Shown here: positions 1 to 64,000 of the stretch, piece by piece
Layout of the letters: every line of letters begins with the position of its first letter
Numbering within the stretch: position 1 is the first letter of the stretch
Assembly: GCF_000328765.2 (NCBI RefSeq)
Contig: NC_019954.2
Coordinates: 2,567,780 to 2,631,779, forward strand
Reading direction: 5' to 3'
DNA from: Tepidanaerobacter acetatoxydans Re1
GTDB lineage: Bacteria; Bacillota; Thermosediminibacteria; Thermosediminibacterales; Tepidanaerobacteraceae
Length of the DNA stretch: 64,000 nt
Program-made: the position numbers and the translations under genes
The notes under the pieces: generated by a model
What the model was told of the DNA's origin: nothing
Seen by the model: the letters and a program-made list of their open reading frames with translations, nothing else
Databases searched by the model: none

Positions 1-20
1 TTTCATATTTTCAGCGTATA

Positions 21-55
21 AAAAGAATCTCACTAAGTGAGATTCTTTTTTTTTA
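21..55 (+). terminator. Intrinsic terminator ahead of the aro operon
   Basis: Perfect inverted repeat AAAGAATCTCAC / GTGAGATTCTTT with a short loop, followed by a run of T. It probably ends a transcript entering from the left edge. An attenuator belonging to a leader that lies mostly outside the window cannot be excluded. The 117 bases between it and aroF show no T-box core and no clear sigma-A promoter. Confidence 0.8.
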
Positions 56-172
56 ATAAAATTTGGTTTCGATGCAGAAATCCTTCCAAGATGAAGGTGG
101 TCTCATCTTCACAGGAATAGTTTTCTATATCGGAATCAAAGAATCAAATTTGTTTCAGGAGGGATAAGTATT

Positions 173-1186
173 ATGATAGTAGTAATGAAGACCGATGCAG
201 ACCCCGACGATGTCCATACTGTTAAAAGCAAAATCTCGGATATGAAACTTGAGGTGTATGAATCCATAGGCTTGAACTACCATCTGATAGGTATTGTGGG
301 AGATACTAGCAAAGTTGATGCCGAGAGTTTTACCGGAATTCAAAGTGTTAAGAAGGTCATTCATGTGCAGGAACCTTATAAAAAGGCCAGTCGGCTTTTT
401 CATCCGGAAGATTCCGTAATTTCTGTAGGCGATAAAACCATCGGTGGGAACAAGCTTGCAATAATCGCAGGCCCTTGCTCGGTTGAAAGCAGGGAACAGA
501 TAATCCATGTAGCCGAAAAGGTTAAGGAGGCAGGAGCAGGCTTTTTAAGGGGAGGTGCTTTTAAGCCCAGGACATCGCCCTATAGTTTCCAAGGTCTTAA
601 AGAGGAAGGGCTGGAATTGTTAAAATACGCCCGGGAAAAAACCGGCCTCCCCATTGTTGTTGAATTAATGTCACAGGACAAGTTAGACCTTTATGAACGA
701 GATGTGGATATTATTCAGATAGGCGCAAGAAATATGCAGAACTTTGAGCTGCTGAAGGCCGTAGGCCAGACCAGAAAACCCATTTTATTAAAAAGAGGCC
801 TGTCGGCAACTATTGAGGAGCTTTTGATGGCAGCCGAATATATAATGGCCGGCGGCAATGAAAATATCATATTATGTGAAAGAGGAATTAGGACATTTGA
901 AAATTACACTCGAAATACCCTTGACTTAAGCGCAATCCCTGCCATCAAAAAGTCAAGCCATCTTCCGGTAATAGTAGACCCCAGTCACGCCTCCGGCATA
1001 TGGTGGATGGTAGAACCTCTTGCAAAGGCTGCAGTTGCCGTAGGGGCAGACGGTATAATGGTAGAGGTTCACAATGACCCTGCTAATGCCTTGTGCGACG
1101 GCAGTCAGTCCATCAAACCTGAAAAATTTAAGCATCTGGTAGACAGCATTAGAGAAATAGCCAGAATACAAAATCGCGAAATATAG
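173..1186 (+). CDS. aroF: 3-deoxy-7-phosphoheptulonate synthase (DAHP synthase, AroF/type I-beta)
   Basis: Catalyses the first step of the shikimate pathway, condensing erythrose-4-phosphate with phosphoenolpyruvate in the cytosol. The 337-residue protein has an N-terminal ferredoxin-like domain (about 1-70), as in the DAHP synthases of Bacillus/Thermotoga type. The TIM-barrel follows, with the AGPCSVES motif, the PRTSPYSFQG loop that binds PEP, the KRG motif and the VDPSHASG metal-site region. The ATG at 173 has a GGAGGG site nine bases upstream; the ATG at 188 is less likely. It is the first gene of a nine-gene aromatic cluster, 10 bp before tyrA. The N-terminal domain in this family often mediates feedback inhibition by aromatic end products; that is family knowledge, not visible here. 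Confidence 0.97.
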   Translation: MIVVMKTDADPDDVHTVKSKISDMKLEVYESIGLNYHLIGIVGDTSKVDAESFTGIQSVKKVIHVQEPYKKASRLFHPEDSVISVGDKTIGGNKLAIIAGPCSVESREQIIHVAEKVKEAGAGFLRGGAFKPRTSPYSFQGLKEEGLELLKYAREKTGLPIVVELMSQDKLDLYERDVDIIQIGARNMQNFELLKAVGQTRKPILLKRGLSATIEELLMAAEYIMAGGNENIILCERGIRTFENYTRNTLDLSAIPAIKKSSHLPVIVDPSHASGIWWMVEPLAKAAVAVGADGIMVEVHNDPANALCDGSQSIKPEKFKHLVDSIREIARIQNREI

Positions 1187-1196
1187 AGGTGATTAA

Positions 1197-2081
1197 ATGG
1201 ATTATTCAGACTTTAGTATGACGGTTGTCGGACTTGGACTTATAGGCGGTTCTCTGGCTATGGCCATTAAAGATAGGCTGAAGCCAAAAAACTTATGGGG
1301 TATAGATGTCAATACGAATGCGTTGGACTATGCCGAAAGTGCGGGACTTATTAACCGAGGCTTTTTATCTGCAAAAGAACCCCTCCAAAAATCTGATTTT
1401 GTCTTTATTTGCATATATCCTCGGGAAACTGCGGAATTCATAAGACAGAACATGGATAATTTCAAGTCCGGCGCCGTCATAACCGATACTACAGGTATCA
1501 AGGTGCCCATTATTTCCGAGATAGGCTCGATTTTAAGGGATGATGTGGATTACATAAGCGGACACCCCATGGCCGGCCGAGAGAGTAAGGGGCTGGAATT
1601 TGCACGGGAAAATATTTTTGAGGGTGCGGATTATTTAATAACACCTACCGAAAAAAATAAACCTGAAAATATTGCACTAATAGAGGATATCGTAAAGCAA
1701 TTGGGCTTCGGCCATGTAGTCCGGCTAACTCCGCAGCAGCATGATAATATGATTGCTTTTGTAAGCCATCTCCCCCATGTGATTGCTGCGGCATTGGTCT
1801 TAAATCCAATTTTGGAAAAGGAAACTCTGTATTTCGGAGGCAGCTTTCGGGATATAACAAGAGTTGGCCGCATAAACCCTGATTTATGGTCACAACTGCT
1901 GCTGGATAATGGGGATTATGTTATAAAGCACTTGAAAATCTTTGAAGACAGCATACAAGATTTTATACAAGTCATCGACAGCCAAGATGAAACCCGGCTC
2001 AAAGCTCTTTTAGCAAAGGCATGCGAGCGAAAGGAGGGGCTTGATTTAAGTGTTGACGCTCGATGTAAATCCGGGAAATAA
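1197..2081 (+). CDS. tyrA: Prephenate dehydrogenase
   Basis: Oxidatively decarboxylates prephenate to 4-hydroxyphenylpyruvate, the tyrosine branch. The Rossmann fold starts near residue 9 with VVGLGLIGGSLA. SGHPMAGRESKG and SHLPHVIAAAL are the conserved prephenate-site segments. At 294 residues it is the short form without a C-terminal ACT domain, so feedback control, if any, would have to act elsewhere. It starts at an ATG preceded by GAGGTGATTA, and its last 32 bases overlap aroB, which implies translational coupling. Confidence 0.95.
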   Translation: MDYSDFSMTVVGLGLIGGSLAMAIKDRLKPKNLWGIDVNTNALDYAESAGLINRGFLSAKEPLQKSDFVFICIYPRETAEFIRQNMDNFKSGAVITDTTGIKVPIISEIGSILRDDVDYISGHPMAGRESKGLEFARENIFEGADYLITPTEKNKPENIALIEDIVKQLGFGHVVRLTPQQHDNMIAFVSHLPHVIAAALVLNPILEKETLYFGGSFRDITRVGRINPDLWSQLLLDNGDYVIKHLKIFEDSIQDFIQVIDSQDETRLKALLAKACERKEGLDLSVDARCKSGK

Positions 2082-3117
2082 AACTTATACCGTGTATATT
2101 GAAAAAGGTTTGATTTGTCGGCTGGGAAGTATGTTAAAAAATACAGTAAAGGCTGAAAAGGTTGCCGTTATTACCGATGAAAACGTCAATGGCCTTTATG
2201 GCAAGCAGGTATTAAACTCATTGGAGTCAGAAGGTTTTGACACATATTTAATTGTAGTTGACGCAGGAGAAAGAAGTAAATCTTCATCTACGCTTATGAA
2301 GGTATATAAAGAATTGCTCGATAGCAAAATCACCCGATGGGACTGCATTCTTACATTGGGAGGCGGAGTTGTGGGAGATTTGGGAGGATTTGCGGCAGCT
2401 ACTTTTTTACGAGGAATCCCTTATGTCCAAGTTCCCACAAGCCTTATTGCTCAGGTCGACAGCAGCATAGGCGGTAAGGTGGGCATCGATTTGCCGGAAG
2501 GTAAAAACTTAATCGGCAGTTTCTACCATCCTGAAGCCGTATTTATTGATACAAACCTTTTGAATACCCTTGATGAAAGATTTTTCAGCGATGGCATGGG
2601 CGAAGTAATAAAATATGGCTGCATAAAAAATCGCAGTCTTTTTGAACAGCTTCTGAATTTTAAAACAAAGGATGAGCTTTTAAGCAATATGGAGCAAATC
2701 ATACTTACATGTTTGAATATTAAAAAAGAAGTAGTGGAACAGGACGAGCGAGATACCGGCTGCCGAATGATATTAAATTTCGGGCATACCCTGGGTCATG
2801 CCATAGAAAAATATTTCGATTATATCACATATACTCATGGGGAAGGAGTGGCGATAGGGATGTACCAGATAACTAAAAAAAGCGAACAAATGGGCATAAC
2901 CGAACCCGGCACAAGCCAACTCTTGAAAGAGGCCTTTTTAAAATACGGACTTCCTTATGAACTGCCTCAAGCTAATATAAACGAGCTTATAAATGCTATC
3001 GGTACAGATAAAAAAAGCAGTGGCAAGTATATCAATATTGTATTGCTAAAATCCATCGGGGAATGTTTTGTAGAGAAGATTAGTCAAAATAAAGTCTTTG
3101 AGTTTTTTAGTTTTTAA
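2050..3117 (+). CDS. aroB: 3-dehydroquinate synthase
   Basis: Converts DAHP to 3-dehydroquinate using NAD and a divalent metal. The 355-residue protein shows the NAD-binding stretch GGGVVGDLGGFAAATF, the PTSLIAQVDSSIGGK signature and metal-ligand contexts GMGEVIKYG, NFGHTLGHAIE and THGEGVAIG. Translation probably starts at the GTG at 2050 (a TTG follows directly), behind the AAGGAGGGGC inside the tyrA end. Full length for the family; no anomalies seen. Confidence 0.96.
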   Translation: MLTLDVNPGNKTYTVYIEKGLICRLGSMLKNTVKAEKVAVITDENVNGLYGKQVLNSLESEGFDTYLIVVDAGERSKSSSTLMKVYKELLDSKITRWDCILTLGGGVVGDLGGFAAATFLRGIPYVQVPTSLIAQVDSSIGGKVGIDLPEGKNLIGSFYHPEAVFIDTNLLNTLDERFFSDGMGEVIKYGCIKNRSLFEQLLNFKTKDELLSNMEQIILTCLNIKKEVVEQDERDTGCRMILNFGHTLGHAIEKYFDYITYTHGEGVAIGMYQITKKSEQMGITEPGTSQLLKEAFLKYGLPYELPQANINELINAIGTDKKSSGKYINIVLLKSIGECFVEKISQNKVFEFFSF

Positions 3118-3145
3118 AATACCAATATAAAAGCAGGTGTTATTA

Positions 3146-4450
3146 ATGAAAAACCTAGAGGTGTCATTGCCTTTTCCCAATGGTGAAGTCTTTATTCCTC
3201 CCTCAAAAAGCATAAGCCACCGCATGCTTATATGTGCAGGTCTTGCCGAAGGGGAAAGCATATTGCAAAATATTGCGTTTTCCGATGATATTATTGCCAC
3301 TAAAAACGGCATAAAGGCATTTGGAGCAAAAATCCGATACCTCGGCAATTATATCAGTGATAAGGCAAATGATGTTGCCGTTAAGGGAATCAAGCTCGCA
3401 AATATCAGGGATAACTTGACAATAGACTGCAAGGAATCCGGTTCTACCCTGAGGTTTTTAATACCGATTGCATTAGCTTACGGAAAGCAGGTTACGTTTA
3501 TCGGACGTGGAAGGCTTTTTGATAGGCCGCTTGATGTGTTTTATGATGTGTTTAGGAAACATGGCATAAATTATTTTATGGAAAATGACAAACCGTCTTT
3601 GACTGTTGCAGGTAAACTAAAGCCGGATACATTTAATATAAAAGGTAATGTAAGCTCCCAATTCATTTCCGGCCTGCTATTTGCCCTTCCCTTGCTGGAA
3701 GGCGACTCCCTTATCATAACAACAACCCCGGTAGAATCAAAGGCATACATAGACCTTACGATTGATGCTTTGAAAAGGTTTGATGTGAAAGTGGAAAATC
3801 AAGATTATGAGCAGTTTTCTATAAAAGGCAGGCAAATTTATAAAGCCGCTGACTGCCGTGTGGAGGGAGATTTTTCCCAGGGGGCTTTTTGGCTTGCCGC
3901 AGGGGTTTTAGGCGGTAGTATTACCTGCTTTAATCTAGATATCAATTCACATCAAGGCGATAAATACATCGTTGATATAATCCGCAAAATGGGCGCACAG
4001 CCTGTCATAGGAAAGAATTTTATTAAAGTCGAAGCATCAAATACTCATGGGGTAACTGTAGATGCGGCACAATGCCCCGACCTGGTACCCATCGTTGCTG
4101 TGCTGGGGGCTTTAAGCCGGGGAACTACGCAAATCTTAAATGCCGGGCGGCTGCGAATAAAGGAATCCGACAGGCTAAAGGCCATATCTTTGGAGCTTAG
4201 CCACTTGGGGGCAAAAATCGTGGAACTTGCCGACGGCCTTATCATAGAAGGTAGGGATATGCTTGATGGCGGTATTGTTGACAGTTGGAACGACCACAGG
4301 ATAGCCATGGCACTTGCCGTAGCCTCTGTCAGATGTCGCAACCCAGTCATCATAAAGCACAGTGATGCGGTAAGTAAATCTTACCCGGGGTTTTGGAAGG
4401 ATTTTATAAAGTTGGGAGGTGTGGTAGATGAGTTCGATTTTCGGGCGTAA
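3146..4450 (+). CDS. aroA: 3-phosphoshikimate 1-carboxyvinyltransferase (EPSP synthase)
   Basis: Transfers enolpyruvate from PEP to shikimate-3-phosphate. About 434 residues forming two inside-out alpha/beta barrels, with the shikimate-phosphate motif PPSKSISHR near the N-terminus, ESGSTLRFLIP, and the C-terminal GRLRIKESDRL and WNDHRIAMALA motifs. I chose the ATG at 3146 because AGGTG sits seven bases before it; the in-frame GTG at 3137 lies inside that ribosome site. The end overlaps aroC by 23 bp. The serine in SKSISHR and the sequence around it resemble class II enzymes more than the E. coli class I type; this is an impression and was not computed. Confidence 0.96.
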   Translation: MKNLEVSLPFPNGEVFIPPSKSISHRMLICAGLAEGESILQNIAFSDDIIATKNGIKAFGAKIRYLGNYISDKANDVAVKGIKLANIRDNLTIDCKESGSTLRFLIPIALAYGKQVTFIGRGRLFDRPLDVFYDVFRKHGINYFMENDKPSLTVAGKLKPDTFNIKGNVSSQFISGLLFALPLLEGDSLIITTTPVESKAYIDLTIDALKRFDVKVENQDYEQFSIKGRQIYKAADCRVEGDFSQGAFWLAAGVLGGSITCFNLDINSHQGDKYIVDIIRKMGAQPVIGKNFIKVEASNTHGVTVDAAQCPDLVPIVAVLGALSRGTTQILNAGRLRIKESDRLKAISLELSHLGAKIVELADGLIIEGRDMLDGGIVDSWNDHRIAMALAVASVRCRNPVIIKHSDAVSKSYPGFWKDFIKLGGVVDEFDFRA

Positions 4451-5537
4451 TTTTAAGGTCTCTATTTTTGGCGAATCACATGGCAAGGCCGTTGGTGTCG
4501 TTTTGGACGGACTGCCTTCCGGCATCAGGCTAAATATGGAGTTTATTGAGCAAGAAATGGCTCGAAGGCGGCCGGGAAAAAGCCCACTTTCAACTTTGCG
4601 GTCTGAAAGTGATTCCTTTGAAATACTGAGCGGATATTTTAACGAAGCCACTACCGGCACGCCCCTTTGTGCGGTAATTTTCAACAGTGACTGTGCATCG
4701 GATGACTATGCCCCGATGAAAAGTTTACTGCGGCCGGGCCATGTCGATTACACGGGTTTCGTCAAATACGGCGGGTTTAATGACTATCGTGGCGGAGGTC
4801 ATTTTTCAGGCAGGCTCACGGCTCCGCTGGTTTTTGCAGGAGCAGTGGCAAAACAGGCTTTGCAAATGGACAACATCCTCGTCGGAAGCCATGTAAAAAG
4901 CATCTGTCATGCGGAAGACGAAAGCTTTGACAGTGCAAATATCGATGAAAATACTTTAAAAGAATTAAGAAACCTCGCAATCCCGGTTTTAAACCGAGAT
5001 GCAGGCGAAAAAATGGCACAGTGCATATTGGATGCGAAAAACGACAGGGATTCGGTGGGAGGTGTTATCGAAACCGCTGTCCTCAACCTGCAGCCGGGGC
5101 TGGGCTCACCCTTTTTTGACAGTATGGAGAGCTGTCTTGCACATATTTTATTTTCCATACCGGCAGTAAAAGGCGTTGAATTCGGTGAAGGTTTTAATAT
5201 TACAAAAATGAGAGGGTCTAAAGCAAATGACGCATTTATAATAGATGAAAATAAAATTAAAACAGCAACAAATTATAACGGCGGCATACTCGGCGGGATT
5301 ACGAACGGGATGCCGGTGGTGTTTAGGGTTGCGATAAAACCTACTCCTTCCATAGGCATCCAACAGCAAACGGTCGATTTTTTAAAAAATCAAGAAGCAA
5401 CAATATCAGTCAAAGGCAGGCATGACCCCTGTATTGTGCCGAGAGCGGTACCGGTGATAGAAGCGGCGGCAGCTATTGTTATCTTAGATTTGATTTTGGA
5501 AAGGTATGGTGAGGCATGGACGAATTGGAAGAACTGA
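4428..5537 (+). CDS. aroC: Chorismate synthase
   Basis: Makes chorismate from EPSP by 1,4-elimination, with reduced FMN as cofactor. The 369-residue protein carries the family signatures [10 protein letters not shown] near the N-terminus, [10 protein letters not shown] and [14 protein letters not shown], plus the C-terminal [19 protein letters not shown]. It starts inside the end of aroA and overlaps the chorismate mutase gene by 22 bp, so supply and first use of chorismate are translationally linked. Confidence 0.97.
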
Positions 5538-5803
5538 GAGCCCGGATAGATGAAATAGACGCTAAGCTTGTAGAGCTGTTTGAAAAGCGGATGGAAATAT
5601 CGCATAAGATTGCTTTATATAAGATAGCAAATGATATGCCTATAACAAATGACGAAAGAGAAAAGGAAGTCTTAAACAAAAATATAGCAAGATTAAAGGA
5701 CAGGGGTTTTGAACCTAAGCTTGTGGAATTTTTTTCAATGCTTTTTAAGTTGAGTAAAGAAGTTCAGAATGAAGAATTTAAAAAACAGACTAAATATCAA
5801 TGA
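5516..5803 (+). CDS. Monofunctional chorismate mutase (AroQ class)
   Basis: Rearranges chorismate to prephenate. The 95-residue all-helical domain begins with the typical [20 protein letters not shown] helix and contains the ISHKIALYK segment, whose arginine and lysine positions line the active site in AroQ-class mutases. It is a free-standing domain, not fused to prephenate dehydratase or DAHP synthase. It overlaps aroC and precedes aroE by nine bases. No prephenate dehydratase gene lies in the window, so the phenylalanine branch must be encoded elsewhere. Confidence 0.9.
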   Translation: MDELEELRARIDEIDAKLVELFEKRMEISHKIALYKIANDMPITNDEREKEVLNKNIARLKDRGFEPKLVEFFSMLFKLSKEVQNEEFKKQTKYQ

Positions 5804-5812
5804 GGTGATGGT

Positions 5813-6628
5813 GTGAGCAGTATATATGGCCTCATAGGTGAAAGTTTAAGTCATAGCCTTTCACCGGAAATCCATGAAAGTTTTTTCCTTAAAACCGGTG
5901 TTTTAGGAAAGTACGGGCTTTTTGAGGTAAAAAGAAAATACTTGCATGATGCCGTCCTAGGGCTCAAGGCTCTCGGCATAAAGGGCGCAAATGTCACTAT
6001 TCCTTATAAGACGGAGATTATCAGGTTTCTTGATAATATGTCTGATGAAGCTGAAAAAATAGGAGCTGTCAATACATTAATTGTAAAAGAAGATAAAATC
6101 GCGGGGGATAATACGGATTACTACGGTTTTGGCATGACACTTGACAGGCATCATATTGAGCCAAAAGGCAAAACTGCGGTAGTCCTGGGGACAGGAGGCG
6201 CATCCAGAGCAATTGTGCAATACCTTTTGGACAATGACATAGGAGATATTACCCTAGTAAGTACTCATGTTCAAAAGGCCAAGGAGCAATTTCCGGGTTT
6301 AAGCATTATATCATATGAAGATTTGCACTGCATAAATGAAAGGGATATTTTGATAAACTGCACTCCGGTCGGCATGTTTCCAAATATGAAAGACAGTCCT
6401 GTTTGTGCTGCCCATGTTGCAAAATTCAAAGCTGTGATTGATCTCATATACAATCCAAAACAGACCATTCTTTTAAAGTCAGCCCAGGAGCTTAATATAC
6501 CGGCAATAAACGGACTTTATATGTTGGTGGCTCAGGCGGCAAAAGCTCAAGAGCTGTGGAATGAAATTGCTGTTGATAAAAAAATTATTGAACTGGTTTA
6601 TCTGCAAATAGATGGGAAGATCAGATAA
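5813..6628 (+). CDS. aroE: Shikimate dehydrogenase
   Basis: Reduces 3-dehydroshikimate to shikimate with NADPH. The 271-residue protein shows the substrate motif SLSHSLSPEIH, the catalytic lysine in NVTIPYK, the NTDYYGF motif, the Rossmann loop GTGGASRAI and the late NCTPVGM and DLIYNP motifs. It starts at a GTG behind AATGAGGTGATG. Its stop overlaps the aroK start by one base (TAATG). Confidence 0.96.
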   Translation: MSSIYGLIGESLSHSLSPEIHESFFLKTGVLGKYGLFEVKRKYLHDAVLGLKALGIKGANVTIPYKTEIIRFLDNMSDEAEKIGAVNTLIVKEDKIAGDNTDYYGFGMTLDRHHIEPKGKTAVVLGTGGASRAIVQYLLDNDIGDITLVSTHVQKAKEQFPGLSIISYEDLHCINERDILINCTPVGMFPNMKDSPVCAAHVAKFKAVIDLIYNPKQTILLKSAQELNIPAINGLYMLVAQAAKAQELWNEIAVDKKIIELVYLQIDGKIR

Positions 6629-7143
6629 TGAAAGATAACTACGACAATATCGTGTTAATAGGTATGCCGGGCTCGGGAAAAACAAGTATCGGCAGGATTT
6701 TAGCAAAAAAGATTAATATGTGCTTTTATGATTTGGATGAATATATTGAACGCAAATCCGGGAAAAGAATAACGGAAATTTTCGCCATATACGGGGAAAG
6801 GCATTTCCGAACACTTGAAAGCTGTGCGGTGAAGGAAATAAGCAGCAAAACAAATGCTGTCATTTCCACCGGCGGAGGAGTAGTGCTTGACAGTAAAAAT
6901 ATGCATGTTTTAAATAAGAGAGGCATTATATTCTTTATAAATCGCCCTGTGGAAGATATAGCCAATGATATAGAAATTTCCTGCAGGCCGCTGCTTGCAA
7001 ATGACAGGGATAACATATACCGGCTTTATAAGGATAGGTATGAGCTTTACAAAAAATGCTCCGACTTTGAGATTTTAAATGATAGAGGAATTTTAGAAGC
7101 GGTAAAGCAAATAATAGAGATTTTAAATAGGAATTATGCTTAA
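6628..7143 (+). CDS. aroK: Shikimate kinase
   Basis: Phosphorylates shikimate with ATP. The 171-residue P-loop kinase has Walker A GMPGSGKTSIG near residue 12, the DLDEYIE shikimate-binding aspartate region, the arginine in GERHFRTLE and the STGGGVV motif. It overlaps aroE by one base and is followed by a 62-bp gap before the aroQ start. Confidence 0.96.
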   Translation: MKDNYDNIVLIGMPGSGKTSIGRILAKKINMCFYDLDEYIERKSGKRITEIFAIYGERHFRTLESCAVKEISSKTNAVISTGGGVVLDSKNMHVLNKRGIIFFINRPVEDIANDIEISCRPLLANDRDNIYRLYKDRYELYKKCSDFEILNDRGILEAVKQIIEILNRNYA

Positions 7144-7205
7144 ATCTAGCGGTGCACCACAAAGGGTAGTAAAGATATATATATATGAAGGAAGGTAAAA
7201 AAAAT

Positions 7206-7637
7206 ATGAACATACTTATAATCAACGGACCAAATATTAATATGCTGGGTATAAGGGAAAAAGACATATACGGCGGTAAAACCTATAAAGATATGTGCGA
7301 CTTGCTGTATAAAAGTGCAAAGGAAATGGGTATTTGCCTGGTTATTGTCCAAAATAATATCGAAGGAGAAATAATCAACTATATTCAGGGCGCATACGGC
7401 AAGTATGATGGTATCATAATAAATCCCGGAGCCTACACCCATTATAGTATTGCCATATATGATGCCTTAAAAGCCATTGACATTCCGGCAGTAGAAGTGC
7501 ATATAAGTAATATTCAGGCAAGGGAAGAATTCAGAAAAAAATCGGTTACTGCCGGAGCGTGCATCGGGCAGATTTGCGGTTTTGGTATTTATGGATATAT
7601 AATGGCAATGCTTGCATTGAAAAATATCTTAGAATAA
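7206..7637 (+). CDS. aroQ: 3-dehydroquinate dehydratase, type II
   Basis: Dehydrates 3-dehydroquinate to 3-dehydroshikimate, completing the set of shikimate enzymes. About 143 residues forming the dodecameric class II fold. INGPNINMLG near the N-terminus, NPGAYTHYSIAIYDA and VEVHISN..AREEFRKKS are the class II signatures, with the catalytic tyrosine and histidine embedded. An in-frame ATG at 7185 exists, but AAGGAAGG sits just ahead of the ATG at 7206, where homologues start. The operon ends here and meets murI convergently. Confidence 0.95.
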   Translation: MNILIINGPNINMLGIREKDIYGGKTYKDMCDLLYKSAKEMGICLVIVQNNIEGEIINYIQGAYGKYDGIIINPGAYTHYSIAIYDALKAIDIPAVEVHISNIQAREEFRKKSVTAGACIGQICGFGIYGYIMAMLALKNILE

Positions 7638-7667
7638 TAATCAAAAAATATATCGGATATATTGGAT

Positions 7668-8477
7668 TTAAATTTGAGGGTCGATTACATTTATAGGATT
7701 TATAGGTCTTTTTAAGAAATTTTCACCTACCTGTACAAATTTTTCCGGATTGTCGCTGACAAAGTATTGGTAAAACGCCGGGGAATTGTCCTGCCGCTTT
7801 AGGTTTTTGTCAATTAAAATACGTTGTACTTCTCTTGCTGTTTCCCAAGCCGAATCCACCAGCCGGACAGTTTCCCCCATAACCTTCCCCAGAGTAAGCT
7901 TTAAAAGGGGGTAATGTGTACATGCCAGCACTAATGTATCAATTCCCTGCTTCTTTAAAGATTCTAAATAGGTTTTAGCAGTATAAAAGGCAGCCTCATT
8001 TTCCAACCATCCTTCCTCTACTAAAGGCACAAAGAGAGGACAGGCTTTTGAATGTATTTTTATTTGCTTATTTAGTGCATGTATAGCCCTTTCATATGCA
8101 CAACTCTTTATGGTGCGTTCGGTGCCGATTACTCCGACCACTTGGTTTTCAGTGGCAGCCACTGCCGCCCTTGCTCCCGGCTCTATCACTCCTATGACCG
8201 GTACCGGTGATGATGCACAAAGTTTATCGAGACATGTAGCGCTGACAGTGTTACACGCTATTACAATCAGTTTTACATCCTTGCCCAGTAAGAATCTAAG
8301 TCCCTCAAAGGCAAATTGTGTAACAACTTCCGAGGATTTAGGCCCATAAGGCACTCGAGCGGTATCCCCAAAATATACAATATTTTCTTTAGGTAGCAGC
8401 TTCATAATTTCTCCGGCCACAGTCAGGCCTCCGATACCTGAATCAAAAACTCCTATGGGTTTATTTCTAACATCCAT
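7668..8477 (-). CDS. murI: Glutamate racemase
   Basis: Interconverts L- and D-glutamate for peptidoglycan. The 269-residue protein contains IGVFDSGIGGLTVA, GDTARVPYGPKS, the first catalytic cysteine in IACNTVSA and the second in LACTHYPLL, the standard two-cysteine arrangement. It is monocistronic or distally linked: about 200 bp separate it from the next gene on the same strand. It converges on aroQ with only about 30 bp between the stops. Confidence 0.96.
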   Translation of the reverse strand: MDVRNKPIGVFDSGIGGLTVAGEIMKLLPKENIVYFGDTARVPYGPKSSEVVTQFAFEGLRFLLGKDVKLIVIACNTVSATCLDKLCASSPVPVIGVIEPGARAAVAATENQVVGVIGTERTIKSCAYERAIHALNKQIKIHSKACPLFVPLVEEGWLENEAAFYTAKTYLESLKKQGIDTLVLACTHYPLLKLTLGKVMGETVRLVDSAWETAREVQRILIDKNLKRQDNSPAFYQYFVSDNPEKFVQVGENFLKRPINPINVIDPQI

Positions 8478-8631
8478 GATTTATCTCCGTCCCAATTATT
8501 GTAGTTTATTTATGCAAATCCAAATTCGAGCGCAAAAGTGCGGCTGTCAAAAGAAATTTTATCAGATAATATTATACTTCACTTTCTATAACAATAAAAG
8601 TATAAACTTAAACAGAGTCTATAGAACACTT

Positions 8632-8680
8632 AAAAAACAGGTTTAAAAATCGTTTTCGAGTGATTTATAAACCTGCTTTT
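8632..8680 (-). terminator. Intrinsic terminator of the PQQ-repeat gene
   Basis: On the minus strand AGCAGGTTTATAAATC pairs with GATTTTTAAACCTGTT around a short loop and runs into T residues. It begins immediately after the stop of the broken PQQ-repeat gene. The remaining bases up to murI (8478-8631) show nothing recognisable apart from the likely murI promoter area. Confidence 0.75.
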
Positions 8681-9405
8681 TACTCGGGAGAAAGTTTTAT
8701 CAGTTCTCGTTGAGTTGCTGCAAATAAGCTCATGGCCCCCGGAACTATTGCAGTTATTTTTTTACCTTCAAGATGCGTTTTAGCATCTAATGTTTTGATA
8801 TCATAAGCCATAAGGCCACTCTCTGTGCCTATAAAAAATGTATTGGGGCATACAATGGGCAAAGTAGTCGGAGCATCCGGCAAATCTATGACCCATATAA
8901 CCTCTGCTCTCTGAAAACTCAGTGCGGTAACTTCACCTCTGTAATTTGCCAGCAGCATAAAATCCTGATGAAAGGCCGGCATCATAAACTCCTCATCGGC
9001 AATCTTCTTCCTCCAAATGATTTCCCCCACCAATGGATTTAAAGCAGAAACCCATGAATCGCATGAAATGGTAAAAACCTTGCCGTCCCATATGGCCGGA
9101 GGTATTTGTATGATATCCGATATCTTGGTTTTCCAGCAAAGAATACCTTTTTCATCCAAACAGTAAATACATCTGTCATATGAGGCAAAATAAACAAAGT
9201 CATAACCTATGGCTGGAGAAGTAATATAGGCTCCGTAGGTTTTATAATTCCATTTCATATCGCCACTTTGATTAAAACAATAGAGGGTTCCGGAAGAAGG
9301 AGCATAAATTTGTGTTTTGTTGGCTGCTGCCGGCAAAATGAAGTTATCCTGTTTTAAGGTTTTTTGAGTTTTCCCTGAGTAAAAGTCTAAAATTGCCAAA
9401 CTGCC

Positions 9406-9646
9406 GGAATAGATGAAGCTGTTGTAGGCCTAGTTCCAGTTGATTTAGACACTGACGAGGAACTTAAGGTTGTAAGTGTAAGTGCTATTAATGCTAAAGA
9501 AGTTCAAATTAAGTTTAGTAAAGCTGTGAAAAAAGACACAGTCATCACTACAGGTGCACCTGATACGTTAAAGAATATAACTTTCACAAATATCGGAAGT
9601 GCTCCAGCTATTACTTCTACTTCAGCAGAAGCTAAGCTAAGCGCCA
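9406..9646 (+). pseudogene. Fragment of an S-layer/Ig-like domain gene inserted in the PQQ-repeat gene
   Basis: On the plus strand this stretch is an open frame of about 79 codons with neither start nor stop of its own. It reads AGIDEAVVGLVPVDLD, then VVSVSAINAKEVQIKFSKAV, then KKDTVITTGAPDTLKNITF. The pattern (V-x-S-V-S-A-x-N-x-K-E-V-x-I-x-F-S-K-A-V) is that of the Ig-like repeats following SLH domains in S-layer proteins. Codons are strongly biased to GCT, GTT, AAA and CCA, as in highly expressed surface-layer genes and unlike the neighbours. Both ends abut interrupted PQQ-gene sequence, with GG shared at the junctions. The parent gene is not in the window. Confidence 0.75.
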
Positions 9647-9798
9647 GGCAGGCACGATTACATGGCCTTCAAAAATTGTAGATGAACTTTCGGGAAACAA
9701 TTCCGAGCTTTTCCAAAGTCTTTCGCCGGATTTTAAATCTATGGCAAGGACTTCTTTTCGAGTTGTTACGATTAATCTGTCCGCCGAGCAATTTAATC
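9645..9798 (+). repeat. 154-bp block, copy A of an identical inverted pair
   Basis: These bases, read in reverse complement, are identical throughout to 15815-15968. In this copy the block is native PQQ-repeat coding sequence, so it is the likely donor. Its left end coincides, within about two bases, with the junction to the inserted S-layer-type fragment. Confidence 0.9.
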
Positions 9799-10234
9799 CG
9801 ATTATATCAGGGATGGGCCTAATCCAGCTGATTTTAAGTTGTTTGGGGATTGGAACAGGCGAATAGCCCGAATGCCTATAATCCCGTTGTATTGTGCGCC
9901 ATTTATTGATGCCGCATCGCATAAGTTCTTTTAGTATTTCAAATTCATCATCATCCACGATACCGTTTTGTTTTATATGAAAAGCCCTTTGGAATTCTCT
10001 GACTGCTTGCATGGTCTCATAGCCGAACACTCCATCAATACGAGCATTAAAGACTCCCAGTCTCTTTAATACCTGCTGCAAATGACGCACATCACTGCCT
10101 TTCAATAGCGGCTTTTGTTTTTTAAGCGGTCGACTGCCAAAAGGTATTACAGGTAGTCTCAAGGAATCACCACCTGCCTATTAGAAGATATATTTAGTAT
10201 ATTCGACGAAGGGTTAATTGGTTACGGGGACTAT

Positions 10235-10265
10235 AAAAACCAGGGCAAATATCGCCCTGGTTCTT
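10235..10265 (-). terminator. Terminator of the spore protein gene
   Basis: AACCAGGGC / GCCCTGGTT hairpin with a seven-base loop. On the minus strand it is followed by TTTTAT, and it lies 22 bp after the stop of the small acid-soluble spore protein gene. Confidence 0.8.
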
Positions 10266-10286
10266 GTGCGCTTTCTTCAGGAGTTG

Positions 10287-10481
10287 CTATTTCTTGGGGT
10301 TCCCATTCTCTTCGGCCAGTGCTTTTTCCGCTTTTTCAATAGCAAGTCTTACCAAATTACCACAATTTCTGGAAGAAACTCCACCCCATCCTTCTTTCGC
10401 CACCGTGTCAGCCACACCAAGTTCCTTTGCAAGTTCATACTTGAGGTCCTCAGACATGACACTACGACGACGAGCAGCCAT
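10287..10481 (-). CDS. Small acid-soluble spore protein, alpha/beta type
   Basis: A 64-residue DNA-coating protein of the spore core, expressed late in the forespore and protecting DNA in dormancy. Family segments are SEDLKYELAKELGVADTV, with the germination-protease recognition region, and the DNA-contacting GWGGVSSRNCGNLVRLAIE. I chose the second of two close ATGs, since GGAGG lies seven bases before it; the first ATG almost touches the ribosome site. It is a single gene with its own terminator. The cleavage site is less canonical than in SspA/B, so the SspF-like branch is likely. Confidence 0.93.
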   Translation of the reverse strand: MAARRRSVMSEDLKYELAKELGVADTVAKEGWGGVSSRNCGNLVRLAIEKAEKALAEENGNPKK

Positions 10482-10566
10482 GAGCATGCCTCCTTTTTTA
10501 TAACGCACTATTATTATTTTGCCTTTAAAGGCTATTGTTTATGTTGAATTATTTTACCAATTGTTT

Positions 10567-12069
10567 TTATACAACTTGCTTTATTCTCTCATAATATTTC
10601 ACCGATTCTATATCGGCTAATACCTTTATCGACTTGGCGTCGGGGTCTTCCGTGCCCTGCAAATGGCAGCCTTCGGAATTCAATGCTTTAGCATATTCTA
10701 TAACTTCCCTGGTTATGCGTTCACCGGGGCATAGGATTGGAATTCCGGGAGGATATGCCATAAGCATCTCGGTGCTGATTTCGCCTTCGGCTTCTTCTAA
10801 GGGAACGACTCGTTTTTCACTATAGAAGGCAAATCGGGGAGAAACTACCATTTCCTGGTTTTCCGGAAGTTCGGCACTTATTTTTATGACATTTTTACGG
10901 CTGTATTTTAATGCGATATCCCTTATTGCTGCAATCAAAGCACTGATACTCTCTTCACTGTCGCCTATTGCTCCCACAGCCAGCACATTATACAAATCTG
11001 AAAGTTCCATCTGAATATGATATTTGTATTTTAACAACTTTTCGGTTTCAAAACCGGATAAGCCTAATTCTCTTAAGTTTATAGCAAGCTTTGTCGGGTC
11101 ATATGCGAAACAACCTTCAGTGCCTTCTACATCATGTCCCATTACATAAATACCATTTATATCATTTAACAACCGTCTTGCCCTTTCACACCGCTCTATT
11201 GTCACATCAAGCATCTGTCTGCCGTTTATGGCCATTTGCCTGCGGGCAACATCAAGGGAAGCCATGAGTGGATACGATGGGCTTGTGGTTTGAGTCAAGT
11301 TCATGGCTGCTTTAACTCTTCTGTCATCGATCAAATCACTTTTTATCAATAAAATGGAGCTTTGAGTCATAGAACCTGCAAGCTTATGCATACTTGCAGC
11401 ACTCATATCTGCTCCGGCTTGCATAGCCGACATAGGTAAATCGGGGTGAAATCCTAAATGAGCTCCATGTGCTTCGTCGACTATCACCGGCTTGCCATAT
11501 GAATGAGCAATTTCTACAATTTTTTTAAGATCCGATGCCACACCATAGTATGTTGGATTTATCACAAAAACCGCCTTGGCATTTGGATGTTCCACCAGAG
11601 CACGTCTGACACTATCCGCAGTTATACCCATGGCTATTCCCATATAGTCATTGATAACGGGTTTTATATAAACCGGATGTACACCACTTAAGATTAAGCC
11701 TCCTACCACTGAACGATGGGCATTTCTGGGAACAATTATTTCATCGCCGGGTCCGGCTACTGATAATATCATAGCCTGAATACCCGAAGTAGTACCATTT
11801 ACAAGAAAATGAGCATGATCCGCACCAAAGGCACGAGCCGCTAAATCTTCTGCTTCATGGATAACTCCCAAGGGATTACATATAGTATCAAGATCTAAAA
11901 TTCCGGAAGTAACATCGATTGACATTATGTTTTCTCCCACAAAATCACAAAACTCAGGTATTCCTCTGCCGCCTCTGTGTCCGGGTACATGGAATGAAAT
12001 GGTCTTGTCTTCCACATACTTCTTCAGGGCGGCAAAAAGCGGTGTTTTTTGCTGCTCGTTGAATTTCAT
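10567..12069 (-). CDS. Orn/Lys/Arg decarboxylase family protein (SpeA-like)
   Basis: PLP enzyme of the aspartate-aminotransferase fold, 500 residues, the size of Bacillus SpeA-type arginine or lysine decarboxylases. Visible motifs are FHVPGHRGGRG near residue 27, the cofactor aspartate/histidine in VDEAHGAHLGF, the PLP lysine in SMHKLAGSMTQSSIL, and the C-terminal PPGIPILCPGE. The likely role is polyamine biosynthesis by decarboxylating a basic amino acid; substrate cannot be decided from sequence alone. The ATG at 12069 is preceded by AAGGGGAGTG. It is a single gene between the spore protein gene and a stretch without genes. Confidence 0.9.
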   Translation of the reverse strand: MKFNEQQKTPLFAALKKYVEDKTISFHVPGHRGGRGIPEFCDFVGENIMSIDVTSGILDLDTICNPLGVIHEAEDLAARAFGADHAHFLVNGTTSGIQAMILSVAGPGDEIIVPRNAHRSVVGGLILSGVHPVYIKPVINDYMGIAMGITADSVRRALVEHPNAKAVFVINPTYYGVASDLKKIVEIAHSYGKPVIVDEAHGAHLGFHPDLPMSAMQAGADMSAASMHKLAGSMTQSSILLIKSDLIDDRRVKAAMNLTQTTSPSYPLMASLDVARRQMAINGRQMLDVTIERCERARRLLNDINGIYVMGHDVEGTEGCFAYDPTKLAINLRELGLSGFETEKLLKYKYHIQMELSDLYNVLAVGAIGDSEESISALIAAIRDIALKYSRKNVIKISAELPENQEMVVSPRFAFYSEKRVVPLEEAEGEISTEMLMAYPPGIPILCPGERITREVIEYAKALNSEGCHLQGTEDPDAKSIKVLADIESVKYYERIKQVV

Positions 12070-12425
12070 TTAGAGTCACTCCCCTTTCAATTTCTATTAG
12101 AAGCCAACTGATATACATGCTAATTTGCCAAGGCTTCAATTTTAATATTCTTTTAAGCAAATACAATTAAAGCACAGTTTCTATCTAATTTCAATACTAT
12201 ATTAAAATTTTTTTTGTAAAATATGTAGCAAGTAAGAGGAAACTGTATGAACCTCAGTGATTTATTGAAATTATTATTGATAGAAATACATTGGAGTGTA
12301 TAGCAGGGCATTGCGCAATATTACGGGTTTTTTTAACTGCAAATAAAAAGGCAATATATAAAGCCCAAACTCGTGCTTATGCTTGCCGAGCTTGGGCTTT
12401 ATTATGGCAGGGATGTTTATTTAGT
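12070..12425. other. Intergenic region between the decarboxylase gene and spoIIR
   Basis: The first 190 bases are AT-rich upstream sequence of the decarboxylase gene. An 18-codon frame at 12247-12303 (+) has a GAGG site but no family resemblance. A stem-loop at 12360-12403 serves as the spoIIR terminator. Nothing else was recognised. Confidence 0.6.
12360..12403 (-). terminator. Probable spoIIR terminator
   Basis: AAAGCCCAA-x-CTCG pairs with CGAG-x-TTGGGCTTT around a 13-base loop, with one mismatch, 23 bp beyond the spoIIR stop. The T-tract on the minus strand is short (TTTATAT). Confidence 0.6.
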
Positions 12426-13145
12426 TTATTTAAAGGTGAGCTTAATAGTTTTATTGATTTTTCCTTTCGTCTCTTCCCACCAGTCCAACACTTTGAATCG
12501 GATTTCTATGGGAACGTCTTCGGGTGCTTTGGCTGTTTCTATTGCGGCCATTTCTTTCGGTGTCAGCACTTGGCTCATTCGCATCCTTGTTTCATCCGGA
12601 TCTTGCTTTTGGCTTACATCTACAAAGCATAGAGGAGGGAATAGTATGCACCACCAATTGGCTCCTTTGCCGTTCCCTATAATTACTCGCAGTGCTTCAT
12701 ATTCTCCGGCCGGAAGAGTGATATATCCATAGTTTTTGACCGGAAATAAAAATTTACCAAACATAGCAGTCACACTGTAGTTTTTGCCGCTTTTTTTGAT
12801 TTCTTCGCTTGCTATTTCTTCAATGTATTTCAAGTTATTCTTTATAAATTCCCGAGATACGTTGATATCATCAATGCCTTCAAATTTTTTGTCAAAGGTT
12901 TCTACTATCGCATCTCTTACCCGGAGTTTTAAGTCTTGGTCCTCGGGAGAGTCGCTGTTGGCGATGACATGAAGTCTAATAAGCTTCGATGAAAGCTGCT
13001 GTGCCGTAACATCACATGTATCACTGTCTATACCTATGCCGCCGGCCATGCCGCTTGTACCTGCCAATGCCGCAAGCAATGACATTAAAAGTATACAAAT
13101 AGTGACTATTGCAGTTTTCTTAAACAACTTTGATTTGTATTGCAT
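12426..13145 (-). CDS. spoIIR: Stage II sporulation protein R
   Basis: Forespore-secreted signalling protein that activates the SpoIIGA protease, triggering processing of pro-sigma-E in the mother cell. 239 residues: an N-terminal membrane/signal segment (about 10-32, IVTICILLMSLLAALAG), then the conserved SSKLIRLHVIANSDSPEDQDLKLRVRD region and a C-terminal part with GNGKGANWWCILFPPLCFVD. I chose the ATG at 13145, preceded by GAGAGGTC, over the upstream ATG at 13208. With the spore protein gene nearby it supports an endospore-former. Confidence 0.93.
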   Translation of the reverse strand: MQYKSKLFKKTAIVTICILLMSLLAALAGTSGMAGGIGIDSDTCDVTAQQLSSKLIRLHVIANSDSPEDQDLKLRVRDAIVETFDKKFEGIDDINVSREFIKNNLKYIEEIASEEIKKSGKNYSVTAMFGKFLFPVKNYGYITLPAGEYEALRVIIGNGKGANWWCILFPPLCFVDVSQKQDPDETRMRMSQVLTPKEMAAIETAKAPEDVPIEIRFKVLDWWEETKGKINKTIKLTFK

Positions 13146-13474
13146 ATGACCTCTCCCCTGTCTTAAGGCTTTGTTATTATTGTTCCCAAAACTGCTTTTT
13201 ATAATCACGCATTTATATTTTTTTATTGCAAACTATAATATTTTTAACCATTGTATGTATCATTATATGGATTTCTACATCAGGATATATCTTCTCAGTT
13301 CTTTCATATCTTCTCCATAATCTTGCTGCTATAATTATGTAAATAACTTCCAGTCATCACGATAATAGTGTAAACTTAATTCCTGAGCAGAAACCTTCTT
13401 TTGCTGGATTTATGGTCAAAACGCAATATAACTTACTATTATAAAAAGAAAATAAAATTTTATCAGTAATCTAT

Positions 13475-13503
13475 TTGACAAAAATCACCACTAATACTAT
13501 AAT
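13475..13503 (+). promoter_or_regulatory. Sigma-A promoter of the radical SAM-arsR unit
   Basis: Perfect TTGACA and TATAAT hexamers separated by 17 bases. The predicted start site (about 13510) lies three bases before an ArsR-like operator, so repressor binding would block initiation. Confidence 0.85.
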
Positions 13504-13512
13504 AAAATATGA

Positions 13513-13536
13513 ACATATCGTTATATAATTATATGT
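13513..13536 (+). promoter_or_regulatory. Candidate ArsR-type operator
   Basis: A 24-bp imperfect palindrome made of half sites ACATATCGTTAT and ATAATTATATGT, pairing at 10 of 12 positions, just downstream of the -10 box. A second pair, TCGTTA/TAACGA (13518-13523 and 13544-13549), overlaps it. The ArsR-family gene at the end of the same transcript suggests autoregulation; this is inference. Confidence 0.5.
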
Positions 13537-13571
13537 AGTTATGTAACGAAATTGATAAGGAGGTAGTTTCT

Positions 13572-14927
13572 ATGGATCTAGCCCGCACATATCTTGGTGA
13601 AAAGGTTGTAAGTCAAGGTGTTAAGTATTTGTTGTCACGGGATATGGATGATATCGGGAAGTTGATAAGCTGGGCGGAAAAATTACCCATGCCGGCACAT
13701 CAACGCGAAGATCTTAAGGCTGTTAGTAAGTTTTTAGAAGACAAAAACTCTAACTGGTACAAACTTGGGCAAAGAATTCTTTTGGAAACAGATCCTAAAG
13801 TAAAAGAAAAACTGGGTTTGAACTTCTTTGTAAATGCTAATTTTTTAGGAGTTCCAAAACAGCAGAAAATGGCAAAAGAGTTGGGCTACTCGGTGCCTTG
13901 GGCTATTTTAATCGACCCTACGGAAAGGTGCAACTTAAATTGCATAGGCTGCTGGGCGGGAGATTATTCTCGGCATGAAGAACTGGATTTTGATACTTTA
14001 GACAGAGTCTTCACTGAATGTGAAGAACTTGGCATATACTTTATAATTATGTCCGGCGGAGAACCCACCATGCGGAAAAAGGATATTATAAAATTAGCTG
14101 AAAAGCATCCATCACAAGCATTCCTGCTGTTTACCAACGGCACTTTGGTTGATGATGAGTTTGTCGCCGAAATGAAGCGTGTGGGAAATATAACATTGGC
14201 CTTTAGTATTGAAGGCTTTGAAGAAACAACTGATGCCCGCCGAGGTAAAGGCACATTTAAGAAAGTAATGGAAGCCATGGACCGTATGCGTAAGGCAGGC
14301 CTTATTTACGGTGTTTCGGTAACATACAATAGAAACAATACAGAAGAGCTGGCAAGCGAAGAATTTGTAGATATGCTGGTGGATAAGGGTGTGGTTTATG
14401 CCTGGTATTTCACTTATATACCTGTGGGAAAAGATGTAGATGTTGACCTAATGGCCACTCCCGAACAGAGAGCATATATGTATGAAAAAGTGCTTGAGTA
14501 CAGACGTACAAAGCCGATTTTCATCATGGACTTTTGGAATGACGGCGAGGCTTCCAATGGCTGTATAGCCGGAGGCAAGCGTTATCTGCACATTAATGCC
14601 CGAGGCGATGTTGAACCCTGTGCATTTGTGCATTATGCAAGCTGCAATATAAAAGATGTATCATTAAAAGAGGCCTTAGGTTCGCCGCTTATGAGAGCAT
14701 ATCAGAAACGGCAGCCATTTAATATGAATCACCACAGGCCTTGCCCTCTTATCGACAATCCGGAAATGATGGTAGAAATTGTAAAAGAAAGCGGTGCATA
14801 TCCGACTCAGCTAAATCCTGACGAAACACCTGAGGAGTTTGCTGAAAAGCTTACCCCTTATGCACAGAAATGGGGTCAAATAGCTGATGAAAAATGGAGT
14901 AAGAGTTCAGTTGCAAATGTTAAATAA
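13572..14927 (+). CDS. Radical SAM protein with SPASM-like C-terminus
   Basis: 451-residue radical S-adenosylmethionine enzyme. The [4Fe-4S] motif C120-x3-C124-x2-C127 lies in DPTERCNLNCIGCW, followed by the SAM-binding SGGEPTMR. Extra cysteines in the C-terminal third (NGCIAGGKRYLHI, GDVEPCAFVHYASC, HHRPCPLIDNP) match an auxiliary-cluster SPASM/twitch region. An N-terminal helical segment of about 100 residues precedes the core. The substrate is unknown. Related proteins include peptide maturases and lipid-modifying enzymes, and no precursor peptide is seen nearby. It starts behind AAGGAGG and shares a promoter with an arsR gene 35 bp downstream. Confidence 0.85.
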   Translation: MDLARTYLGEKVVSQGVKYLLSRDMDDIGKLISWAEKLPMPAHQREDLKAVSKFLEDKNSNWYKLGQRILLETDPKVKEKLGLNFFVNANFLGVPKQQKMAKELGYSVPWAILIDPTERCNLNCIGCWAGDYSRHEELDFDTLDRVFTECEELGIYFIIMSGGEPTMRKKDIIKLAEKHPSQAFLLFTNGTLVDDEFVAEMKRVGNITLAFSIEGFEETTDARRGKGTFKKVMEAMDRMRKAGLIYGVSVTYNRNNTEELASEEFVDMLVDKGVVYAWYFTYIPVGKDVDVDLMATPEQRAYMYEKVLEYRRTKPIFIMDFWNDGEASNGCIAGGKRYLHINARGDVEPCAFVHYASCNIKDVSLKEALGSPLMRAYQKRQPFNMNHHRPCPLIDNPEMMVEIVKESGAYPTQLNPDETPEEFAEKLTPYAQKWGQIADEKWSKSSVANVK

Positions 14928-14962
14928 TATTTAAATAAGTTGCCGAAAAGGAGGTCCTTTGG

Positions 14963-15271
14963 TTGGTATTAAGCCTTTCTGAGTATAAAGTTGAGTTTCT
15001 GCGAGGGCTAGCAGATAATACGCGATTAAAAATCGTTGAAGCCTTAAAAGAACAGGAAAAAACCGTATCCGAATTAGTTGAAACTGTTGGAAGTTCGCAG
15101 GCTAATATATCAACACATCTAAAACTACTTAAAACAACCGGCATAGTTAAAAGCCTCAGCAAGGGCAAGTATATGTATTATAGTTTAAGGGACGAAGCAA
15201 TTTGTGAGTTTTTAAATTCTCTGGAAGAAATGCTTATTCTAATGAGAAAAAAAGCCTTTGAAGGCGCTTAA
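14963..15271 (+). CDS. ArsR-family transcriptional regulator
   Basis: 102-residue winged-helix repressor. The helix-turn-helix runs over about 34-70 (KTVSELVETVGSSQANISTHLKLLKTTGIV), and the N-terminal helix has the family ADNTRLKIVEAL. The wing is SKGKYMYYSLRD. It lacks the ELCVCDL-type metal site of ArsR/CadC, so the signal is unknown. The TTG start at 14963 has AAGGAGGT seven bases upstream. It follows the radical SAM gene and probably controls it through the palindrome at 13513. Confidence 0.88.
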   Translation: MVLSLSEYKVEFLRGLADNTRLKIVEALKEQEKTVSELVETVGSSQANISTHLKLLKTTGIVKSLSKGKYMYYSLRDEAICEFLNSLEEMLILMRKKAFEGA

Positions 15272-15291
15272 AACGTGGTTATCTCTGAAAG

Positions 15292-15338
15292 AAAGATAAG
15301 GGGCTGTTGTGCAATATGCAGCAGCCCCTTATCTTTTT
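15292..15338 (+). terminator. Terminator of the radical SAM-arsR unit
   Basis: Strong hairpin AAAGATAAGGGGCTG / CAGCCCCTTATCTTT with a U-rich tail, 21 bp beyond the arsR stop. Confidence 0.92.
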
Positions 15339-15456
15339 ATAAATGCTCTTTCAGTGCATATCTGTTTTAACAGTCTTTTAATTATTATTGCTTTTGCACA
15401 TGGAGTTACTTGGTTTTTGCACTCAAATCTTTATTTAATTAATCTTTATTTAATTG

Positions 15457-15485
15457 TTGATACCTCTCTGTTTTTGCTTTATACT
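15457..15485 (+). promoter_or_regulatory. Sigma-A promoter of the ACT-UPF0210 unit
   Basis: TTGATA and TATACT with a 17-base spacer, about 65 bp ahead of the ATG at 15551. The direct repeat AATCTTTATTTAATT occurs twice just upstream. Confidence 0.65.
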
Positions 15486-15550
15486 TGTTACATAATAACA
15501 TTAACTGGAGGTGTTTTAGCCGGTTATATTCATTAATCGGTTACATTTTT

Positions 15551-16154
15551 ATGGAAATATTGGTTACTCTTGATGTATTAAAACAACATAAAGGCGAAGA
15601 AATCATTGAATTCCCGCCTGGAACACTTATAACCAAAGAAGCCCGGATATATGCGGCAAAGCAGGGAATGAAATTGTACGTAGGCAAACAGCAGGTGCCT
15701 GAACCCGGTTATTCCAACGGCATCTCAAGTGTTCGCGCCGTTATATCTGTTATAGGGGAAGACCGAGTTGGGATTATCGCCGGCATATCCGATGTGCTTG
15801 CAAAATCCAATGTCGATTAAATTGCTCGGCGGACAGATTAATCGTAACAACTCGAAAAGAAGTCCTTGCCATAGATTTAAAATCCGGCGAAAGACTTTGG
15901 AAAAGCTCGGAATTGTTTCCCGAAAGTTCATCTACAATTTTTGAAGGCCATGTAATCGTGCCTGCCTGAACATTCTTGATATTACTCAAACCGCAATCGA
16001 AGGGCTTTTTACCATGATTATGGTTGTAGATATCAGCAAGTCAAATATAGATTTTGATGCATTAAAATCCAGGCTCTCTCAAAAGGGACAGGAGCTGGCA
16101 GTTCGTGTTGATGCTCAGCGGGAAGAAGTATTTCATTTTATGCACAGAATATAA
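15551..16154 (+). pseudogene. ACT-domain protein (UPF0237 type), interrupted by 151 bp
   Basis: Codons 1-89 (to 15817) encode a short N-terminal module (FPPGTLITKEARIYAAKQG, like the T-x-x-A-x-x-x-A-x-x-x-G motif of cobalamin adenosyltransferase/EutQ-type proteins). They continue into an ACT domain (RAVISVIGEDRVGIIAGISD, SNVD). The frame meets TAA at 15818 inside an insert that copies part of the PQQ-repeat gene. From 15969 the ACT domain resumes exactly in register (NILDITQTAIEGLFTMIMVV) and ends with FHFMHRI, the usual end of this family. Excising 15818-15968 gives 150 residues. The family is typically paired with UPF0210, which follows here by 12 bp. Its function is unknown; ACT domains bind small ligands. 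The ATG at 15551 lacks a clear ribosome site; GGAGGTG lies about 40 bp further up. Confidence 0.8.
15815..15968 (-). repeat. 154-bp block, copy B of the inverted pair, inside the ACT gene
   Basis: Identical in reverse orientation to 9645-9798. It splits the ACT domain codons between SNVD and NILD and introduces an immediate stop. The trinucleotide GAT is shared at the left junction. Perfect identity implies a recent event or an assembly join. Confidence 0.9.
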
Positions 16155-16166
16155 GGAGTGACAGTA

Positions 16167-17531
16167 ATGAACTTTACCCGAGATGAAATCATTGAAACAA
16201 TACGCATGGTGCAAGCAGAGCAATTGGACATTAGAACTGTTACACTGGGAATAAGCCTTAGGGATTGTGCAGGTCCTTCGATTTCTTGTGTGGCCGATAA
16301 GATTTATGATAAGTTAATGGAAAAAGGCAGCGAATTGGTGCCTGTAGCCCTTGAACTTGAAAAGGAATTCGGCATACCCATAGTGAATAAGCGAATTTCT
16401 GTAACTCCAATTGCTCTGGTGGCTGAAAGCTGCAAGGAAAGCGATTATACTCCAATAGCCTTTGCCATGGATAGAGCCGCAAAAGAACTAGGTATTGATT
16501 TTATAGGCGGGTTTTCTGCACTGGTGCAAAAGGGTTTTACCCGGGGAGATATGAACCTGCTCAATTGTATTCCCGAAGCCCTTTCAGGCACGGAGCGCGT
16601 TTGTTCTTCCGTCAATGTGGCTACCAGCAAAGCGGGAATAAATATGGATGCGGTCCGGGCTATGGGCAGTATAATCAAAGAAGTGGCGCAATTAACCGAA
16701 AAACAAGACGGAATCGGTGCCGCTAAACTGGTGGTTTTTGCCAATGCTCCTGATGACAATCCTTTTATGGCAGGGGCCTTTCATGGGCCTGGCGAACCGG
16801 AAACCGCAATAAATGTGGGTATCAGCGGACCCGGAGTGGTAAATACGGTTGTATCTAATCTTTCTACAGAAGCTGATTTAGGCGAGGTGTCAGAGGTTAT
16901 TAAACGAATGGCTTTTAAAATTACCCGTGTAGGAGAGCTTATCGGTCGTGAGGCATCCCGAAGATTGGGAGTGCCCTTCGGCATCATAGACCTGTCCCTT
17001 GCTCCGACTCCTGCGGTAGGCGACAGCATAGCAAATATTTTAGAAGCAATCGGCCTTGAACGCTGTGGTGCCCCGGGAACAACTGCAGCTTTAGCGCTTC
17101 TAAATGATGCGGTTAAAAAAGGTGGTGCCATGGCTACTTCTTATGTAGGAGGCCTTTCCGGCGCATTTATCCCCGTCAGTGAAGATGCAGGCATGATACG
17201 CGCTGCAGCCGATGGCGCACTTACCATAGAAAAGCTTGAGGCAATGACCTGTGTGTGTTCAGTAGGCCTTGACATGATAGCCATTCCCGGTGATACATCT
17301 GCCGAAACCATCACCGCTATCATTGCCGATGAAATGGCCATAGGAGTTATGAATAAAAAGACAACTGCCGTGAGAATAATACCGGCTCCCGGCAAAAAGG
17401 CCGGGGATTTTGTAGAATTCGGCGGCCTTTTAGGACGAGCTCCGGTAATGCCAGTTAGTTCCTTTGATTCGTCAGTCTTTGCCCAAAGAGGCGGCCAGAT
17501 TCCTCCACCTATACAGAGTTTGACAAATTAA
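16167..17531 (+). CDS. UPF0210 (DUF711, 'PFL family') protein
   Basis: 454-residue protein of the conserved UPF0210 family, structurally related to pyruvate formate-lyase-like barrels but without an established activity. Family stretches include [16 protein letters not shown] near the N-terminus, [37 protein letters not shown] and a C-terminal [14 protein letters not shown] chose the ATG at 16167, eight bases after AAGGAG; an in-frame GTG at 16158 lies within that site. Its usual partner, an ACT-domain protein, is the broken gene directly upstream, so loss of that regulator might leave this protein unregulated. Confidence 0.9.
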
Positions 17532-17612
17532 TAAATCAACAGTCAGACATCAAGGCTGTAAGATAATTGCAATAAATCAATTTTTTAGCTAAAATAGGCC
17601 TAAATGATTAAG

Positions 17613-17715
17613 TTATCCACAGAGTTATGCACAGGTGTTAATAACTTAAATCCTTGTCCCTTTGATTTCTTCTAATGGCAGGCTACTTTTCCCCAATGGG
17701 GATAACTTATCCACA
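17613..17715. promoter_or_regulatory. Cluster of three DnaA boxes
   Basis: Two perfect DnaA boxes TTATCCACA (17613-17621 and 17707-17715) and one single-mismatch box TTATGCACA (17625-17633) lie within 103 bp, all on the plus strand, in an AT-rich gap between convergent genes (17532-17849). No dnaA, dnaN or other origin gene is nearby. It could be a DnaA-titrating or regulatory cluster as known in Bacillus, or part of an unusual origin; function is inferred. Confidence 0.6.
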
Positions 17716-17794
17716 TGAATGTTAATAAAAAAATGCAATAGGAAAATGGTCTTAAAACTTTTGTTTCAGGAATATTTGTTTTGCATTAAATGTC

Positions 17795-17836
17795 AAAATG
17801 CCGCAGGTTTTTAAATTTATCTGCGGCATTTTTATT
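17795..17836. terminator. Bidirectional terminator between UPF0210 and SLH genes
   Basis: ATGCCGCAG / CTGCGGCAT stem with a 14-base AT-rich loop. The right side is followed by TTTTATTTTTT and the left side is preceded by AAAA, so it can act on both strands; it lies 14 bp from the SLH gene stop. Confidence 0.85.
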
Positions 17837-17849
17837 TTTTAAATCATTT

Positions 17850-19367
17850 TTAATTATAAAGTATGATATTTTCACGATAATCCTGCTGCAAATCTTTCTC
17901 TAGGAATTCCAGGAATCTTACCAACATGGCTGATGCTTCTGCTCGCGTCATAACCTTGTTGGGATTAAACCTGTTGTAGCTGTCACCCTCGATGATGCCT
18001 ATTTCCCTGGCTACATATACACTGTCGCGAGCCCAAGAGGGAATTTTATCATCATCGGAAAAAGATGTATAGTAACCCGGATTGGGAGCTCTGCTGCCAA
18101 AACCTAAAGCTCTGATAAGTATTGTAATGGCTTCTGCCTTTGTCAGCGAAGCTTTTGGTTTAAAGTAATCGCTGGATACCCCTGTTATGATACCCTTTTC
18201 TAAGCCTTGCTTTATATATTGATAATCCTCATCTTCAACTTCTACATCTTTAAAAGGCGATTCTTCAGGCGGCTCCTTTCGCCGACTTGTTCTTCTTTTG
18301 CTTTCCTTTTCTGCCTCTTCCATGGAGGGCCTTATGTCACAAGCTCTAATAACTCCCTTGGTAAACTCCACTCGGGTCATAGGAATTTCAGGGGTGAAGA
18401 AGTTTTGGCTTTCATCGAAGACATCAAGGGAGTATAGCTTTGTTATATATTCCTCCGCCCAGTGACCCCCGACATCCCGGAATTTAGGCACAACTAACCG
18501 TTCTACTTTCGGAACCATCTTTGCCGAAAGGTTTATTCGGTCACTTGTGCGGCGCTTTTTATCAGGGATATTATCTTGCATACGCGGAAGGTCATATTCA
18601 TATCGTGAAACCATCTCACGATTGGTTGTCCGTATATACCCGCCATTAAAACTGGAAAGGCTGGCTTCATTTTCCGAATACACCAGTTTTTTTGTCAGGC
18701 TGTCTGAAACCTGTGCCTTTACACTGCCCTCCCAAGACACCGTTTCCGAATCACCATCTTCGTCGGTTACCTTTCGATTTGAGGTGATATAGTAATTAAT
18801 AATCTGGGTTTCTGTGCTGCCCCAAAAATTTTCGTACCCAACATCACCGCCGGAGATAGTAACCACAATCTGGCCTTCGTCACGGTTTACAGTGTAGTAT
18901 TTCCTGCCTTCAAAATTACCCGAATAAAAATCAGATGCCGGCCGCTTATCTATAACATCTGATTTAGAAAACTGGAAGTCCTCTAATTCATACTTATCTT
19001 TGCCTATTTCTATTTTCTCCGAGTAGTTAGTCAAAGTAGTCTGGCCGATGACCTGCCCTTTATCGTTTCGCTCAGTAAACTCCGTAACAAAAGTAACTTT
19101 TCTTGTCAGTTTGGTTTTTATTGTTTCGTCTTTGTTAGTGAGATTATATGTATATTTGACCGTCTCAGTATCTCCATTCTTGCCTTCCGATACCTTCACA
19201 TCTAGTTCCCCTGAAAACTTCATAGGCTCTCCGGTGATAAAAACGATCTCCTCATACTGGTATTCATTATTGACCCCTCCGTCAAAGCCGGACGGTGCCC
19301 CATAGGCCTGCAGGGGGCTCATCAGTAGTAATGTTAGCATAAAACATATCATCAGTTTTTTAATCAT
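17850..19367 (-). CDS. SLH-domain cell-surface protein
   Basis: 505-residue exported protein. Signal peptide 1-23 (MLTLLLMSPLQAYGA). Residues about 30-290 form a beta-rich region without a recognised family. A charged linker (KESKRRTSRRKEPPEE) interrupts three C-terminal SLH modules (FRDVGGHWAEEYITKLY; FKDVEVEDEDYQYIKQGLEKGIITG; IPSWARDSVYVAREIGIIEG), which bind pyruvylated secondary cell-wall polymer. It is the last gene of the four-gene envelope operon and the only one with SLH modules, so it may anchor the other products. It lies nine bp after its upstream neighbour. Confidence 0.9.
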   Translation of the reverse strand: MIKKLMICFMLTLLLMSPLQAYGAPSGFDGGVNNEYQYEEIVFITGEPMKFSGELDVKVSEGKNGDTETVKYTYNLTNKDETIKTKLTRKVTFVTEFTERNDKGQVIGQTTLTNYSEKIEIGKDKYELEDFQFSKSDVIDKRPASDFYSGNFEGRKYYTVNRDEGQIVVTISGGDVGYENFWGSTETQIINYYITSNRKVTDEDGDSETVSWEGSVKAQVSDSLTKKLVYSENEASLSSFNGGYIRTTNREMVSRYEYDLPRMQDNIPDKKRRTSDRINLSAKMVPKVERLVVPKFRDVGGHWAEEYITKLYSLDVFDESQNFFTPEIPMTRVEFTKGVIRACDIRPSMEEAEKESKRRTSRRKEPPEESPFKDVEVEDEDYQYIKQGLEKGIITGVSSDYFKPKASLTKAEAITILIRALGFGSRAPNPGYYTSFSDDDKIPSWARDSVYVAREIGIIEGDSYNRFNPNKVMTRAEASAMLVRFLEFLEKDLQQDYRENIILYN

Positions 19368-19376
19368 ATCTGCTCC

Positions 19377-21041
19377 CTACTTTACCAATAAGAATTTGCC
19401 TTCAAAATCATCTCTTACTGCGTATATATTATCACCCGGTTTTAATTCATCCCAGGATATGGTGCGGTCGTCTTTTATCAGCAGAGCTTTTTCAACGCGC
19501 ATACTAACCGGCAAAGACTTCGCCATCCACTTTTCATTTCGGCTGCTCCAATCCTTGGCATCTCGAAGCGTCACCTTTATCCCTACAAGCGCATCTTCTT
19601 CCACATTTTCCACAGTACCTATCGTTACCCGCTGTCTGAGCAGAGAATCCATGTCTTTTTTCAGGGCTATTGCCACAATCCTGTCTCCATCGGTATACGC
19701 ATATGCATACCATGACTTTAGGCCTTGGCGTCTGGAAGAACTGCTGTCTTCATCTACTGCATAATCCATAGCAAAAAATTCCTCAGGGGTTATTTGTTTC
19801 ACTTCTTCCATATCGAAAATATAGGTATCGTTGTCATAGTAAAGCTCTTTTTCATCATCGAAAGACTCCCAATCATTGCGATTTAAGATAAAGAAATCCT
19901 CGATAGTAACTTGATTTTCCACTACCTTGTCAAGCTTGCCTGCATACAGATAATACTGCCCTATATTGGAATTGTTTATGTCTTGGTTATAGATATATAC
20001 CACACTGGCTAAAGCTTTACTGCCTCGACCGTCGGCTACAACAAATGCATCACATCCTGGAACCATTGAATAACCGTCAACCAATCGCTGATTTTTAATG
20101 AATATGGTACCTTCGTCAAACTCGATATTTCGTTTATTCTTTAGTTCAAAAGCTGAAGCGTACCAGTTTATCTCCTCAATCTTATCGCTGAACGTTGTTT
20201 CATATTGGCTTTTTATCACCATTTTTTCTGCCATATCTGCGCTAAAAAAGTCCTTTACCGCTAAATAAGCCGTTTTACCCTGAAAATATTTCATATTATT
20301 ATAAGATAGCGGCAGTCCGCCGCAGTATACCGGAAAATCCTTAGAATAGTCTATGCGGAGGATGTTTTTCATCTCCTGCCAATTCCCATTTTGGAAAATC
20401 TGAGCATCTTTTAGCACAAGCGTATTATCCAAGAGGTTGGCAACATCAAGCCGACCTTTATACAGGCCTTTAATTTTGACGGAATCGCCCTGAATATTCA
20501 TTCGGCTGATAATAGTAGAGTCTTTTTCATCAAAATATAACCTCACCATATCCCCTTCATACAAAGTGCTTAAAGGAACATTTAACCCATTTTTTATTGC
20601 AATGGTAGCAGGACTTGTAAAATAGGTTTCTTCTTTGCCGGTGGTAAGCCGCAAGATGAGCTGATTCCGGTCTATTTTTTTAACAATGCCCGATCTGACT
20701 TTGCCATTTGGCGGAATATATCCCGGATTTTCAGTAGACCAGCTTTCCATATATGTCAAACTGTTTCTATTATATTCGGCGTATATTTCCATTCCTATTT
20801 TAAAATCCTTGAGCTCTGCAGGTGTATCATCAATTAGAAGAACTGTATCAGTCGTAACTTGCCACCGCTTAATATTCCCCTCATAATCTTCTATCTCAAT
20901 CCTTAATTCACTGGCGTTTAAATCTTCGATATAACCCTCAACGGATTGATAGGCCGATGCCTCTTTTGTATAACCGACCGGAAGAAATATCATTACAGTG
21001 AGTATCATTAAAATTAATATCTGTGCTTTAAGTCCTTTCAT
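19377..21041 (-). CDS. Exported protein of unknown function with repeated small beta modules
   Basis: 554 residues with a signal peptide (about 1-30, cut near TKEASA). The body consists of repeated beta modules, each with a pattern like G-x-I-x-x-I-D-x-x-x-L-x-L (VEGYIEDLNASELRIEIED, SGIVKKIDRNQLILRLTTG, VENVEEDALVGIKVTLRD), reminiscent of DUF5666/OB-like repeats. The match is by eye only. No catalytic motif was seen. It is located between the giant IPT protein and the SLH protein with gaps of 5 and 9 bp, so it is probably an extracellular partner of both. Confidence 0.7.
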   Translation of the reverse strand: MKGLKAQILILMILTVMIFLPVGYTKEASAYQSVEGYIEDLNASELRIEIEDYEGNIKRWQVTTDTVLLIDDTPAELKDFKIGMEIYAEYNRNSLTYMESWSTENPGYIPPNGKVRSGIVKKIDRNQLILRLTTGKEETYFTSPATIAIKNGLNVPLSTLYEGDMVRLYFDEKDSTIISRMNIQGDSVKIKGLYKGRLDVANLLDNTLVLKDAQIFQNGNWQEMKNILRIDYSKDFPVYCGGLPLSYNNMKYFQGKTAYLAVKDFFSADMAEKMVIKSQYETTFSDKIEEINWYASAFELKNKRNIEFDEGTIFIKNQRLVDGYSMVPGCDAFVVADGRGSKALASVVYIYNQDINNSNIGQYYLYAGKLDKVVENQVTIEDFFILNRNDWESFDDEKELYYDNDTYIFDMEEVKQITPEEFFAMDYAVDEDSSSSRRQGLKSWYAYAYTDGDRIVAIALKKDMDSLLRQRVTIGTVENVEEDALVGIKVTLRDAKDWSSRNEKWMAKSLPVSMRVEKALLIKDDRTISWDELKPGDNIYAVRDDFEGKFLLVK

Positions 21042-21046
21042 GCCTG

Positions 21047-24000
21047 CTACCTCCTTGTCCCGAAAATGCCGTACTTGCCCAATTGATAAATCACAGTCTT
21101 TATTACCGTATCATAACCGCTATATTTTTCGTAAACATTTACCCAATCACCTTTAGCTTCGTCATATCGATAAAGGGCAATATTTGTTATTTTCCTCAAA
21201 TCAGCTTTTGTCTTATCATAATCCATCCCGAATTCTATCGCACCATTCAACTGATCAATATAAGATACATCGCTTCCCAAATAAAATCCGGCCTCTAGTA
21301 CATACTGTGCTGAAAGTGCTGTCCGCATACCGCTTTCCGGACTGTCGCTGCCCGCACTTACTTCAAATCTCACTCCGGCATCGCTTCTATCTTTGTATTG
21401 CTGAACCTTTGAAGTGTAGAATACTTTCGGATTAAGCTTTACGGTAAAGTCTTTACCTGTAATCGTTATATCGCCGGCATTCGATTTCGATACTACCTGT
21501 GCAGGAATAGTGACTACAACGGTTTTAGCTCCGGTAAAATTAGTATCGGTTAAATCTACTGTTACATTTTTCTTATAGTCTTCGGTTCCGACAGTCACTC
21601 GGACAGTATCCCCTATTTTCTCTTTTTTAGTTTCATCTGTTAAGCCGCCATCTTCATCAGGCGGTCCCACCCTTCTACCGGTTTTGACTGTATTACTCTC
21701 GGCTGAGGGAGGCGATGAGCCAAAATCACCTAAAGCTTTTACTACAAACCTGTAGCGAGTATTAGGTTCTAAATCACTATAGATAAAACTTGTAAGCTCG
21801 GTAGTGCCTATAAAGTCTATCTCATTATCATCGACAACCGCATATATTTCATATCCCTGTGCACCTTCTACCGCTGACCAACTTATTTTAATGTAGCGGT
21901 CGTATATAAGTTCCGCCACTACATTCATTGGTGCGGTAAGCTCAGGTAGCCCGTATACAAGCTGGTCATATATATCGCTTGCACCGCCGTCGGGGTTTAT
22001 TACCATAACGCCTCTACTGTCAAGCTTTGCCGGCGGTGTTACCACAGTAATGGTTTGCGAATCCTCAACAATTACATCTGTTCCGTCAATACCGCCTTGC
22101 AGCTGGTATGGCAGTCCATCGATGTATACAATTATGCCAGTTATATCTTCTTCGTCATCAATCCTTTTAAGTGTAGGGGCAAATACTACCCGCGCCCCAG
22201 GTATGAAAGAATTTCCTTTAAGCTTTATTTTTTGTCCGCCCTCTACGGAAATTTTCGTTATCCTTGAAGTTTCTGTAGGATCGTCCGGGTCTACCACTGC
22301 CGATATCTTAGGACTGCTAAGATAGGTAAATTTTCCGTGAGGATTTGACAGCTCACCGTCGGGATTTTCTACTTTTACATCCACTGTGCCCGGAGCATGG
22401 GGCGGAGTCACTACCAGTATGGTTTTATAGTCGATAACCTGTATCTTATCTTCCGGCACCGGAGTCTCCCCAAAATAGACTTTTAGCCCTTCGCGAAAGT
22501 CTTTACCTTCGATTTTTACGCTGGTGCCTCCTGATGCAGGGCCTTTATCAGGTGTAACCTTTGCCACTGCCGGAGCGGTTTCGCCCTTTACAAACATAAT
22601 ATAGATAGGTTTAGGGCTTGCTTCGTCAGAAGATGCTGATGCACCGTCTTCATTTATAACTACTACCCTATGTAGTTTTCCCACAGCATCTTCCGGCACT
22701 TGCGGCATAGTAAATGTAAGTTTTGTCGGCAGCATGTAGGTTATATCTTTCGGCTCTATTGTTGCCACATTGGAAATCTGAATTTTGGCATTTTCTCTAA
22801 AATCTCCGCCGATGACACTGACTATATTGCCGCCCTTATAGGTCAAGTATAATACTTTTATATCTTTGCCGTTGATATTTTCCTCCTCCGGCGACTTACC
22901 TTCTTTGGTTATATTTGTAATATAGGGACTGCTGTCTGGGTGTTTATAGGTAAACTTGCCCTGGGCTGTTCCGCCGTCCGGATTTATCAAGGTAACATCT
23001 ACTTCTCCAATGGTATAGTACCCCGGGGTTGTGACTACAAGCTGCCCGCTGTTTAAAAACTCCACTGCAGGTGCATAGCCCCGTTCTACAAACAGCCTTC
23101 GGTCAATGATTTCAAGGCGTATAAGTTCATTATATGGATAAGAATTTTCACCTTCTGCCTTTAAAAGTCTTGTAGATATAAACAGAGGGCTTCCGTCAAA
23201 AGGTATGGGATTTAGCGTCACATATTCACGACCGCCTTCTAAAATCGTAAGGTGTATATTGCCGTTTGCATATTCGACCTTAAGCCCTCCTGGCAAATTT
23301 ACGGTAGTGCGCTGATTATCTATCCTTCCGGAATTTTCTTCTTCTCTTGGAATATCTCGGTTAGTTATATTTCCAAAGCGAATCTGCACCATTGGCGTGG
23401 TTTTTATCGTACCGTCAGCTCCGACTATTCTAGTTTCACTTTCTGCAAATCCTGAGCCAAATACTTCTACCCGGTCGCCGCCATGTTTTTTGCCTTCAGC
23501 AGGCACTATGCGAGTTATGGCAGGTTTTGTGGAAGTATATGTGTATTTTACTTTATTTGATATGCCGGAATCGTTATTTACCACATATACATCTACACTG
23601 CCTGCAGTATCGGCCGGTGTCTTTACTTTAAGATAGCCGTCGGCAAATTCAATTATTTCTGCTGCTTTATTTCCAAAATAAACCTTTGGAAGCACCGGAA
23701 TTACTGTCGTGTTAAAATCAATATTATTATTTTTGCACTCTTGTTTTAATTCTTCAATGGTCTTATTACTAAAATCATCCCATTTACCATTGCCGTTTAA
23801 ATCCTGGTATATCTCGTTCTCATCTTTAATCTGATTTCTGTTATCATCACTATAAGGCTCAAAATATCGAAAATCTCTGCCGATAATTTCCACAATTTCC
23901 TTGCCTGCTGCGCTGCCTTGCGTAGGTACAATCCTTGTTATCTGCGGATGGCTGGTAGGCACCATGTATGTAAAACCGTCTTCCTTGCCAGCACTTGCAC

Positions 24001-27000
24001 CGTCAGGATTTAATACTACTACAGGAACCGTTATGCGGTCTGTTTCTTTTTCTTTGGATAAATCGCCCGTAAAGGGAGGCACTTTTACTGTTATGGTTTT
24101 TCCGTCAACACTTACTACTGTATCTTCTTTTTTGACTTCGACACCATTTATGAACACCTTTGTTTTACTTGTGCCGTCATCCTTAAAATCCTCACCTATA
24201 ATATCTATAGTATATCCTCCATCGGCAGAGCCCTTGTCAGGCACAATATTAGTGATTTTAGGCGTGGATTGGGGGTGTGTGTAATAGTAAAAGCCTTGTG
24301 CACCTGTACGGCTGTCCCGTTTAGTATCAGGATTTAACACTGTAAGGTCATAATAGCCGTCACCTAGGGTGAGCACAGGCACTTTAAACAATATGGTATT
24401 TTTATCGATAACCTTTACATTGTTGCCGACGATTATACCGTTATTATCGACTTTATATAAGGTCTGCATGTAGAGCCGCACTTGCGGAGATTCTCCAATA
24501 GTTAAACAAGTTGCATCCTTACTGTTGATCGCTTCGGCTCCTATTGTAACAGGATAATCGCTGCCCCCTTCTTTTGAGGCAAATATCTTATATTCTCCGT
24601 CACCGTTATTATCATCTTTAACATACTTTAAATTTAAATAGTAAGTATTGCTTACTCCGTCAGAAAGTATAGCATTTCCCCGGACATCCTGCCGCAAAGT
24701 ATAAAACTTACCGGAAGAATCAACAAATACTACGCTATGCCAATAATCCGCCATTTGCAGGTATTTTCTGCCGTCAGCCGTTTCACCAATGCTCAAAATC
24801 TCATTGTTTTCAGGTGATGCATAATATTGAAGCTTGATATGCTTAGTTTCAGGATCCGTATTGTATTCATTTATATCCCGGTTTTGAAGAAGTATTCTTG
24901 TACCTATTAGTTTATATATTTCTGATGTAGTTGCGCCGGTTGAGGTTGGATCCGGAGGGAGGAAATTGTCGCCATTTACTAAAACAAGTGTTCCGGTATT
25001 ACCTATTTTAGGTGAAAAATCGGTAATCTTGGGATCGGTATATGTTTTGACATAGTTAAACTCTTTTACCGCAATACCGCCGCCAGGATTCATTACTTGA
25101 AGCTGTGTAGCACCTTCCCTGCCCGGTGGTGCTTTAAATGTTATTGTCTTACCGTCACCTTCACGTTTTATGCCGGAAACCTCTTTGCCATCTATGAAAA
25201 CCTTAACGTCCTGCAAAAAATTACTTCCTTTTATAGTAACTGTCTCACCGCCGTCTACCGTTACCACATCAGGCGTGACGCTTTCAATTACAGGGGTTTT
25301 GTCATCTTTTGCAAGCGTAAACTTCACCATCACTGAATCTTCCGAAGAAAGCCCGGGAATTTGAGAGTTCCTGACAGGATTTGTTACTACAACAGACACG
25401 TTTGTATCTACATATTCTTTTGATACCGGGGTACCTTTAGGAATAACTGCCAAGATTTTATTACCTGTTTCTTGTCCGGGCGAGCCGTCCATTATATTTC
25501 CGCTATCGTCCATTACATAAAGTTCAACATCTTTGTCATTTTTGTTTATAATTACATCTCCCAAACTTATTATAGGATATGAGGCTCTTGTTTCTTCATT
25601 ATGTACATATTTATAAACAGTAAAATTTTTGCCATATATACCTATCATTAAGTCCTGAGGGATTATGTATGTATCATCACTTTTTTTTACCACATGAATT
25701 TCATCCGGAACAATACTTTGAACCTCAGGTTTTATTCTACTGGATATAAAGGTATATCCTTTTGGCAGTTCCGCCCTTTCGGTAAATGTGTATTCTTTTT
25801 TATTATTTTCAGTAACGGTAACAATCTTGGTAGCAGTTTCCACTACTACATCTTTTATGGGATTGCTCTCATCTGTATCCGGGTTAATTTTTATAACTAG
25901 CTTATCTATGTCAGGGGAGAAGGAGGAGCCGTCTTCAATCACATCTGCCTGGGGACCCACTATTACTTTTATTGTTTTTTCAACTAAGGCTACATTAGAA
26001 TCTCGGTACTTACCAATATGGGTGTTATCATTATTTTTATATGTTATTTTCATAACACCATCTGATAAAATGGTTATATCTGCCGGGCAGTTGTCATCAA
26101 TTTGCAGATCATCTATATTAAGGCTTCCCAGGTATCTTCCAGTTATAGTAGCTATAGAGCCTGTGTCTGGTCCTTTGTTCGGCTGGATTGTATCAATCTT
26201 TGCACTTTTTGAGCCTTGTATTACGGTAAATTTTTCTTTTGCATAGATATATTCCCCCGAAACAGCCTGCATGGGATCTTTGTAATCCGGTACTTGGTTT
26301 GTAAGGACTACCCAGTACTCACCCGGTGTTATGTCGGGAACTTCTACAGTAAAAACATACTTACCGTCTTCAGTTTGCTGCAGAGGGCTTGGATTTTTGC
26401 CTTTATTTGCAGTTGTGTACGGATCTGTACCGTCAGTGGCTTTTAAAAAGTACACATCATACTGGCGCAGCTGGCTTGCCTTAAAGTATACTTTTCCGCC
26501 TTTTGCGCCTCTATTTGGAAACATTTCGATGTCATCAGATATATTCAAATCCTCTACAAGCCGAAATTGACCGTTATAGGTGTGGTTTATGGTAACTTTA
26601 ACAGACACCTTGTCATATTGTTCATTGAAATATACCGGTTCTTCAGTATGAAATTCCCTTGTGATTTCTATATCCTGAAGACCTAATTCTCCTTCCTGGA
26701 ATTCGGTTATCTCGGCGGGATTTGTTCCAAAACAACTATTTGGAATGGGATTAAAGAGGACGCCAGTGCCATACTTAACCGTTATCTCAGCAGTTCCTGT
26801 AATTAAATCAAAATTCGTCCCTTTTATATATAAGGTTCCACTATCTTTATTTACTTTTGGGGTCACATCAGTAATGGTAGGCATTGCACCTTTATCACCA
26901 ATAGGAATAGTGGCAGTTCCAACAATGATAGACTTGATGTTTTTTAGCTTTTCCCAATCCTCAGGTTTAGTAAATTCAAAATAAAGTAATCCATATGTAT

Positions 27001-27259
27001 TGATTTTAGGACTTTTGAGCTGCTCAAATTTTGAGCCGTATTCTATAAAGACAGGAGCCCCTTCCAGCTCACGTCCTTTAATAGAAATAGACATGCCTGT
27101 CGTAAGTCTGCTGCTGTCATGTTCTTTTCCTATGACTATTTCAGTTACAGCAAAGGAATCCTTGTCATATCCATATACTGATTTAATCTCACAAGGTATG
27201 AATGAAAGTAGCATTATTACTGCCAGCATAGCAGATACTATCTTCTTTGGTCTTGCCAT
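21047..27259 (-). CDS. Giant exported IPT/TIG-repeat protein
   Basis: 2,070 residues, signal peptide 1-30. About ten IPT/TIG immunoglobulin-like domains can be counted from their starts (ITDVTPKVNKDSGTLYIKG, IESVTPDVVTVDGGETVTI, ITDFSPKIGNTGTLVLVNG, ITNIVPDKGSADGGYTIDI, ITRIVPTQGSAAGKEIVEI, ITRIVPAEGKKHGGDRVEV, VAKVTPDKGPASGGTSVKI and others). One fibronectin type III domain lies at about 1,775-1,860 (PMNVVAELIYDRYIKISWS). The C-terminal region ends YQLGKYGIFGTRR. EF-hand-like loops rich in Asp/Asn sit inside one domain near residues 1,140-1,170. No SLH, LPXTG or enzyme motif. It is likely a long surface fibre or adhesin anchored through partners; that role is inferred. Confidence 0.85.
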   Translation of the reverse strand: MARPKKIVSAMLAVIMLLSFIPCEIKSVYGYDKDSFAVTEIVIGKEHDSSRLTTGMSISIKGRELEGAPVFIEYGSKFEQLKSPKINTYGLLYFEFTKPEDWEKLKNIKSIIVGTATIPIGDKGAMPTITDVTPKVNKDSGTLYIKGTNFDLITGTAEITVKYGTGVLFNPIPNSCFGTNPAEITEFQEGELGLQDIEITREFHTEEPVYFNEQYDKVSVKVTINHTYNGQFRLVEDLNISDDIEMFPNRGAKGGKVYFKASQLRQYDVYFLKATDGTDPYTTANKGKNPSPLQQTEDGKYVFTVEVPDITPGEYWVVLTNQVPDYKDPMQAVSGEYIYAKEKFTVIQGSKSAKIDTIQPNKGPDTGSIATITGRYLGSLNIDDLQIDDNCPADITILSDGVMKITYKNNDNTHIGKYRDSNVALVEKTIKVIVGPQADVIEDGSSFSPDIDKLVIKINPDTDESNPIKDVVVETATKIVTVTENNKKEYTFTERAELPKGYTFISSRIKPEVQSIVPDEIHVVKKSDDTYIIPQDLMIGIYGKNFTVYKYVHNEETRASYPIISLGDVIINKNDKDVELYVMDDSGNIMDGSPGQETGNKILAVIPKGTPVSKEYVDTNVSVVVTNPVRNSQIPGLSSEDSVMVKFTLAKDDKTPVIESVTPDVVTVDGGETVTIKGSNFLQDVKVFIDGKEVSGIKREGDGKTITFKAPPGREGATQLQVMNPGGGIAVKEFNYVKTYTDPKITDFSPKIGNTGTLVLVNGDNFLPPDPTSTGATTSEIYKLIGTRILLQNRDINEYNTDPETKHIKLQYYASPENNEILSIGETADGRKYLQMADYWHSVVFVDSSGKFYTLRQDVRGNAILSDGVSNTYYLNLKYVKDDNNGDGEYKIFASKEGGSDYPVTIGAEAINSKDATCLTIGESPQVRLYMQTLYKVDNNGIIVGNNVKVIDKNTILFKVPVLTLGDGYYDLTVLNPDTKRDSRTGAQGFYYYTHPQSTPKITNIVPDKGSADGGYTIDIIGEDFKDDGTSKTKVFINGVEVKKEDTVVSVDGKTITVKVPPFTGDLSKEKETDRITVPVVVLNPDGASAGKEDGFTYMVPTSHPQITRIVPTQGSAAGKEIVEIIGRDFRYFEPYSDDNRNQIKDENEIYQDLNGNGKWDDFSNKTIEELKQECKNNNIDFNTTVIPVLPKVYFGNKAAEIIEFADGYLKVKTPADTAGSVDVYVVNNDSGISNKVKYTYTSTKPAITRIVPAEGKKHGGDRVEVFGSGFAESETRIVGADGTIKTTPMVQIRFGNITNRDIPREEENSGRIDNQRTTVNLPGGLKVEYANGNIHLTILEGGREYVTLNPIPFDGSPLFISTRLLKAEGENSYPYNELIRLEIIDRRLFVERGYAPAVEFLNSGQLVVTTPGYYTIGEVDVTLINPDGGTAQGKFTYKHPDSSPYITNITKEGKSPEEENINGKDIKVLYLTYKGGNIVSVIGGDFRENAKIQISNVATIEPKDITYMLPTKLTFTMPQVPEDAVGKLHRVVVINEDGASASSDEASPKPIYIMFVKGETAPAVAKVTPDKGPASGGTSVKIEGKDFREGLKVYFGETPVPEDKIQVIDYKTILVVTPPHAPGTVDVKVENPDGELSNPHGKFTYLSSPKISAVVDPDDPTETSRITKISVEGGQKIKLKGNSFIPGARVVFAPTLKRIDDEEDITGIIVYIDGLPYQLQGGIDGTDVIVEDSQTITVVTPPAKLDSRGVMVINPDGGASDIYDQLVYGLPELTAPMNVVAELIYDRYIKISWSAVEGAQGYEIYAVVDDNEIDFIGTTELTSFIYSDLEPNTRYRFVVKALGDFGSSPPSAESNTVKTGRRVGPPDEDGGLTDETKKEKIGDTVRVTVGTEDYKKNVTVDLTDTNFTGAKTVVVTIPAQVVSKSNAGDITITGKDFTVKLNPKVFYTSKVQQYKDRSDAGVRFEVSAGSDSPESGMRTALSAQYVLEAGFYLGSDVSYIDQLNGAIEFGMDYDKTKADLRKITNIALYRYDEAKGDWVNVYEKYSGYDTVIKTVIYQLGKYGIFGTRR

Positions 27260-27269
27260 CTTCTCCCTC

Positions 27270-30200
27270 CTAATTCTCCACTACCACGAAGATGCCGGGA
27301 TTAAACCCGCGAATGGTGACGGTTTTTTCAAGCTTGTCAACTAAAAAATCTTCTTCGATAAATTCCCTTGTGTCCGGAGTGTATCTTAAAACTCTAAGGC
27401 TTTCTCCATCGCTTTCTTTAAATGGCATGATAATCTTGAAACTGCTAAATCGCACATTTTGGCCTGTTACTTGTATGAATTCTGATTTTATTTTTTGGCG
27501 GCCAAGTTTCTGCTTTAAGTTCTGTGCTACTATGGGTTCTACTCTGCCTAGTGCTATACAAGCATCTTCATCACTGCCATAATCATCTATTCCAATGTCA
27601 TAAAGGGTAATATCCGCCCATTTTGAAAGGGTATCCAGAATAGATATCCTGTCATTTTTTCGTCCGTCAAAATGGATTTTTCTTACCAAAACATCCTGGC
27701 CCATTATCTCGTCCAGGTCTACTTCTACAGAGCGCTTATCTGTATATCTTCTATCGATAATCAAGGTGTCTTCACTGTAAGCAAGGTTGCTCCTGACTTC
27801 GCCTATACGCAGTTCATCTTTAACCTTGTATTCTTCATTAGGAATGTAGCTGCCTTCTTTTACCACGCTTAAGGCTCCAAATATTTCATATTCATGATCA
27901 CCGTCATTTTGTACGCGAATAGTATATATACCGGGTTTAAGCCGATTTCGTCCTGTGGGAAGATAAACTTTCAGCACCGTCTTTCCGTTCTCATCGGTTG
28001 CTACTTTTACTCTTCTGGCCGGAATATCGTTAAAGTATACTTCTACATTATTCTCATCAAAGAAATCCCCGTAAAGTATTATAGGTTCATCTTCATCATA
28101 ATTTTCTGTAACACTTCCTGTTTCGCTGCCTGCTACAACGGGAATTGCCATTGTTGTAAAGCTCCATATGATTACATCATTTCGCTCAGTATCCTCGTCC
28201 GCTCCGGCAAAGTATACTATGCCGGCATTTACCATAACAGAATAAGTGGTCTGCGACATTAGGGGTTTTACGGGCACATACAGATAGGCCTTTCCGGCTG
28301 CGGTGTCTTTTACAAAAATATAATTGTCAATATAGGTATCCCTTAGGTCTTGGTCCTCAATATTTTGTATAAAATTTATAAATTCACGGTCGATCATAGA
28401 TACTTCGTTTTGCCCTTCGGAAAACACTGTAGATGTTTGAAGTAAGCCAAGCCCAATACCTTTATCAAACTGCAGACTGCCATCCTCGTCTTCAAAGGTT
28501 ATTTTTAAAAAATAGCGGATTGTGCCGTCAATGGTTTTGGGATTTAATCTTTTCTCATTGGACCATGCACCGCCACCTGCCGGGTCTGTTGCAATTACCT
28601 TAGGCTTGCCGCGCGAAAGAATTTTTAACCTTACATCATCATTTGATACTCGTTGGTTGTTTTTAAAGAATAATTCTATTGAATACTCACCACTGCCACC
28701 TTTAAAAAGGCTGTTAACTACATTTGGATCTCGCAGTTTAACATTTAACTCGGTAATACTCTTAAACTCGATATCTTTTTTATAAACCGTTTCGAAAACC
28801 GCTCCCGCATTTTTTCCGCTTATCATTTTAAGTGTGATATACTCTATATCTTCATTGAAGTTATAACCTTTGATAGTAAAAGATGCTGTACCTTTATAAA
28901 TATCGAAAAGTTCAAAAGTATCAGGTTCGATTTGGTAAATGCCTATCTGGTCGTCCTTATTTCCTCCCACCGTAAATTTCATATCAAGGCGCGGTAAAAA
29001 CTTGCCGCTTCGATCTTGAAGTACGTCACCCGAAATAGTGAGTACATAGTATTTGCCCCAATTCAGTTTGTCTTGCGGATAAATGAGCAGTTTTGTCCTT
29101 TGTTTTCCGCCTTCATTATAATATTCGAAGCGAATCTTGGAAATCTTTACTGCATTTTCCGGTGTATGGCCTTCAACTAATGTTATTCTTTTTAGTGAAG
29201 ATATTTCTCCGGCACGGGGCATGACTTGGCCCTCAATATAAAAAGCGATAGGGTTATCAGGTCCATAAGCCGAGGTGCCGTTTACAATACATACCTTGCC
29301 TCCTGTCGAAGAATCATCTTTGATAACACCGGGCACCATACCTTCAATATGTTCCCAATTTAATTCGGTTTTTTCCGTTGAAGGAGTTGTCCAAAAATAA
29401 AAATCCACATCATCTTCCAAGGCATATCCGTTTATATCTTCTATAAACTCTTTTTTAACAGTAAGGCGGTATTGATTGAGGTTTAAAAGCGGTAAATCTG
29501 GTTTTATTCGGACAGTGTTGTCGTTTACTATGTCAATATCTCCAATAGCTATCTCCTGGCAGTGCTCTTCATCTTTGAGCTCGGATTCTGTAATTTCAGG
29601 ATCAAATTCAAAGGCTTTATCATATACATTGCCTAACTCATCATAAAAAGTTTCTGTGGGCTTAGGTATGCGATAGAGCTTAGTTTCCTCTAAAAGCTGC
29701 TGCTTATTTGTATTTTTCTCCCATTTTATGTTTCTGTCAAAGCGAATATATATAAAGCCATTGCTTAAAAGCCTAGTTCCCGATAATGATGTAATATCAT
29801 CACTGCCTGATGCATCTGAGGAATAACCCAGGATTTTAGGGCTTTCACCCTCACTTCGCGTAATAAAGCTTATCGTGATATCTTCTTCATTGGTAATTTC
29901 ATAACCCTTAAGTTTAATGGCGTCCTTTAATACTGTAAGCCTGTAGAGTGTGTTTCGCCTTAAAGGATGTTTTCCGATTCTTCCCACGTCTATGCAGAGA
30001 GTTTTTTCATCTTGCAAAAGGAATATTTCTTCAGAATCCAATGTATATAGTTCATCACCGGTTTTAAGCGAAATCCTCGACTTGTCGAGTATTTCTATGG
30101 GGTATTTAAAGATTAGTTTTATGGTAGGCTTTACCTCAACTTGTGTTTGATTGTTCAATGGATAGGTTGACTCTATTATTTCTTGAGCCGTACCGTCTTT

Positions 30201-30332
30201 AGGATTTTCAATAGTAAAAATTCCATTATTCTCAGATTCAGCGTACACTGCGGATATATCACAAGGGGCTTGAGAAAAAAGAACAGCTAAAACTACTAAT
30301 AGAATTACTATTTCTTTTCTTAACCGAGTCAT
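27270..30332 (-). CDS. Exported protein with Big_5-type Ig-like and IPT domains
   Basis: About 1,020 residues, signal peptide 1-30 (EIVILLVVLAVLFSQAPCDISA). The N-terminal third carries Ig-like modules of the Big_5 type (TYPLNNQTQVEVKPTIKLIF; ILGYSSDASGSDD followed by a second module). The middle has an IPT-like module (DTFELFDIYKGTASFTIKGYNF) and a second near 620 (IILYGDFFDENNVEVYFND). The end (MPFKESDGESLRVLRYTP ... GIFVVVEN) resembles the C-terminus of the giant neighbour. I chose the ATG at 30332, ten bases after GGAGG. It is the first gene of the envelope operon, ten bp before the 2,070-residue gene. No enzyme signature is visible. Confidence 0.8.
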   Translation of the reverse strand: MTRLRKEIVILLVVLAVLFSQAPCDISAVYAESENNGIFTIENPKDGTAQEIIESTYPLNNQTQVEVKPTIKLIFKYPIEILDKSRISLKTGDELYTLDSEEIFLLQDEKTLCIDVGRIGKHPLRRNTLYRLTVLKDAIKLKGYEITNEEDITISFITRSEGESPKILGYSSDASGSDDITSLSGTRLLSNGFIYIRFDRNIKWEKNTNKQQLLEETKLYRIPKPTETFYDELGNVYDKAFEFDPEITESELKDEEHCQEIAIGDIDIVNDNTVRIKPDLPLLNLNQYRLTVKKEFIEDINGYALEDDVDFYFWTTPSTEKTELNWEHIEGMVPGVIKDDSSTGGKVCIVNGTSAYGPDNPIAFYIEGQVMPRAGEISSLKRITLVEGHTPENAVKISKIRFEYYNEGGKQRTKLLIYPQDKLNWGKYYVLTISGDVLQDRSGKFLPRLDMKFTVGGNKDDQIGIYQIEPDTFELFDIYKGTASFTIKGYNFNEDIEYITLKMISGKNAGAVFETVYKKDIEFKSITELNVKLRDPNVVNSLFKGGSGEYSIELFFKNNQRVSNDDVRLKILSRGKPKVIATDPAGGGAWSNEKRLNPKTIDGTIRYFLKITFEDEDGSLQFDKGIGLGLLQTSTVFSEGQNEVSMIDREFINFIQNIEDQDLRDTYIDNYIFVKDTAAGKAYLYVPVKPLMSQTTYSVMVNAGIVYFAGADEDTERNDVIIWSFTTMAIPVVAGSETGSVTENYDEDEPIILYGDFFDENNVEVYFNDIPARRVKVATDENGKTVLKVYLPTGRNRLKPGIYTIRVQNDGDHEYEIFGALSVVKEGSYIPNEEYKVKDELRIGEVRSNLAYSEDTLIIDRRYTDKRSVEVDLDEIMGQDVLVRKIHFDGRKNDRISILDTLSKWADITLYDIGIDDYGSDEDACIALGRVEPIVAQNLKQKLGRQKIKSEFIQVTGQNVRFSSFKIIMPFKESDGESLRVLRYTPDTREFIEEDFLVDKLEKTVTIRGFNPGIFVVVEN

Positions 30333-30391
30333 ATAGCATCTGCCTCCATCCAAATAAACTAAGCCCTACTATTTCTTCTCTATTTTTCCCT

Positions 30392-30400
30392 ATTATACCA
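30392..30400 (-). promoter_or_regulatory. Extended -10 promoter of the envelope operon
   Basis: On the minus strand TGGTATAAT, an extended -10 element, lies about 55 bp upstream of the first gene. The -35 region is poor. It is the only convincing promoter before the 12.5-kb operon. Confidence 0.55.
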
Positions 30401-30458
30401 TAAAATCAGACAAGTTTTTAAATTAAGGTGAAGAATTTCAAGAAAATGTATATGACTT

Positions 30459-30488
30459 TTGTAAAAGTTATTTATGTTATGTTATATT
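30459..30488 (+). promoter_or_regulatory. Probable promoter of the first chrA pair
   Basis: TTGTAA and TATATT with an 18-base spacer, about 120 bp ahead of the chrA start. The stretch between (30515-30612) is open in one frame but has no start codon. Confidence 0.4.
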
Positions 30489-30612
30489 AAAAACAACGGG
30501 GTTTCTTTCAGTAGAGGAGGGCATTTTAAGGATAAAGCCATAGCTGTAGAGGCAGCGGCATTATTAGTCGAAGAAATCTTGTTAGTTAAAGTGTGGAAAA
30601 ATGGAGGATAAA

Positions 30613-31206
30613 ATGAAAACTAAAAGTCATCTCAAACTACTTATAGAACTTTTTGCGACATTTTTTAAAATAGGGAGCTTTACCTTTGGGGGCGGCTATG
30701 CCATGATACCGCTCATAGAACGTGAAGTGGTTGAAAATAAGAAATGGGTTACGTCCGACGAGGTCATCGATGTATTTGCCGTAGCACAATCAATGCCGGG
30801 CGCCATTGCCATCAATTCATCAACATTTATAGGATACAAGATAGCTGGTAAAAAAGGGGCACTGGTAGCTACTGCCGGTGTTATACTGCCTTCGCTTTTA
30901 ATTATAACTTTAATTGCGATGTTTTTTTCAAAGGTTCAGGATAATCCTATGGTAAAGGCGGTATTTTCCGGAATTAGACCGGCTATAGTTGCATTAATAT
31001 TAACAGCAGCGATAAAGGTTTCAAAGACATCAATTGTTGATAAAATTGGTTTGCTTCTTGCGGTTTTAGCGGTTATTTTGGTTGTCGTATTTGACGTGCA
31101 GGCAATAGTTGTGATATTAGGCGGGGCTGCAGTAGGGCTAGGCATCTATTATCTGTTTCCATTAAAAGTGGCAAGAATTCTAAGCGACGGAGGCCATAAA
31201 GATTGA
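30613..31206 (+). CDS. chrA: Chromate transporter family, half-size subunit (pair 1, first)
   Basis: 197-residue membrane protein of the CHR superfamily, short-chain type, with about six transmembrane segments. The family start FFKIGSFTFGGGYAMIPLIEREV and the loop SMPGAIAINSSTFIGYKIAG are clear. Short-chain CHR proteins work as pairs of oppositely oriented halves, and here the partner follows with a four-base overlap. The ATG at 30613 follows GGAGG; the ATG at 30601 lies in that ribosome site. Chromate export is known for some members, but many clostridial pairs have no tested substrate. Confidence 0.88.
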   Translation: MKTKSHLKLLIELFATFFKIGSFTFGGGYAMIPLIEREVVENKKWVTSDEVIDVFAVAQSMPGAIAINSSTFIGYKIAGKKGALVATAGVILPSLLIITLIAMFFSKVQDNPMVKAVFSGIRPAIVALILTAAIKVSKTSIVDKIGLLLAVLAVILVVVFDVQAIVVILGGAAVGLGIYYLFPLKVARILSDGGHKD

Positions 31207-31778
31207 TTTATCTACAGTTGTTTTTATCATTTATGAAAATCGGGCTATTTAGTTTTGGCGGAGGCTATGCCATGATACCGCTTATACAAAAGGAAATTGA
31301 AAGCCATGGGTGGCTTTCCGCCTCACAGTTTGTCGATATTATAGCAATAGCCGAAATGACTCCCGGACCGATTGCCGTAAACTCTGCTACTTTTGTAGGA
31401 TATAAGGCAGCAGGTATTGTAGGCGGTCTGATAGCTACTATAGGTGTTGCAACGCCCTCATTGGTTTTGATTTTAATAGTTTCAAGGTATTTTTTCAAAT
31501 TTCAAGACCACCCTGTAAACAAAATGATATTTTACGGCATAAGGCCGGTCATCGTCGGGCTTATATTTTCTGCTGCGGTGTTTGTTGCTCAAACCGCATT
31601 TTTAAAAGAGATTACTGTATTGAATTTAAGTTATATGTTAGAAAATTTCCTGTATATAATTAATTTCAAAGGTGTGCTTATATTTGCCATTTCATTGATA
31701 TGTCTTGTCAAATTTAAAATAAATCCGATTTTGATGATCGTAATTTCCGGTATTTTGGGGCTTCTGATTACTATTTAG
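31203..31778 (+). CDS. chrA: Chromate transporter family, half-size subunit (pair 1, second)
   Basis: 191-residue second half of the pair, with the same signatures (FMKIGLFSFGGGYAMIPLIQKE; EMTPGPIAVNSATFVGYKAAG) and about six membrane segments. It starts at a TTG whose last bases overlap the stop of the first half, which indicates translational coupling and equal amounts of both subunits. Confidence 0.87.
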   Translation: MIYLQLFLSFMKIGLFSFGGGYAMIPLIQKEIESHGWLSASQFVDIIAIAEMTPGPIAVNSATFVGYKAAGIVGGLIATIGVATPSLVLILIVSRYFFKFQDHPVNKMIFYGIRPVIVGLIFSAAVFVAQTAFLKEITVLNLSYMLENFLYIINFKGVLIFAISLICLVKFKINPILMIVISGILGLLITI

Positions 31779-31837
31779 CTTAATGTAAGGCAGTAGATTC
31801 TCTTTCAGCTTATCGGCTGAACAGATACGAACAAATA

Positions 31838-31866
31838 CAAAAAGCCCTAAGACTAGGGCTTTTTAA
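31838..31866. terminator. Bidirectional terminator between chrA pair and symporter gene
   Basis: AAAAAGCCCTA / TAGGGCTTTTT with a four-base loop and symmetrical A/T tails, between convergent genes. A smaller hairpin (TTCAGC/GCTGAA) lies at 31804-31821. Confidence 0.9.
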
Positions 31867-31909
31867 TGATTTATTTTTGACGCTTTAGGCTGCTATTTAT
31901 AAATACACT

Positions 31910-33316
31910 CTACTTTTTTCTCCAGCATTCAACCTTACCTAGGCCGGGTATTTTACTGGGATCAAAGACCGGGTTTTTGCCTTCCTTTAGTTGTGATACA
32001 TAGTCTTCAAATGTAGCATAAGCAATTGGACCAAGTTTTGTTATAACTACCAGGTTTACAATAGCCATAATTCCCATAAATATATCTGCGGAATCCCATA
32101 CAAGGCCAAAGTTGCCGATGGAACCAAAGAATACCATTAGCAAAACCAAAATCCTGTAAATATTTAGATATACGGGATTTGACTCTATAAATTCTATATT
32201 TGTTTCTCCATAGTAATAGTTGCCGATAATAGAACTAAATGCAAACAATAAAACACATATGGCTATAAATGTATTTCCCCAATCACCGACTTGAGAACTT
32301 ATTGCAGCCTGCGTAAGCTGCACACCTTGCAAATCGGTACCTGTCTCTAAAAGGCCGGAAAGTAATATAATAAATGCAGTTGCACTGCAAACTAAAAGCG
32401 TATCAACATAGACGCCCAAGGTTTGAATAAGACCTTGTTTTGCAGGGTGGGAAGTAGCCGCAGTTGCCGCTGCGTTTGGGACGCTGCCCATACCGGCCTC
32501 ATTAGAAAATAAACCTCTTCTTACACCATTCATTATAGCAGCACCCAAAGTACCGCCTGCGACCTGTCTTAATCCAAAGGCACTTGTAAATATAAGTGCA
32601 AACATTTTGGGGACCAGTCTATAGTTTATTATCATAATATATAATGCAACACCAATGTACAATGTTGCCATGACGGGAACTATAACAGATGATACATTGG
32701 CAATTCTCCTGACTCCTCCAAATATGATATAGCCGACTACAACAAACAAAGCAATCCCCATATACAACGGCTTGATATTAAATGCCTTATCGAAGGCTCC
32801 TGCTATGGTATTGGCTTGAACTGAATTAAAAATGAGGCCAAAGGTAATTGCTGTCAGTATAGAAAAAAATATCCCCAGGCCTCTTTTCCCCAGCGCCTGT
32901 TCTATATAATAAGCAGGCCCTCCTCTGTAAGTATCTTTATCCCTTACTTTATAAATTTGTCCCAAGGTACTTTCGACAAAACTCGTAGCTCCTCCTATTA
33001 ATGCGATGACCCACATCCAAAACACTGCACCGGGTCCACCTGCCGAAATCGCAATAGCCACTCCTGCAATGTTCCCCGTGCCTATACGAGAGGCTGCAGA
33101 AATGCAAAATGCCTGAAATGCCGAAATACCTTTCTTGCCTTCGATGATTTCAGTTGCTTCTGTCGTAAGTTGGATCATGTTACCTATTAACCTAAACTGC
33201 CCAAATCTAATTTTTATAGTAAAATAAATTCCTAACCCGATCAGCATAACTATAAGAACATATGAATAAAGCCAGTTGTTTAAGTTGCTTACGAGGGTTT
33301 CTAAAAAAAGCATCAA
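31910..33316 (-). CDS. Sodium:amino-acid (alanine/glutamine) symporter, AGCS family
   Basis: 468-residue inner-membrane symporter with about eleven transmembrane segments. Family motifs are IGTGNIAGVAIAISAGGPGAVFWMW (split here: IGTGNIAGVA and GGPGAVFWMW) and the later RRGLFSNEAGMGSVPNAAA. AGCS proteins import alanine, glycine or glutamine with Na+. The linked glutaminase gene upstream mirrors the Bacillus glutaminase-glnT operon, so glutamine is the likeliest substrate; this is inference. It starts at an ATG after AAGGAGG. A diverged fragment of its 3' end is found at 43716-43795. Confidence 0.92.
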   Translation of the reverse strand: MMLFLETLVSNLNNWLYSYVLIVMLIGLGIYFTIKIRFGQFRLIGNMIQLTTEATEIIEGKKGISAFQAFCISAASRIGTGNIAGVAIAISAGGPGAVFWMWVIALIGGATSFVESTLGQIYKVRDKDTYRGGPAYYIEQALGKRGLGIFFSILTAITFGLIFNSVQANTIAGAFDKAFNIKPLYMGIALFVVVGYIIFGGVRRIANVSSVIVPVMATLYIGVALYIMIINYRLVPKMFALIFTSAFGLRQVAGGTLGAAIMNGVRRGLFSNEAGMGSVPNAAATAATSHPAKQGLIQTLGVYVDTLLVCSATAFIILLSGLLETGTDLQGVQLTQAAISSQVGDWGNTFIAICVLLFAFSSIIGNYYYGETNIEFIESNPVYLNIYRILVLLMVFFGSIGNFGLVWDSADIFMGIMAIVNLVVITKLGPIAYATFEDYVSQLKEGKNPVFDPSKIPGLGKVECWRKK

Positions 33317-33328
33317 AAAACCTCCTTG

Positions 33329-33436
33329 TTATTCTATTTTGGGTGAAACTGTACTTTCTTTTGCATATTTTCTAATATTTACTTTTAAGCAGTCACCTCC
33401 CATAACCAGCTTTGCTGTTTTGCTAAAAGTTTTCAT
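33329..33436 (-). CDS. Possible 35-residue small protein between glsA and the symporter gene
   Basis: An uninterrupted frame starting MKTFSKTAKLVMGGDCLKV, with six G residues directly before its ATG. It fills nearly all the gap between the glutaminase and symporter genes on the same strand. No family is recognised and the ribosome-site spacing is tight. It could be a small accessory protein, or simply spacer sequence. Confidence 0.3.
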   Translation of the reverse strand: MKTFSKTAKLVMGGDCLKVNIRKYAKESTVSPKIE

Positions 33437-33444
33437 CCCCCCTT

Positions 33445-34347
33445 TTAAAAAATGCTAAGGTTTAATCTTTGAGATAAAGATTTCATTATTTCATACCCTG
33501 CTATAGAATTCCCGTTTTCGTCCAATGGCGGGCTAAATACGCCTATGCCCATTCTCCCGGGTACTGCCGCCATGATGCCCCCGCCTACTCCGGATTTGGA
33601 TGGAACACCTGCTTCTGCCGCATATTGACCGCTGATATTATACATTCCTCCGATAGTCATTATAGCAAGCAGATTTCTTGATAAGGTTTTTCTATCAATT
33701 TCTCCGTAAGATTCTAGGCCTTTACAGCCATTAGAAATAAAGATAGCTATCTTTGCCAAATCACATGCTGTAACTTCTATAGAGCATTGTTTAAAATAAC
33801 AGTCAAGTACTTCATCCGGTTCTTCATCCATTATTTCTCTAGCTCTCATTAAATGGGCAATGGCTTTGTTTTTTTCGCCGGTTGCCTTTTCAGAAAGGTA
33901 TACTCCTTTATTGTAGTTTATGCTCGGATTTTCGGTTATTTTCCTAATTAGCTCCAATATACGCTGGATTTTATCGCCTTTTATTTGAGCTGTTGTAGCT
34001 ATTGCACCGGCATTTATCATCGGATTTACAGGCTTTTTAATATGGGGCAAATCCAATTTATATAAGGTGTTAAACGGTTCTTCCGTACCTTCCCTGCCAA
34101 CCTTTTCAAAGACTTTCTCTCCGTTGTCCATAAGAGCTAACATCAAAGCAATCACCTTTGATATGCTTTGCATTGTAAACTTAACATCAAAGTCTCCTTG
34201 TTTATATATATTTTTATTCTCATCTATTATGCATATCCCAAGATGATTGGGATTTGCTTTTGATAAAGCAGGTATGTAACTTGCAACTTTGCCTTGCTTT
34301 GCAAGAGCTCGATTTTCTTCAAGAACTTCTTCCAACATTTTTTCCAC
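33445..34347 (-). CDS. glsA: Glutaminase (serine-dependent beta-lactamase fold)
   Basis: Hydrolyses glutamine to glutamate and ammonia. About 300 residues. SMQSISKV contains the catalytic Ser-x-x-Lys pair, with YIPALSKANPNHLGI before it and NPMINAGAIAT, YNKGVYLSEKATG and SGVGGGIMAAVPG after it. I chose the GTG at 34347 because AGGATGG lies six bases ahead and homologues start here; an ATG ten codons upstream is less likely. It is the first gene of an operon with the AGCS symporter, suggesting uptake and use of glutamine as carbon and nitrogen source, or acid resistance through ammonia. Confidence 0.94.
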   Translation of the reverse strand: MEKMLEEVLEENRALAKQGKVASYIPALSKANPNHLGICIIDENKNIYKQGDFDVKFTMQSISKVIALMLALMDNGEKVFEKVGREGTEEPFNTLYKLDLPHIKKPVNPMINAGAIATTAQIKGDKIQRILELIRKITENPSINYNKGVYLSEKATGEKNKAIAHLMRAREIMDEEPDEVLDCYFKQCSIEVTACDLAKIAIFISNGCKGLESYGEIDRKTLSRNLLAIMTIGGMYNISGQYAAEAGVPSKSGVGGGIMAAVPGRMGIGVFSPPLDENGNSIAGYEIMKSLSQRLNLSIF

Positions 34348-34420
34348 AGCACACCATCCTAATCTTAATATCAACATTATATAATCATTGCAATAATCTT
34401 ATGAATAATCCATCTTGTCT

Positions 34421-34449
34421 ATAATACCACTATTTTACATCTGCGGCAA
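34421..34449 (-). promoter_or_regulatory. Probable glsA promoter
   Basis: On the minus strand TTGCCG and TATTAT with a 17-base spacer, about 75 bp before the glsA GTG, in the divergent gap with the second chrA pair. Confidence 0.45.
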
Positions 34450-34591
34450 GCAAATGTTAAAACTAATCCCCAACTATATATTTCCCGTTACCATTGCTTT
34501 TTTAAGCAGCTTTTTGTATGAAATCAGCCTTTCTTTTTTTTAAAATAAGTGTTAAACTCATGGATAGATTATAAAAAAGGATGAAATTTAC

Positions 34592-35134
34592 ATGGGAGAA
34601 CTTTGGAAACTTTTTGCTACATTTTGCCGTATCGGTGCGTTTACATTCGGGGGAGGTTATGCTATGCTCCCTCTTATTCAAAAAGAGATTGTGGAGAAAA
34701 ATCAGTGGGCAACGGATGAAGAGGTCCTGGATTATTATGCAATCGGTCAATGCACTCCGGGGATAATCGCCGTAAATACGGCAACTTTTATAGGCTTTAA
34801 GCGCAAGGGTATACCCGGTGCCATAGCTGCCACTTGCGGTATAGTGTTTCCTTCTATTGTGATTATCACTATTATTGCCGCATATCTTAAACATTTTGAG
34901 GATTATGCAATTGTTCAGCATGCTTTTGGCGGGATAAGAGTTGCAGTAGCGGCACTTATTTTAAATACTGTAATAAAAATGTGGAACACATCAGTAAAGG
35001 ATTGGTTGGGAATACTGATATTTTCCGCATCATTTGTAGCTGTGGCATTTTTTAATATTTCGCCAATAATTGTTGTTGTAATTTCGGCAACTTTAGGGAT
35101 TTTCACAGCAAATACAAGGACTGATGTCAGATGA
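34592..35134 (+). CDS. chrA: Chromate transporter family, half-size subunit (pair 2, first)
   Basis: 180-residue short-chain CHR protein, about six membrane segments. It shows FCRIGAFTFGGGYAMLPLIQKEIV and QCTPGIIAVNTATFIGFKRKG. It is clearly paralogous to the 30.6-kb gene but diverged. It starts at an ATG after AAGGATG and overlaps its partner by four bases. The pair lies on the opposite side of the glutaminase-symporter operon from pair 1. Confidence 0.87.
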   Translation: MGELWKLFATFCRIGAFTFGGGYAMLPLIQKEIVEKNQWATDEEVLDYYAIGQCTPGIIAVNTATFIGFKRKGIPGAIAATCGIVFPSIVIITIIAAYLKHFEDYAIVQHAFGGIRVAVAALILNTVIKMWNTSVKDWLGILIFSASFVAVAFFNISPIIVVVISATLGIFTANTRTDVR

Positions 35135-35694
35135 TATACATAAGATTATTTCTGGAATTTTTTAAGGCAGGCTTATTTGCCATAGGCGGGGGGCTTGCAA
35201 CCATACCTTTTCTTCAAGATATATCTCGCAAAACCGGCTGGTTTACATCACAGGAATTGGTTGACATGATTGCCATATCCGAATCTACTCCCGGGCCTAT
35301 CGGCATCAATATGGCAACATATGTAGGCTATGAAACTGCTAATCTGGCAGGGGCAATAATTGCCGTCATAGGGGAAGTTACCCCATCTGTAATCATTATC
35401 GTACTTATTGCACATTACTATCTGAAATTCAGTGAACATCCCATGGTGCAGTCGGGCTTTTACGGCATACGACCTGCCGTAGCCGGTCTGATAGGTGCTG
35501 CAGGGTTTGAAGTGGCAAAAATTTCTCTTTTTAATATTGATAAATACCTGCTCTCACATGATGTTTTTGATATCATAAATATAAAGTCCGTCTTACTGTT
35601 CACGGCAATTGTGTTTTTACTAAATAAATACAAAAAACACCCAATATATTTTCTATTGGGTGCGGCTATAATTGGAATAATATTTAAATTTTAA
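35131..35694 (+). CDS. chrA: Chromate transporter family, half-size subunit (pair 2, second)
   Basis: 187-residue second half of pair 2. FFKAGLFAIGGGLATIPFLQD replaces the usual FGGGYAMIPL, so the first motif is degenerate (IGGGLA). SESTPGPIGINMATYVGYETA is conserved. The changed motif may mean a different substrate from pair 1. It ends with a charged loop and a short last membrane segment. Confidence 0.86.
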   Translation: MIYIRLFLEFFKAGLFAIGGGLATIPFLQDISRKTGWFTSQELVDMIAISESTPGPIGINMATYVGYETANLAGAIIAVIGEVTPSVIIIVLIAHYYLKFSEHPMVQSGFYGIRPAVAGLIGAAGFEVAKISLFNIDKYLLSHDVFDIINIKSVLLFTAIVFLLNKYKKHPIYFLLGAAIIGIIFKF

Positions 35695-35852
35695 TAGAAT
35701 AGATGTAAAAAGTCGTCTAAAAAGCTGCCAAACAATCTCGTTTTATGTCATTGTTATGAATATATACCTAAACAAAGACGCACTTAACTAAGGGTGGTTG
35801 ATTAATCACCCTTCGACCAGCTCAAAGAGCAATGCCCAAAAAAAATTATATT

Positions 35853-37070
35853 TTAGGTAGCCACTGAAACGGGAAATGACACACCTAATTCTTGTAATTT
35901 TTTAAAGTAATAATTAGCTTTTTTCTCTTTATTGAACTTTGTATAATAATCGTTACCTAGATCCTTAAAAGGAACATTATCTTTTAACATGTGGTATATT
36001 GCAATGAGCATGGAATGGGCTACGGCAACAGTTGCTCTATTTGCCCCTCGCCGCACTACTAATCGCTGATATTGAGCATGGAAAAAACTATTTTTATCCT
36101 TTTGGGCAGATTTAGCACATTGAATGAGTGTGCTTTTTAAATATTTATTACCTTTGTTAGTTTTTCCACTTTTACGTTTACCAGCACTCTCATTATTACT
36201 AGGGCATAATCCTGACCATGAGGCAAGGTGAGCAGCAGTTGGAAATCGGCTCATATCAAGTCCTATCTCAGCAAGAATAACTTCAGCACTGCGCGTACCA
36301 ATGCCTGATATTTCATCAATCTTTTTAATTGCATCTTCATAGCTTTTCATATAGCTATTTATGATGTTATCAAGATTGTTGATACGCTTAGTCATATCAT
36401 CGATATGGTCTAGAATAGCGTTTACAAGTAGTTTTTGTACTGATGAAAAGACACCATCCATAGCTAGAAGGAGCTCCGACTTTTTTGATTGCATAGAGCT
36501 GTGAATTAAGTCGTCGATATTTTCTTGATTCACCTCTCCAACTAAAGCTTGCTCTATCAGCTTACGGCTACTTACACCGGTTAAGCTGGAAACGAAAGAA
36601 CTTAGCTTTATATTAGCACCTTCTAAGGTTTTTTCCAGACGATTAAGTTCTCTTGAACGCTCTTCGATTAGATTTTTACGGTAGCGTACTATTTCACGAA
36701 GTTCGCGTTGTTCCTTATCAGGGATAAAACTACTCTTCAAAAGACCATGTTGTAAAAGATCTGCTATCCATTGAGCATCTTTGATATCAGTTTTACGCCC
36801 AGGGACAGTTTTCATGTGATGTGCATTAACAACCATCACATCAATGTTTAGTAATTCCAGAATGTTATAGATAGGTTTCCAATAAGCTCCCGTACTTTCC
36901 ATGGCAACCATCTGACAATTGTTATCAAGGAGCCAATTACCAAGCTCTTTGATACTACAAGTTAATGTGTCAAACTTACGTACTTCTGCTTTTTTCCCGT
37001 TTCTAAAGCAGGCAACAATAAGTTTTTTGTGCACGTCAATCCCACAACAACGCTCATAAACAGTTTGCAT
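35853..37070 (-). CDS. IS110-family transposase (DEDD RuvC-like recombinase)
   Basis: 405 residues. The N-terminal RuvC-like domain holds GIDVHKKLIVACF (first Asp), VAMESTGAYWKP (Glu) and KTDIKDAQWIADLL (Asp pair). The C-terminal Transposase_20 domain has ISGIGTRSAEVILAEIG, then LASWSGLCPSNNESAGKRKSG with the conserved serine nucleophile region. It is full length with a good ribosome site (AAGGAGT) and no frameshift, so it may be active. The non-coding stretch ahead of the gene fits the recently described bridge-RNA organisation. Confidence 0.95.
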   Translation of the reverse strand: MQTVYERCCGIDVHKKLIVACFRNGKKAEVRKFDTLTCSIKELGNWLLDNNCQMVAMESTGAYWKPIYNILELLNIDVMVVNAHHMKTVPGRKTDIKDAQWIADLLQHGLLKSSFIPDKEQRELREIVRYRKNLIEERSRELNRLEKTLEGANIKLSSFVSSLTGVSSRKLIEQALVGEVNQENIDDLIHSSMQSKKSELLLAMDGVFSSVQKLLVNAILDHIDDMTKRINNLDNIINSYMKSYEDAIKKIDEISGIGTRSAEVILAEIGLDMSRFPTAAHLASWSGLCPSNNESAGKRKSGKTNKGNKYLKSTLIQCAKSAQKDKNSFFHAQYQRLVVRRGANRATVAVAHSMLIAIYHMLKDNVPFKDLGNDYYTKFNKEKKANYYFKKLQELGVSFPVSVAT

Positions 37071-37076
37071 AATAAT

Positions 37077-37235
37077 ACTCCTTGCTATTGTTATTATGGC
37101 GTTACCCCTGTCTTAATAGCTACATTGCTATACGTCTTTCAAAGACAATTCGTGGTTCTGCAACAGGAGTATTTTCAAATTCTGAGTCGACCTCATTGTG
37201 ACAATGACACTCGAACTCATGCCATAACTAGAGTA
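37077..37235 (-). ncRNA. Candidate bridge RNA of the IS110 element
   Basis: On the minus strand an extended -10 (TTGGTATACT, near 37236-37245) precedes a compact series of hairpins: GAGTTCGA..TCGACTC enclosing CATTG/CAATG (around 37170-37205), GTCTTT/AAAGAC near 37135, and ATAGC/GCTAT near 37120. They lie directly ahead of the transposase. This matches the position and structured nature of IS110 bridge RNAs, which pair with target and donor DNA. The loops were not matched to flanks. Confidence 0.5.
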
Positions 37236-37354
37236 TACCAAGGAATAGCAATTAATATTCGTTTATTGTGGCGTGGAAACACGTGGGAATTCTGAATGAA
37301 CTATGAACTAAGCAGTGTTTATATAATTCTGAATAAGGCAGGGTTCTAGCCTTC

Positions 37355-37535
37355 TAAATGGTAGGTTTCTGTCATGCCGAGTAAAGTAAAGCGACCTGTC
37401 ATCTGAGTGTAGCAAAGCGAAACGAAGAATCTTAAAAGATAAGTGCAAAGAATCCTAAGAGCTGTTTTATAGAAGATCCTTCGCTGCCGCTCAGGATGAC
37501 ATGTTGGCATGCTAAGGATGACATAATTGTTTTGC
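37355..37535. repeat. Palindromic dispersed repeat (REP/MITE-like)
   Basis: Contains inverted copies of a GTCATC-TGAG-x-AGCGAA-GAATCTT type motif (37397-37436) and its counterpart AGATCCTTCGCTGCCGCTCA (37473-37492) followed by GGATGACATG. Two further GGATGACA/TGTCATG copies lie at the edges. Such TCATCCTGAG-AGCGAAGGATC elements are dispersed in many clostridial and other genomes. It has no coding content and fills most of the gap between the IS element and the MATE gene. Confidence 0.65.
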
Positions 37536-37567
37536 TTTTTCAGAGTTTTCTCAGGCCCCTTTTGCAC

Positions 37568-38953
37568 TTATGAATCTATTATAAGTCTTGCAGCTTCGGC
37601 TCTGTCTACATATTCATTTATATCCTCCTTGACTCGGCGGATGTATATAAATCCTGTAATTGCTGCAATGATATCGGTGGCCGGATAGGCTAACCAAGCA
37701 CCAATTACGCTCCAATGTTTTACGAATATTAGCACTATCGGTATGAATAGCACAAGCTGTCTATAGATTGACAGGAGAAAGCTCATCTTGGCTTCGCCCA
37801 TGGCCTGATAAACATATGTCGATATATAATACAGGCCAATGGTTGGGAAGATACTTATCATAATCCGATATGCGCGAGCGCACTCCTTCATTAATGCCTC
37901 ATCTTTTACAAAACTGCCTATTATCGGCTCTGCAAACAACATCATTATAGCCCATAAGAATACGGAAGTAAGTATTACTACTTTTAGGGTTTTCCTTATA
38001 GTTTCCTTTAACCGTTTAAAATTTTTAGCACCATAATTAAAGGCGACCATTGGCTGCATAGCCGAAGCTATTCCGATTATATTCACATACATTAACATGG
38101 ACACCTTCATAATCGTGCCTGATACGATTACGGCTCTATCTCCCCCATGGGCAAAAAGCACATTGTTAAGCACAACGGCCACTATGGCATCTGATATTTC
38201 TATGATAAATGTGGTAAAGCCTATAGCTATTATAGATTTTAATATTTCTATATCAATACTGAAATTATTTTTTAAATTAATAGACCGTGCAACCTTGTAG
38301 AAGTTATACATGGCAAAAGTACAGGCAGCAATCTGGGATACTACTGTTGCTATTGCAGCGCCTTTTACACCCATATTGTAATTAATGACAAGTATTGCAT
38401 CTATTATTATGTTAAAGACTGCACCGAAGGATGTTGCATATAGTGTAACTTTAGGATTTCCTAAGGAATTGATGATATAACATGTGACAAAGGTCAGACC
38501 TTGGAAAATCCCGCCAATTAATATTATCGCAGTATAAGTTTTTGCCATCGGTAAAGTGACACTACTTGCTCCGCTTCTTAATAAAATAGGCTCCATAAAA
38601 ATATATATAATAAGCGGCATTAAAGTCATGACAGCTACTGTGAGCATAATCGCATTTGTTATTGTAATTTTAAGGTTTTCATAATCTTTTTCGCCAAAGT
38701 ATTTTGCAACTTTTGTGCAGGCACCTGCGGCTATCAAAAGCCCTGTAGATGACAGAAGCCTTTGGATGGGAAATGCTATGGTAAGTGCTCCTATGGCATT
38801 TGGACCTACATATCTGCCTACATAAAATGTATCTACCATTCCGTATAATTCAGAAACAAGTAAAGATATGATAGCCGGAAAAGCAAACCGAAGCAGGACC
38901 TTTTCAACTTTACCTTCTGCAAAAGCTTTGCTGTTTATCCCATTTGAATACAC
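37568..38953 (-). CDS. MATE-family multidrug/toxin exporter
   Basis: 461-residue membrane protein with about 12 transmembrane segments in two homologous halves (VDTFYVGRYVGPNAIGALTIAFP in the first; VNIIGIASAMQPMVAFNYGAK in the second). It exports cationic compounds in exchange for Na+ or H+. It starts with MYSNGINSKAFAEGKVEKVL, typical of the clostridial DinF/NorM-like branch. It lies downstream, on the same strand, of an AraC-type regulator but separated from it by a terminator, so a regulatory link is only possible. Confidence 0.92.
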   Translation of the reverse strand: MYSNGINSKAFAEGKVEKVLLRFAFPAIISLLVSELYGMVDTFYVGRYVGPNAIGALTIAFPIQRLLSSTGLLIAAGACTKVAKYFGEKDYENLKITITNAIMLTVAVMTLMPLIIYIFMEPILLRSGASSVTLPMAKTYTAIILIGGIFQGLTFVTCYIINSLGNPKVTLYATSFGAVFNIIIDAILVINYNMGVKGAAIATVVSQIAACTFAMYNFYKVARSINLKNNFSIDIEILKSIIAIGFTTFIIEISDAIVAVVLNNVLFAHGGDRAVIVSGTIMKVSMLMYVNIIGIASAMQPMVAFNYGAKNFKRLKETIRKTLKVVILTSVFLWAIMMLFAEPIIGSFVKDEALMKECARAYRIMISIFPTIGLYYISTYVYQAMGEAKMSFLLSIYRQLVLFIPIVLIFVKHWSVIGAWLAYPATDIIAAITGFIYIRRVKEDINEYVDRAEAARLIIDS

Positions 38954-39091
38954 TCCTATTTTTATCTTTTATATAACACATCTGATACCTTATTATTGTA
39001 TACTATCAGCTATGCGGTTTTCATTCACTTATTCAAGGAATAACAGGTATCGTTTTAAGGTGTTTGCAAAAAAGGCTTTTCCCGGGAAAAA

Positions 39092-39119
39092 GAAAAAACA
39101 CCTTTGTTTAGGTGCTTTT
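39092..39119 (-). terminator. Terminator of the AraC-type regulator gene
   Basis: On the minus strand AGCACCT/AGGTGTT with a six-base loop followed by TTTTTTCTTTTT, six bp beyond the stop. A 14-bp perfect palindrome TTTTCCCGGGAAAA lies directly after it (39077-39090). Confidence 0.88.
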
Positions 39120-39124
39120 GATAA

Positions 39125-41158
39125 TCAGCTTGCATTAAATAATATTAAGATTGCTCCGTGGCCTCGAATTTTCAAATTAAAATGCTGAACTGGCTTCTTT
39201 TTTCTAAAGTCCATAGTTATTTTAGGAATCGACGACAGCTTTAAAAGCCTTAGCTCTTCATCAGTCAAATGGCAAGGCTCTCCCATAGCCTTCCATTGAT
39301 TGTAGCTGCTATTTATGCTCTCACTTGCCTCGTATATAATTACACGATAGTTGCGCCAAAGGTTGGTAATGTTTAGCGAGAAATTCCTTTCGGCAATATC
39401 ACGGCCCTTTCCGGGTGCTTTCATATCTTGGCCGTTTGTATATAAAAGTATCTGAAAATCCTCCCCCTTTGACGTAACAATATGGCTTTCTCCTTGGTCT
39501 ATTATGGTATCACCCAGCTGCCCTAAAAAATAGTAGGCATAGTATGAAGGTTTCTTCAGCCCTTCCCAGTTTAGCAGCCCCTTATCGCCAAAAAACACCG
39601 TATTAGCAGGGTTTTTAGCTTCTTGTAGTTCATCAATAGCTTTGACTTTATAGGGCTCTTTGTTATTTACTATTTGCCGTATAATAAAGGGGAGCATATA
39701 AGCCGTATCATAAATGGGATTTACATCGTGTTCGTTTAGGCATGCCTCTTTTACAGTAAAATCCCATTCATCCCTTAAAATGCTGTAAAATATATTTTTA
39801 AACTCGTAAGGTGCATCTTTATCTATGGTGTATCTCCATTTGCCGATTTCATAAGTTCCGTATTCTTCCTGGAAATAATCCAGAAAATAAGTCAGCAACT
39901 CTTTATACCTTATCGGTGTAAAGCCTTGAAAATTAAAGACTACATCAGGCCGTAAATCCATGGACATTAACGTATCCATAACTTTTTTCAGCTTTTTAAG
40001 ATTTATAATGCCCTCAGAGTTAATTCCCATTTCCTGTGAAAATACTTCTTTTATACTGCCGTAGTCAAAACCAATTTCGTGCTGAATTGTCCTTAAAGAA
40101 TCACAAACTTCTTTTTCTAAAATACTACAAGCCCTTGGAAGAATAATGGTATCCTTGTAATCGTGGATAAATTCTCCGAGGTTTTTATATACATCTACAT
40201 TAATTTTAACTATTCTTTCTTCATAGTTGTACCTCTCATAATTTTCCAGGTAAGGTGACATGTATTTTAGTGCCGCACTCAAATCGTAAGATGTTATTTG
40301 CTTTGCCTGCTGAAACTTGTCTTCATCCAACTTATATTTCTTGCGGTACTGTAATGGGGTCATTTTGTAATGGCGCTTGAAATGCTTATTATAATACCTG
40401 GTATGAGAAAAACCCACTTCCTCAGATATTTCGGAAATAGTCATATCTGTATCAAGCAGCAGTTTCACCGATTCTTCAGCCCGCGTCAAGTTTACAAAAT
40501 CCTGAAAGCTTATTCCCAGGGCATTTTTAATCTCATTTGAAAGATACTGTGCACTTAGGAATTCCTTCTTTGCGATATCCTGCAAAGATATTTTATTATT
40601 ATAGTTGTTGAATATATACTTGGCTATCCTGTGATAGCGCTGAAGCTGTTCAATATTATCTTTTAAATCCCTGTTTTCATATATCAAATAGTGAAACTCG
40701 TTTATAAGTAAATACAAAAGCTCCACAAGGGTTTCCCTTACATATACATCATAATCCTCGCCCTTTTGCACCGCTTCGCAGAGTATGACGGAAAGATATT
40801 TTTTAAAAATCTCATAGTTTTCACCGACCTGGGATTCTCCTTCAAAAGAACAGTCAGTATAGAAATACATATTTTTTATATCTTCATAATACCTTTGAAA
40901 GAAATTCGGGTCTATATGCAGCATTAGTACAAGGTTTGATTTGTCTGCAAATATCCTATGTGCTTCATCCAAATTTATTATTTCAATTTCATTTTCAATA
41001 AGCCTGTAAGTATCCGACTCAATGGTTACGTTTATACTGCCCTTTAAAACCATGAGAATTTCTATGGATTGGTGCCAGTGTATGGGATATTCCCTTATAT
41101 CCAACAGTTGAATATTAACAGGTATGCTTCCCGTGTACGATATGTGTTCCCTGCGCAT
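39125..41158 (-). CDS. AraC-family regulator with cupin sensor and GH39-like domain
   Basis: About 677 residues. An N-terminal cupin (to about 85; HWHQSIEILMVLKGSINV) is followed by a helical linker and a double helix-turn-helix AraC domain (about 185-285; ISLQDIAKKEFLSAQYLSNEIKN, ISEISEEVGFSHTRYYNKHFKRHY). A large C-terminal part (about 310-600) resembles glycoside hydrolase family 39 barrels. Similar proteins regulate sugar or xyloside genes, the barrel probably acting as a ligand sensor. I chose the second ATG (41158), seven bases after AAGGAG; the ATG at 41164 is too close to it. No sugar-utilisation genes are adjacent, so the regulon is unclear. Confidence 0.85.
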   Translation of the reverse strand: MRREHISYTGSIPVNIQLLDIREYPIHWHQSIEILMVLKGSINVTIESDTYRLIENEIEIINLDEAHRIFADKSNLVLMLHIDPNFFQRYYEDIKNMYFYTDCSFEGESQVGENYEIFKKYLSVILCEAVQKGEDYDVYVRETLVELLYLLINEFHYLIYENRDLKDNIEQLQRYHRIAKYIFNNYNNKISLQDIAKKEFLSAQYLSNEIKNALGISFQDFVNLTRAEESVKLLLDTDMTISEISEEVGFSHTRYYNKHFKRHYKMTPLQYRKKYKLDEDKFQQAKQITSYDLSAALKYMSPYLENYERYNYEERIVKINVDVYKNLGEFIHDYKDTIILPRACSILEKEVCDSLRTIQHEIGFDYGSIKEVFSQEMGINSEGIINLKKLKKVMDTLMSMDLRPDVVFNFQGFTPIRYKELLTYFLDYFQEEYGTYEIGKWRYTIDKDAPYEFKNIFYSILRDEWDFTVKEACLNEHDVNPIYDTAYMLPFIIRQIVNNKEPYKVKAIDELQEAKNPANTVFFGDKGLLNWEGLKKPSYYAYYFLGQLGDTIIDQGESHIVTSKGEDFQILLYTNGQDMKAPGKGRDIAERNFSLNITNLWRNYRVIIYEASESINSSYNQWKAMGEPCHLTDEELRLLKLSSIPKITMDFRKKKPVQHFNLKIRGHGAILILFNAS

Positions 41159-41322
41159 GTGCATACTCCTTGCAAGTCTTAGTTTGCTCTGATACCTTTA
41201 TTATACCACATTGACATTGTAACAGCTAAGCTTAGGTAAAGTCCCAAACATAGTTAGACCCCAGGATTTCCCGGATATTAAAGCTGAGATTATATATGAA
41301 GGAAATCTTGATACTTTAAAAT

Positions 41323-43521
41323 CTAAAGTTTGAGCTTGGCTAGAGCATCAGCCAATTCGGTATTAATGGGCTTATCTTCGTCCTTTTTCTGTTTTTGCAG
41401 ATATTTTGCTACATCTCTTTTTGAAACCTTATTATTGCCTTCGCTTGCCTTTCTTTCATTAAAAGCCGAAAGTTTTTCTCTATAACCACAGTTGCATATA
41501 AAGATTTGACCTTCCCCTTCCCCATGTAGCTCCAGTCTTTTATGACAATTGGGGCACCTGGCATTGGTTACTTTGCTCAGCTTCTCTCTGTATCCGCATT
41601 CTCGGTCTTGGCAGATAAGCATCTTGCCCTTTTTACCATTGACCTCCAGCATGTATTTCCCGCATTGGGGGCATTTGCTTCGGGTGAGATTGTCATGTCT
41701 GAACTTGTCTTCGCTGTTTTTAATGTCTTGAACTGCTCTTTTAGCATAATTTTTCATATCATTTACAAAAGTATCTTTTTTAAGGGCACCTTGGGCAATG
41801 GCACTTAGTTTTTGTTCCCACTGAGCAGTCAGAGCGGGAGACTTGAGTTCCTCAGGAACTAGGTCCAATAGCTGCCGACCCTTGGAGGTAATAAAGATAT
41901 CTTTACCTCTTTTTTCAATCAAGAAACTGTTAAAGAGCTTTTCTATGATATCGGCCCGTGTGGCAACGGTCCCTATACCTCCCGTTTCACCAATTACCTT
42001 AATCAAATCCTTGTTGTCTTTGGGCATGTATTTTACCGGGTTTTCCATGGCCGCAAGCAAAGTTCCTTCATTTAATGGAGCCGGTGGCCTTGTTCGTCCT
42101 TGAGTTTGAAAAATAGAAGTTATCTTTAGGATGTCACCTTTACTCATGGTAGGTAGTATTTGCTCAAAAATTCCATCATTTAAGTTCTCATCTTCCGAGG
42201 ATTCATCGTCAAAGCCTTCATAAACCTCTTTCCATCCTAAAGCTATAACAGTTTTCCCTTTGGCGATGAATATCTCTGTACCGATTTTAGCTTTTATGGT
42301 GGTTTGCTCATACTCAAAAGGTGGATACATTGCCGCTAAAAAGCGTTTTACCACGAGATCATATATTTTTCTTTCATTCTCGCTTAAGGAATCCAAAAAA
42401 GCCGGCTGTTCAGTAGGTATGATAGCATGGTGATCAGTTACTTTTCCGTTATCCACAAAGCTTTTGTTGCCTTTTATGGGTCGTTTAATCTTAAAAGCCG
42501 CCGTCCTGTAAGGCCCGACTCCGCAGGCTTTAACCCGGTCCTCCAGCGTAGCCACTATATCTGTTGTGATAAACCTGGAGTCAGTCCTGGGATATGTCAG
42601 CAGCTTGTGGTTTTCGTATAGTCTTTGCATTATAGATAGGGTTTCCTTTGCGGAAAACCCGAAAATTTTATTTGCATCCCTTTGAAGCTGCGTCAAATCG
42701 TATAACTGTGGTGCAAAACTTTTTTTCAGCGTTTTAGTTACATCAATTACCTCAGCATTTTTACCTCTCAGAGATGCCAGGATTCTATCAATTTTACCCT
42801 TATCAAAGGTCCTTATATCTCTTGTTTGGCTATCCTGCCATACCAGTTTCAAATTGCCCACGGTAGCAGTTATGCCGTAAAAATCCCTAGGCTTAAAGTT
42901 CTGAATTTCTTCTTCCCTCTTTGCAATCATTGCCAATGTCGGTGTTTGTACTCTCCCACAGGATAACTGTGCATTGTGCTTACAAGTCAAAGCCCGGGTG
43001 GCATTGATACCCACCAGCCAATCGGCTTCGGCTCGGGCCACTGCCGATGCATAAAGATTTTCATATTGTTTGCCGTCTTTTAAATTATTGAATCCATCTC
43101 TTATGGCTTTATCGGTCACCGATGAAATCCACAAGCGTTTAATGGGCTTTTTGACATTGGCCATTTTTATTATCCATCTTGCCACCAGTTCGCCTTCCCG
43201 CCCTGCATCAGTGGCTATAACGATACTATTCACATCGTTTCTGTTCATTTGTTCTTTAACTATATTAAATTGCCTTCTGCTCTGCTTGATAATCTCCAGC
43301 TTCAAATCCTTGGGCAGTATAGGCAAATCCTCCATCCGCCAAGATTTATACCTATTGCCGTAGGCTTCAGGTTCGGCCAAAGTAACCAGATGGCCTAAAG
43401 CCCAAGTTATGATATACTTTTGCCCTTCAAGATAACCATTTCCGTTTTTCCCGCAATTCATAACCCTGGCTATGTCCCTTGCTACCGATGGCTTTTCAGC
43501 TAATACCAGTGTTTTACTCAC
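41323..43521 (-). CDS. topB: DNA topoisomerase III (type IA)
   Basis: About 732 residues. N-terminal Toprim (KTLVLAEKPSVARDIARVM; ATDAGREGELVARWI), then the active-site tyrosine region LYENHKLLTYPRTDSRFI (Tyr in TYPRTDS). A C-terminal tail has zinc-ribbon motifs (CPQCGKYMLEV..CQDRECGYREK; CPNCHKRLEL..CNCGYREK). It relaxes or decatenates single-stranded crossings, and RecQ helicases are its classical partner; a recQ gene lies about 1 kb upstream on the same strand, beyond a small permease gene. I chose the GTG at 43521 over the TTG at 43530, since homologues start SKTLVLAEKPSVA. Confidence 0.94.
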   Translation of the reverse strand: MSKTLVLAEKPSVARDIARVMNCGKNGNGYLEGQKYIITWALGHLVTLAEPEAYGNRYKSWRMEDLPILPKDLKLEIIKQSRRQFNIVKEQMNRNDVNSIVIATDAGREGELVARWIIKMANVKKPIKRLWISSVTDKAIRDGFNNLKDGKQYENLYASAVARAEADWLVGINATRALTCKHNAQLSCGRVQTPTLAMIAKREEEIQNFKPRDFYGITATVGNLKLVWQDSQTRDIRTFDKGKIDRILASLRGKNAEVIDVTKTLKKSFAPQLYDLTQLQRDANKIFGFSAKETLSIMQRLYENHKLLTYPRTDSRFITTDIVATLEDRVKACGVGPYRTAAFKIKRPIKGNKSFVDNGKVTDHHAIIPTEQPAFLDSLSENERKIYDLVVKRFLAAMYPPFEYEQTTIKAKIGTEIFIAKGKTVIALGWKEVYEGFDDESSEDENLNDGIFEQILPTMSKGDILKITSIFQTQGRTRPPAPLNEGTLLAAMENPVKYMPKDNKDLIKVIGETGGIGTVATRADIIEKLFNSFLIEKRGKDIFITSKGRQLLDLVPEELKSPALTAQWEQKLSAIAQGALKKDTFVNDMKNYAKRAVQDIKNSEDKFRHDNLTRSKCPQCGKYMLEVNGKKGKMLICQDRECGYREKLSKVTNARCPNCHKRLELHGEGEGQIFICNCGYREKLSAFNERKASEGNNKVSKRDVAKYLQKQKKDEDKPINTELADALAKLKL

Positions 43522-43591
43522 AAATCTCAACCTTCCGCTTCCCCTCGTCGGGGATGATTATTAATTTTAACAGCATAACTAACCTTTTTTT

Positions 43592-43600
43592 ATTATATCA
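43592..43600 (-). promoter_or_regulatory. Extended -10 promoter of topB
   Basis: TGATATAAT on the minus strand, about 75 bp ahead of the topB start. The leader contains a small CCCC/GGGG hairpin near 43545. Confidence 0.5.
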
Positions 43601-43685
43601 TAAAAGGCGAGATATAAGCGGTTGGTCGATGACCGCCCATACTATATAATTGATGATAGATTTTTTTGATAATTCGTGCTAGTAT

Positions 43686-43719
43686 TATAGTAACTAACAT
43701 ATATATGTTAGTTACTATA
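43686..43719. promoter_or_regulatory. Perfect 34-bp palindrome, probable operator
   Basis: Each half reads TATAGTAACTAACATAT and the two halves are exact reverse complements, with no spacer. It lies between divergent topB and the small permease gene. GTTAGTTACTAT/ATAGTAACTAAC half sites of this type fit a MarR/HxlR-like dimeric repressor, but no regulator gene is adjacent. A partial third half site (GTTAGTTATAAC) follows at 43724-43735, inside the symporter-derived fragment. Confidence 0.6.
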
Positions 43720-43795
43720 AACCTGTTAGTTATAACAAAATTTGGGTCAATTGCTTATGCTGCATTTGAAAACTATGTATCACAACTAAAAGTTG
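43716..43795 (+). pseudogene. Remnant of an AGCS symporter gene 3' end
   Basis: Reads NLLVITKFGSIAYAAFENYVSQLK and is about 90% identical in DNA (seven differences in 74 bases) to the part of the symporter gene at 31910-33316 that encodes the last membrane segment and following loop. The frame continues into unrelated sequence. It has no start of its own and appears to be a truncated paralogue or captured fragment. It separates the palindrome from the permease gene. Confidence 0.75.
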
Positions 43796-43837
43796 TTTTA
43801 CAATTTGTCGTTAAAAAACAAGGGAGGGAAAGGAGAA

Positions 43838-44356
43838 TTGTTAAGTAAGATATTTGATTCTACCACTTTGGGTTTTATGGCGGCTGCAATCATATTATTT
43901 ATTATTGTATGGATTAAAGATGCATCATTGGCCGTATCTGCTTCAAAAGACGGTTTAACCCTTTTTGTAAGATATGCAGTGCTTATTATTTCCTCTATGC
44001 TCATTGCCGCCTATATTCAGGTACTGATTCCTAAAGACCTGATAACTTCATATCTTGGCGGCGCTTCCGGTTTTAAAGGCATATTTTTAGGAAGCCTTAT
44101 AGGCGGTCTGACTCCCGGCTCTCCATATGCCGCACTGCCGTTTTTTGCCGGCATCATGCGTATGGGAGCAAGTGTGCCTACGACTGTGGCCATGGTATGT
44201 GCATGGGGTCTCTGGTCCATTGGCCGTATTCCTTTAGAGGCCGCTGTCATGGGCGCGAAGTTTACTATGATTCAGGTAATAAGCAGTTTTATTCTTCCGA
44301 TTCTCGCCGGTCTAGTGGCATGGTTCCTCGAGACTATACCGTGGTTTATGACTTGA
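43838..44356 (+). CDS. Small permease (UPF0718/ArsP-like half)
   Basis: 172-residue membrane protein with about four to five hydrophobic segments. The signature is IGGLTPGSPYAALPFFAGIMRMGA, similar to one half of the UPF0718 permeases related to ArsP. Its substrate is unknown. The TTG start at 43838 follows GGGAAAGGAG. It is a half-size version, since full-length UPF0718 proteins carry two such motifs, so a dimer or missing partner is likely. The palindrome at 43686 suggests dedicated regulation. Confidence 0.75.
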   Translation: MLSKIFDSTTLGFMAAAIILFIIVWIKDASLAVSASKDGLTLFVRYAVLIISSMLIAAYIQVLIPKDLITSYLGGASGFKGIFLGSLIGGLTPGSPYAALPFFAGIMRMGASVPTTVAMVCAWGLWSIGRIPLEAAVMGAKFTMIQVISSFILPILAGLVAWFLETIPWFMT

Positions 44357-44398
44357 CCAATTACATCTGTTGCAGAAGATGTGCTGCACATTTATGCC

Positions 44399-46588
44399 CT
44401 ATAAATGCTTGCAAATCACCAATCGTATATCTGAATAACTAATTTCTTCCGGCAAAGCCTCTTTAATAGGTTTTAGTTTTTCCGCACCTACTTTCTCAAT
44501 TGCATTTAAAATCTGTTTCTCTTTTTCCGAATCGATGAACCTTGACCAGTCAACGATTTTACCTTCTTGTTGACATCTTTCCAAATGGTTTATTATGGTA
44601 TTTTCAGTAAGGTTTCTTTGTTGTGCTATTTCTTTCAGCGACAATCCTTTAAGATAACAGTTGTAGGTCAGTTCATAGCGGCCAGTTTTAGTATTATCCT
44701 CTTGCAACTCACCTGGTAAGCTGTCAATCATGGTGTTATTTGCTATCTGTCTCCTAAGCTCATTGACATCTAACCCCTCTGTTTGGATATATTCATTTAT
44801 CAGGCAAACAAACTCCTCTCCATAGCTTTCATACTTTTTCTGGCCGACACCCTTTATTTTGAAGAATTCTTCCCGGTTTCGCGGCATGAATGCAGCCATT
44901 TCCCTTAAACTCGAGTCATGAAAAATTATATATGTTGGCAGGTTTTTCTCCTGGGCTATGGTTTGCCTTAAGTTTTTTAGCCGCTTGAAAAGTTCTTTGT
45001 CAAAATTATTGTTTATTCGCTCTGCAAAGAGCCTTTTTTCTTTTGACAAATTCGCTTTTTGAAGTAAATCTTTTTTATGAAAGAATTTTGTCTTACCATG
45101 TAATATTTCCCAGGAAATATCGGTGAGCTTTAGGATGGGAAACTTATCGGCAGTCATATGGATATATCCGTTTGATACTAAAGCCATTATCATTTCTTTT
45201 ATGGCATCACTGCTGTACTCTTGCATGATTTTATATGTAGAAATTTTATCCAGACCATATTCAATTACCCTCTTGCTTTTCGAACCTCGCAAAACCTGCA
45301 CAACAGTATTGACACCATAGTTCTGATTCACTCTGTATATGCATGATAATATTTTTTGTGCTTCTGTTGTAATATCAACCCTTTCCGATTGGTCCAAGCA
45401 GTTGCCGCAATTTTTACAGTTTTTCTGCTGTGCATCTTCACCGAAATAGACTAATATTTTATTTCTGAGACAATCATCAGTATGACAATAGTCTACCAAA
45501 TACTGGAGATTTTGGTACATAGCAGTTTCCCGCTCAGGAGAAAGATTTTCACTTTGTATTATAATCTTTTGTTTTACGATGTCTGCCGGAGAATACATTA
45601 AAATGCAGTCGCTTTTCTCCCCATCGCGGCCCGCTCTGCCCGCTTCCTGGTAATAAGCCTCCATATTTTTAGGCATATTATAGTGAATCACAAACCTTAT
45701 ATCAGGTTTGTCTATTCCCATTCCAAAAGCATTTGTGGCTGCGATTATCCTAACCTTGTCCAGCATGAAATTATCTTGATTTTCTTGCCTTGCCTCTGAG
45801 CTCATACCGCCGTGATATCCAACAACTGAAATGTCATAATCTTGGAGTTTCTTTACTAGAGATTCTACGGTCTTTCTGGTAGCGCAATATACTATCCCGG
45901 ATTCATTGGTATAATTGTTTTTCAAGTAGTTCAGCAAATATGAAAACTTATTGCTGGGTTTTACAACCTGATAAAACAGATTAGGCCTGTCAAACCCTGT
46001 TATGACCTCAAGGGGATTTTTTAGGCCTATTAAATTCTTTATTTCTTCAATAATTTCCTTGGTAGCCGTAGCTGTAAAAGCAGCTACCACTGGTCGAGGA
46101 TAAAGTGAATTTATGAATTTGGGGATTTCAAGATAGCTGGGTCTAAAATCATGACCCCATTGACTTATACAATGTGCCTCATCAATGGCTACCAGTGAGA
46201 TTTTCATATCCTTTGCCAAATTTAAAAACAAATTGGTGTTTAAGCGTTCCGGCGCTACATATATTAATTTGTACTTGCCATTTCGTATTTCATTAAGCCT
46301 TGTGATAAATTCATCATAATCTAAGGTACTGTTTATAAAAGTTCCCGCTAAGCCCATTTCATTCAAAGAATCTACCTGGTCCTTCATCAGAGAAATAAGC
46401 GGTGATACAACTATAGTTACACCTTCTAACATAGTTGCCGGCAGTTGATAACACAGGGATTTACCTCCCCCTGTGGGCATTATCCCCAAAACATCCCTGC
46501 CTGCAAGTATTGCATTTACCACCTTTTCCTGGCCTTTTTTAAAATTATCATATCCAAAATACGTCTTTAATGTTTCATATATACCCAT
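44399..46588 (-). CDS. recQ: ATP-dependent DNA helicase RecQ
   Basis: 729-residue 3'-5' helicase. Walker A MPTGGGKSLCYQLPA, DEAH box AIDEAHCISQWGHDFRPSY, motif VI QEAGRAGRDG, the zinc-binding cysteines (CLRNKILVYF..CKNCGNC), then RQC winged helix, an HRDC domain (about 520-600) and a C-terminal helix-turn-helix extension (LSLKEIAQQRNLTENTIINHL), as in Bacillus-type RecQ. It acts in recombination repair and pairs functionally with topoisomerase III, encoded nearby. Good ribosome site GAGGTGAACTT. It converges with the permease gene, about 40 bp between stops. Confidence 0.95.
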   Translation of the reverse strand: MGIYETLKTYFGYDNFKKGQEKVVNAILAGRDVLGIMPTGGGKSLCYQLPATMLEGVTIVVSPLISLMKDQVDSLNEMGLAGTFINSTLDYDEFITRLNEIRNGKYKLIYVAPERLNTNLFLNLAKDMKISLVAIDEAHCISQWGHDFRPSYLEIPKFINSLYPRPVVAAFTATATKEIIEEIKNLIGLKNPLEVITGFDRPNLFYQVVKPSNKFSYLLNYLKNNYTNESGIVYCATRKTVESLVKKLQDYDISVVGYHGGMSSEARQENQDNFMLDKVRIIAATNAFGMGIDKPDIRFVIHYNMPKNMEAYYQEAGRAGRDGEKSDCILMYSPADIVKQKIIIQSENLSPERETAMYQNLQYLVDYCHTDDCLRNKILVYFGEDAQQKNCKNCGNCLDQSERVDITTEAQKILSCIYRVNQNYGVNTVVQVLRGSKSKRVIEYGLDKISTYKIMQEYSSDAIKEMIMALVSNGYIHMTADKFPILKLTDISWEILHGKTKFFHKKDLLQKANLSKEKRLFAERINNNFDKELFKRLKNLRQTIAQEKNLPTYIIFHDSSLREMAAFMPRNREEFFKIKGVGQKKYESYGEEFVCLINEYIQTEGLDVNELRRQIANNTMIDSLPGELQEDNTKTGRYELTYNCYLKGLSLKEIAQQRNLTENTIINHLERCQQEGKIVDWSRFIDSEKEKQILNAIEKVGAEKLKPIKEALPEEISYSDIRLVICKHL

Positions 46589-46619
46589 AAGTTCACCTCA
46601 TAACTTCGTCCTAATTGAT

Positions 46620-46649
46620 ATTGTATCAGAGTATATATTATTGTTTCAA
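46620..46649 (-). promoter_or_regulatory. Probable recQ promoter
   Basis: TTGAAA and TACAAT with an 18-base spacer on the minus strand, about 30 bp before the recQ start. Confidence 0.5.
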
Positions 46650-46730
46650 TATACTTGAACGCTTATCGGTCAGCTTGCCGGTGATACTGCCTTCATAAAT
46701 CCGTTTGAAGATTATATCAAGCAATATAAT

Positions 46731-46762
46731 ATGGGATACTGCCTCTAAAAACAGTATCCCAT
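46731..46762 (-). terminator. Stem-loop downstream of hydA, possible terminator
   Basis: ATGGGATACTG/CAGTATCCCAT, 11 perfect base pairs, with a ten-base loop containing A5/T5. It lies about 120 bp beyond the hydA stop. The U-tract is weak on the minus strand. The rest of the 291-bp recQ-hydA gap contains a 28-codon open stretch (46661-46747, +) with no start and no family match. Confidence 0.5.
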
Positions 46763-46879
46763 TCCATTTTAAATGAATTTTTACATAGATTCCGCTTACC
46801 CTCTGCTGCAAAATATTTGATTTTATTCTGTTTTATAATTTTTCTTCTTATGTCAGTACTCTTAAAATCAAGTTTTTAA

Positions 46880-48859
46880 TTACTGCACTGCAGTTTGTTT
46901 CAAAATTTCATTAATTACTTTTTCAACTGTGGCTTCTCCAATCAGCACATCATCGACCATAACGCATGGGCTTTGTGTGCAATTTTCGAAACAGAATGTT
47001 GCAGCAAGTTCTACTTTATCCTTAAAATCTTCTTGACTCAATTTATCCTTTAGGGTTGAAAAAAGGTCATAGGCACCTGACAGATAGCAGCATGTGCCCA
47101 CACACACTTTTACAACTCTTTTTTTAGCAGTATTCAATTGCCCTTCAAAAAAGCATATACTTTCATTAATTCTTTTTCGATTTGTATAGGCTGTGTGGAG
47201 CATTGCATGAGCTTTAGCACTTCCCGGCTCACCGAGATTGTCTTTATATAGGTCTTTTATTACTGGGTTTTCTATGGGAGATTTAAGCTGCATAAGTTTT
47301 TCATGTCCAAAGAGACCTTGTTTTCGGCTTTTTCTTATATTATTGCTGTTCGGCTGAGGTTGACCGCCGCCTCCTATACATCCGCCAGAACATGCCATTA
47401 CTTCTATCAAGTCATAGTATTTATTCCCGGCTCTTAAATCTTCAAGAAGCTTTTTTGCATTACCTAATCCCGAAACTGTTGCAACTTTAATTTTTCTTGC
47501 ATTATAATCTATTTCAGCTGTTTTTATGTTTGGGTTATCCTTATCTGCTTTAAAATCAGGTTCTTTTCCGATTACCCTCATTACGGCAGTTGCCACACCT
47601 TTGCTGCCGCCAAAGATAACTCCGCCTCCCGTAGCAAAGCCAAGAGGCATGTCAAAGGGCATCTCTTCCACCTCATCGAAGACTACTCCGGCTTCCCTTA
47701 TCATTCTTGCAAGCTCCTGTGTGGTAAGCACTGCATCAACATCCGGAATACCATTCTTGAAAAATTCTTCCCGTTTAGCTTCAGACTTTTTCGCCGTACA
47801 TGGCATTATAGAAACTACGAATATATTTTCAGAGTCTGTGCCCATGGCTTTGGCATAAATGCCCTTCATCAGTGAGCCAAACATTTGTTGAGGAGATCTG
47901 CAGGTAGAAATGTTGTCCTTATACTGCGGATAGTGCAGCTCCACATATTTTACCCACGCAGGACAGCATGATGTAAATTGAGGCAAACGTTGGTTTTTAG
48001 AAATCCTTTCTAGGAATTCACAGGATTCTTCTATTGCAGTAACATCTGCTGCAAAACAAGTATCAAAAACCTTATCAAATCCTATTTTTTTCAAAGCACC
48101 TACGACTTTTCCGGTTGCAGGGGTACCGGGTTTTAAGCCGAATTCTTCTCCAAGGGAAACTCTTACAGCCGGAGCAATCTGAGCTACTACTGTTTTTTGT
48201 GGGTCGTAAAGGGCAGACCACACCTTTTCCATATGTGATGCTATTGTCAGCGCTCCTGTCGGACAAACTGCCGCACATTGGCCGCAATCCACGCAATTGA
48301 CTTCGGAAATATTCTTGTTAAAAGGCGGCACAACCTTGGCATTGCTGCCTCTATATGCAAAACCCAGCACACCTACACCTTGCACTTCTTCGCACATTCT
48401 AACACAATCTCCACATAAGATGCACTTGTTTGGATCTCTTACTATAGCAGGGCTTGAATCATCTATAGGCAGCCTACCGTTTTTCTGTCCAAATCGGATT
48501 TCCCCAATTCCTAAAATGTTTGCCAATTCCTGTAGGCGGCAGTTGCCGCTCTTTACACAGGTTGTGCACTCTCTATCGTGGTTTGCCAGCAAAAGCTCTA
48601 AAGTAACCCTTCTCTGACGTATTAGCCTTTCTGTATGAGTCCTGATAGACATTCCGGGGCGAGGCGGGGTTGAGCATGCTGCCATTATTCTGCCGTTATC
48701 ATCTTCTACCAGGCACATCCTGCATGCACCATATACCGAAAGCTCTGAATGATAGCAGAAAGTTGGAAGCTCAATGCCAGCTTTTCGTATTACTTCCAAG
48801 AGATTGGCTTCATCAGTAAACGACACTTGTTTTCCGTTTATTTTCATAGTCTTTTCCAT
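46880..48859 (-). CDS. hydA: [FeFe]-hydrogenase catalytic subunit, multimeric NAD-linked type
   Basis: 659 residues. An N-terminal [2Fe-2S] ferredoxin domain (CYHSELSVYGACRMC), the His-Cys3 cluster site (HDRECTTCVKSGNC), two [4Fe-4S] motifs (CILCGDCVRMC; CVDCGQCAAVCP) and the H-cluster domain with TSCCPAW, MPCTAKKSEAKR and ACSGGCIGGGGQ, then the small-subunit region. A C-terminal thioredoxin-like [2Fe-2S] domain (CVGTCCYLSGA; CFENCTQSPC) is an extra found in some HydA. With HydB and HydC it forms the trimeric hydrogenase that, in relatives, bifurcates electrons between ferredoxin and NAD(H). Maturase genes hydEFG are not in the window. Confidence 0.95.
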   Translation of the reverse strand: MEKTMKINGKQVSFTDEANLLEVIRKAGIELPTFCYHSELSVYGACRMCLVEDDNGRIMAACSTPPRPGMSIRTHTERLIRQRRVTLELLLANHDRECTTCVKSGNCRLQELANILGIGEIRFGQKNGRLPIDDSSPAIVRDPNKCILCGDCVRMCEEVQGVGVLGFAYRGSNAKVVPPFNKNISEVNCVDCGQCAAVCPTGALTIASHMEKVWSALYDPQKTVVAQIAPAVRVSLGEEFGLKPGTPATGKVVGALKKIGFDKVFDTCFAADVTAIEESCEFLERISKNQRLPQFTSCCPAWVKYVELHYPQYKDNISTCRSPQQMFGSLMKGIYAKAMGTDSENIFVVSIMPCTAKKSEAKREEFFKNGIPDVDAVLTTQELARMIREAGVVFDEVEEMPFDMPLGFATGGGVIFGGSKGVATAVMRVIGKEPDFKADKDNPNIKTAEIDYNARKIKVATVSGLGNAKKLLEDLRAGNKYYDLIEVMACSGGCIGGGGQPQPNSNNIRKSRKQGLFGHEKLMQLKSPIENPVIKDLYKDNLGEPGSAKAHAMLHTAYTNRKRINESICFFEGQLNTAKKRVVKVCVGTCCYLSGAYDLFSTLKDKLSQEDFKDKVELAATFCFENCTQSPCVMVDDVLIGEATVEKVINEILKQTAVQ

Positions 48860-48862
48860 GGC

Positions 48863-50740
48863 TTATTCCTCCCTTATGGCATCAAAGGGGCATGCATCTA
48901 TACATGCAAGACACCGCAAGCATCGAGTAATGTCAATTTTATGAGGTTCCCTCGTTTTGCCTTCAATAGCCGATGCAGGACATATTTTCCTGCATTTTCC
49001 GCAGCCGCGGCATTTATCCGGGTCAATGGCAAGTTGACCAAGGCCTTTACATACCTTTGAGGGGCATCTTTTTTCAACTACATGTGCCATATATTCATCT
49101 TTAAAATATTTCATCGTTGTCAATACCGGGTTAGGCGCAGTCTTCCCAAGACCGCACAAGGAACCGATTTTTACTACTTCGGCAAGCTCCTCTAAAAGTT
49201 GTAAGTCTTTTATATTCGCATTACCTGACACTATCTTTTCTAAAATCTCCAGCATCCTTTTTGTTCCTTCTCGACATGGCACACATTTGCCGCAGGATTC
49301 TCTTTGGGTAAAATCCATAAAAAACCGGGCCACTTCCACCATACAGCTATCCTCATCTAAAACTACCAAACCGCCTGAACCCACCATAGCACCGGCAGCC
49401 TCCAGAGAATCAAAGTCCATAGAAATATCAAGATGCTCTTCGGTCAAACATCCGCCTGAAGGGCCTCCAATCTGAACCGCCTTAAACTTCTTGCCGTTTC
49501 TTATACCTGCACCTATATCAAATATTATTTGGCGAAGTGTAATACCCATAGGCACTTCAATTAAGCCCGTGTTGTTTATATTGCCTGTCAATGCAAATAT
49601 TTTCGTTCCGGGGCTTCCGGGAGTACCTATGGACAGATACCAATCAGCTCCGTTAGATATTATAAGAGGTACATTTGCAAAGGTTTCTACATTGTTTAAA
49701 ACCGTAGGTTTCCCAAAAAGGCCCTTTTCAACAGTGCGAGGCGGTCTGGGTCGAGGCATTCCTCTAAAGCCTTCAATAGACTGAGTAAGCGCCGAACCCT
49801 CACCACATACAAACGCACCTGCTCCCTTGTTGATATGAATATCAAAATCAAAATTGCTGCCTAATATGTTTTTCCCGAGAAATCCCCATTCATGTGCTTG
49901 TTGTATGGCCACCTGCAGTCTTTTAACCGCCAGAGGATATTCACCTCTTACATATATGTAGCCTTCCCTGGCTCCAGATGCATATCCTGCTATTATCATG
50001 CCTTCCAGCATCTGATGAGGATCACCTTCCATTACACTGCGATCCATGAAGGCTCCGGGATCTCCTTCATCTCCATTGCACACCACATACTTTATATCCG
50101 CATCCTGCATAAGAACCTGTTTCCACTTTTTCCCTGTCGGAAACCCTGCTCCACCGCGCCCTCTAAGTCCGGATTTTAAAATCTCATCACAGACCTCTTC
50201 AGGTGTCATTTTCATTAACACCTTTGCAAGTGCTTTATAACCGCCACATACAATATAATCTCTTATGTCCTCGGCATCAATTTTGCCGCAGTTTTTCAGC
50301 ACAAGGCGCGTTTGACGGCGATAAAAAGGAATTTCCTCTTCTTTTAGAAACTCTTTTTTCTCGGCAGAGTCTTTAAACAAAAGCCGCTTAACAGGTTGCT
50401 TTCTCAAGACTGTGCTTTCAACAATCTCCTCAACATCCTCGGCCTTTACCTTTACATATAAATAGCCTTCAGGTTCAATTCTAACAAGAGGGCCCATTTC
50501 ACAAAATCCGTGGCAGCCGCTAGAAGATATGCCGACTCCTTCTTTCCCTTCTTGAATTAGCTTTAGATCAGTATAAAGCCCCTTCTTGTGTAAAATTTCT
50601 TTGAACTTTTCGTAGACATCTAGTGAACCGTTAGCAATACACCCGGTCCCTCCGCATACAAGAATACGCATGTGGTAGCCTTGCACCATTTTGCTCAACT
50701 CATCATATTTCCCTTGCAACTCATCAACTGTCCTGATCAT
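48863..50740 (-). CDS. hydB: Hydrogenase subunit HydB (NuoF-like, NAD/FMN-binding)
   Basis: 625 residues. An N-terminal thioredoxin-like [2Fe-2S] domain (CGGTGCIANGS; CHGFCEMGP) precedes the NuoF core with NADH/FMN loops GRGGAGFPTGKKW and GEGSALTQSIEG, the [4Fe-4S] ligands CGKCVPCREGT..CGLG, and two C-terminal [4Fe-4S] motifs (CRGCGKCRKICPA; CLRCLACIDACP). This is the flavin subunit where bifurcation is thought to take place in Thermotoga/Thermoanaerobacter-type HydABC. It overlaps hydC by 17 bp and precedes hydA by three. Confidence 0.95.
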   Translation of the reverse strand: MIRTVDELQGKYDELSKMVQGYHMRILVCGGTGCIANGSLDVYEKFKEILHKKGLYTDLKLIQEGKEGVGISSSGCHGFCEMGPLVRIEPEGYLYVKVKAEDVEEIVESTVLRKQPVKRLLFKDSAEKKEFLKEEEIPFYRRQTRLVLKNCGKIDAEDIRDYIVCGGYKALAKVLMKMTPEEVCDEILKSGLRGRGGAGFPTGKKWKQVLMQDADIKYVVCNGDEGDPGAFMDRSVMEGDPHQMLEGMIIAGYASGAREGYIYVRGEYPLAVKRLQVAIQQAHEWGFLGKNILGSNFDFDIHINKGAGAFVCGEGSALTQSIEGFRGMPRPRPPRTVEKGLFGKPTVLNNVETFANVPLIISNGADWYLSIGTPGSPGTKIFALTGNINNTGLIEVPMGITLRQIIFDIGAGIRNGKKFKAVQIGGPSGGCLTEEHLDISMDFDSLEAAGAMVGSGGLVVLDEDSCMVEVARFFMDFTQRESCGKCVPCREGTKRMLEILEKIVSGNANIKDLQLLEELAEVVKIGSLCGLGKTAPNPVLTTMKYFKDEYMAHVVEKRCPSKVCKGLGQLAIDPDKCRGCGKCRKICPASAIEGKTREPHKIDITRCLRCLACIDACPFDAIREE

Positions 50741-51227
50741 TGCAGCTTACCTCCTTTATATCATTAATCAGCTGCCTTACCTTCTCAGGTGTCATATTGC
50801 CATATACCTTGTCGTTTATAACAATCACAGGTGCTAGACCACATGCTCCCAAGCACGAAACAGTCTCAAGCGTAAAGAGCATATCATCGGTCGTTTTTGC
50901 ATCACCTTTTAAATTCAGTATTTCTTTGGTAGTAGATAGGATTTTATCCGAATTTCGCACATGACATGCCGTTCCATCGCAGACCTTTATCAGATTTTTC
51001 CCTTTTGGCTCCAGTGAAAAGCTTTCATAAAAAGTAGCAACGCCAAATATTCTAGATGGCGCTATTCTCATAGCAGTGGAAATGTAAACAAGAATTTCTT
51101 CCGGCAAATAGCGATAAATCTCCTGCACTTCCTGAAATATGCTTATAAGATTTGACGGTTTATAATCATATTTTTCAAGAATCTCGTTTACCTTTTCAAA
51201 GTTTCTGCATGAAATATCATTTACCAA
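50724..51227 (-). CDS. hydC: Hydrogenase subunit HydC (NuoE-like)
   Basis: About 167 residues with one [2Fe-2S] cluster: CDGTACHVRNS and CLGACGLAPV supply the four cysteines in NuoE order. It passes electrons between HydB and the other subunits. I chose the TTG at 51227, eight bases after AAGGAGG; the GTG at 51248 overlaps the ribosome site. It is the first gene of hydCBA, transcribed from the promoter at 51356-51384. Confidence 0.92.
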   Translation of the reverse strand: MVNDISCRNFEKVNEILEKYDYKPSNLISIFQEVQEIYRYLPEEILVYISTAMRIAPSRIFGVATFYESFSLEPKGKNLIKVCDGTACHVRNSDKILSTTKEILNLKGDAKTTDDMLFTLETVSCLGACGLAPVIVINDKVYGNMTPEKVRQLINDIKEVSCNDQDS

Positions 51228-51355
51228 ATTTAAGTCCTCCTTTATCACGGTATTTTGAAATCCAATGCATATGTGATTGTTAATACTTTCACAAATAAGA
51301 GCAAAAAATAAAGCCGTAAAATATTGGTTACCCGTGTCTTTTATCTTTGATAGAT

Positions 51356-51384
51356 ATTATATTTTATTGTTAAATATTTGTCAA
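51356..51384 (-). promoter_or_regulatory. hydCBA promoter with overlapping Rex-like operator
   Basis: Perfect TTGACA and TATAAT with 17-base spacing on the minus strand. The -35 region sits within TTGTTAAATATTTGTCAA (51367-51384, plus strand), which matches the Rex consensus TTGTTAA-N4-TTAACAA at 12 of 14 defined positions. Rex represses fermentative and hydrogenase genes at high NAD+/NADH; overlap with the -35 box fits repression. The leader is about 120 bases long. Confidence 0.8.
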
Positions 51385-51565
51385 TATATATTATACTTTA
51401 TTTTTCTCAAAAAACGAAATAAAATCATATGCGTTATGGACTGTATAATAAAAATGCCGGCAAAGCAATGTTCCCCCAGGTTAATGCAAAGTCAATTTAA
51501 TTAGTGTAAACTTTTTGAGCCAATTGAATAATATACTATTAAAGTATAAAAAGGAGGATGGTGGT

Positions 51566-51940
51566 ATGATAATATATATTGTACAATCCGGCGACACTCT
51601 CAGCATGATAGCAAATCGATTCAATGTTACCGTCCAAAAAATTATAGAAAACAATTGGGTCGGAACTGATATGATGATTGTTCCGGGGCAAATTCTCTTC
51701 ATCCCCAGAGACCAGTATGCATGTGATGCAGAAGATGCTATGGATCCTCTATCAATGCTAAAACCTTATATTAAACAGGAAGTCCTTTATGTTGTGCAGC
51801 GCGGAGATACCCTAACCGCTATTTCACGAAGGTTTGACAGTACAGTAGACGCCGTTGTAAAAGCCAACAACTTAGAAGGCCCCAGTGCCACAATATATAC
51901 CGGCCAAGTTCTCAGAATTCCAATTATCGGGTTTCGGTAA
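51566..51940 (+). CDS. Two-LysM-domain protein
   Basis: 124-residue protein consisting almost only of two LysM domains (about 1-48, IYIVQSGDTLSMIANRFNV; about 75-122, LYVVQRGDTLTAISRRFDS) joined by a short acidic linker. LysM binds N-acetylglucosamine in peptidoglycan or spore cortex. There is no signal peptide, as in several spore-coat or cortex LysM proteins, so a spore role is possible. The ATG at 51566 has AAGGAGG eight bases upstream; a longer frame upstream is unlikely. Confidence 0.85.
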   Translation: MIIYIVQSGDTLSMIANRFNVTVQKIIENNWVGTDMMIVPGQILFIPRDQYACDAEDAMDPLSMLKPYIKQEVLYVVQRGDTLTAISRRFDSTVDAVVKANNLEGPSATIYTGQVLRIPIIGFR

Positions 51941-51949
51941 AATTAACTA

Positions 51950-52004
51950 CCCCCTCATCTTATAGAAATATAACTATTTATTTAGATGAGGGGGTGATTC
52001 TTTT
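51950..52004. terminator. Terminator between the LysM gene and the jet operon
   Basis: CCCCCTCATCT/AGATGAGGGGG with a 23-base AT-rich loop and TTCTTTTAT after it on the plus strand. It can serve the LysM gene and possibly the convergent jetC. Confidence 0.8.
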
Positions 52005-52086
52005 ATATTAGGCCGGCCAAGCTTTTAAATTATGCAAGCAGGCACTTGTCTTGGTCATTTTTACAACAGCAGTAATTCCTTTTTTA

Positions 52087-55000
52087 TTATATCTTATTTA
52101 CTCGTCCGCCGTGAACCACCCGCCCGGTGACTGTTCCTGACTTTCCAGAATCTTCATCGCCTATGTCCAATGCCCAAAACACAGGAAAACGCTCACTTAT
52201 TTCGGCTTTTATTATCTCCGGGGCAGCAAAGGCTATAATTTGGAAGTTTAATTTGTCGGCAATCTCAAAGATGGGATCTAAGACATGATTCCCTGATGCA
52301 CTACCAAAGGGATTGTCCAGTATGAGCACTGTCCAGGGATTGTTATTCCCAAAATGGCGTTTTTTGTAATTCATCAGCATCATTATTACAAATGTGCTAA
52401 TTGATAAGGTTTGCCCTCCGCTGCCTTCGGGCTGATCGCCTTCCCCTTTGTTTATGGCTTCCCATGTGGTGTAGTAGTAGTCATGGGGTTTGGCATATCG
52501 GAATTCATTTTTCTCAGTCATTTTATAGACCATAAGTGTAGGATATCTGCCTCGAACAGAGCGAGAAAATATAGCCTGATCACCCATCATCTTTTCAATT
52601 ATTTCATCTTCTATATCGTCTATATCTTCATATTCTTTCATAACCTCGGCTATTGATTCAACGAAGTAATCTCTTAATGTGTAAAAGACATCTTCTTCAT
52701 TCTTGGGGAGCTCTTCCTCTTCCTTAAGTTTCAGTAAAGGAAAGACATAGCCGTTTTCATTGACATAGTTCATGCCCGCCACCATTTCCTTTAAAGATTC
52801 CACCATTGCCAAGGCATGTCTTGAGGCCCGTTCTGCCCAAGTGTTCCGAATTTCTTCAGCCTTAGATTTGTCTGAAGATATGCTGTTTATTTCCTTTTGA
52901 AAATGGTCCTTCATGGTGTAAAAAGAAACTAAGTTGCTGTCATACATTTCAATTTGTGTATCTTGAAGGCTGCTGAGTATCAAGTTCTTAAGTATATCGT
53001 CCTTTATCTCTTTCTTTACTATATCTATAAACTCTTGAAAGTTTTGACCTGCCTGCTGATGATTTTGCAGCAACTGGTCTTTTGATCTTTTGAATTTATC
53101 CTCCCACAAATCCAGTTCCCGACGGGAATTTTCACGAATTTTTATCATTAACTCTTCACTAATTTTGCCTTTTTTAAAATCCAGCTCACTATATATCTTT
53201 ATGTCGGAAATAACATCTTTAATATTATTTCTGTCTTGTTCTCTTGCAGCTATTATATCTTCGGTCTCAAGGAGAAAACTCTTATTATCTTTTAAACCCT
53301 TGTTTATAAGATATTCTTTTTCATCAAGGTCAGCATCGGCCCATATTTGGGTAGGTTTGCCATATTCCTCTTTTATTTGCCTTTGAATTTTTGCTAATTG
53401 TTTCTGAGCCTCTTCTATTTTGGTTTCAACCTTTACAAGCGTCTTCGACAATTGAGCAAGTGTTTCGCCGGCTTTCTCAAGTTCAACTTCTATAAAATCC
53501 TTCTTTAAGGACAGACTGTCCGCTGTGCCCTCAATGGGTTCATATTCCTGCCAGTTTTTATCAATCTGCTTCAGATCATTTTCTACATCGGCCAGTTTTT
53601 GTTGAACAAGTTCGATATCTTTGTTAATTAAGCTAATATCATTATTTCGAATCTCCATGTCTTTTGAAAGGCTCTCCCACCTGGAAATATCCAATGTAAA
53701 ATCTTCGTCAATTAGTGAATATACAGGTTCTGAAGTGCTTTCCACAATTTTAGTTTTAAATCCGGTTTCCACAAACTTTGCATCGCTGATAATAGCTTTT
53801 ATTTCTTTTAATTGACTTTCAACTTGTATTTTCCATGTTACATGATTTTGAACATCTTTATCTTTCAGCCTTCGATACTCGTTAATCTGTTCTTCTAAAC
53901 GTTCACACCGAAGATTTATGGCTTTTAGTTTTTCTTCTACTTCAGTAATTTCCTTTTCCCTGACCCTTATCTGCTGCAAGCGCCCTATGAATTCGGAGAG
54001 AATATCAATTTTTTTTGCGGTATCTTGATTTTGTTTCTTGCAGTTATCTAATCTGCAGCCGATTTTTTTCAGGTCTTCCTGCAGTGTGCTGATAGTTTCT
54101 TTAAGTTTGATATCATCAAATTTTAGTTTTTCAAGTTCTTCTTCCTTCTCCTTAAGCTTTATATATAGTGCTTCTGAGCTTTCTTTATCTTGCTGAAACT
54201 TTATATCTTTCATCAAATCCTGTAGTTTATGGATATTTTGGCTTACGACCTGTAATGCATCTTTTAATTTTCCATCTCGGTCTAAGATATTATTTTTCCA
54301 CTTGACATATGCTGATGGATTTAAAACCAGTTCCAATTCATCGCCGGCAATGATTTCAAAAGCGTATTTACCTTTGCCTTGCATTGCTGAACGAATATAT
54401 ATAGGAACAGATGAACGTAAAAATATATTTTCTTTGAGATTTTCCTTTAAAAGCTCCCAATCCTGTAAATTTGCTATTACAATACCATGGATAATGGAGG
54501 GGAAGTCCTCAATAAGACGGTGTTTATCATCATCTCCAAGGGAGCTTAAAAACTCCGTACCCAATTGGGCATTGATTCCCAAGCCTTTGATTCTATTTTT
54601 TATCGAGAGAATATCATTGTTCGGCACCCAATAATCTTCTTGGTTTAAACTTTTGTCGATATTGTTTTCCCATAGACTCTGCTTAAGTTGGTCAAGCTTT
54701 ATTTCTTTTTCCTGAATTAGTTTTTCTAAATCATATAACCTGTCTTTTAACCAACTATCTCGGTATGTTTCATTAAGTGCATCCAAATTCAGCTCATTTG
54801 CAATCCTAAGTTTTAAGGAATCTTCTTGGCCTTTTAGCTTAGCAATTTCCGCCTCTATTTTGTCAATTTCAGATTGCATATATTTTATGTCTTTTTCTTT
54901 GCCGTTTTGATGAATTCGACAATCATATATCTTTTGGTTAATATTATCCATGTCTTTCTCTAGTTTTTCTATTTCAGTCTTTTCAGCCTTGTCTTGCCCT

Positions 55001-56574
55001 TTTAGCTCCTCTCTCAGCATCTCCGGTAAAATCATTCTCACTGGATCAAATATCCGAGAAAGCTCCTCTCGTTTATTTTCCAGAGCATTTCTGTCGCTTT
55101 GGAATTGAATTATTTTAAGTTTTTCATCATTAGCCGCTGTGTCCTCTCTCTTTTTATCTCTTGCAAGTTCATTTATTTTGCCGTCCAAATAGGCCTCATA
55201 AGATAAATGATCCCTGCTTATTTTAGACCAGCGGTTTATGGTATTTTCCCATTTACTTCGGATATTAATTTCTAGGGTTTGTATCTTTTCTTCGGTATCT
55301 TTGAGATTTAAATCTTTTATGAGCTGCTCTCTTTTATTTATATGGGATTGTTTTTCATCTTCCAATTTACTCATTTTTAGCAGCAACTCGCTGATTCCGT
55401 AGCGCTTTATGTCAATTTTAAGTTCTTCGATTTTATCTTTTATCTCATTAATTGAGGCATCCAGTGCCAGTTTCTGGCTGTTTAATTGTTCAACTCTCCG
55501 GTATTCTCGGGCATATTCCAGGTTATCCTTTTCATATTCTAACTCCCTTATCTGAGCCTGGGTTTTCTCCCTTTCATCTTTCCATTTTAAAATATCGTTT
55601 TCAATAGTAGTCAGTCGATTGTTAAGTCCGGCATACAGGTTATTTCCTTCTTGAATGGAATTGTTTAAAATCCTTTGTCGCCGCAACCCTATTTCTGTCA
55701 GTTGTATCAATGGTTCTATATAGGTTAGCAGTTTTCTGTAATCTTGCTCCCGCTCTATAAGTACAGGCAAATTTTTAGTGATACTTAAATTACTTTTGAA
55801 TATTCCTTTTAAACTGTCTTGGTCCCCTTCGGAAAAATTTCTCATATTCTCAGTTATGGCAGGGATTATAAATTTGTCAAATACCGTTTTATTGTCAGCA
55901 GCACGAGAAAAATAATTCCCCGAGCCCCCTTCCTGTCTATTGATTAGCTTTAATACTTCCCACTCTGAACGATGTATTCCTTGACTTTTAAGATAATTAT
56001 AGTAATCCGAATCTAATCTCCTAACGGAGCTTTTGGAGTATTTTATAAAATATCTTTGATACTTGTTTATAAATTGTTCAAACTCATTATATTCAGTAAC
56101 TTTACCGGTTCTTGAATCATAAGCGGGAATGTTATCCAAGGTAAAGATGTCATTTTTATCATGTTCGTATGTATATAAAAAATAGTTGAGACCTGCCCGT
56201 TCTTCGGCCTCATCATCATCGTTCAAATTTTGTCTTACGGCAGTGACACATATACCGGTAATCAGCCATTTTTCCGGTATGGTATCCAGTTTCCACTCTA
56301 TCATTACATGGAAGGTGTAGGGGCGGAACCGGTTTTTCTGATCATAAAACATGCCGGTAATCTTGTTGCCTCCCTGTTTGCCCCATCGAGTCTCAGGCAA
56401 AACGATTTGAGATAGAAGTTGCATAAATACGCCCTTTCCTCCCTGATTTTTTAGAGTAAATAGAGTGTGATCCGGCTCACCGTCCCTTGTCAAATCATAT
56501 ACTGAATTCTCATGATATTTTCTAAAACCATCATATTTACAGCCCGTTATCCTGATTCCGGTTATTCTCGGCAT
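52087..56574 (-). CDS. jetC: Wadjet SMC-like ATPase JetC
   Basis: 1,495-residue SMC/MukB-like ATPase. The N-terminal head has TLKNQGGKGVFMQLL (Walker A region, residues about 41-55; Lys47 followed by Gly, not Ser/Thr). Long coiled coils (about 290-640 and 790-1,270) flank a central hinge. The C-terminal head has the ABC signature SGGQTLSIST (from 1385) and Walker B TVLILDNPFG (Asp1420). In Wadjet, JetABC forms an SMC complex that extrudes DNA loops, recognises small circular DNA and lets JetD cut it, limiting plasmids. It overlaps jetB by 38 bp and is the last gene of the operon. Confidence 0.88.
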   Translation of the reverse strand: MPRITGIRITGCKYDGFRKYHENSVYDLTRDGEPDHTLFTLKNQGGKGVFMQLLSQIVLPETRWGKQGGNKITGMFYDQKNRFRPYTFHVMIEWKLDTIPEKWLITGICVTAVRQNLNDDDEAEERAGLNYFLYTYEHDKNDIFTLDNIPAYDSRTGKVTEYNEFEQFINKYQRYFIKYSKSSVRRLDSDYYNYLKSQGIHRSEWEVLKLINRQEGGSGNYFSRAADNKTVFDKFIIPAITENMRNFSEGDQDSLKGIFKSNLSITKNLPVLIEREQDYRKLLTYIEPLIQLTEIGLRRQRILNNSIQEGNNLYAGLNNRLTTIENDILKWKDEREKTQAQIRELEYEKDNLEYAREYRRVEQLNSQKLALDASINEIKDKIEELKIDIKRYGISELLLKMSKLEDEKQSHINKREQLIKDLNLKDTEEKIQTLEINIRSKWENTINRWSKISRDHLSYEAYLDGKINELARDKKREDTAANDEKLKIIQFQSDRNALENKREELSRIFDPVRMILPEMLREELKGQDKAEKTEIEKLEKDMDNINQKIYDCRIHQNGKEKDIKYMQSEIDKIEAEIAKLKGQEDSLKLRIANELNLDALNETYRDSWLKDRLYDLEKLIQEKEIKLDQLKQSLWENNIDKSLNQEDYWVPNNDILSIKNRIKGLGINAQLGTEFLSSLGDDDKHRLIEDFPSIIHGIVIANLQDWELLKENLKENIFLRSSVPIYIRSAMQGKGKYAFEIIAGDELELVLNPSAYVKWKNNILDRDGKLKDALQVVSQNIHKLQDLMKDIKFQQDKESSEALYIKLKEKEEELEKLKFDDIKLKETISTLQEDLKKIGCRLDNCKKQNQDTAKKIDILSEFIGRLQQIRVREKEITEVEEKLKAINLRCERLEEQINEYRRLKDKDVQNHVTWKIQVESQLKEIKAIISDAKFVETGFKTKIVESTSEPVYSLIDEDFTLDISRWESLSKDMEIRNNDISLINKDIELVQQKLADVENDLKQIDKNWQEYEPIEGTADSLSLKKDFIEVELEKAGETLAQLSKTLVKVETKIEEAQKQLAKIQRQIKEEYGKPTQIWADADLDEKEYLINKGLKDNKSFLLETEDIIAAREQDRNNIKDVISDIKIYSELDFKKGKISEELMIKIRENSRRELDLWEDKFKRSKDQLLQNHQQAGQNFQEFIDIVKKEIKDDILKNLILSSLQDTQIEMYDSNLVSFYTMKDHFQKEINSISSDKSKAEEIRNTWAERASRHALAMVESLKEMVAGMNYVNENGYVFPLLKLKEEEELPKNEEDVFYTLRDYFVESIAEVMKEYEDIDDIEDEIIEKMMGDQAIFSRSVRGRYPTLMVYKMTEKNEFRYAKPHDYYYTTWEAINKGEGDQPEGSGGQTLSISTFVIMMLMNYKKRHFGNNNPWTVLILDNPFGSASGNHVLDPIFEIADKLNFQIIAFAAPEIIKAEISERFPVFWALDIGDEDSGKSGTVTGRVVHGGRVNKI

Positions 56575-57313
56575 CGGTGATTCCCTCCTCGGTTCTTTGA
56601 ATCAAGTCCATTATCTCTTTATATCGATCCCGTTGATGATATAAATAATTTAGTCTCTCATACAACTCAATTTTAGGTATTATCTTTAATTCATTGACAT
56701 TATTAATGATTAGTTTCTGATCGGCTAACGGACGCATGGCTTCATATATGAAACCAAGACGAGTGTTTTTATTCCTCTGCACATCCACATCACCGGTTTT
56801 TGATTCCTTGTACATGGAAAAATCATTATTCCAAATATCGTAAATCTCCTCAACGGCGATTCCCCATTCCTCGGCAAAACCGTCTTCTTCATCCAACCGG
56901 GTTTTCCAGGAGTCAAGCACCTTTGTCACCTGTTCCTCCAGTTTATAATAAGTCACTCCTTCCTCTTCCCACCTCACCCGTATATCATTTTCCTTATCTA
57001 TTTCCGCAAGGTAAATACAAATAATTATATTGGCAAGATAGAAGTGTTTTTTTCTGTCGAGTTTGTATTTGCTTTTCATATGTGTATACGAAGTGGCAAA
57101 AATCGAATCACGGGCTTGGCTTACAATATGCAAGTTCTCCCTGGTGTCTAAAATCCTTAGCCCGGCTCCTTGAGCCATAGCTTTTACAACTTCCCTTATT
57201 TCAGGTTCCTCCATATAGGAATATACCCGGGCATCAGTCAGTGGCAATATTCTATTTTCAAGCAATGAAAAAAACACCTCAGAACCTTTTTGTAAATGCT
57301 CATGAGTAATCAA
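56537..57313 (-). CDS. jetB: Wadjet subunit JetB (kleisin-associated, DUF6063-like)
   Basis: 258 residues, mostly helical with winged-helix character (FFSLLENRILPLTDARVYSYM; HFYLANIIICIYLAEID). By position and size it is the MukE-like KITE partner that binds the JetA kleisin. Similarity to DUF6063, the JetB family I associate with the third Wadjet type, is from memory and needs a profile search. TTG start at 57313, eight bases after GGAGGAG. Confidence 0.7.
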   Translation of the reverse strand: MITHEHLQKGSEVFFSLLENRILPLTDARVYSYMEEPEIREVVKAMAQGAGLRILDTRENLHIVSQARDSIFATSYTHMKSKYKLDRKKHFYLANIIICIYLAEIDKENDIRVRWEEEGVTYYKLEEQVTKVLDSWKTRLDEEDGFAEEWGIAVEEIYDIWNNDFSMYKESKTGDVDVQRNKNTRLGFIYEAMRPLADQKLIINNVNELKIIPKIELYERLNYLYHQRDRYKEIMDLIQRTEEGITDAENNRNQDNGL

Positions 57314-57337
57314 GGCAAGCTCTCCTCCCTAACTTTA

Positions 57338-58837
57338 TTATTCTAAGTTTGATTTACTGGGCAAAAGTTTAATCTTATAGGGTGAAACATAAAGTTCTTC
57401 CCATCTCAGAGGTTTTTTATCCTCTTCATTGACGCTTGATATCCTCCGGCCTATCAGCTTTTTATATTTCGGATTTTTATCACATAATCGCCGAAACAGC
57501 TCCAGCCTGTCATCATTTGTTTCTTGTTCTTCAAGCTTTAGCTCTACTTCTGTCACTACAAACATCATAAAAAGCTCAATATTTTTCTTTTGCATAAGCC
57601 ATTTTTGTTTTTTAAAACTATCTATATCCTGTAACTCTGTTATGGAAAATTCATTATTTTTCATAAGTTCATCGAATATGTCTTCCCACAGCTCTACAAT
57701 TATCTCCCAATCTGCGGATTTTGGCTGCCAGGTTTCTTCTTCGCCAAAATCCTCATATATCTCTTCATCGCCCTCTGTTTTTTTGATTTTTTGCTCTTCC
57801 CAGGCCCAATCTAATGGATATATGAAATCCACCTCGGGAGAAAACAGTGGATTCAAAAGACTTTCTAATACATCAAAATTGGCCAACCCTTTTTTATCAA
57901 TTATATTTTGCCAGATATCTTTTTTAAAAGTTAAATTAGAAGTCTTCCAAAAACTATCCGGATACTTAACCCGGATTTCTACTTCAAATGCCATATTTTC
58001 CACTACAAGTTTTGCAAGTACATCGTGAAGCGCTCTAGCTACTTCCAGGCTTTCAAATACCTGCTCTGCCTCTGCTCTGGCCTCAGCAGGAAAAGAGTTG
58101 AGCCGATTCTTCCATGAAAACATATCTTCAAATACCTTCTTCTCATCTTCAAACTGCCTCTTTATTTCATCTTCACTCTTTCGTCGCCTGTTTTTACTAT
58201 CCATAAATATTATTTGAGGATTTCTAAGCACATCCTGTCGGTAATCCTTTTCCCGCCGTATAAGAGTTCTTACCCTGGCAATTAAATTACTGACACTGTT
58301 TTGAGCTTTATTAAAATTCCCGGATTTTATTAATTGCAGAGTATAGAACTGCTCAATGTCAAACCCAAATTCCTCCAATATTTCCCTGGTTATAAATATA
58401 ATTTCCTGGGCTTCTTCAGTCAGCATATATACGGTAGAACCGCCCTTTTCCCATTGACTATGCTCCCTGTCGGGTTTTAGGTAGCGAAATTTATATAGCT
58501 CATGGGTTCTGGTTTCTTCATCAAAGATATAACAGGAAAAAGGATCCTGCCTATTCGGATCCTTATACCATAAAACTCCGTCTACCAGCCGTTCCACCAC
58601 CTCTTTTGAGGCCACAAAATCCATCTCTCTTAATATTTCTTCGGTCATATAGATTAAATCCTGTCTGGTTCTGTTTGGATTCTCTGTTATTTCCCGGCGA
58701 AAGACTTTCAAAAGGAGAAATAGACAAATCTCATGAGCATAATCGTTTAAATCTCCTACATCCATACCGGTTCCAAGCATCCTAATGGCTTGGGTCTTTT
58801 TTAATCGATCTTTTAATCCCTTTTCTACCCTATCCAT
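57338..58837 (-). CDS. jetA: Wadjet subunit JetA (MukF-like kleisin)
   Basis: 499 residues, helical, acidic in the C-terminal half (KKTEGDEEIYEDFGEEET), with a coiled coil around 215-260 (KSEDEIKRQFEDEKKVFEDMF). No catalytic motif. Position between jetD and jetB and its size fit the kleisin that bridges JetC heads, as MukF does. Family assignment rests on context, since the sequence itself shows no motif I can name. It begins 19 bp after jetD and ends 24 bp before jetB. Confidence 0.72.
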   Translation of the reverse strand: MDRVEKGLKDRLKKTQAIRMLGTGMDVGDLNDYAHEICLFLLLKVFRREITENPNRTRQDLIYMTEEILREMDFVASKEVVERLVDGVLWYKDPNRQDPFSCYIFDEETRTHELYKFRYLKPDREHSQWEKGGSTVYMLTEEAQEIIFITREILEEFGFDIEQFYTLQLIKSGNFNKAQNSVSNLIARVRTLIRREKDYRQDVLRNPQIIFMDSKNRRRKSEDEIKRQFEDEKKVFEDMFSWKNRLNSFPAEARAEAEQVFESLEVARALHDVLAKLVVENMAFEVEIRVKYPDSFWKTSNLTFKKDIWQNIIDKKGLANFDVLESLLNPLFSPEVDFIYPLDWAWEEQKIKKTEGDEEIYEDFGEEETWQPKSADWEIIVELWEDIFDELMKNNEFSITELQDIDSFKKQKWLMQKKNIELFMMFVVTEVELKLEEQETNDDRLELFRRLCDKNPKYKKLIGRRISSVNEEDKKPLRWEELYVSPYKIKLLPSKSNLE

Positions 58838-58856
58838 TTTTGTTCTCCCTGAAATT

Positions 58857-59924
58857 TTATGTATTAGTTGGTTGCCTTAGATATTCATAAGTAATAAACT
58901 CCTGTGGAATTCTCCGATTTGCATACCACAGCCTTTTTAGATGTTTCACCGTTTCATGATAATTATTTTCAGTAAACTCACTTATAACAAAATTTAAGTT
59001 TTCAATATTCATATTCTGGGCTTTTTTAATTGGATAAGATTTTCCAAAATCTAACAAATTTTTATAGGCATCTAATTGAAGTGAAATATTTACGGAAGGA
59101 TATGTTTCTTTTAAGGATTTGTAAATCATATAACCTTCCGGGTCAATATCCCCAAAATAAAAGACCTTTAAGTCGCCGATATCGGCAATCTCACGGATGA
59201 AAGCAAAGCTGCTTATTATATCCTTGCCTTGACCGTAAATTATAGCGTCGGGAATAATGCCGAACAGGTCATATCCCTTTGCCGCAGCCCTTTTAAAAGT
59301 AAAGAATGTGGAATGATTTTCCAAAATAATTGCGGTTTTAATCTGCCTTACGCCCCTGTTCCAATATACAAACATCTGGCCGTATTTTTTCATTTTAAGG
59401 TCTTCATAAGACAGCTTTAATCTTTTGATTACTCCGTTATCCGGTTCTTCTTTTGGGTCTAAAAACTTCTCATTATCAAAAAGCTCCAAACATCTTTCCT
59501 CACAACTTGCCCACTCTCGCCAGTCTCTGTTTTGCAAAAACTCATATATTCGTAAAATAAATTGCCATTCTCTGTCAGTTTGCAGCCTCGGATATTTAAT
59601 ATATGTACTAAGGTCCAATAAATCGGACAGTCTTAGGATGTCTTCACTCTTCCATCTTGGAGTAATCACATCTTCTGTAACGTACCATCGAAGTTTCAAT
59701 GGCGGATATTTGCCATTGTATCCCACGGTTTTCATTGGTTTTATATATCCTTCTTGCAGGAGTCTTTCTAAACCCTCATATAGGCCATGATAGCCGCCCT
59801 TTTTATGGTAGGCAGAGAATCCTCCTGATTTTTCCAACAAAAACTTTTCAAGATCATTTAAATAAAAACTTTTCCGATTTTTTTGTTTGTAGTCATTCAA
59901 AAAGACTTTTATAAGATTGTACAT
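58857..59924 (-). CDS. jetD: Wadjet nuclease JetD (Toprim)
   Basis: 355 residues. An N-terminal winged-helix-like region precedes a C-terminal Toprim domain: the glutamate in AIILENHSTF (about 202) and the Asp-x-Asp in YFGDIDPEG (about 259-261) are the metal-binding residues of topoisomerase VI/Spo11-like Toprims. JetD is the subunit that cleaves plasmid DNA after loop extrusion. I chose the ATG at 59924 after GGGAAGGG; the TTG at 59939 lies ahead of that site. It is the first gene of the operon, whereas the classical order puts jetD last. Confidence 0.83.
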   Translation of the reverse strand: MYNLIKVFLNDYKQKNRKSFYLNDLEKFLLEKSGGFSAYHKKGGYHGLYEGLERLLQEGYIKPMKTVGYNGKYPPLKLRWYVTEDVITPRWKSEDILRLSDLLDLSTYIKYPRLQTDREWQFILRIYEFLQNRDWREWASCEERCLELFDNEKFLDPKEEPDNGVIKRLKLSYEDLKMKKYGQMFVYWNRGVRQIKTAIILENHSTFFTFKRAAAKGYDLFGIIPDAIIYGQGKDIISSFAFIREIADIGDLKVFYFGDIDPEGYMIYKSLKETYPSVNISLQLDAYKNLLDFGKSYPIKKAQNMNIENLNFVISEFTENNYHETVKHLKRLWYANRRIPQEFITYEYLRQPTNT

Positions 59925-60453
59925 AATTTCCCTTCCCAAATTTCATGGTTATAAAATGATTTTCTCATAATTTAGTAACAATCTTCTTTATCTATAATTG
60001 CATACTGCTTTTATTTACATATAACTTTATCACATACTTTTTTCACCACAGCATTTACCCAAGCCTCACTTTCTTTTTCTTGAAGCTTTTCTTTTTAGGC
60101 ATATACGAATTATTTGCCTCTTTTGACAAAGCTCAAATATCATAGTCTCCTTAATGATAACTAAACAAAGAGCTTATTAAATGTATTATACCATGTAAAG
60201 TATTTTTATAGCATAAGGCCGGGTTTATTTGGCAAACTTATTTTTATTCCTCTAATTGTCTGGCTATAGTCCACTCGCAAGAAGTTTTTACCTTAGCAGA
60301 AGACATGGCTTGTTATCCGAAACATATCTGTGTGGCACTCTTATGCAGCTTTATAAAATTGTAACAAAATCCTCACAGTTTTTTCAAAATTTTATTTTAA
60401 AATATTAATTGAGAAATATTAATTAAAAATATTAATAAGGAAGGTGATGAGGT
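59925..60453. other. Intergenic region upstream of the jet operon
   Basis: About 530 bases between divergent genes. An extended -10 (TGGTATAAT, minus strand, 60185-60193) could drive the jet operon with a long leader. The leader contains short A-rich frames (for example EKLQEKESEAWVNAVVKK on the minus strand near 60030-60100) without starts. On the plus side 60255-60365 has a 35-codon open stretch. None is recognisable. The last 60 bases before the NEW3 gene are AT-rich with repeated AATATTAAT. Confidence 0.5.
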
Positions 60454-61629
60454 TTGTTAAAGCAACTTGAATTTAAGGGCTTAAGCTCGAGGAAAGTAAA
60501 AAAATTAGCAGTAATATTTTTTATCTTATGCTTTATTTTATGTGAAACAGCTTATGCTGCAAATGCTTTAGTTCTTTATACTCCATATCCGGGGATTTCG
60601 GCTCAACCGGGCAGTAATATAACATTCCCTCTCACAGTAAAGGGCTCGGGATTCGTAGACCTTGAAGTAACTTCCGTGCCTTCCGGATGGACAGCCGGAA
60701 TTTATGGCAACGGTATGAGAATACACCGGGTCTATGTGCCTTCAGATGATGCCGCAGAGGCAGAGCTTAGAGTCAAAATTCCATCAGATGCAAAAAGCGG
60801 CAGTTATAGCTTGTCGGTTAAAGCTTCTGGAGCCGGCGGAACTGCTAACCTTCCTTTGAGTATTAGAATCGATGACGATGCAGGCGGCGCCGACAAGATA
60901 GAAGTTCAGTATCCTTCGCTTTCGGGACCGGATACGGCAAGTTTCAGTTTTAGGGGCACATTGTACAATAACAGCGGTCGCCCCAGATTTTACAGTCTCG
61001 GTGCCGATGCTCCCGAGGGCTGGCAGGTATCCTTTAAGCCGGCGTATCAAAGCAATCAAATTACAAGTCTTAGTTTAGAGGCCGGCAAGTCTCAAGACCT
61101 TGACATAATTGTACAACCTCCAAAAGGAGTTAAGGCAGGCAAATATACTATAACGGCAGCGGCGGTCTATGGCAGCGAGGTTGCCAAGGCAGAGCTGGAG
61201 GTAGTAATTTCCGGAACATATCGTCTCGAACTGTCTACGCCGTCGGGTCGATTAAATCAGGACTTAACTGCCGGTAAAAAGGGTGCACTAACTCTCGAAC
61301 TCGAAAACAGTGGAAGTGCCAACCTACAAGGAATAAATCTTTCTGCAACGGCACCGTCCGGCTGGACCGTAACCTTTGAGCCAAATACCATTGAGATGCT
61401 AAAGAGTGGAGAAAAGAAACAGGTTACCGCCTTTATTACTCCCAGTGCCAAGGCCATTGCAGGAGACTATATGGTTACGATAAATGCTACAGCTGCCGAA
61501 ACATCTGACAGTGCAGATATTAGGACAACTATTCATACCTCTACGCTCTGGGGTTTGGTAGGGGTTGTAATAATCATAGGAGTAGTGGCCTGGGTAGTTA
61601 CAACCTTTAGGAAATACGGGCGGCGATAA
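60454..61629 (+). CDS. NEW3-domain membrane-anchored extracellular protein
   Basis: 391 residues. Signal/anchor segment (about 17-36), then extracytoplasmic beta-sandwich repeats of the NEW3 type (LPLTVKGSGFVDLEVTSVPSG near the start; NSGRPRFYSLGADAPEGWQ; LENSGSANLQGINLSATAP), and one C-terminal membrane helix (LWGLVGVVIIIGVVAWVVTTF) with a short basic tail. It belongs to the group of NEW3 proteins often linked to ABC-2 exporters (COG1470-like), as here: the ATPase gene starts two bases after the stop. It may present or bind an exported substrate. TTG start after AAGGAAGGTG. Confidence 0.8.
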   Translation: MLKQLEFKGLSSRKVKKLAVIFFILCFILCETAYAANALVLYTPYPGISAQPGSNITFPLTVKGSGFVDLEVTSVPSGWTAGIYGNGMRIHRVYVPSDDAAEAELRVKIPSDAKSGSYSLSVKASGAGGTANLPLSIRIDDDAGGADKIEVQYPSLSGPDTASFSFRGTLYNNSGRPRFYSLGADAPEGWQVSFKPAYQSNQITSLSLEAGKSQDLDIIVQPPKGVKAGKYTITAAAVYGSEVAKAELEVVISGTYRLELSTPSGRLNQDLTAGKKGALTLELENSGSANLQGINLSATAPSGWTVTFEPNTIEMLKSGEKKQVTAFITPSAKAIAGDYMVTINATAAETSDSADIRTTIHTSTLWGLVGVVIIIGVVAWVVTTFRKYGRR

Positions 61630-61631
61630 CC

Positions 61632-62585
61632 ATGAACGGGCAAAATATAATTGAAATTCAAAACCTTACAAAGCGTTACGGTTCCATCACTGCAGTGGAT
61701 AATTTGAATCTTTCGATATCGAAGGGCGAGATATTCGGCCTGCTCGGGCCAAACGGTGCTGGAAAGACCACTACAATATTGATGCTTATGGGGCTTTCTG
61801 AGCCAACTTCCGGCAGTATCAGTGTGGCAGGTTTAAATCCAACCCGCGAGCCAATCAAAGTAAAGCGGATAGTTGGCTATATGCCGGATAGTATTGGGTT
61901 TTACGGTGATATGACAGGTAGGGAAAACCTTTATTATACTGCAAAACTAAACAGGATTCCCGAAGAACGGCAAGATGACTTAATCGACAGCCTTCTGGCT
62001 AAGGTAGGCCTTAAAGATGCGGCAGACAGAAAAGTCCGCGAGTATTCAAGGGGCATGCGCCAGCGGCTGGGTGTGGCCGATGTGCTTTTAAAGGACCCTG
62101 AAGTGGTATTCCTGGATGAGCCTACTTTAGGTCTTGACCCGGAAGGCACTGCAGAGCTTTTGGACATTATAACGGAGCTTGGCAAAAAAGAAGGTAAGAC
62201 CGTTCTGATATCTTCTCATCTCCTCCATCAGGTTCAGGCTATTTGCGACAGAGTTGGAATTTTTGTAAAGGGCAAGCTGGTAGCGGCAGGCACTATTTCT
62301 GAACTTGCCCAAAAAATAGGCGGCGAGCGGGCGATTGAAATTAAGGCAAGCCCTATAGAGGCCTTTCCGTCTGATGTAGTAAGGTCGATGCCCGGCGTTA
62401 ATTCAATCAGCATGCAAAATGACATGATTGTTATTGACGGGGCAGGGCAGGAACTTGCACCCAAAATAGTAAGGGAACTTGTGGCACAAAATATGGATAT
62501 TTACCACTTGAAGATATGCGGTTCCGATCTTGATGATATTTATCATCGGTATTTTCAGGAAGGAGGTGCAAGTAGCAATGGATAA
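61632..62585 (+). CDS. ABC transporter ATP-binding protein
   Basis: 317 residues. Walker A GPNGAGKTTT, Q-loop region YMPDSIGFYGDMTG, signature YSRGMRQRLGVA, Walker B VVFLDEPTLGLDPEG and H-loop SSHLL are all intact. It belongs to the DRA/CcmA-like ABC-2 class (drug, polysaccharide or gliding-type). The C-terminal extension of about 90 residues (IEIKASPIEAFPSDVVRSM) is typical. It pairs with the ABC-2 permease gene overlapping its end. Confidence 0.93.
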   Translation: MNGQNIIEIQNLTKRYGSITAVDNLNLSISKGEIFGLLGPNGAGKTTTILMLMGLSEPTSGSISVAGLNPTREPIKVKRIVGYMPDSIGFYGDMTGRENLYYTAKLNRIPEERQDDLIDSLLAKVGLKDAADRKVREYSRGMRQRLGVADVLLKDPEVVFLDEPTLGLDPEGTAELLDIITELGKKEGKTVLISSHLLHQVQAICDRVGIFVKGKLVAAGTISELAQKIGGERAIEIKASPIEAFPSDVVRSMPGVNSISMQNDMIVIDGAGQELAPKIVRELVAQNMDIYHLKICGSDLDDIYHRYFQEGGASSNG

Positions 62586-63576
62586 GTTAAAGGATTTTCT
62601 CTTGAAAAAATTCAAAAGCTCTTCTTCCGAAGAAAATTCCGGCGGTGTAAAAGTGGTATTTGTAAAGGAACTGGCCGACCAGCTTTCAAGCATAAGATGC
62701 CTTATTCTGTTTGCCTTGATTGCACTTACAGGGATTGTCTCATTTTACTCAGCAGCCTCAAATATAGGGGCAGTAAGTGAAGATTCAGGAGCAAACTTCA
62801 TACTTATTCGGCTATTTGCAACTTCAGGAACTTCCCTGCCATCTTTTACATGGTTTTTGTCATTGCTCGGCCCGCTTGTGGGGCTTTCCATGGGTTTTGA
62901 TGCCATAAATGCAGAGCAAAACAGCGGGACACTGACAAGACTGCTGGCACAGCCCATATACAGGGATGATGTTATCAATGGAAAGTTTCTTGCACGGCTT
63001 TTCATACTGGCTCTGATGACATTTGCGCTTGGCGGTTTTGTGGCAGGTATGGGTATTATATTGACGGGAGTTGCACCGGAGGGTGAGGAAATCGTAAGAC
63101 TCTTAATATATTTATTATTAAGCATAGTTTACATGGCTTTTTGGCTGGCACTTTCCATGCTGTTTTCAGTTATCTTTCGCCAAACGGCAACTTCGGCTCT
63201 TTCCGGCATCGCATTATGGCTGTTTCTTACCATATTTCTACCTATATTTGCAGGCATGGTGGCCGATACCTTCTACCCCATAGCCGATAGCGCAGATGCT
63301 CTGACACAGCTAAATAATATCAGGATTGCTCAGGGCATAAGCAGGTTATCACCGTCAACGCTTTACAGCGAAGCAGCAGTAACTATTCTCTCGCCAAGTG
63401 TCAGGACGCTGGGACCCGTATTGCTGGAACAGGCCTATGGAGCCATACCGGGCTTCTTGCCTCTAGGCCAGAGCCTGCTTCTGATATGGCCGCATCTTAC
63501 AGGTCTTGTAGCAGGGACTGTAATTATCTTTGGCATAACTTATACACTCTTTATTCGGCAAGAAATCCGCGCTTGA
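62578..63576 (+). CDS. ABC-2 type permease
   Basis: About 332 residues with six transmembrane segments. A charged N-terminal stretch (1-36) precedes the first helix. The conserved cytoplasmic stretch NAEQNSGTLTRLLAQPIYRDDVING is the NosY/ABC-2 coupling region. A large extracytoplasmic loop (about 230-300) precedes the last helix. I chose the ATG at 62578 after GGAGGTG; it overlaps the ATPase gene by eight bases. With the NEW3 protein it forms a three-gene export unit of unknown substrate. Confidence 0.9.
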   Translation: MDKLKDFLLKKFKSSSSEENSGGVKVVFVKELADQLSSIRCLILFALIALTGIVSFYSAASNIGAVSEDSGANFILIRLFATSGTSLPSFTWFLSLLGPLVGLSMGFDAINAEQNSGTLTRLLAQPIYRDDVINGKFLARLFILALMTFALGGFVAGMGIILTGVAPEGEEIVRLLIYLLLSIVYMAFWLALSMLFSVIFRQTATSALSGIALWLFLTIFLPIFAGMVADTFYPIADSADALTQLNNIRIAQGISRLSPSTLYSEAAVTILSPSVRTLGPVLLEQAYGAIPGFLPLGQSLLLIWPHLTGLVAGTVIIFGITYTLFIRQEIRA

Positions 63577-63696
63577 ATTATCTAATATTGTTAAGTATAT
63601 TTGCTATTTTGGCACGAAACAAGACATCGGCGGCTTAAAATCACTTAGAAAAAGTCTCAAATAAAGAAACAATATAAATAGATACCGTAGTATAGT

Positions 63697-63814
63697 AAAA
63701 AGCTCCGCAGGAACCATAATGCACGTCTCATTCTCAATAGAATAAGCAGTGAAAATGATAAAGACAAGACTATTTACAGATGAGGCGCAGCATATCAATT
63801 CCGTGGAGCTTTTT
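63697..63814. ncRNA. 118-bp structured intergenic element (RNA or palindromic element)
   Basis: AAAAAGCTCCGC-A-GGAA at the left pairs with TTCCGTGGAGCTTTTT at the right. Inside, ATGC (63719) pairs with GCAT (63790), CG with CG, and CTCAT (63727) with ATGAG (63780); a small ATTCT/AGAAT hairpin overlaps the apex. This gives a long, bulged rod in a gap between convergent genes. Both strands end in T-rich tails, so orientation is undecided. No known riboswitch or RNA family was recognised; a MITE-like element is possible. Confidence 0.5.
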
Positions 63815-63840
63815 ATAATTTCAACAACTTGCTATTTAAG

Positions 63841-64000
63841 TTATTCTTTACTTCGGGTTATAATTATTAAGCCATAAACACTTATAATTATTATCATGAG
63901 GAAGAAGATCAGGTATATTATAAATTGAGGATTGTCGCGTAATCTTATTTTGCCTTTCGGAGAGGTTTGGCCGCTTTCATCTTGTGCTGCTTGTTTTGGT
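63841..64000 (-). CDS. C-terminus of a membrane protein (truncated by window end)
   Basis: The frame is open from the right edge and reads DESGQTSPKGKIRL, then a hydrophobic helix (QFIIYLIFFLMIIIISVYGL) and a short tail ending TRSKE. Its start lies beyond the window. The single C-terminal membrane helix and preceding polar linker suggest a surface protein anchored from outside. The family cannot be named from 53 residues. Confidence 0.6.
   Translation of the reverse strand, partial: PKQAAQDESGQTSPKGKIRLRDNPQFIIYLIFFLMIIIISVYGLIIITRSKE

Follow-up and report, generated by a model that had tools for sequence, protein, structure and literature searches.

Exact inverted gene fragments within an ACT-domain gene and a PQQ-type gene of Tepidanaerobacter acetatoxydans Re1: local templated insertions or assembly scars

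The biogas bacterium Tepidanaerobacter acetatoxydans Re1 carries, at three places in its genome, short exact copies (about 150-240 bases) of pieces of nearby genes in inverted orientation inside other genes, at sites which are empty in relatives. The explanation we favor is that these may be real, recent, local inverted templated insertions, in which a short gene copy (152-238 bp) taken from 6-33 kb away would have been inserted flipped into another gene. The weight given to this explanation was set by judgement rather than computed and leaves it evenly poised, an assembly artefact being nearly as likely. The window, i.e., the whole 64-kb stretch of DNA analyzed, corresponds to positions 2567780-2631779 of the single 2,761,252-bp contig (G000:C1); the features of the two interrupted genes are listed in Table 1.

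Table 1. Features of the two interrupted genes and their inserts (window positions)
Feature	Position	Strand	Remarks
Interrupted ACT-domain gene	15551..16154	+	ACT_6; product of 149 aa in EBM-38
ACT-gene insert, 154 bp	15815..15968	+	152 bases of the PQQ-type gene (sense on +) plus TG; exact reverse complement of 9645-9798
Interrupted gene with PG_binding_1 domain and PQQ-type beta-propeller	8680..10162	-	single 413-aa frame without the insert
Donor block in the PQQ-type gene	9645..9798	-	9647-9798 native; 9645-9646 (CA) junction filler, from the comparison with EBM-38
PQQ-gene insert, 241 bp	9406..9646	+	238 bp (9406-9643) of S-layer type, inverted with respect to the source, plus CCA (9644-9646)

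The two interrupted genes of the window

The blocks present in the ACT-domain and PQQ-type genes are exact reverse complements of each other over 154/154 bases, as stated in the preliminary description, and the exact inverted repeat which they form does not extend beyond these 154 bp. The 64-kb window contains no other exact repeat of at least 30 bp, with the exception of one short self-complementary site. The insert brings a TAA stop codon (15818-15820) into the ACT-domain gene, the product of which ends with SNVD at the left junction, and the intact frame resumes with NILD past the block; the reported SNVD/NILD split (slashes denote the point of insertion) and the added stop were therefore confirmed. 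Without the insert, the frame is unbroken (SNV/NILD) and nothing has been lost at the target. The insert was not found in the congener EBM-38, in T. syntrophicus, or in the other relatives compared, the target in EBM-38 reading AATGTC/AACATTC with no bases in between, and the uninterrupted gene is also carried by T. syntrophicus and other relatives. The two junctions show 0 and 0 bp of microhomology: the GAT previously thought to be shared at one of them is the native end of the block, to which no bases of the ACT target correspond. No transposase or terminal repeat accompanies the block, in line with what had been noticed at first.

The idea that the block is native to the PQQ-type gene holds for 152 of its bases, but not for the other two (CA on the + strand, TG on that of the PQQ-type gene), which are non-native. 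The S-layer fragment said to enter this gene is real: it is an exact inverted copy (238/238) of contig positions 2543671-2543908(-), belonging to a gene located 33.5 kb upstream, the product of which contains a Big_5 domain and is signal-like at its N-terminus. In EBM-38, the target reads CTGCC/GGCAGG with no bases in between; one junction of the insert shows 2 bp of microhomology and the other the 3-bp filler CCA. Transcripts of the PQQ-type gene would include antisense sequence to that of S-layer type. The TG of the ACT copy, which is not ancestral (GG in EBM-38), consists of the very bases standing at the junction between the PQQ-type and S-layer-type sequences, so that this copy was either templated by the PQQ locus in its already altered form or arose along with it in a single episode. 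The end of the block coincides with the S-layer junction, and the linkage between captures proposed on this basis is borne out by the shared TG, which supports the view that the ACT and PQQ events are linked, the PQQ event having probably occurred first, or both at once.

EBM-38 is collinear with positions 1-17575 of the window, with 97-98% identity, and exactly two large differences exist in this region: the 239 extra aligned bases (241 net) of the PQQ-type gene and the 154 of the ACT-domain gene. Between positions 9647 and 15814, the small indels detected with respect to the relative are all intergenic, and the sequence around the inserts is of ordinary base-level quality. The comparison with related genomes yielded intact ACT-domain and PQQ-type genes in EBM-38 and an intact ACT-domain gene in T. 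syntrophicus; since the two Re1 genes carry no other lesions, the insertions must be either recent or artificial. The Re1-specific insertions checked against EBM-38 or T. syntrophicus were IS elements or DNA without any second copy.

Elsewhere in the window, a stretch of approximately 12 kb (46816-58875; contig positions 2614595-2626654) has an identity of 96.5-97% to T. syntrophicus G001:C8:287697-299214, and its neighboring genes show roughly 70-80% identity to that species. The first genes of this stretch encode FeFe-hydrogenase and NuoF-like subunits; among its other products are a DUF6063 protein and a protein of 1495 aa for which there is no Pfam match. Its high level of identity suggests that an exchange may have occurred recently between T. 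acetatoxydans and T. syntrophicus.

A third insertion and the properties of the breakpoints

The search for further short exact copies inside genes was performed by comparing 1.6 Mb of the genome (58%) with itself, and one more single-copy exact inverted fragment was found: positions 326748-326973 are copied at 337224-337449 (226 bp, 10.5 kb apart). Based on reading of the sequences rather than profile searches, the donor is the start of a gene encoding a methyltransferase of the UroD/MtaA kind, and the target lies inside a GntR-type regulator gene, which is uninterrupted in T. syntrophicus. This event is located outside the window, at a distance of about 0.5 Mb on the circle. The junction TATAATGC/AAGCCGC is loss-free, with a 2-bp overlap and a net gain of 224 bp, and the microhomology amounts to 2 and 1 bp at the two ends. 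Since the insert and the 5' coding part of its donor are complementary, the transcript of the broken gene would hold a 226-nt perfect antisense to the donor gene.

The three inserts are all inverted (n = 3 events, two of which are linked), measure 154-238 bp, and have donors which have been kept, 6.2 (ACT), 33.5 (PQQ), and 10.5 kb (GntR) away. The identity to the donors is 100% over all 618 copied bases, and no diverged, older counterparts were seen in the 1.6 Mb compared (58% of the genome). The probability of two independent donors both lying within 33.5 kb by chance is 6e-4. The remaining near-identical repeats are mostly IS elements, direct repeats beside IS elements, repetitive genes, and the 309-bp overlap between the ends of the contig; the inverted repeat 280556/285492 was rejected as a capture, being an IS remnant.

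Overall, the junctions share 0-2 bp of sequence and include one 3-bp filler; nothing is lost at the targets, and target-site duplications are absent. Both targets in the window break in the middle of a palindrome, GCC/GGC in the PQQ-type gene and GTC/AAC in the ACT-domain gene, and three of the eight breakpoints (these two targets and one end of the block) lie at the centers of 5-bp inverted repeats, as compared with 0.86% of random sites, the test having been chosen post hoc. These sequences resemble the blunt cut points of known restriction enzymes (GTC^AAC, GCC^GGC), but cutting of this kind was dropped because no recognition sequence is common to the ends of the donors and the GntR site.

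Possible origins of the inserts

Among the mechanisms initially put forward, template switching fits the data, since the donors are local and inverted. At a stalled fork or a break, illegitimate template switching might have taken place, or else a short nascent strand might have been displaced and captured. Short hairpins at the breakpoints could stall or break the fork; the 3' end would then quit its template, copy 150-240 nt off a nearby strand of opposite polarity, and rejoin at the point of departure. The PQQ-type gene, either first or in the same episode, would have gained the S-layer piece plus the CCA filler, and the new junction end and the adjoining 152 bases would then have been copied into the ACT-domain gene. 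The exact copies, their orientation and distances, the empty sites in relatives, the junctions with their shared filler, and the lack of a Ku match are observations; the copying and return of a polymerase at a fork, the order of the events, and the view that the inserts are not assembly scars are inferred. Several of the features by which FoSTeS/MMBIR is recognized are present, namely an exact copy with the donor kept, a target intact in relatives, and a donor close enough for the fork to reach it physically; junction microhomology of at least 2 bp, another such feature, is seen at one end of the PQQ insert and one end of the GntR insert, the ACT junctions having none. The junction bases of the GntR event differ from those of the window events, which also speaks for real events, as does the ordinary base quality around the insertions. 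On the other hand, perfect identity without any older, diverged examples is what an artefact would give, and loss-free joins, found here at 3/3 sites, are unusual for break repair and count against real events.

Most of the documentation of fork template switching comes from yeast and human cells, copying accidents of this kind have seldom been described in bacteria, and we know of no earlier description of a bacterial process of local, inverted, loss-free insertion of gene copies. Our search of the literature on short-patch double illegitimate recombination yielded nothing usable. The broader proposal that Re1 has undergone, or is still undergoing, a burst of local, always inverted, loss-free insertions of 150-240 nt, independent of Ku and mobile elements and responsible for at least three recent gene breaks in 1.6 Mb, seems unlikely. 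If the events are real, this Ku-less anaerobe with its recurrent inverted templated insertions, local donors, and clean empty sites would provide a natural system for studying bacterial fork template switching.

It is also quite possible, if a little less so, that Newbler contig ends had chimeric tails and that the scaffolds were then concatenated with these tails kept. The region 9645-15968 would in this case be one contig, with a copy of its own left end at the right, and would be preceded by a contig with an S-layer tail. The Re1 genome (HF563609) consists of 96 Ion Torrent/Newbler scaffolds concatenated with a reference-guided draft (PMC4374699; see also PMC3587937), a procedure by which chimeric tails or unmerged ends can be left behind, and a chimeric assembly is conceivable because the sequence is a concatenated draft of this kind. 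The contig ends (1-309 and 2760944-2761252) are identical over 309 bp, which means that the circle was never trimmed. The inserts of 154-241 bp have about the length of the Ion Torrent reads (mean approximately 173 bp, computed from 3.33 million reads at 209x), and the 100% identity of the copies, the absence of target loss, and the otherwise intact host genes are also in keeping with an artefact, as is the coincidence of the end of the 154-bp block with the S-layer junction, which would be expected of a contig end. At both junctions of that end, GCAGGCACG is preceded by CAG, a possible though weak residue of the TCAG sequencing key; this candidate was rejected, the fit being weak at the ACT/PQQ end and the GntR junctions having no key-like residue. 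Random chimeric tails, however, would be expected to come from distant donors in either orientation, whereas all three donors here are local and inverted, and no distant-donor copies, other tails, or unmerged overlaps were found in the 1.6 Mb compared apart from the contig ends, although dozens of scaffold joins are expected there. If the inserts are artefacts, the ACT-domain, PQQ-type, and GntR-type genes are wrongly broken in the reference genome, and the concatenated HF563609 assembly, used here as the genome of the species, will need correcting before being used in studies on pseudogenes.

It is improbable that free short DNA fragments, resulting from the degradation or uptake of self-DNA, were captured at blunt breaks through a form of end joining independent of Ku and without any fork copying. 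The loss-free, nearly homology-free joins with their CCA filler and the breakage of two targets at palindrome centers would suit this process, but the donors would be expected to be genome-wide and to occur in both orientations instead of being local and inverted. No Ku was found either: the genome gave no match to PF02735, the B. subtilis control being positive, which makes classical NHEJ unlikely, and the Ku-dependent end joining included among the first candidates was rejected on these grounds.

It is highly improbable that the inserts arose through the activity of a mobile or reverse-transcribing element, as a by-product of, e.g., one of the IS1634 type with very long target duplications: IS1634-like elements flanked by 78- and 346-bp direct repeats do occur in the genome, but no element, terminal repeat, or target-site duplication is present at the three insert sites, IS duplications flank their element directly whereas the copies here are inverted and ectopic, and a single partial match to a reverse transcriptase was obtained in the genome. 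Both IS1634 or other IS elements, for want of element ends at the inserts, and a reverse transcriptase, given this one partial match, were accordingly rejected as sources.

As regards the elements themselves, transposase elements of about 2 kb, assigned to the IS1634 type by reading, are located at contig positions 2262667-2265343, 2495372-2497513, 2071365-2073572, and 2178281-2180747; the direct repeats flanking these four elements measure 346, 78, 123, and 180 bp, and the case with the 346-bp repeat sits in a gene which reads as EF-Tu. An element of about 1.5 kb (2603525-2605077), IS110-like according to the reading of its transposase, has shorter, internally deleted relatives at 2154595-2155543, 68608-69532, and 1907447-1908130.

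Comparison with known systems

FoSTeS-type switching was first proposed to explain amplification in E. coli (PMC2621351). The insertions described here have in common with FoSTeS/MMBIR the short exact templated copies, the inversion, the several linked switches per episode, and the donors within reach. The junction homology is 2-15 bp in that system and 0-2 bp here, which is less than typical, and the present insertions, known from sequence alone, differ in being isolated and loss-free, without any surrounding deletion or amplification.

The insertions occurring at breaks in yeast (PMC11724301) are likewise short copies with 0-4 bp of junction homology, which include inverted pieces and can reach about 150 bp in some mutants. 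In yeast, however, the distant donors are genome-wide, most inverted pieces are very short foldbacks located next to the break, and the ends are joined by NHEJ, whereas here the donors lie at distances of 6-33 kb and no Ku was found.

Chimeric contig ends of stitched drafts resemble the present case in their exact copies of about read length, their loss-free joins, and the concatenated draft in which they occur, but donors which are all local and inverted are not expected of random chimeras.

Members of the IS1634 family have direct repeats of 8-514 bp, long duplications being known for IS1549/IS1634 (PMC2266710). Exact repeats of 78-346 bp are also found beside elements of this kind in the Re1 genome; these repeats are direct and flank an element, whereas the copies in the ACT-domain, PQQ-type, and GntR-type genes are inverted and lie kilobases from their donors, with no element in between.

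Follow-up and report, generated by a model that had tools for sequence, protein, structure and literature searches.

Template switching, in the account of PMC8794818 drawn on here, is a process in which the nascent strand folds back and copies itself, so that a perfect hairpin is made in a single event. In Escherichia coli, template switching was reported, in the part of PMC7202029 drawn on here, to make quasipalindromes perfect, and it was assayed there with a 4-bp frameshift reporter. A possible natural counterpart is described here from the chromosome of Tepidanaerobacter acetatoxydans Re1 (G000; 2.76 Mb), within an analysed stretch of 64,000 nucleotides, hereafter the 64-kb window. The locus is a perfect palindrome lying between the divergent genes for DNA topoisomerase III and a half-size permease, and it was originally predicted to be the target of a repressor. 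That observation was confirmed and sharpened, whereas the interpretation attached to it found partial support at best. A fold-back scar bordering a pseudogene is the likeliest account of the palindrome.

The palindrome and its flanking genes

The palindrome spans positions 43685–43720, with no strand assigned to it, and consists of the arms TTATAGTAACTAACATAT (43685–43702) and ATATGTTAGTTACTATAA (43703–43720), each of 18 nt, 100% complementary and separated by a spacer of 0 nt. It therefore has the form looked for in a template-switch product, namely reverse-complement arms with little or no spacer. The original prediction had placed a 34-bp palindrome at 43686–43719; its perfect dyad symmetry and lack of a spacer hold, and its length has to be corrected to 36 bp, by one more base on each side. 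Such a structure had been called unlikely by chance, and this was borne out, as the longest loop-free arm in 100 dinucleotide-preserving shuffles of the window was 7–10 nt, against 18 nt here. No second loop-free perfect palindrome with arms of at least 9 nt was found in the 64-kb window. The palindrome is also single-copy: neither a further copy of the whole, allowing up to three mismatches, nor a recurrence of its core was found in the 2.76-Mb genome, and the 17-nt arm, again with up to three mismatches, gave 15 and 15 matches compared with 16 and 20 in a reversed control. The absence of recurrence and the shuffle result together indicate that the palindrome is neither a chance structure nor a dispersed repeat. 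A dispersed repeat, which had been named as the outcome that would overturn the prediction, and an insertion-sequence end were rejected for the palindrome, given the lack of other copies of it or its arms in this genome.

The predicted absence of a following T-tract also holds. The sole terminator-like match within 43520–43860 sits at 43539–43554, no intrinsic terminator was called at 43685–43720, and the sequence 3' of the stem reads ACCTGTTAG. Elsewhere, at the very start of the window (19–50), a near-perfect hairpin with 15-nt arms and a 1-nt loop is followed by a T run and is terminator-like.

On one side of the palindrome lies topB (41323–43530, minus strand; TIGR01056). On the other lies a gene for a half-size ArsP_1 (DUF318-type) permease of 172 aa (43838–44356, plus strand), whose TTG start at 43838 stands behind GGAGGGAAAGGAGAA. 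Its Pfam match exceeds the cut-off and covers positions 16–130 of the 294 in ArsP_1, in agreement with the designation "half-size"; that the permease is divergent from topB and that no regulator is adjacent were likewise correct. The only other ArsP_1 match in the genome is a full-size gene with an open frame of 346 aa. No second half adjoins this lone gene, and by eye a second ArsP_1-like open reading frame was likewise not seen at four homologues outside the genus (L005, L006, L007 and L011; 66–72% identical). The permease and its orthologue in the sister species differ at 2, 3 and 10 of the first, second and third codon positions, respectively (172 of each). This distribution points to purifying selection, so the permease is presumably expressed.

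A symporter gene remnant at the edge of the palindrome

The DNA 3' of the palindrome was found to be a gene remnant, a feature that the original prediction had missed and that is new in this analysis. When positions 43585–43850 were used as a DNA query against 13 genomes of the family, a second place was found in the strain's own genome: 43718–43790 (plus strand) is identical at 67 of 73 positions (92%) to 32058–31986 on the minus strand, the 3' coding end of an intact gene for an AGCS sodium:alanine/amino-acid symporter (31910–33316, minus strand; TIGR00835 and PF01235). The match begins at the right edge of the palindrome. A tblastn search with the AGCS protein gave an independent match at 43705–43791, covering residues 416–444 (29 residues, 66%) in frame and running into the right arm from 43705. 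This extension into the arm is a weak match, equalled in score by 969 of 20,000 random AT-rich five-codon pieces (approximately 5%). The palindrome hence adjoins the AGCS remnant and, judging from the translated match, probably overlaps it. Comparison of the left arm with the inverted remnant gave a match no better than shuffles (269/2000), and a small inverted repeat at the far end of the remnant was not significant (475/1000).

That the end of a gene is duplicated directly 3' of the palindrome favours a rearrangement scar. The palindrome is tentatively regarded as the product of a fold-back, or template switch, at the truncated 5' edge of the AGCS pseudogene remnant, a reading that falls just short of even confidence. 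During replication or repair of a broken end, the nascent strand would have turned back on itself and served as its own template over about 18 nt, leaving a single inverted duplication; a later 4-bp change in one lineage may have come about through the same process or through ordinary decay. The palindrome now lies between topB and the permease gene, in a leader where an RNA hairpin or a cruciform may form, and it would require no dedicated DNA-binding protein. The fold-back reading is based on the remnant itself, on its edge, which falls at the right arm or within it, on arms of 18 bp that are perfect and have no spacer, and on the shortened, imperfect version in the sister species. The scar model must, in turn, treat as coincidence both the half site at two TetR-type promoters and the clustering of TTAGTTA that are described below.

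Some further features were noted around the intact symporter gene. The segment 30155–34592, which carries a chromate-transporter-like pair, the AGCS symporter gene and a glutaminase-like open reading frame, has no counterpart in a 19-kb stretch of the sister species; the chromate-transporter and glutaminase names were given by reading. An open reading frame at 35853–37070 resembles an IS110-type transposase, as judged by reading its translation.

Comparison with relatives

Among the 13 genomes of the family, only three hold the region, and the palindrome is present in all of them: G000 itself, a sister species of the same genus (G001) and G002. The AGCS remnant was also found in G001 and G002 by tblastn, and in G001 this search gave no AGCS match besides the remnant. 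In G012 the single match is that genome's own AGCS gene. G002 is identical to G000 over the region (266/266), an identity that says nothing about conservation, as the two genomes do not differ anywhere across 43025–43906, a stretch of 882 bp that also takes in part of topB.

At the palindrome site, the sister species reads TATAGTAACTAATATATATTACTTACTATA, which is 4 bp shorter, contains one internal mismatch and has lost the outer pair. The substitution beside the 4-bp loss leaves the centre symmetric; the other two break pairs and look like decay. The 4-bp length change together with the symmetry-keeping substitution fits the template-switch class of mutation. A short open reading frame spanning the palindrome (43666–43848) was considered and rejected, as it has no Pfam match over the cut-off and is broken by the 4-bp change. 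Four of the 15 events among the non-coding changes between the two species fall in the palindrome (36 of 249 sites; P of approximately 0.15 for an excess), and the palindrome is no more conserved than its surroundings. A 57-bp run of identity between the two (43640–43696, plus strand) takes in the outer part of the left arm and promoter-like sequence, and is not significant, being expected in 27% of random placements (P of approximately 0.27). None of the 13 family genomes shows the state that preceded the palindrome, so its origin is not observed directly.

The wider neighbourhood differs in several respects between the two species. The permease segment (43589–44360) and a hydrogenase-side block (46816–55660) are 96% identical to the sister species, compared with approximately 76% for 25742–41205, and this step marks a recombination or transfer boundary at 43589. 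In the sister species, topB is missing between an AraC-type gene and the permease gene, and recQ (44399–46588), on the other side of the permease gene, is likewise missing. In T. acetatoxydans, topB is flanked by near-identical 12-mers, TTTATTATACCA and TTTATTATATCA (41197–41208 and 43589–43600), the pattern expected where short direct repeats bound a deletion (or insertion).

Is the palindrome an operator?

The main rival to a scar is a TetR-type operator, a reading that is possible but doubtful. A TetR repressor encoded elsewhere would bind TAACTAA...TTAGTTA around the transcript start of the permease, and perhaps also the lone half site in the leader of topB, thereby blocking transcription. 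The half site TTAGTTA occurs in the left arm (43691–43697, minus strand) and in the right arm (43708–43714, plus strand), a third time within the AGCS remnant (43726–43732, plus strand) and a fourth time in the topB leader (43576–43582, minus strand). These are four of the 11 copies in the window, lying within 157 bp at the palindrome, and TAACTAA is the only one of the 448 7-mers with six A/T that reaches four copies within 160 bp anywhere in the window, although two of the clustered copies are the arms of the palindrome itself and one belongs to the gene remnant. The copy in the remnant corresponds to the coding sequence GTAGTTA of the intact AGCS gene, and at least one "half site" is consequently of gene origin.

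A scan of the genome for the half site had been proposed as a check, and it turned up a TetR promoter with the same half site but no regulon. Only three TAACTAA-N0-30-TTAGTTA pairs occur in the genome, compared with one in the control: the palindrome, a pair with a spacer of 18 and a pair at the promoter of a TetR gene (G000:C1:713107), where TTGACA and TATACT are followed by TAACTAA-N4-TTAGTTA before the start. The pair with a spacer of 18, between a 394-aa open reading frame and a regulator-like one, looks like chance. In G207, AGTAACTAAC-CA-GTTAGTTACT, with the same 10-bp half site as the palindrome, stands in front of a TetR-like gene; this gene was named from its resemblance to the TetR gene of G000, for which a match to PF00440 was found. 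The DNA-binding (HTH) ends of the two TetR proteins are 53% identical over 60 residues. The arrangement TAACTAA-N4-TTAGTTA is thus common to two TetR-type promoters (G000:C1:713107–713124, L056, and G207:C1:148191–148212, L050), a small useful by-product of the analysis. Across 398 genomes of the phylum, AGTAACTAAC-N0-16-GTTAGTTACT occurs in three (G000, G002 and G207); it was also found in two stretches of a viral collection, with other spacings and with no recognised regulator among open reading frames judged by eye. The excerpts of the literature matches listed for GTTAGTTACT contained nothing recognisable as operator work, and those listed for TetR, operator and TTAGTTA did not report this operator.

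The points against an operator concern geometry, conservation and genomic context. The two half sites are spaced by N10 at the palindrome but by N4 at the TetR promoters. In dimeric repressors, a 6-bp change in spacing turns the half sites to a different side of the helix. The sister species keeps neither the spacing (N6) nor the right half site (TTACTTA). The best 17-bp half-site matches upstream of the genome's own four TetR genes reach 11–12 of 17 positions, no more than random sequence gives (mean 11.3). The palindrome has no TetR gene next to it, and no regulon of the site was found in the genome: GTAACTA-N0-20-TAGTTAC occurs at the palindrome only, and outward pairs of the form TAGTTA...TAACTA, 10 in the genome compared with 30 in the reversed control, were rejected as a regulon. 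The palindrome is absent upstream of all five permease homologues outside the genus (L005, L006, L007, L008 and L011; 59–72% identical), as is TTAGTTA; a perfect inverted repeat with arms of at least 9 nt occurs upstream of L008 only and is unrelated to the palindrome. This count leaves out L012–L015 (34–38% identical), which are mostly tandem half-size genes.

From the original prediction of an operator, what survives is a half site held in common with two TetR promoters; the spacing, the altered version in the sister species and the five homologues lacking the palindrome speak against it. The guess of a MarR/HxlR-like repressor is unsupported rather than refuted: no regulator adjoins the palindrome, and the only operator-like company found is of the TetR type.

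Other explanations

An RNA hairpin in the leader is a possible but unlikely explanation. The permease transcript would carry a stem of 16–18 bp that protects the mRNA or tunes translation or elongation, through its shape and not its sequence. As RNA, the arms form a 16-bp stem with a 4-nt loop (−18.0 kcal/mol), and the predicted fold of the 221-nt leader is better than that of any of 200 shuffles (z −3.3), largely owing to the palindrome. The version in the sister species is still able to form a hairpin after the 4-bp change but a far weaker one, with one mismatch (−6.5 kcal/mol). The stem leaves the ribosome-binding site uncovered, and a known RNA family was rejected, as no Rfam family matches within the 64-kb window.

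The scar and the operator might also be combined, which is a rather improbable proposal. A fold-back at the broken symporter pseudogene would have doubled a TTAGTTA-like piece of former coding sequence, and the resulting putative half sites, with the copies in the remnant and the topB leader, would be read by the TetR protein encoded 1.9 Mb away, coupling the permease and topB. As the remains of a mobile element, the palindrome would consist of two terminal inverted repeats placed end to end or be a miniature element. Its position, where rearranged DNA begins and a gene fragment has been moved, would suit this reading, which is nevertheless very improbable: the genome holds no second copy of an arm beyond the level of the reversed control at up to three mismatches, and inspection by eye showed no target duplication on the flanks.

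Comparison with known systems

The locus is a compact natural case of a perfect palindrome, a structure that ordinarily marks a regulator site, bordering a decayed gene. It cautions that symmetry alone is insufficient for calling operators, and it allows a test of whether half sites can arise ready-made by template switching.

How does the locus compare with described systems? The candidate regulated gene belongs to the ArsP_1/DUF318 half-size permeases by its Pfam match over the cut-off, but it is a single half gene here and its homologues outside the genus lack the palindrome. With the TetR operator-like TAACTAA-N4-TTAGTTA, the palindrome shares the 7-bp half site (10 bp in the case of G207) and a location near promoter-like sequence, but its spacer is N10, or N6 in the sister species, and an adjacent TetR gene is absent. 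The quasipalindrome template-switch mutations of E. coli (Lovett laboratory; PMC7202029), as far as the cited part describes them, are alike in the perfect inverted repeat, the AT-rich non-coding place and a 4-bp length change near the centre, which here lies between relatives; they differ in that the event here is inferred from sequence, with the ancestral state absent from the genomes compared. For the template-switch hairpins of mammalian microRNAs and rRNA genes (Monttinen and Loytynoja; PMC8794818), the cited part describes phylogenies that show the event, whereas only three genomes carry the site here. The same hairpins resemble the palindrome of T. acetatoxydans in the one-step origin of a perfect reverse-complement stem, as proposed here, and in the presumed decay of that stem in a sister lineage.
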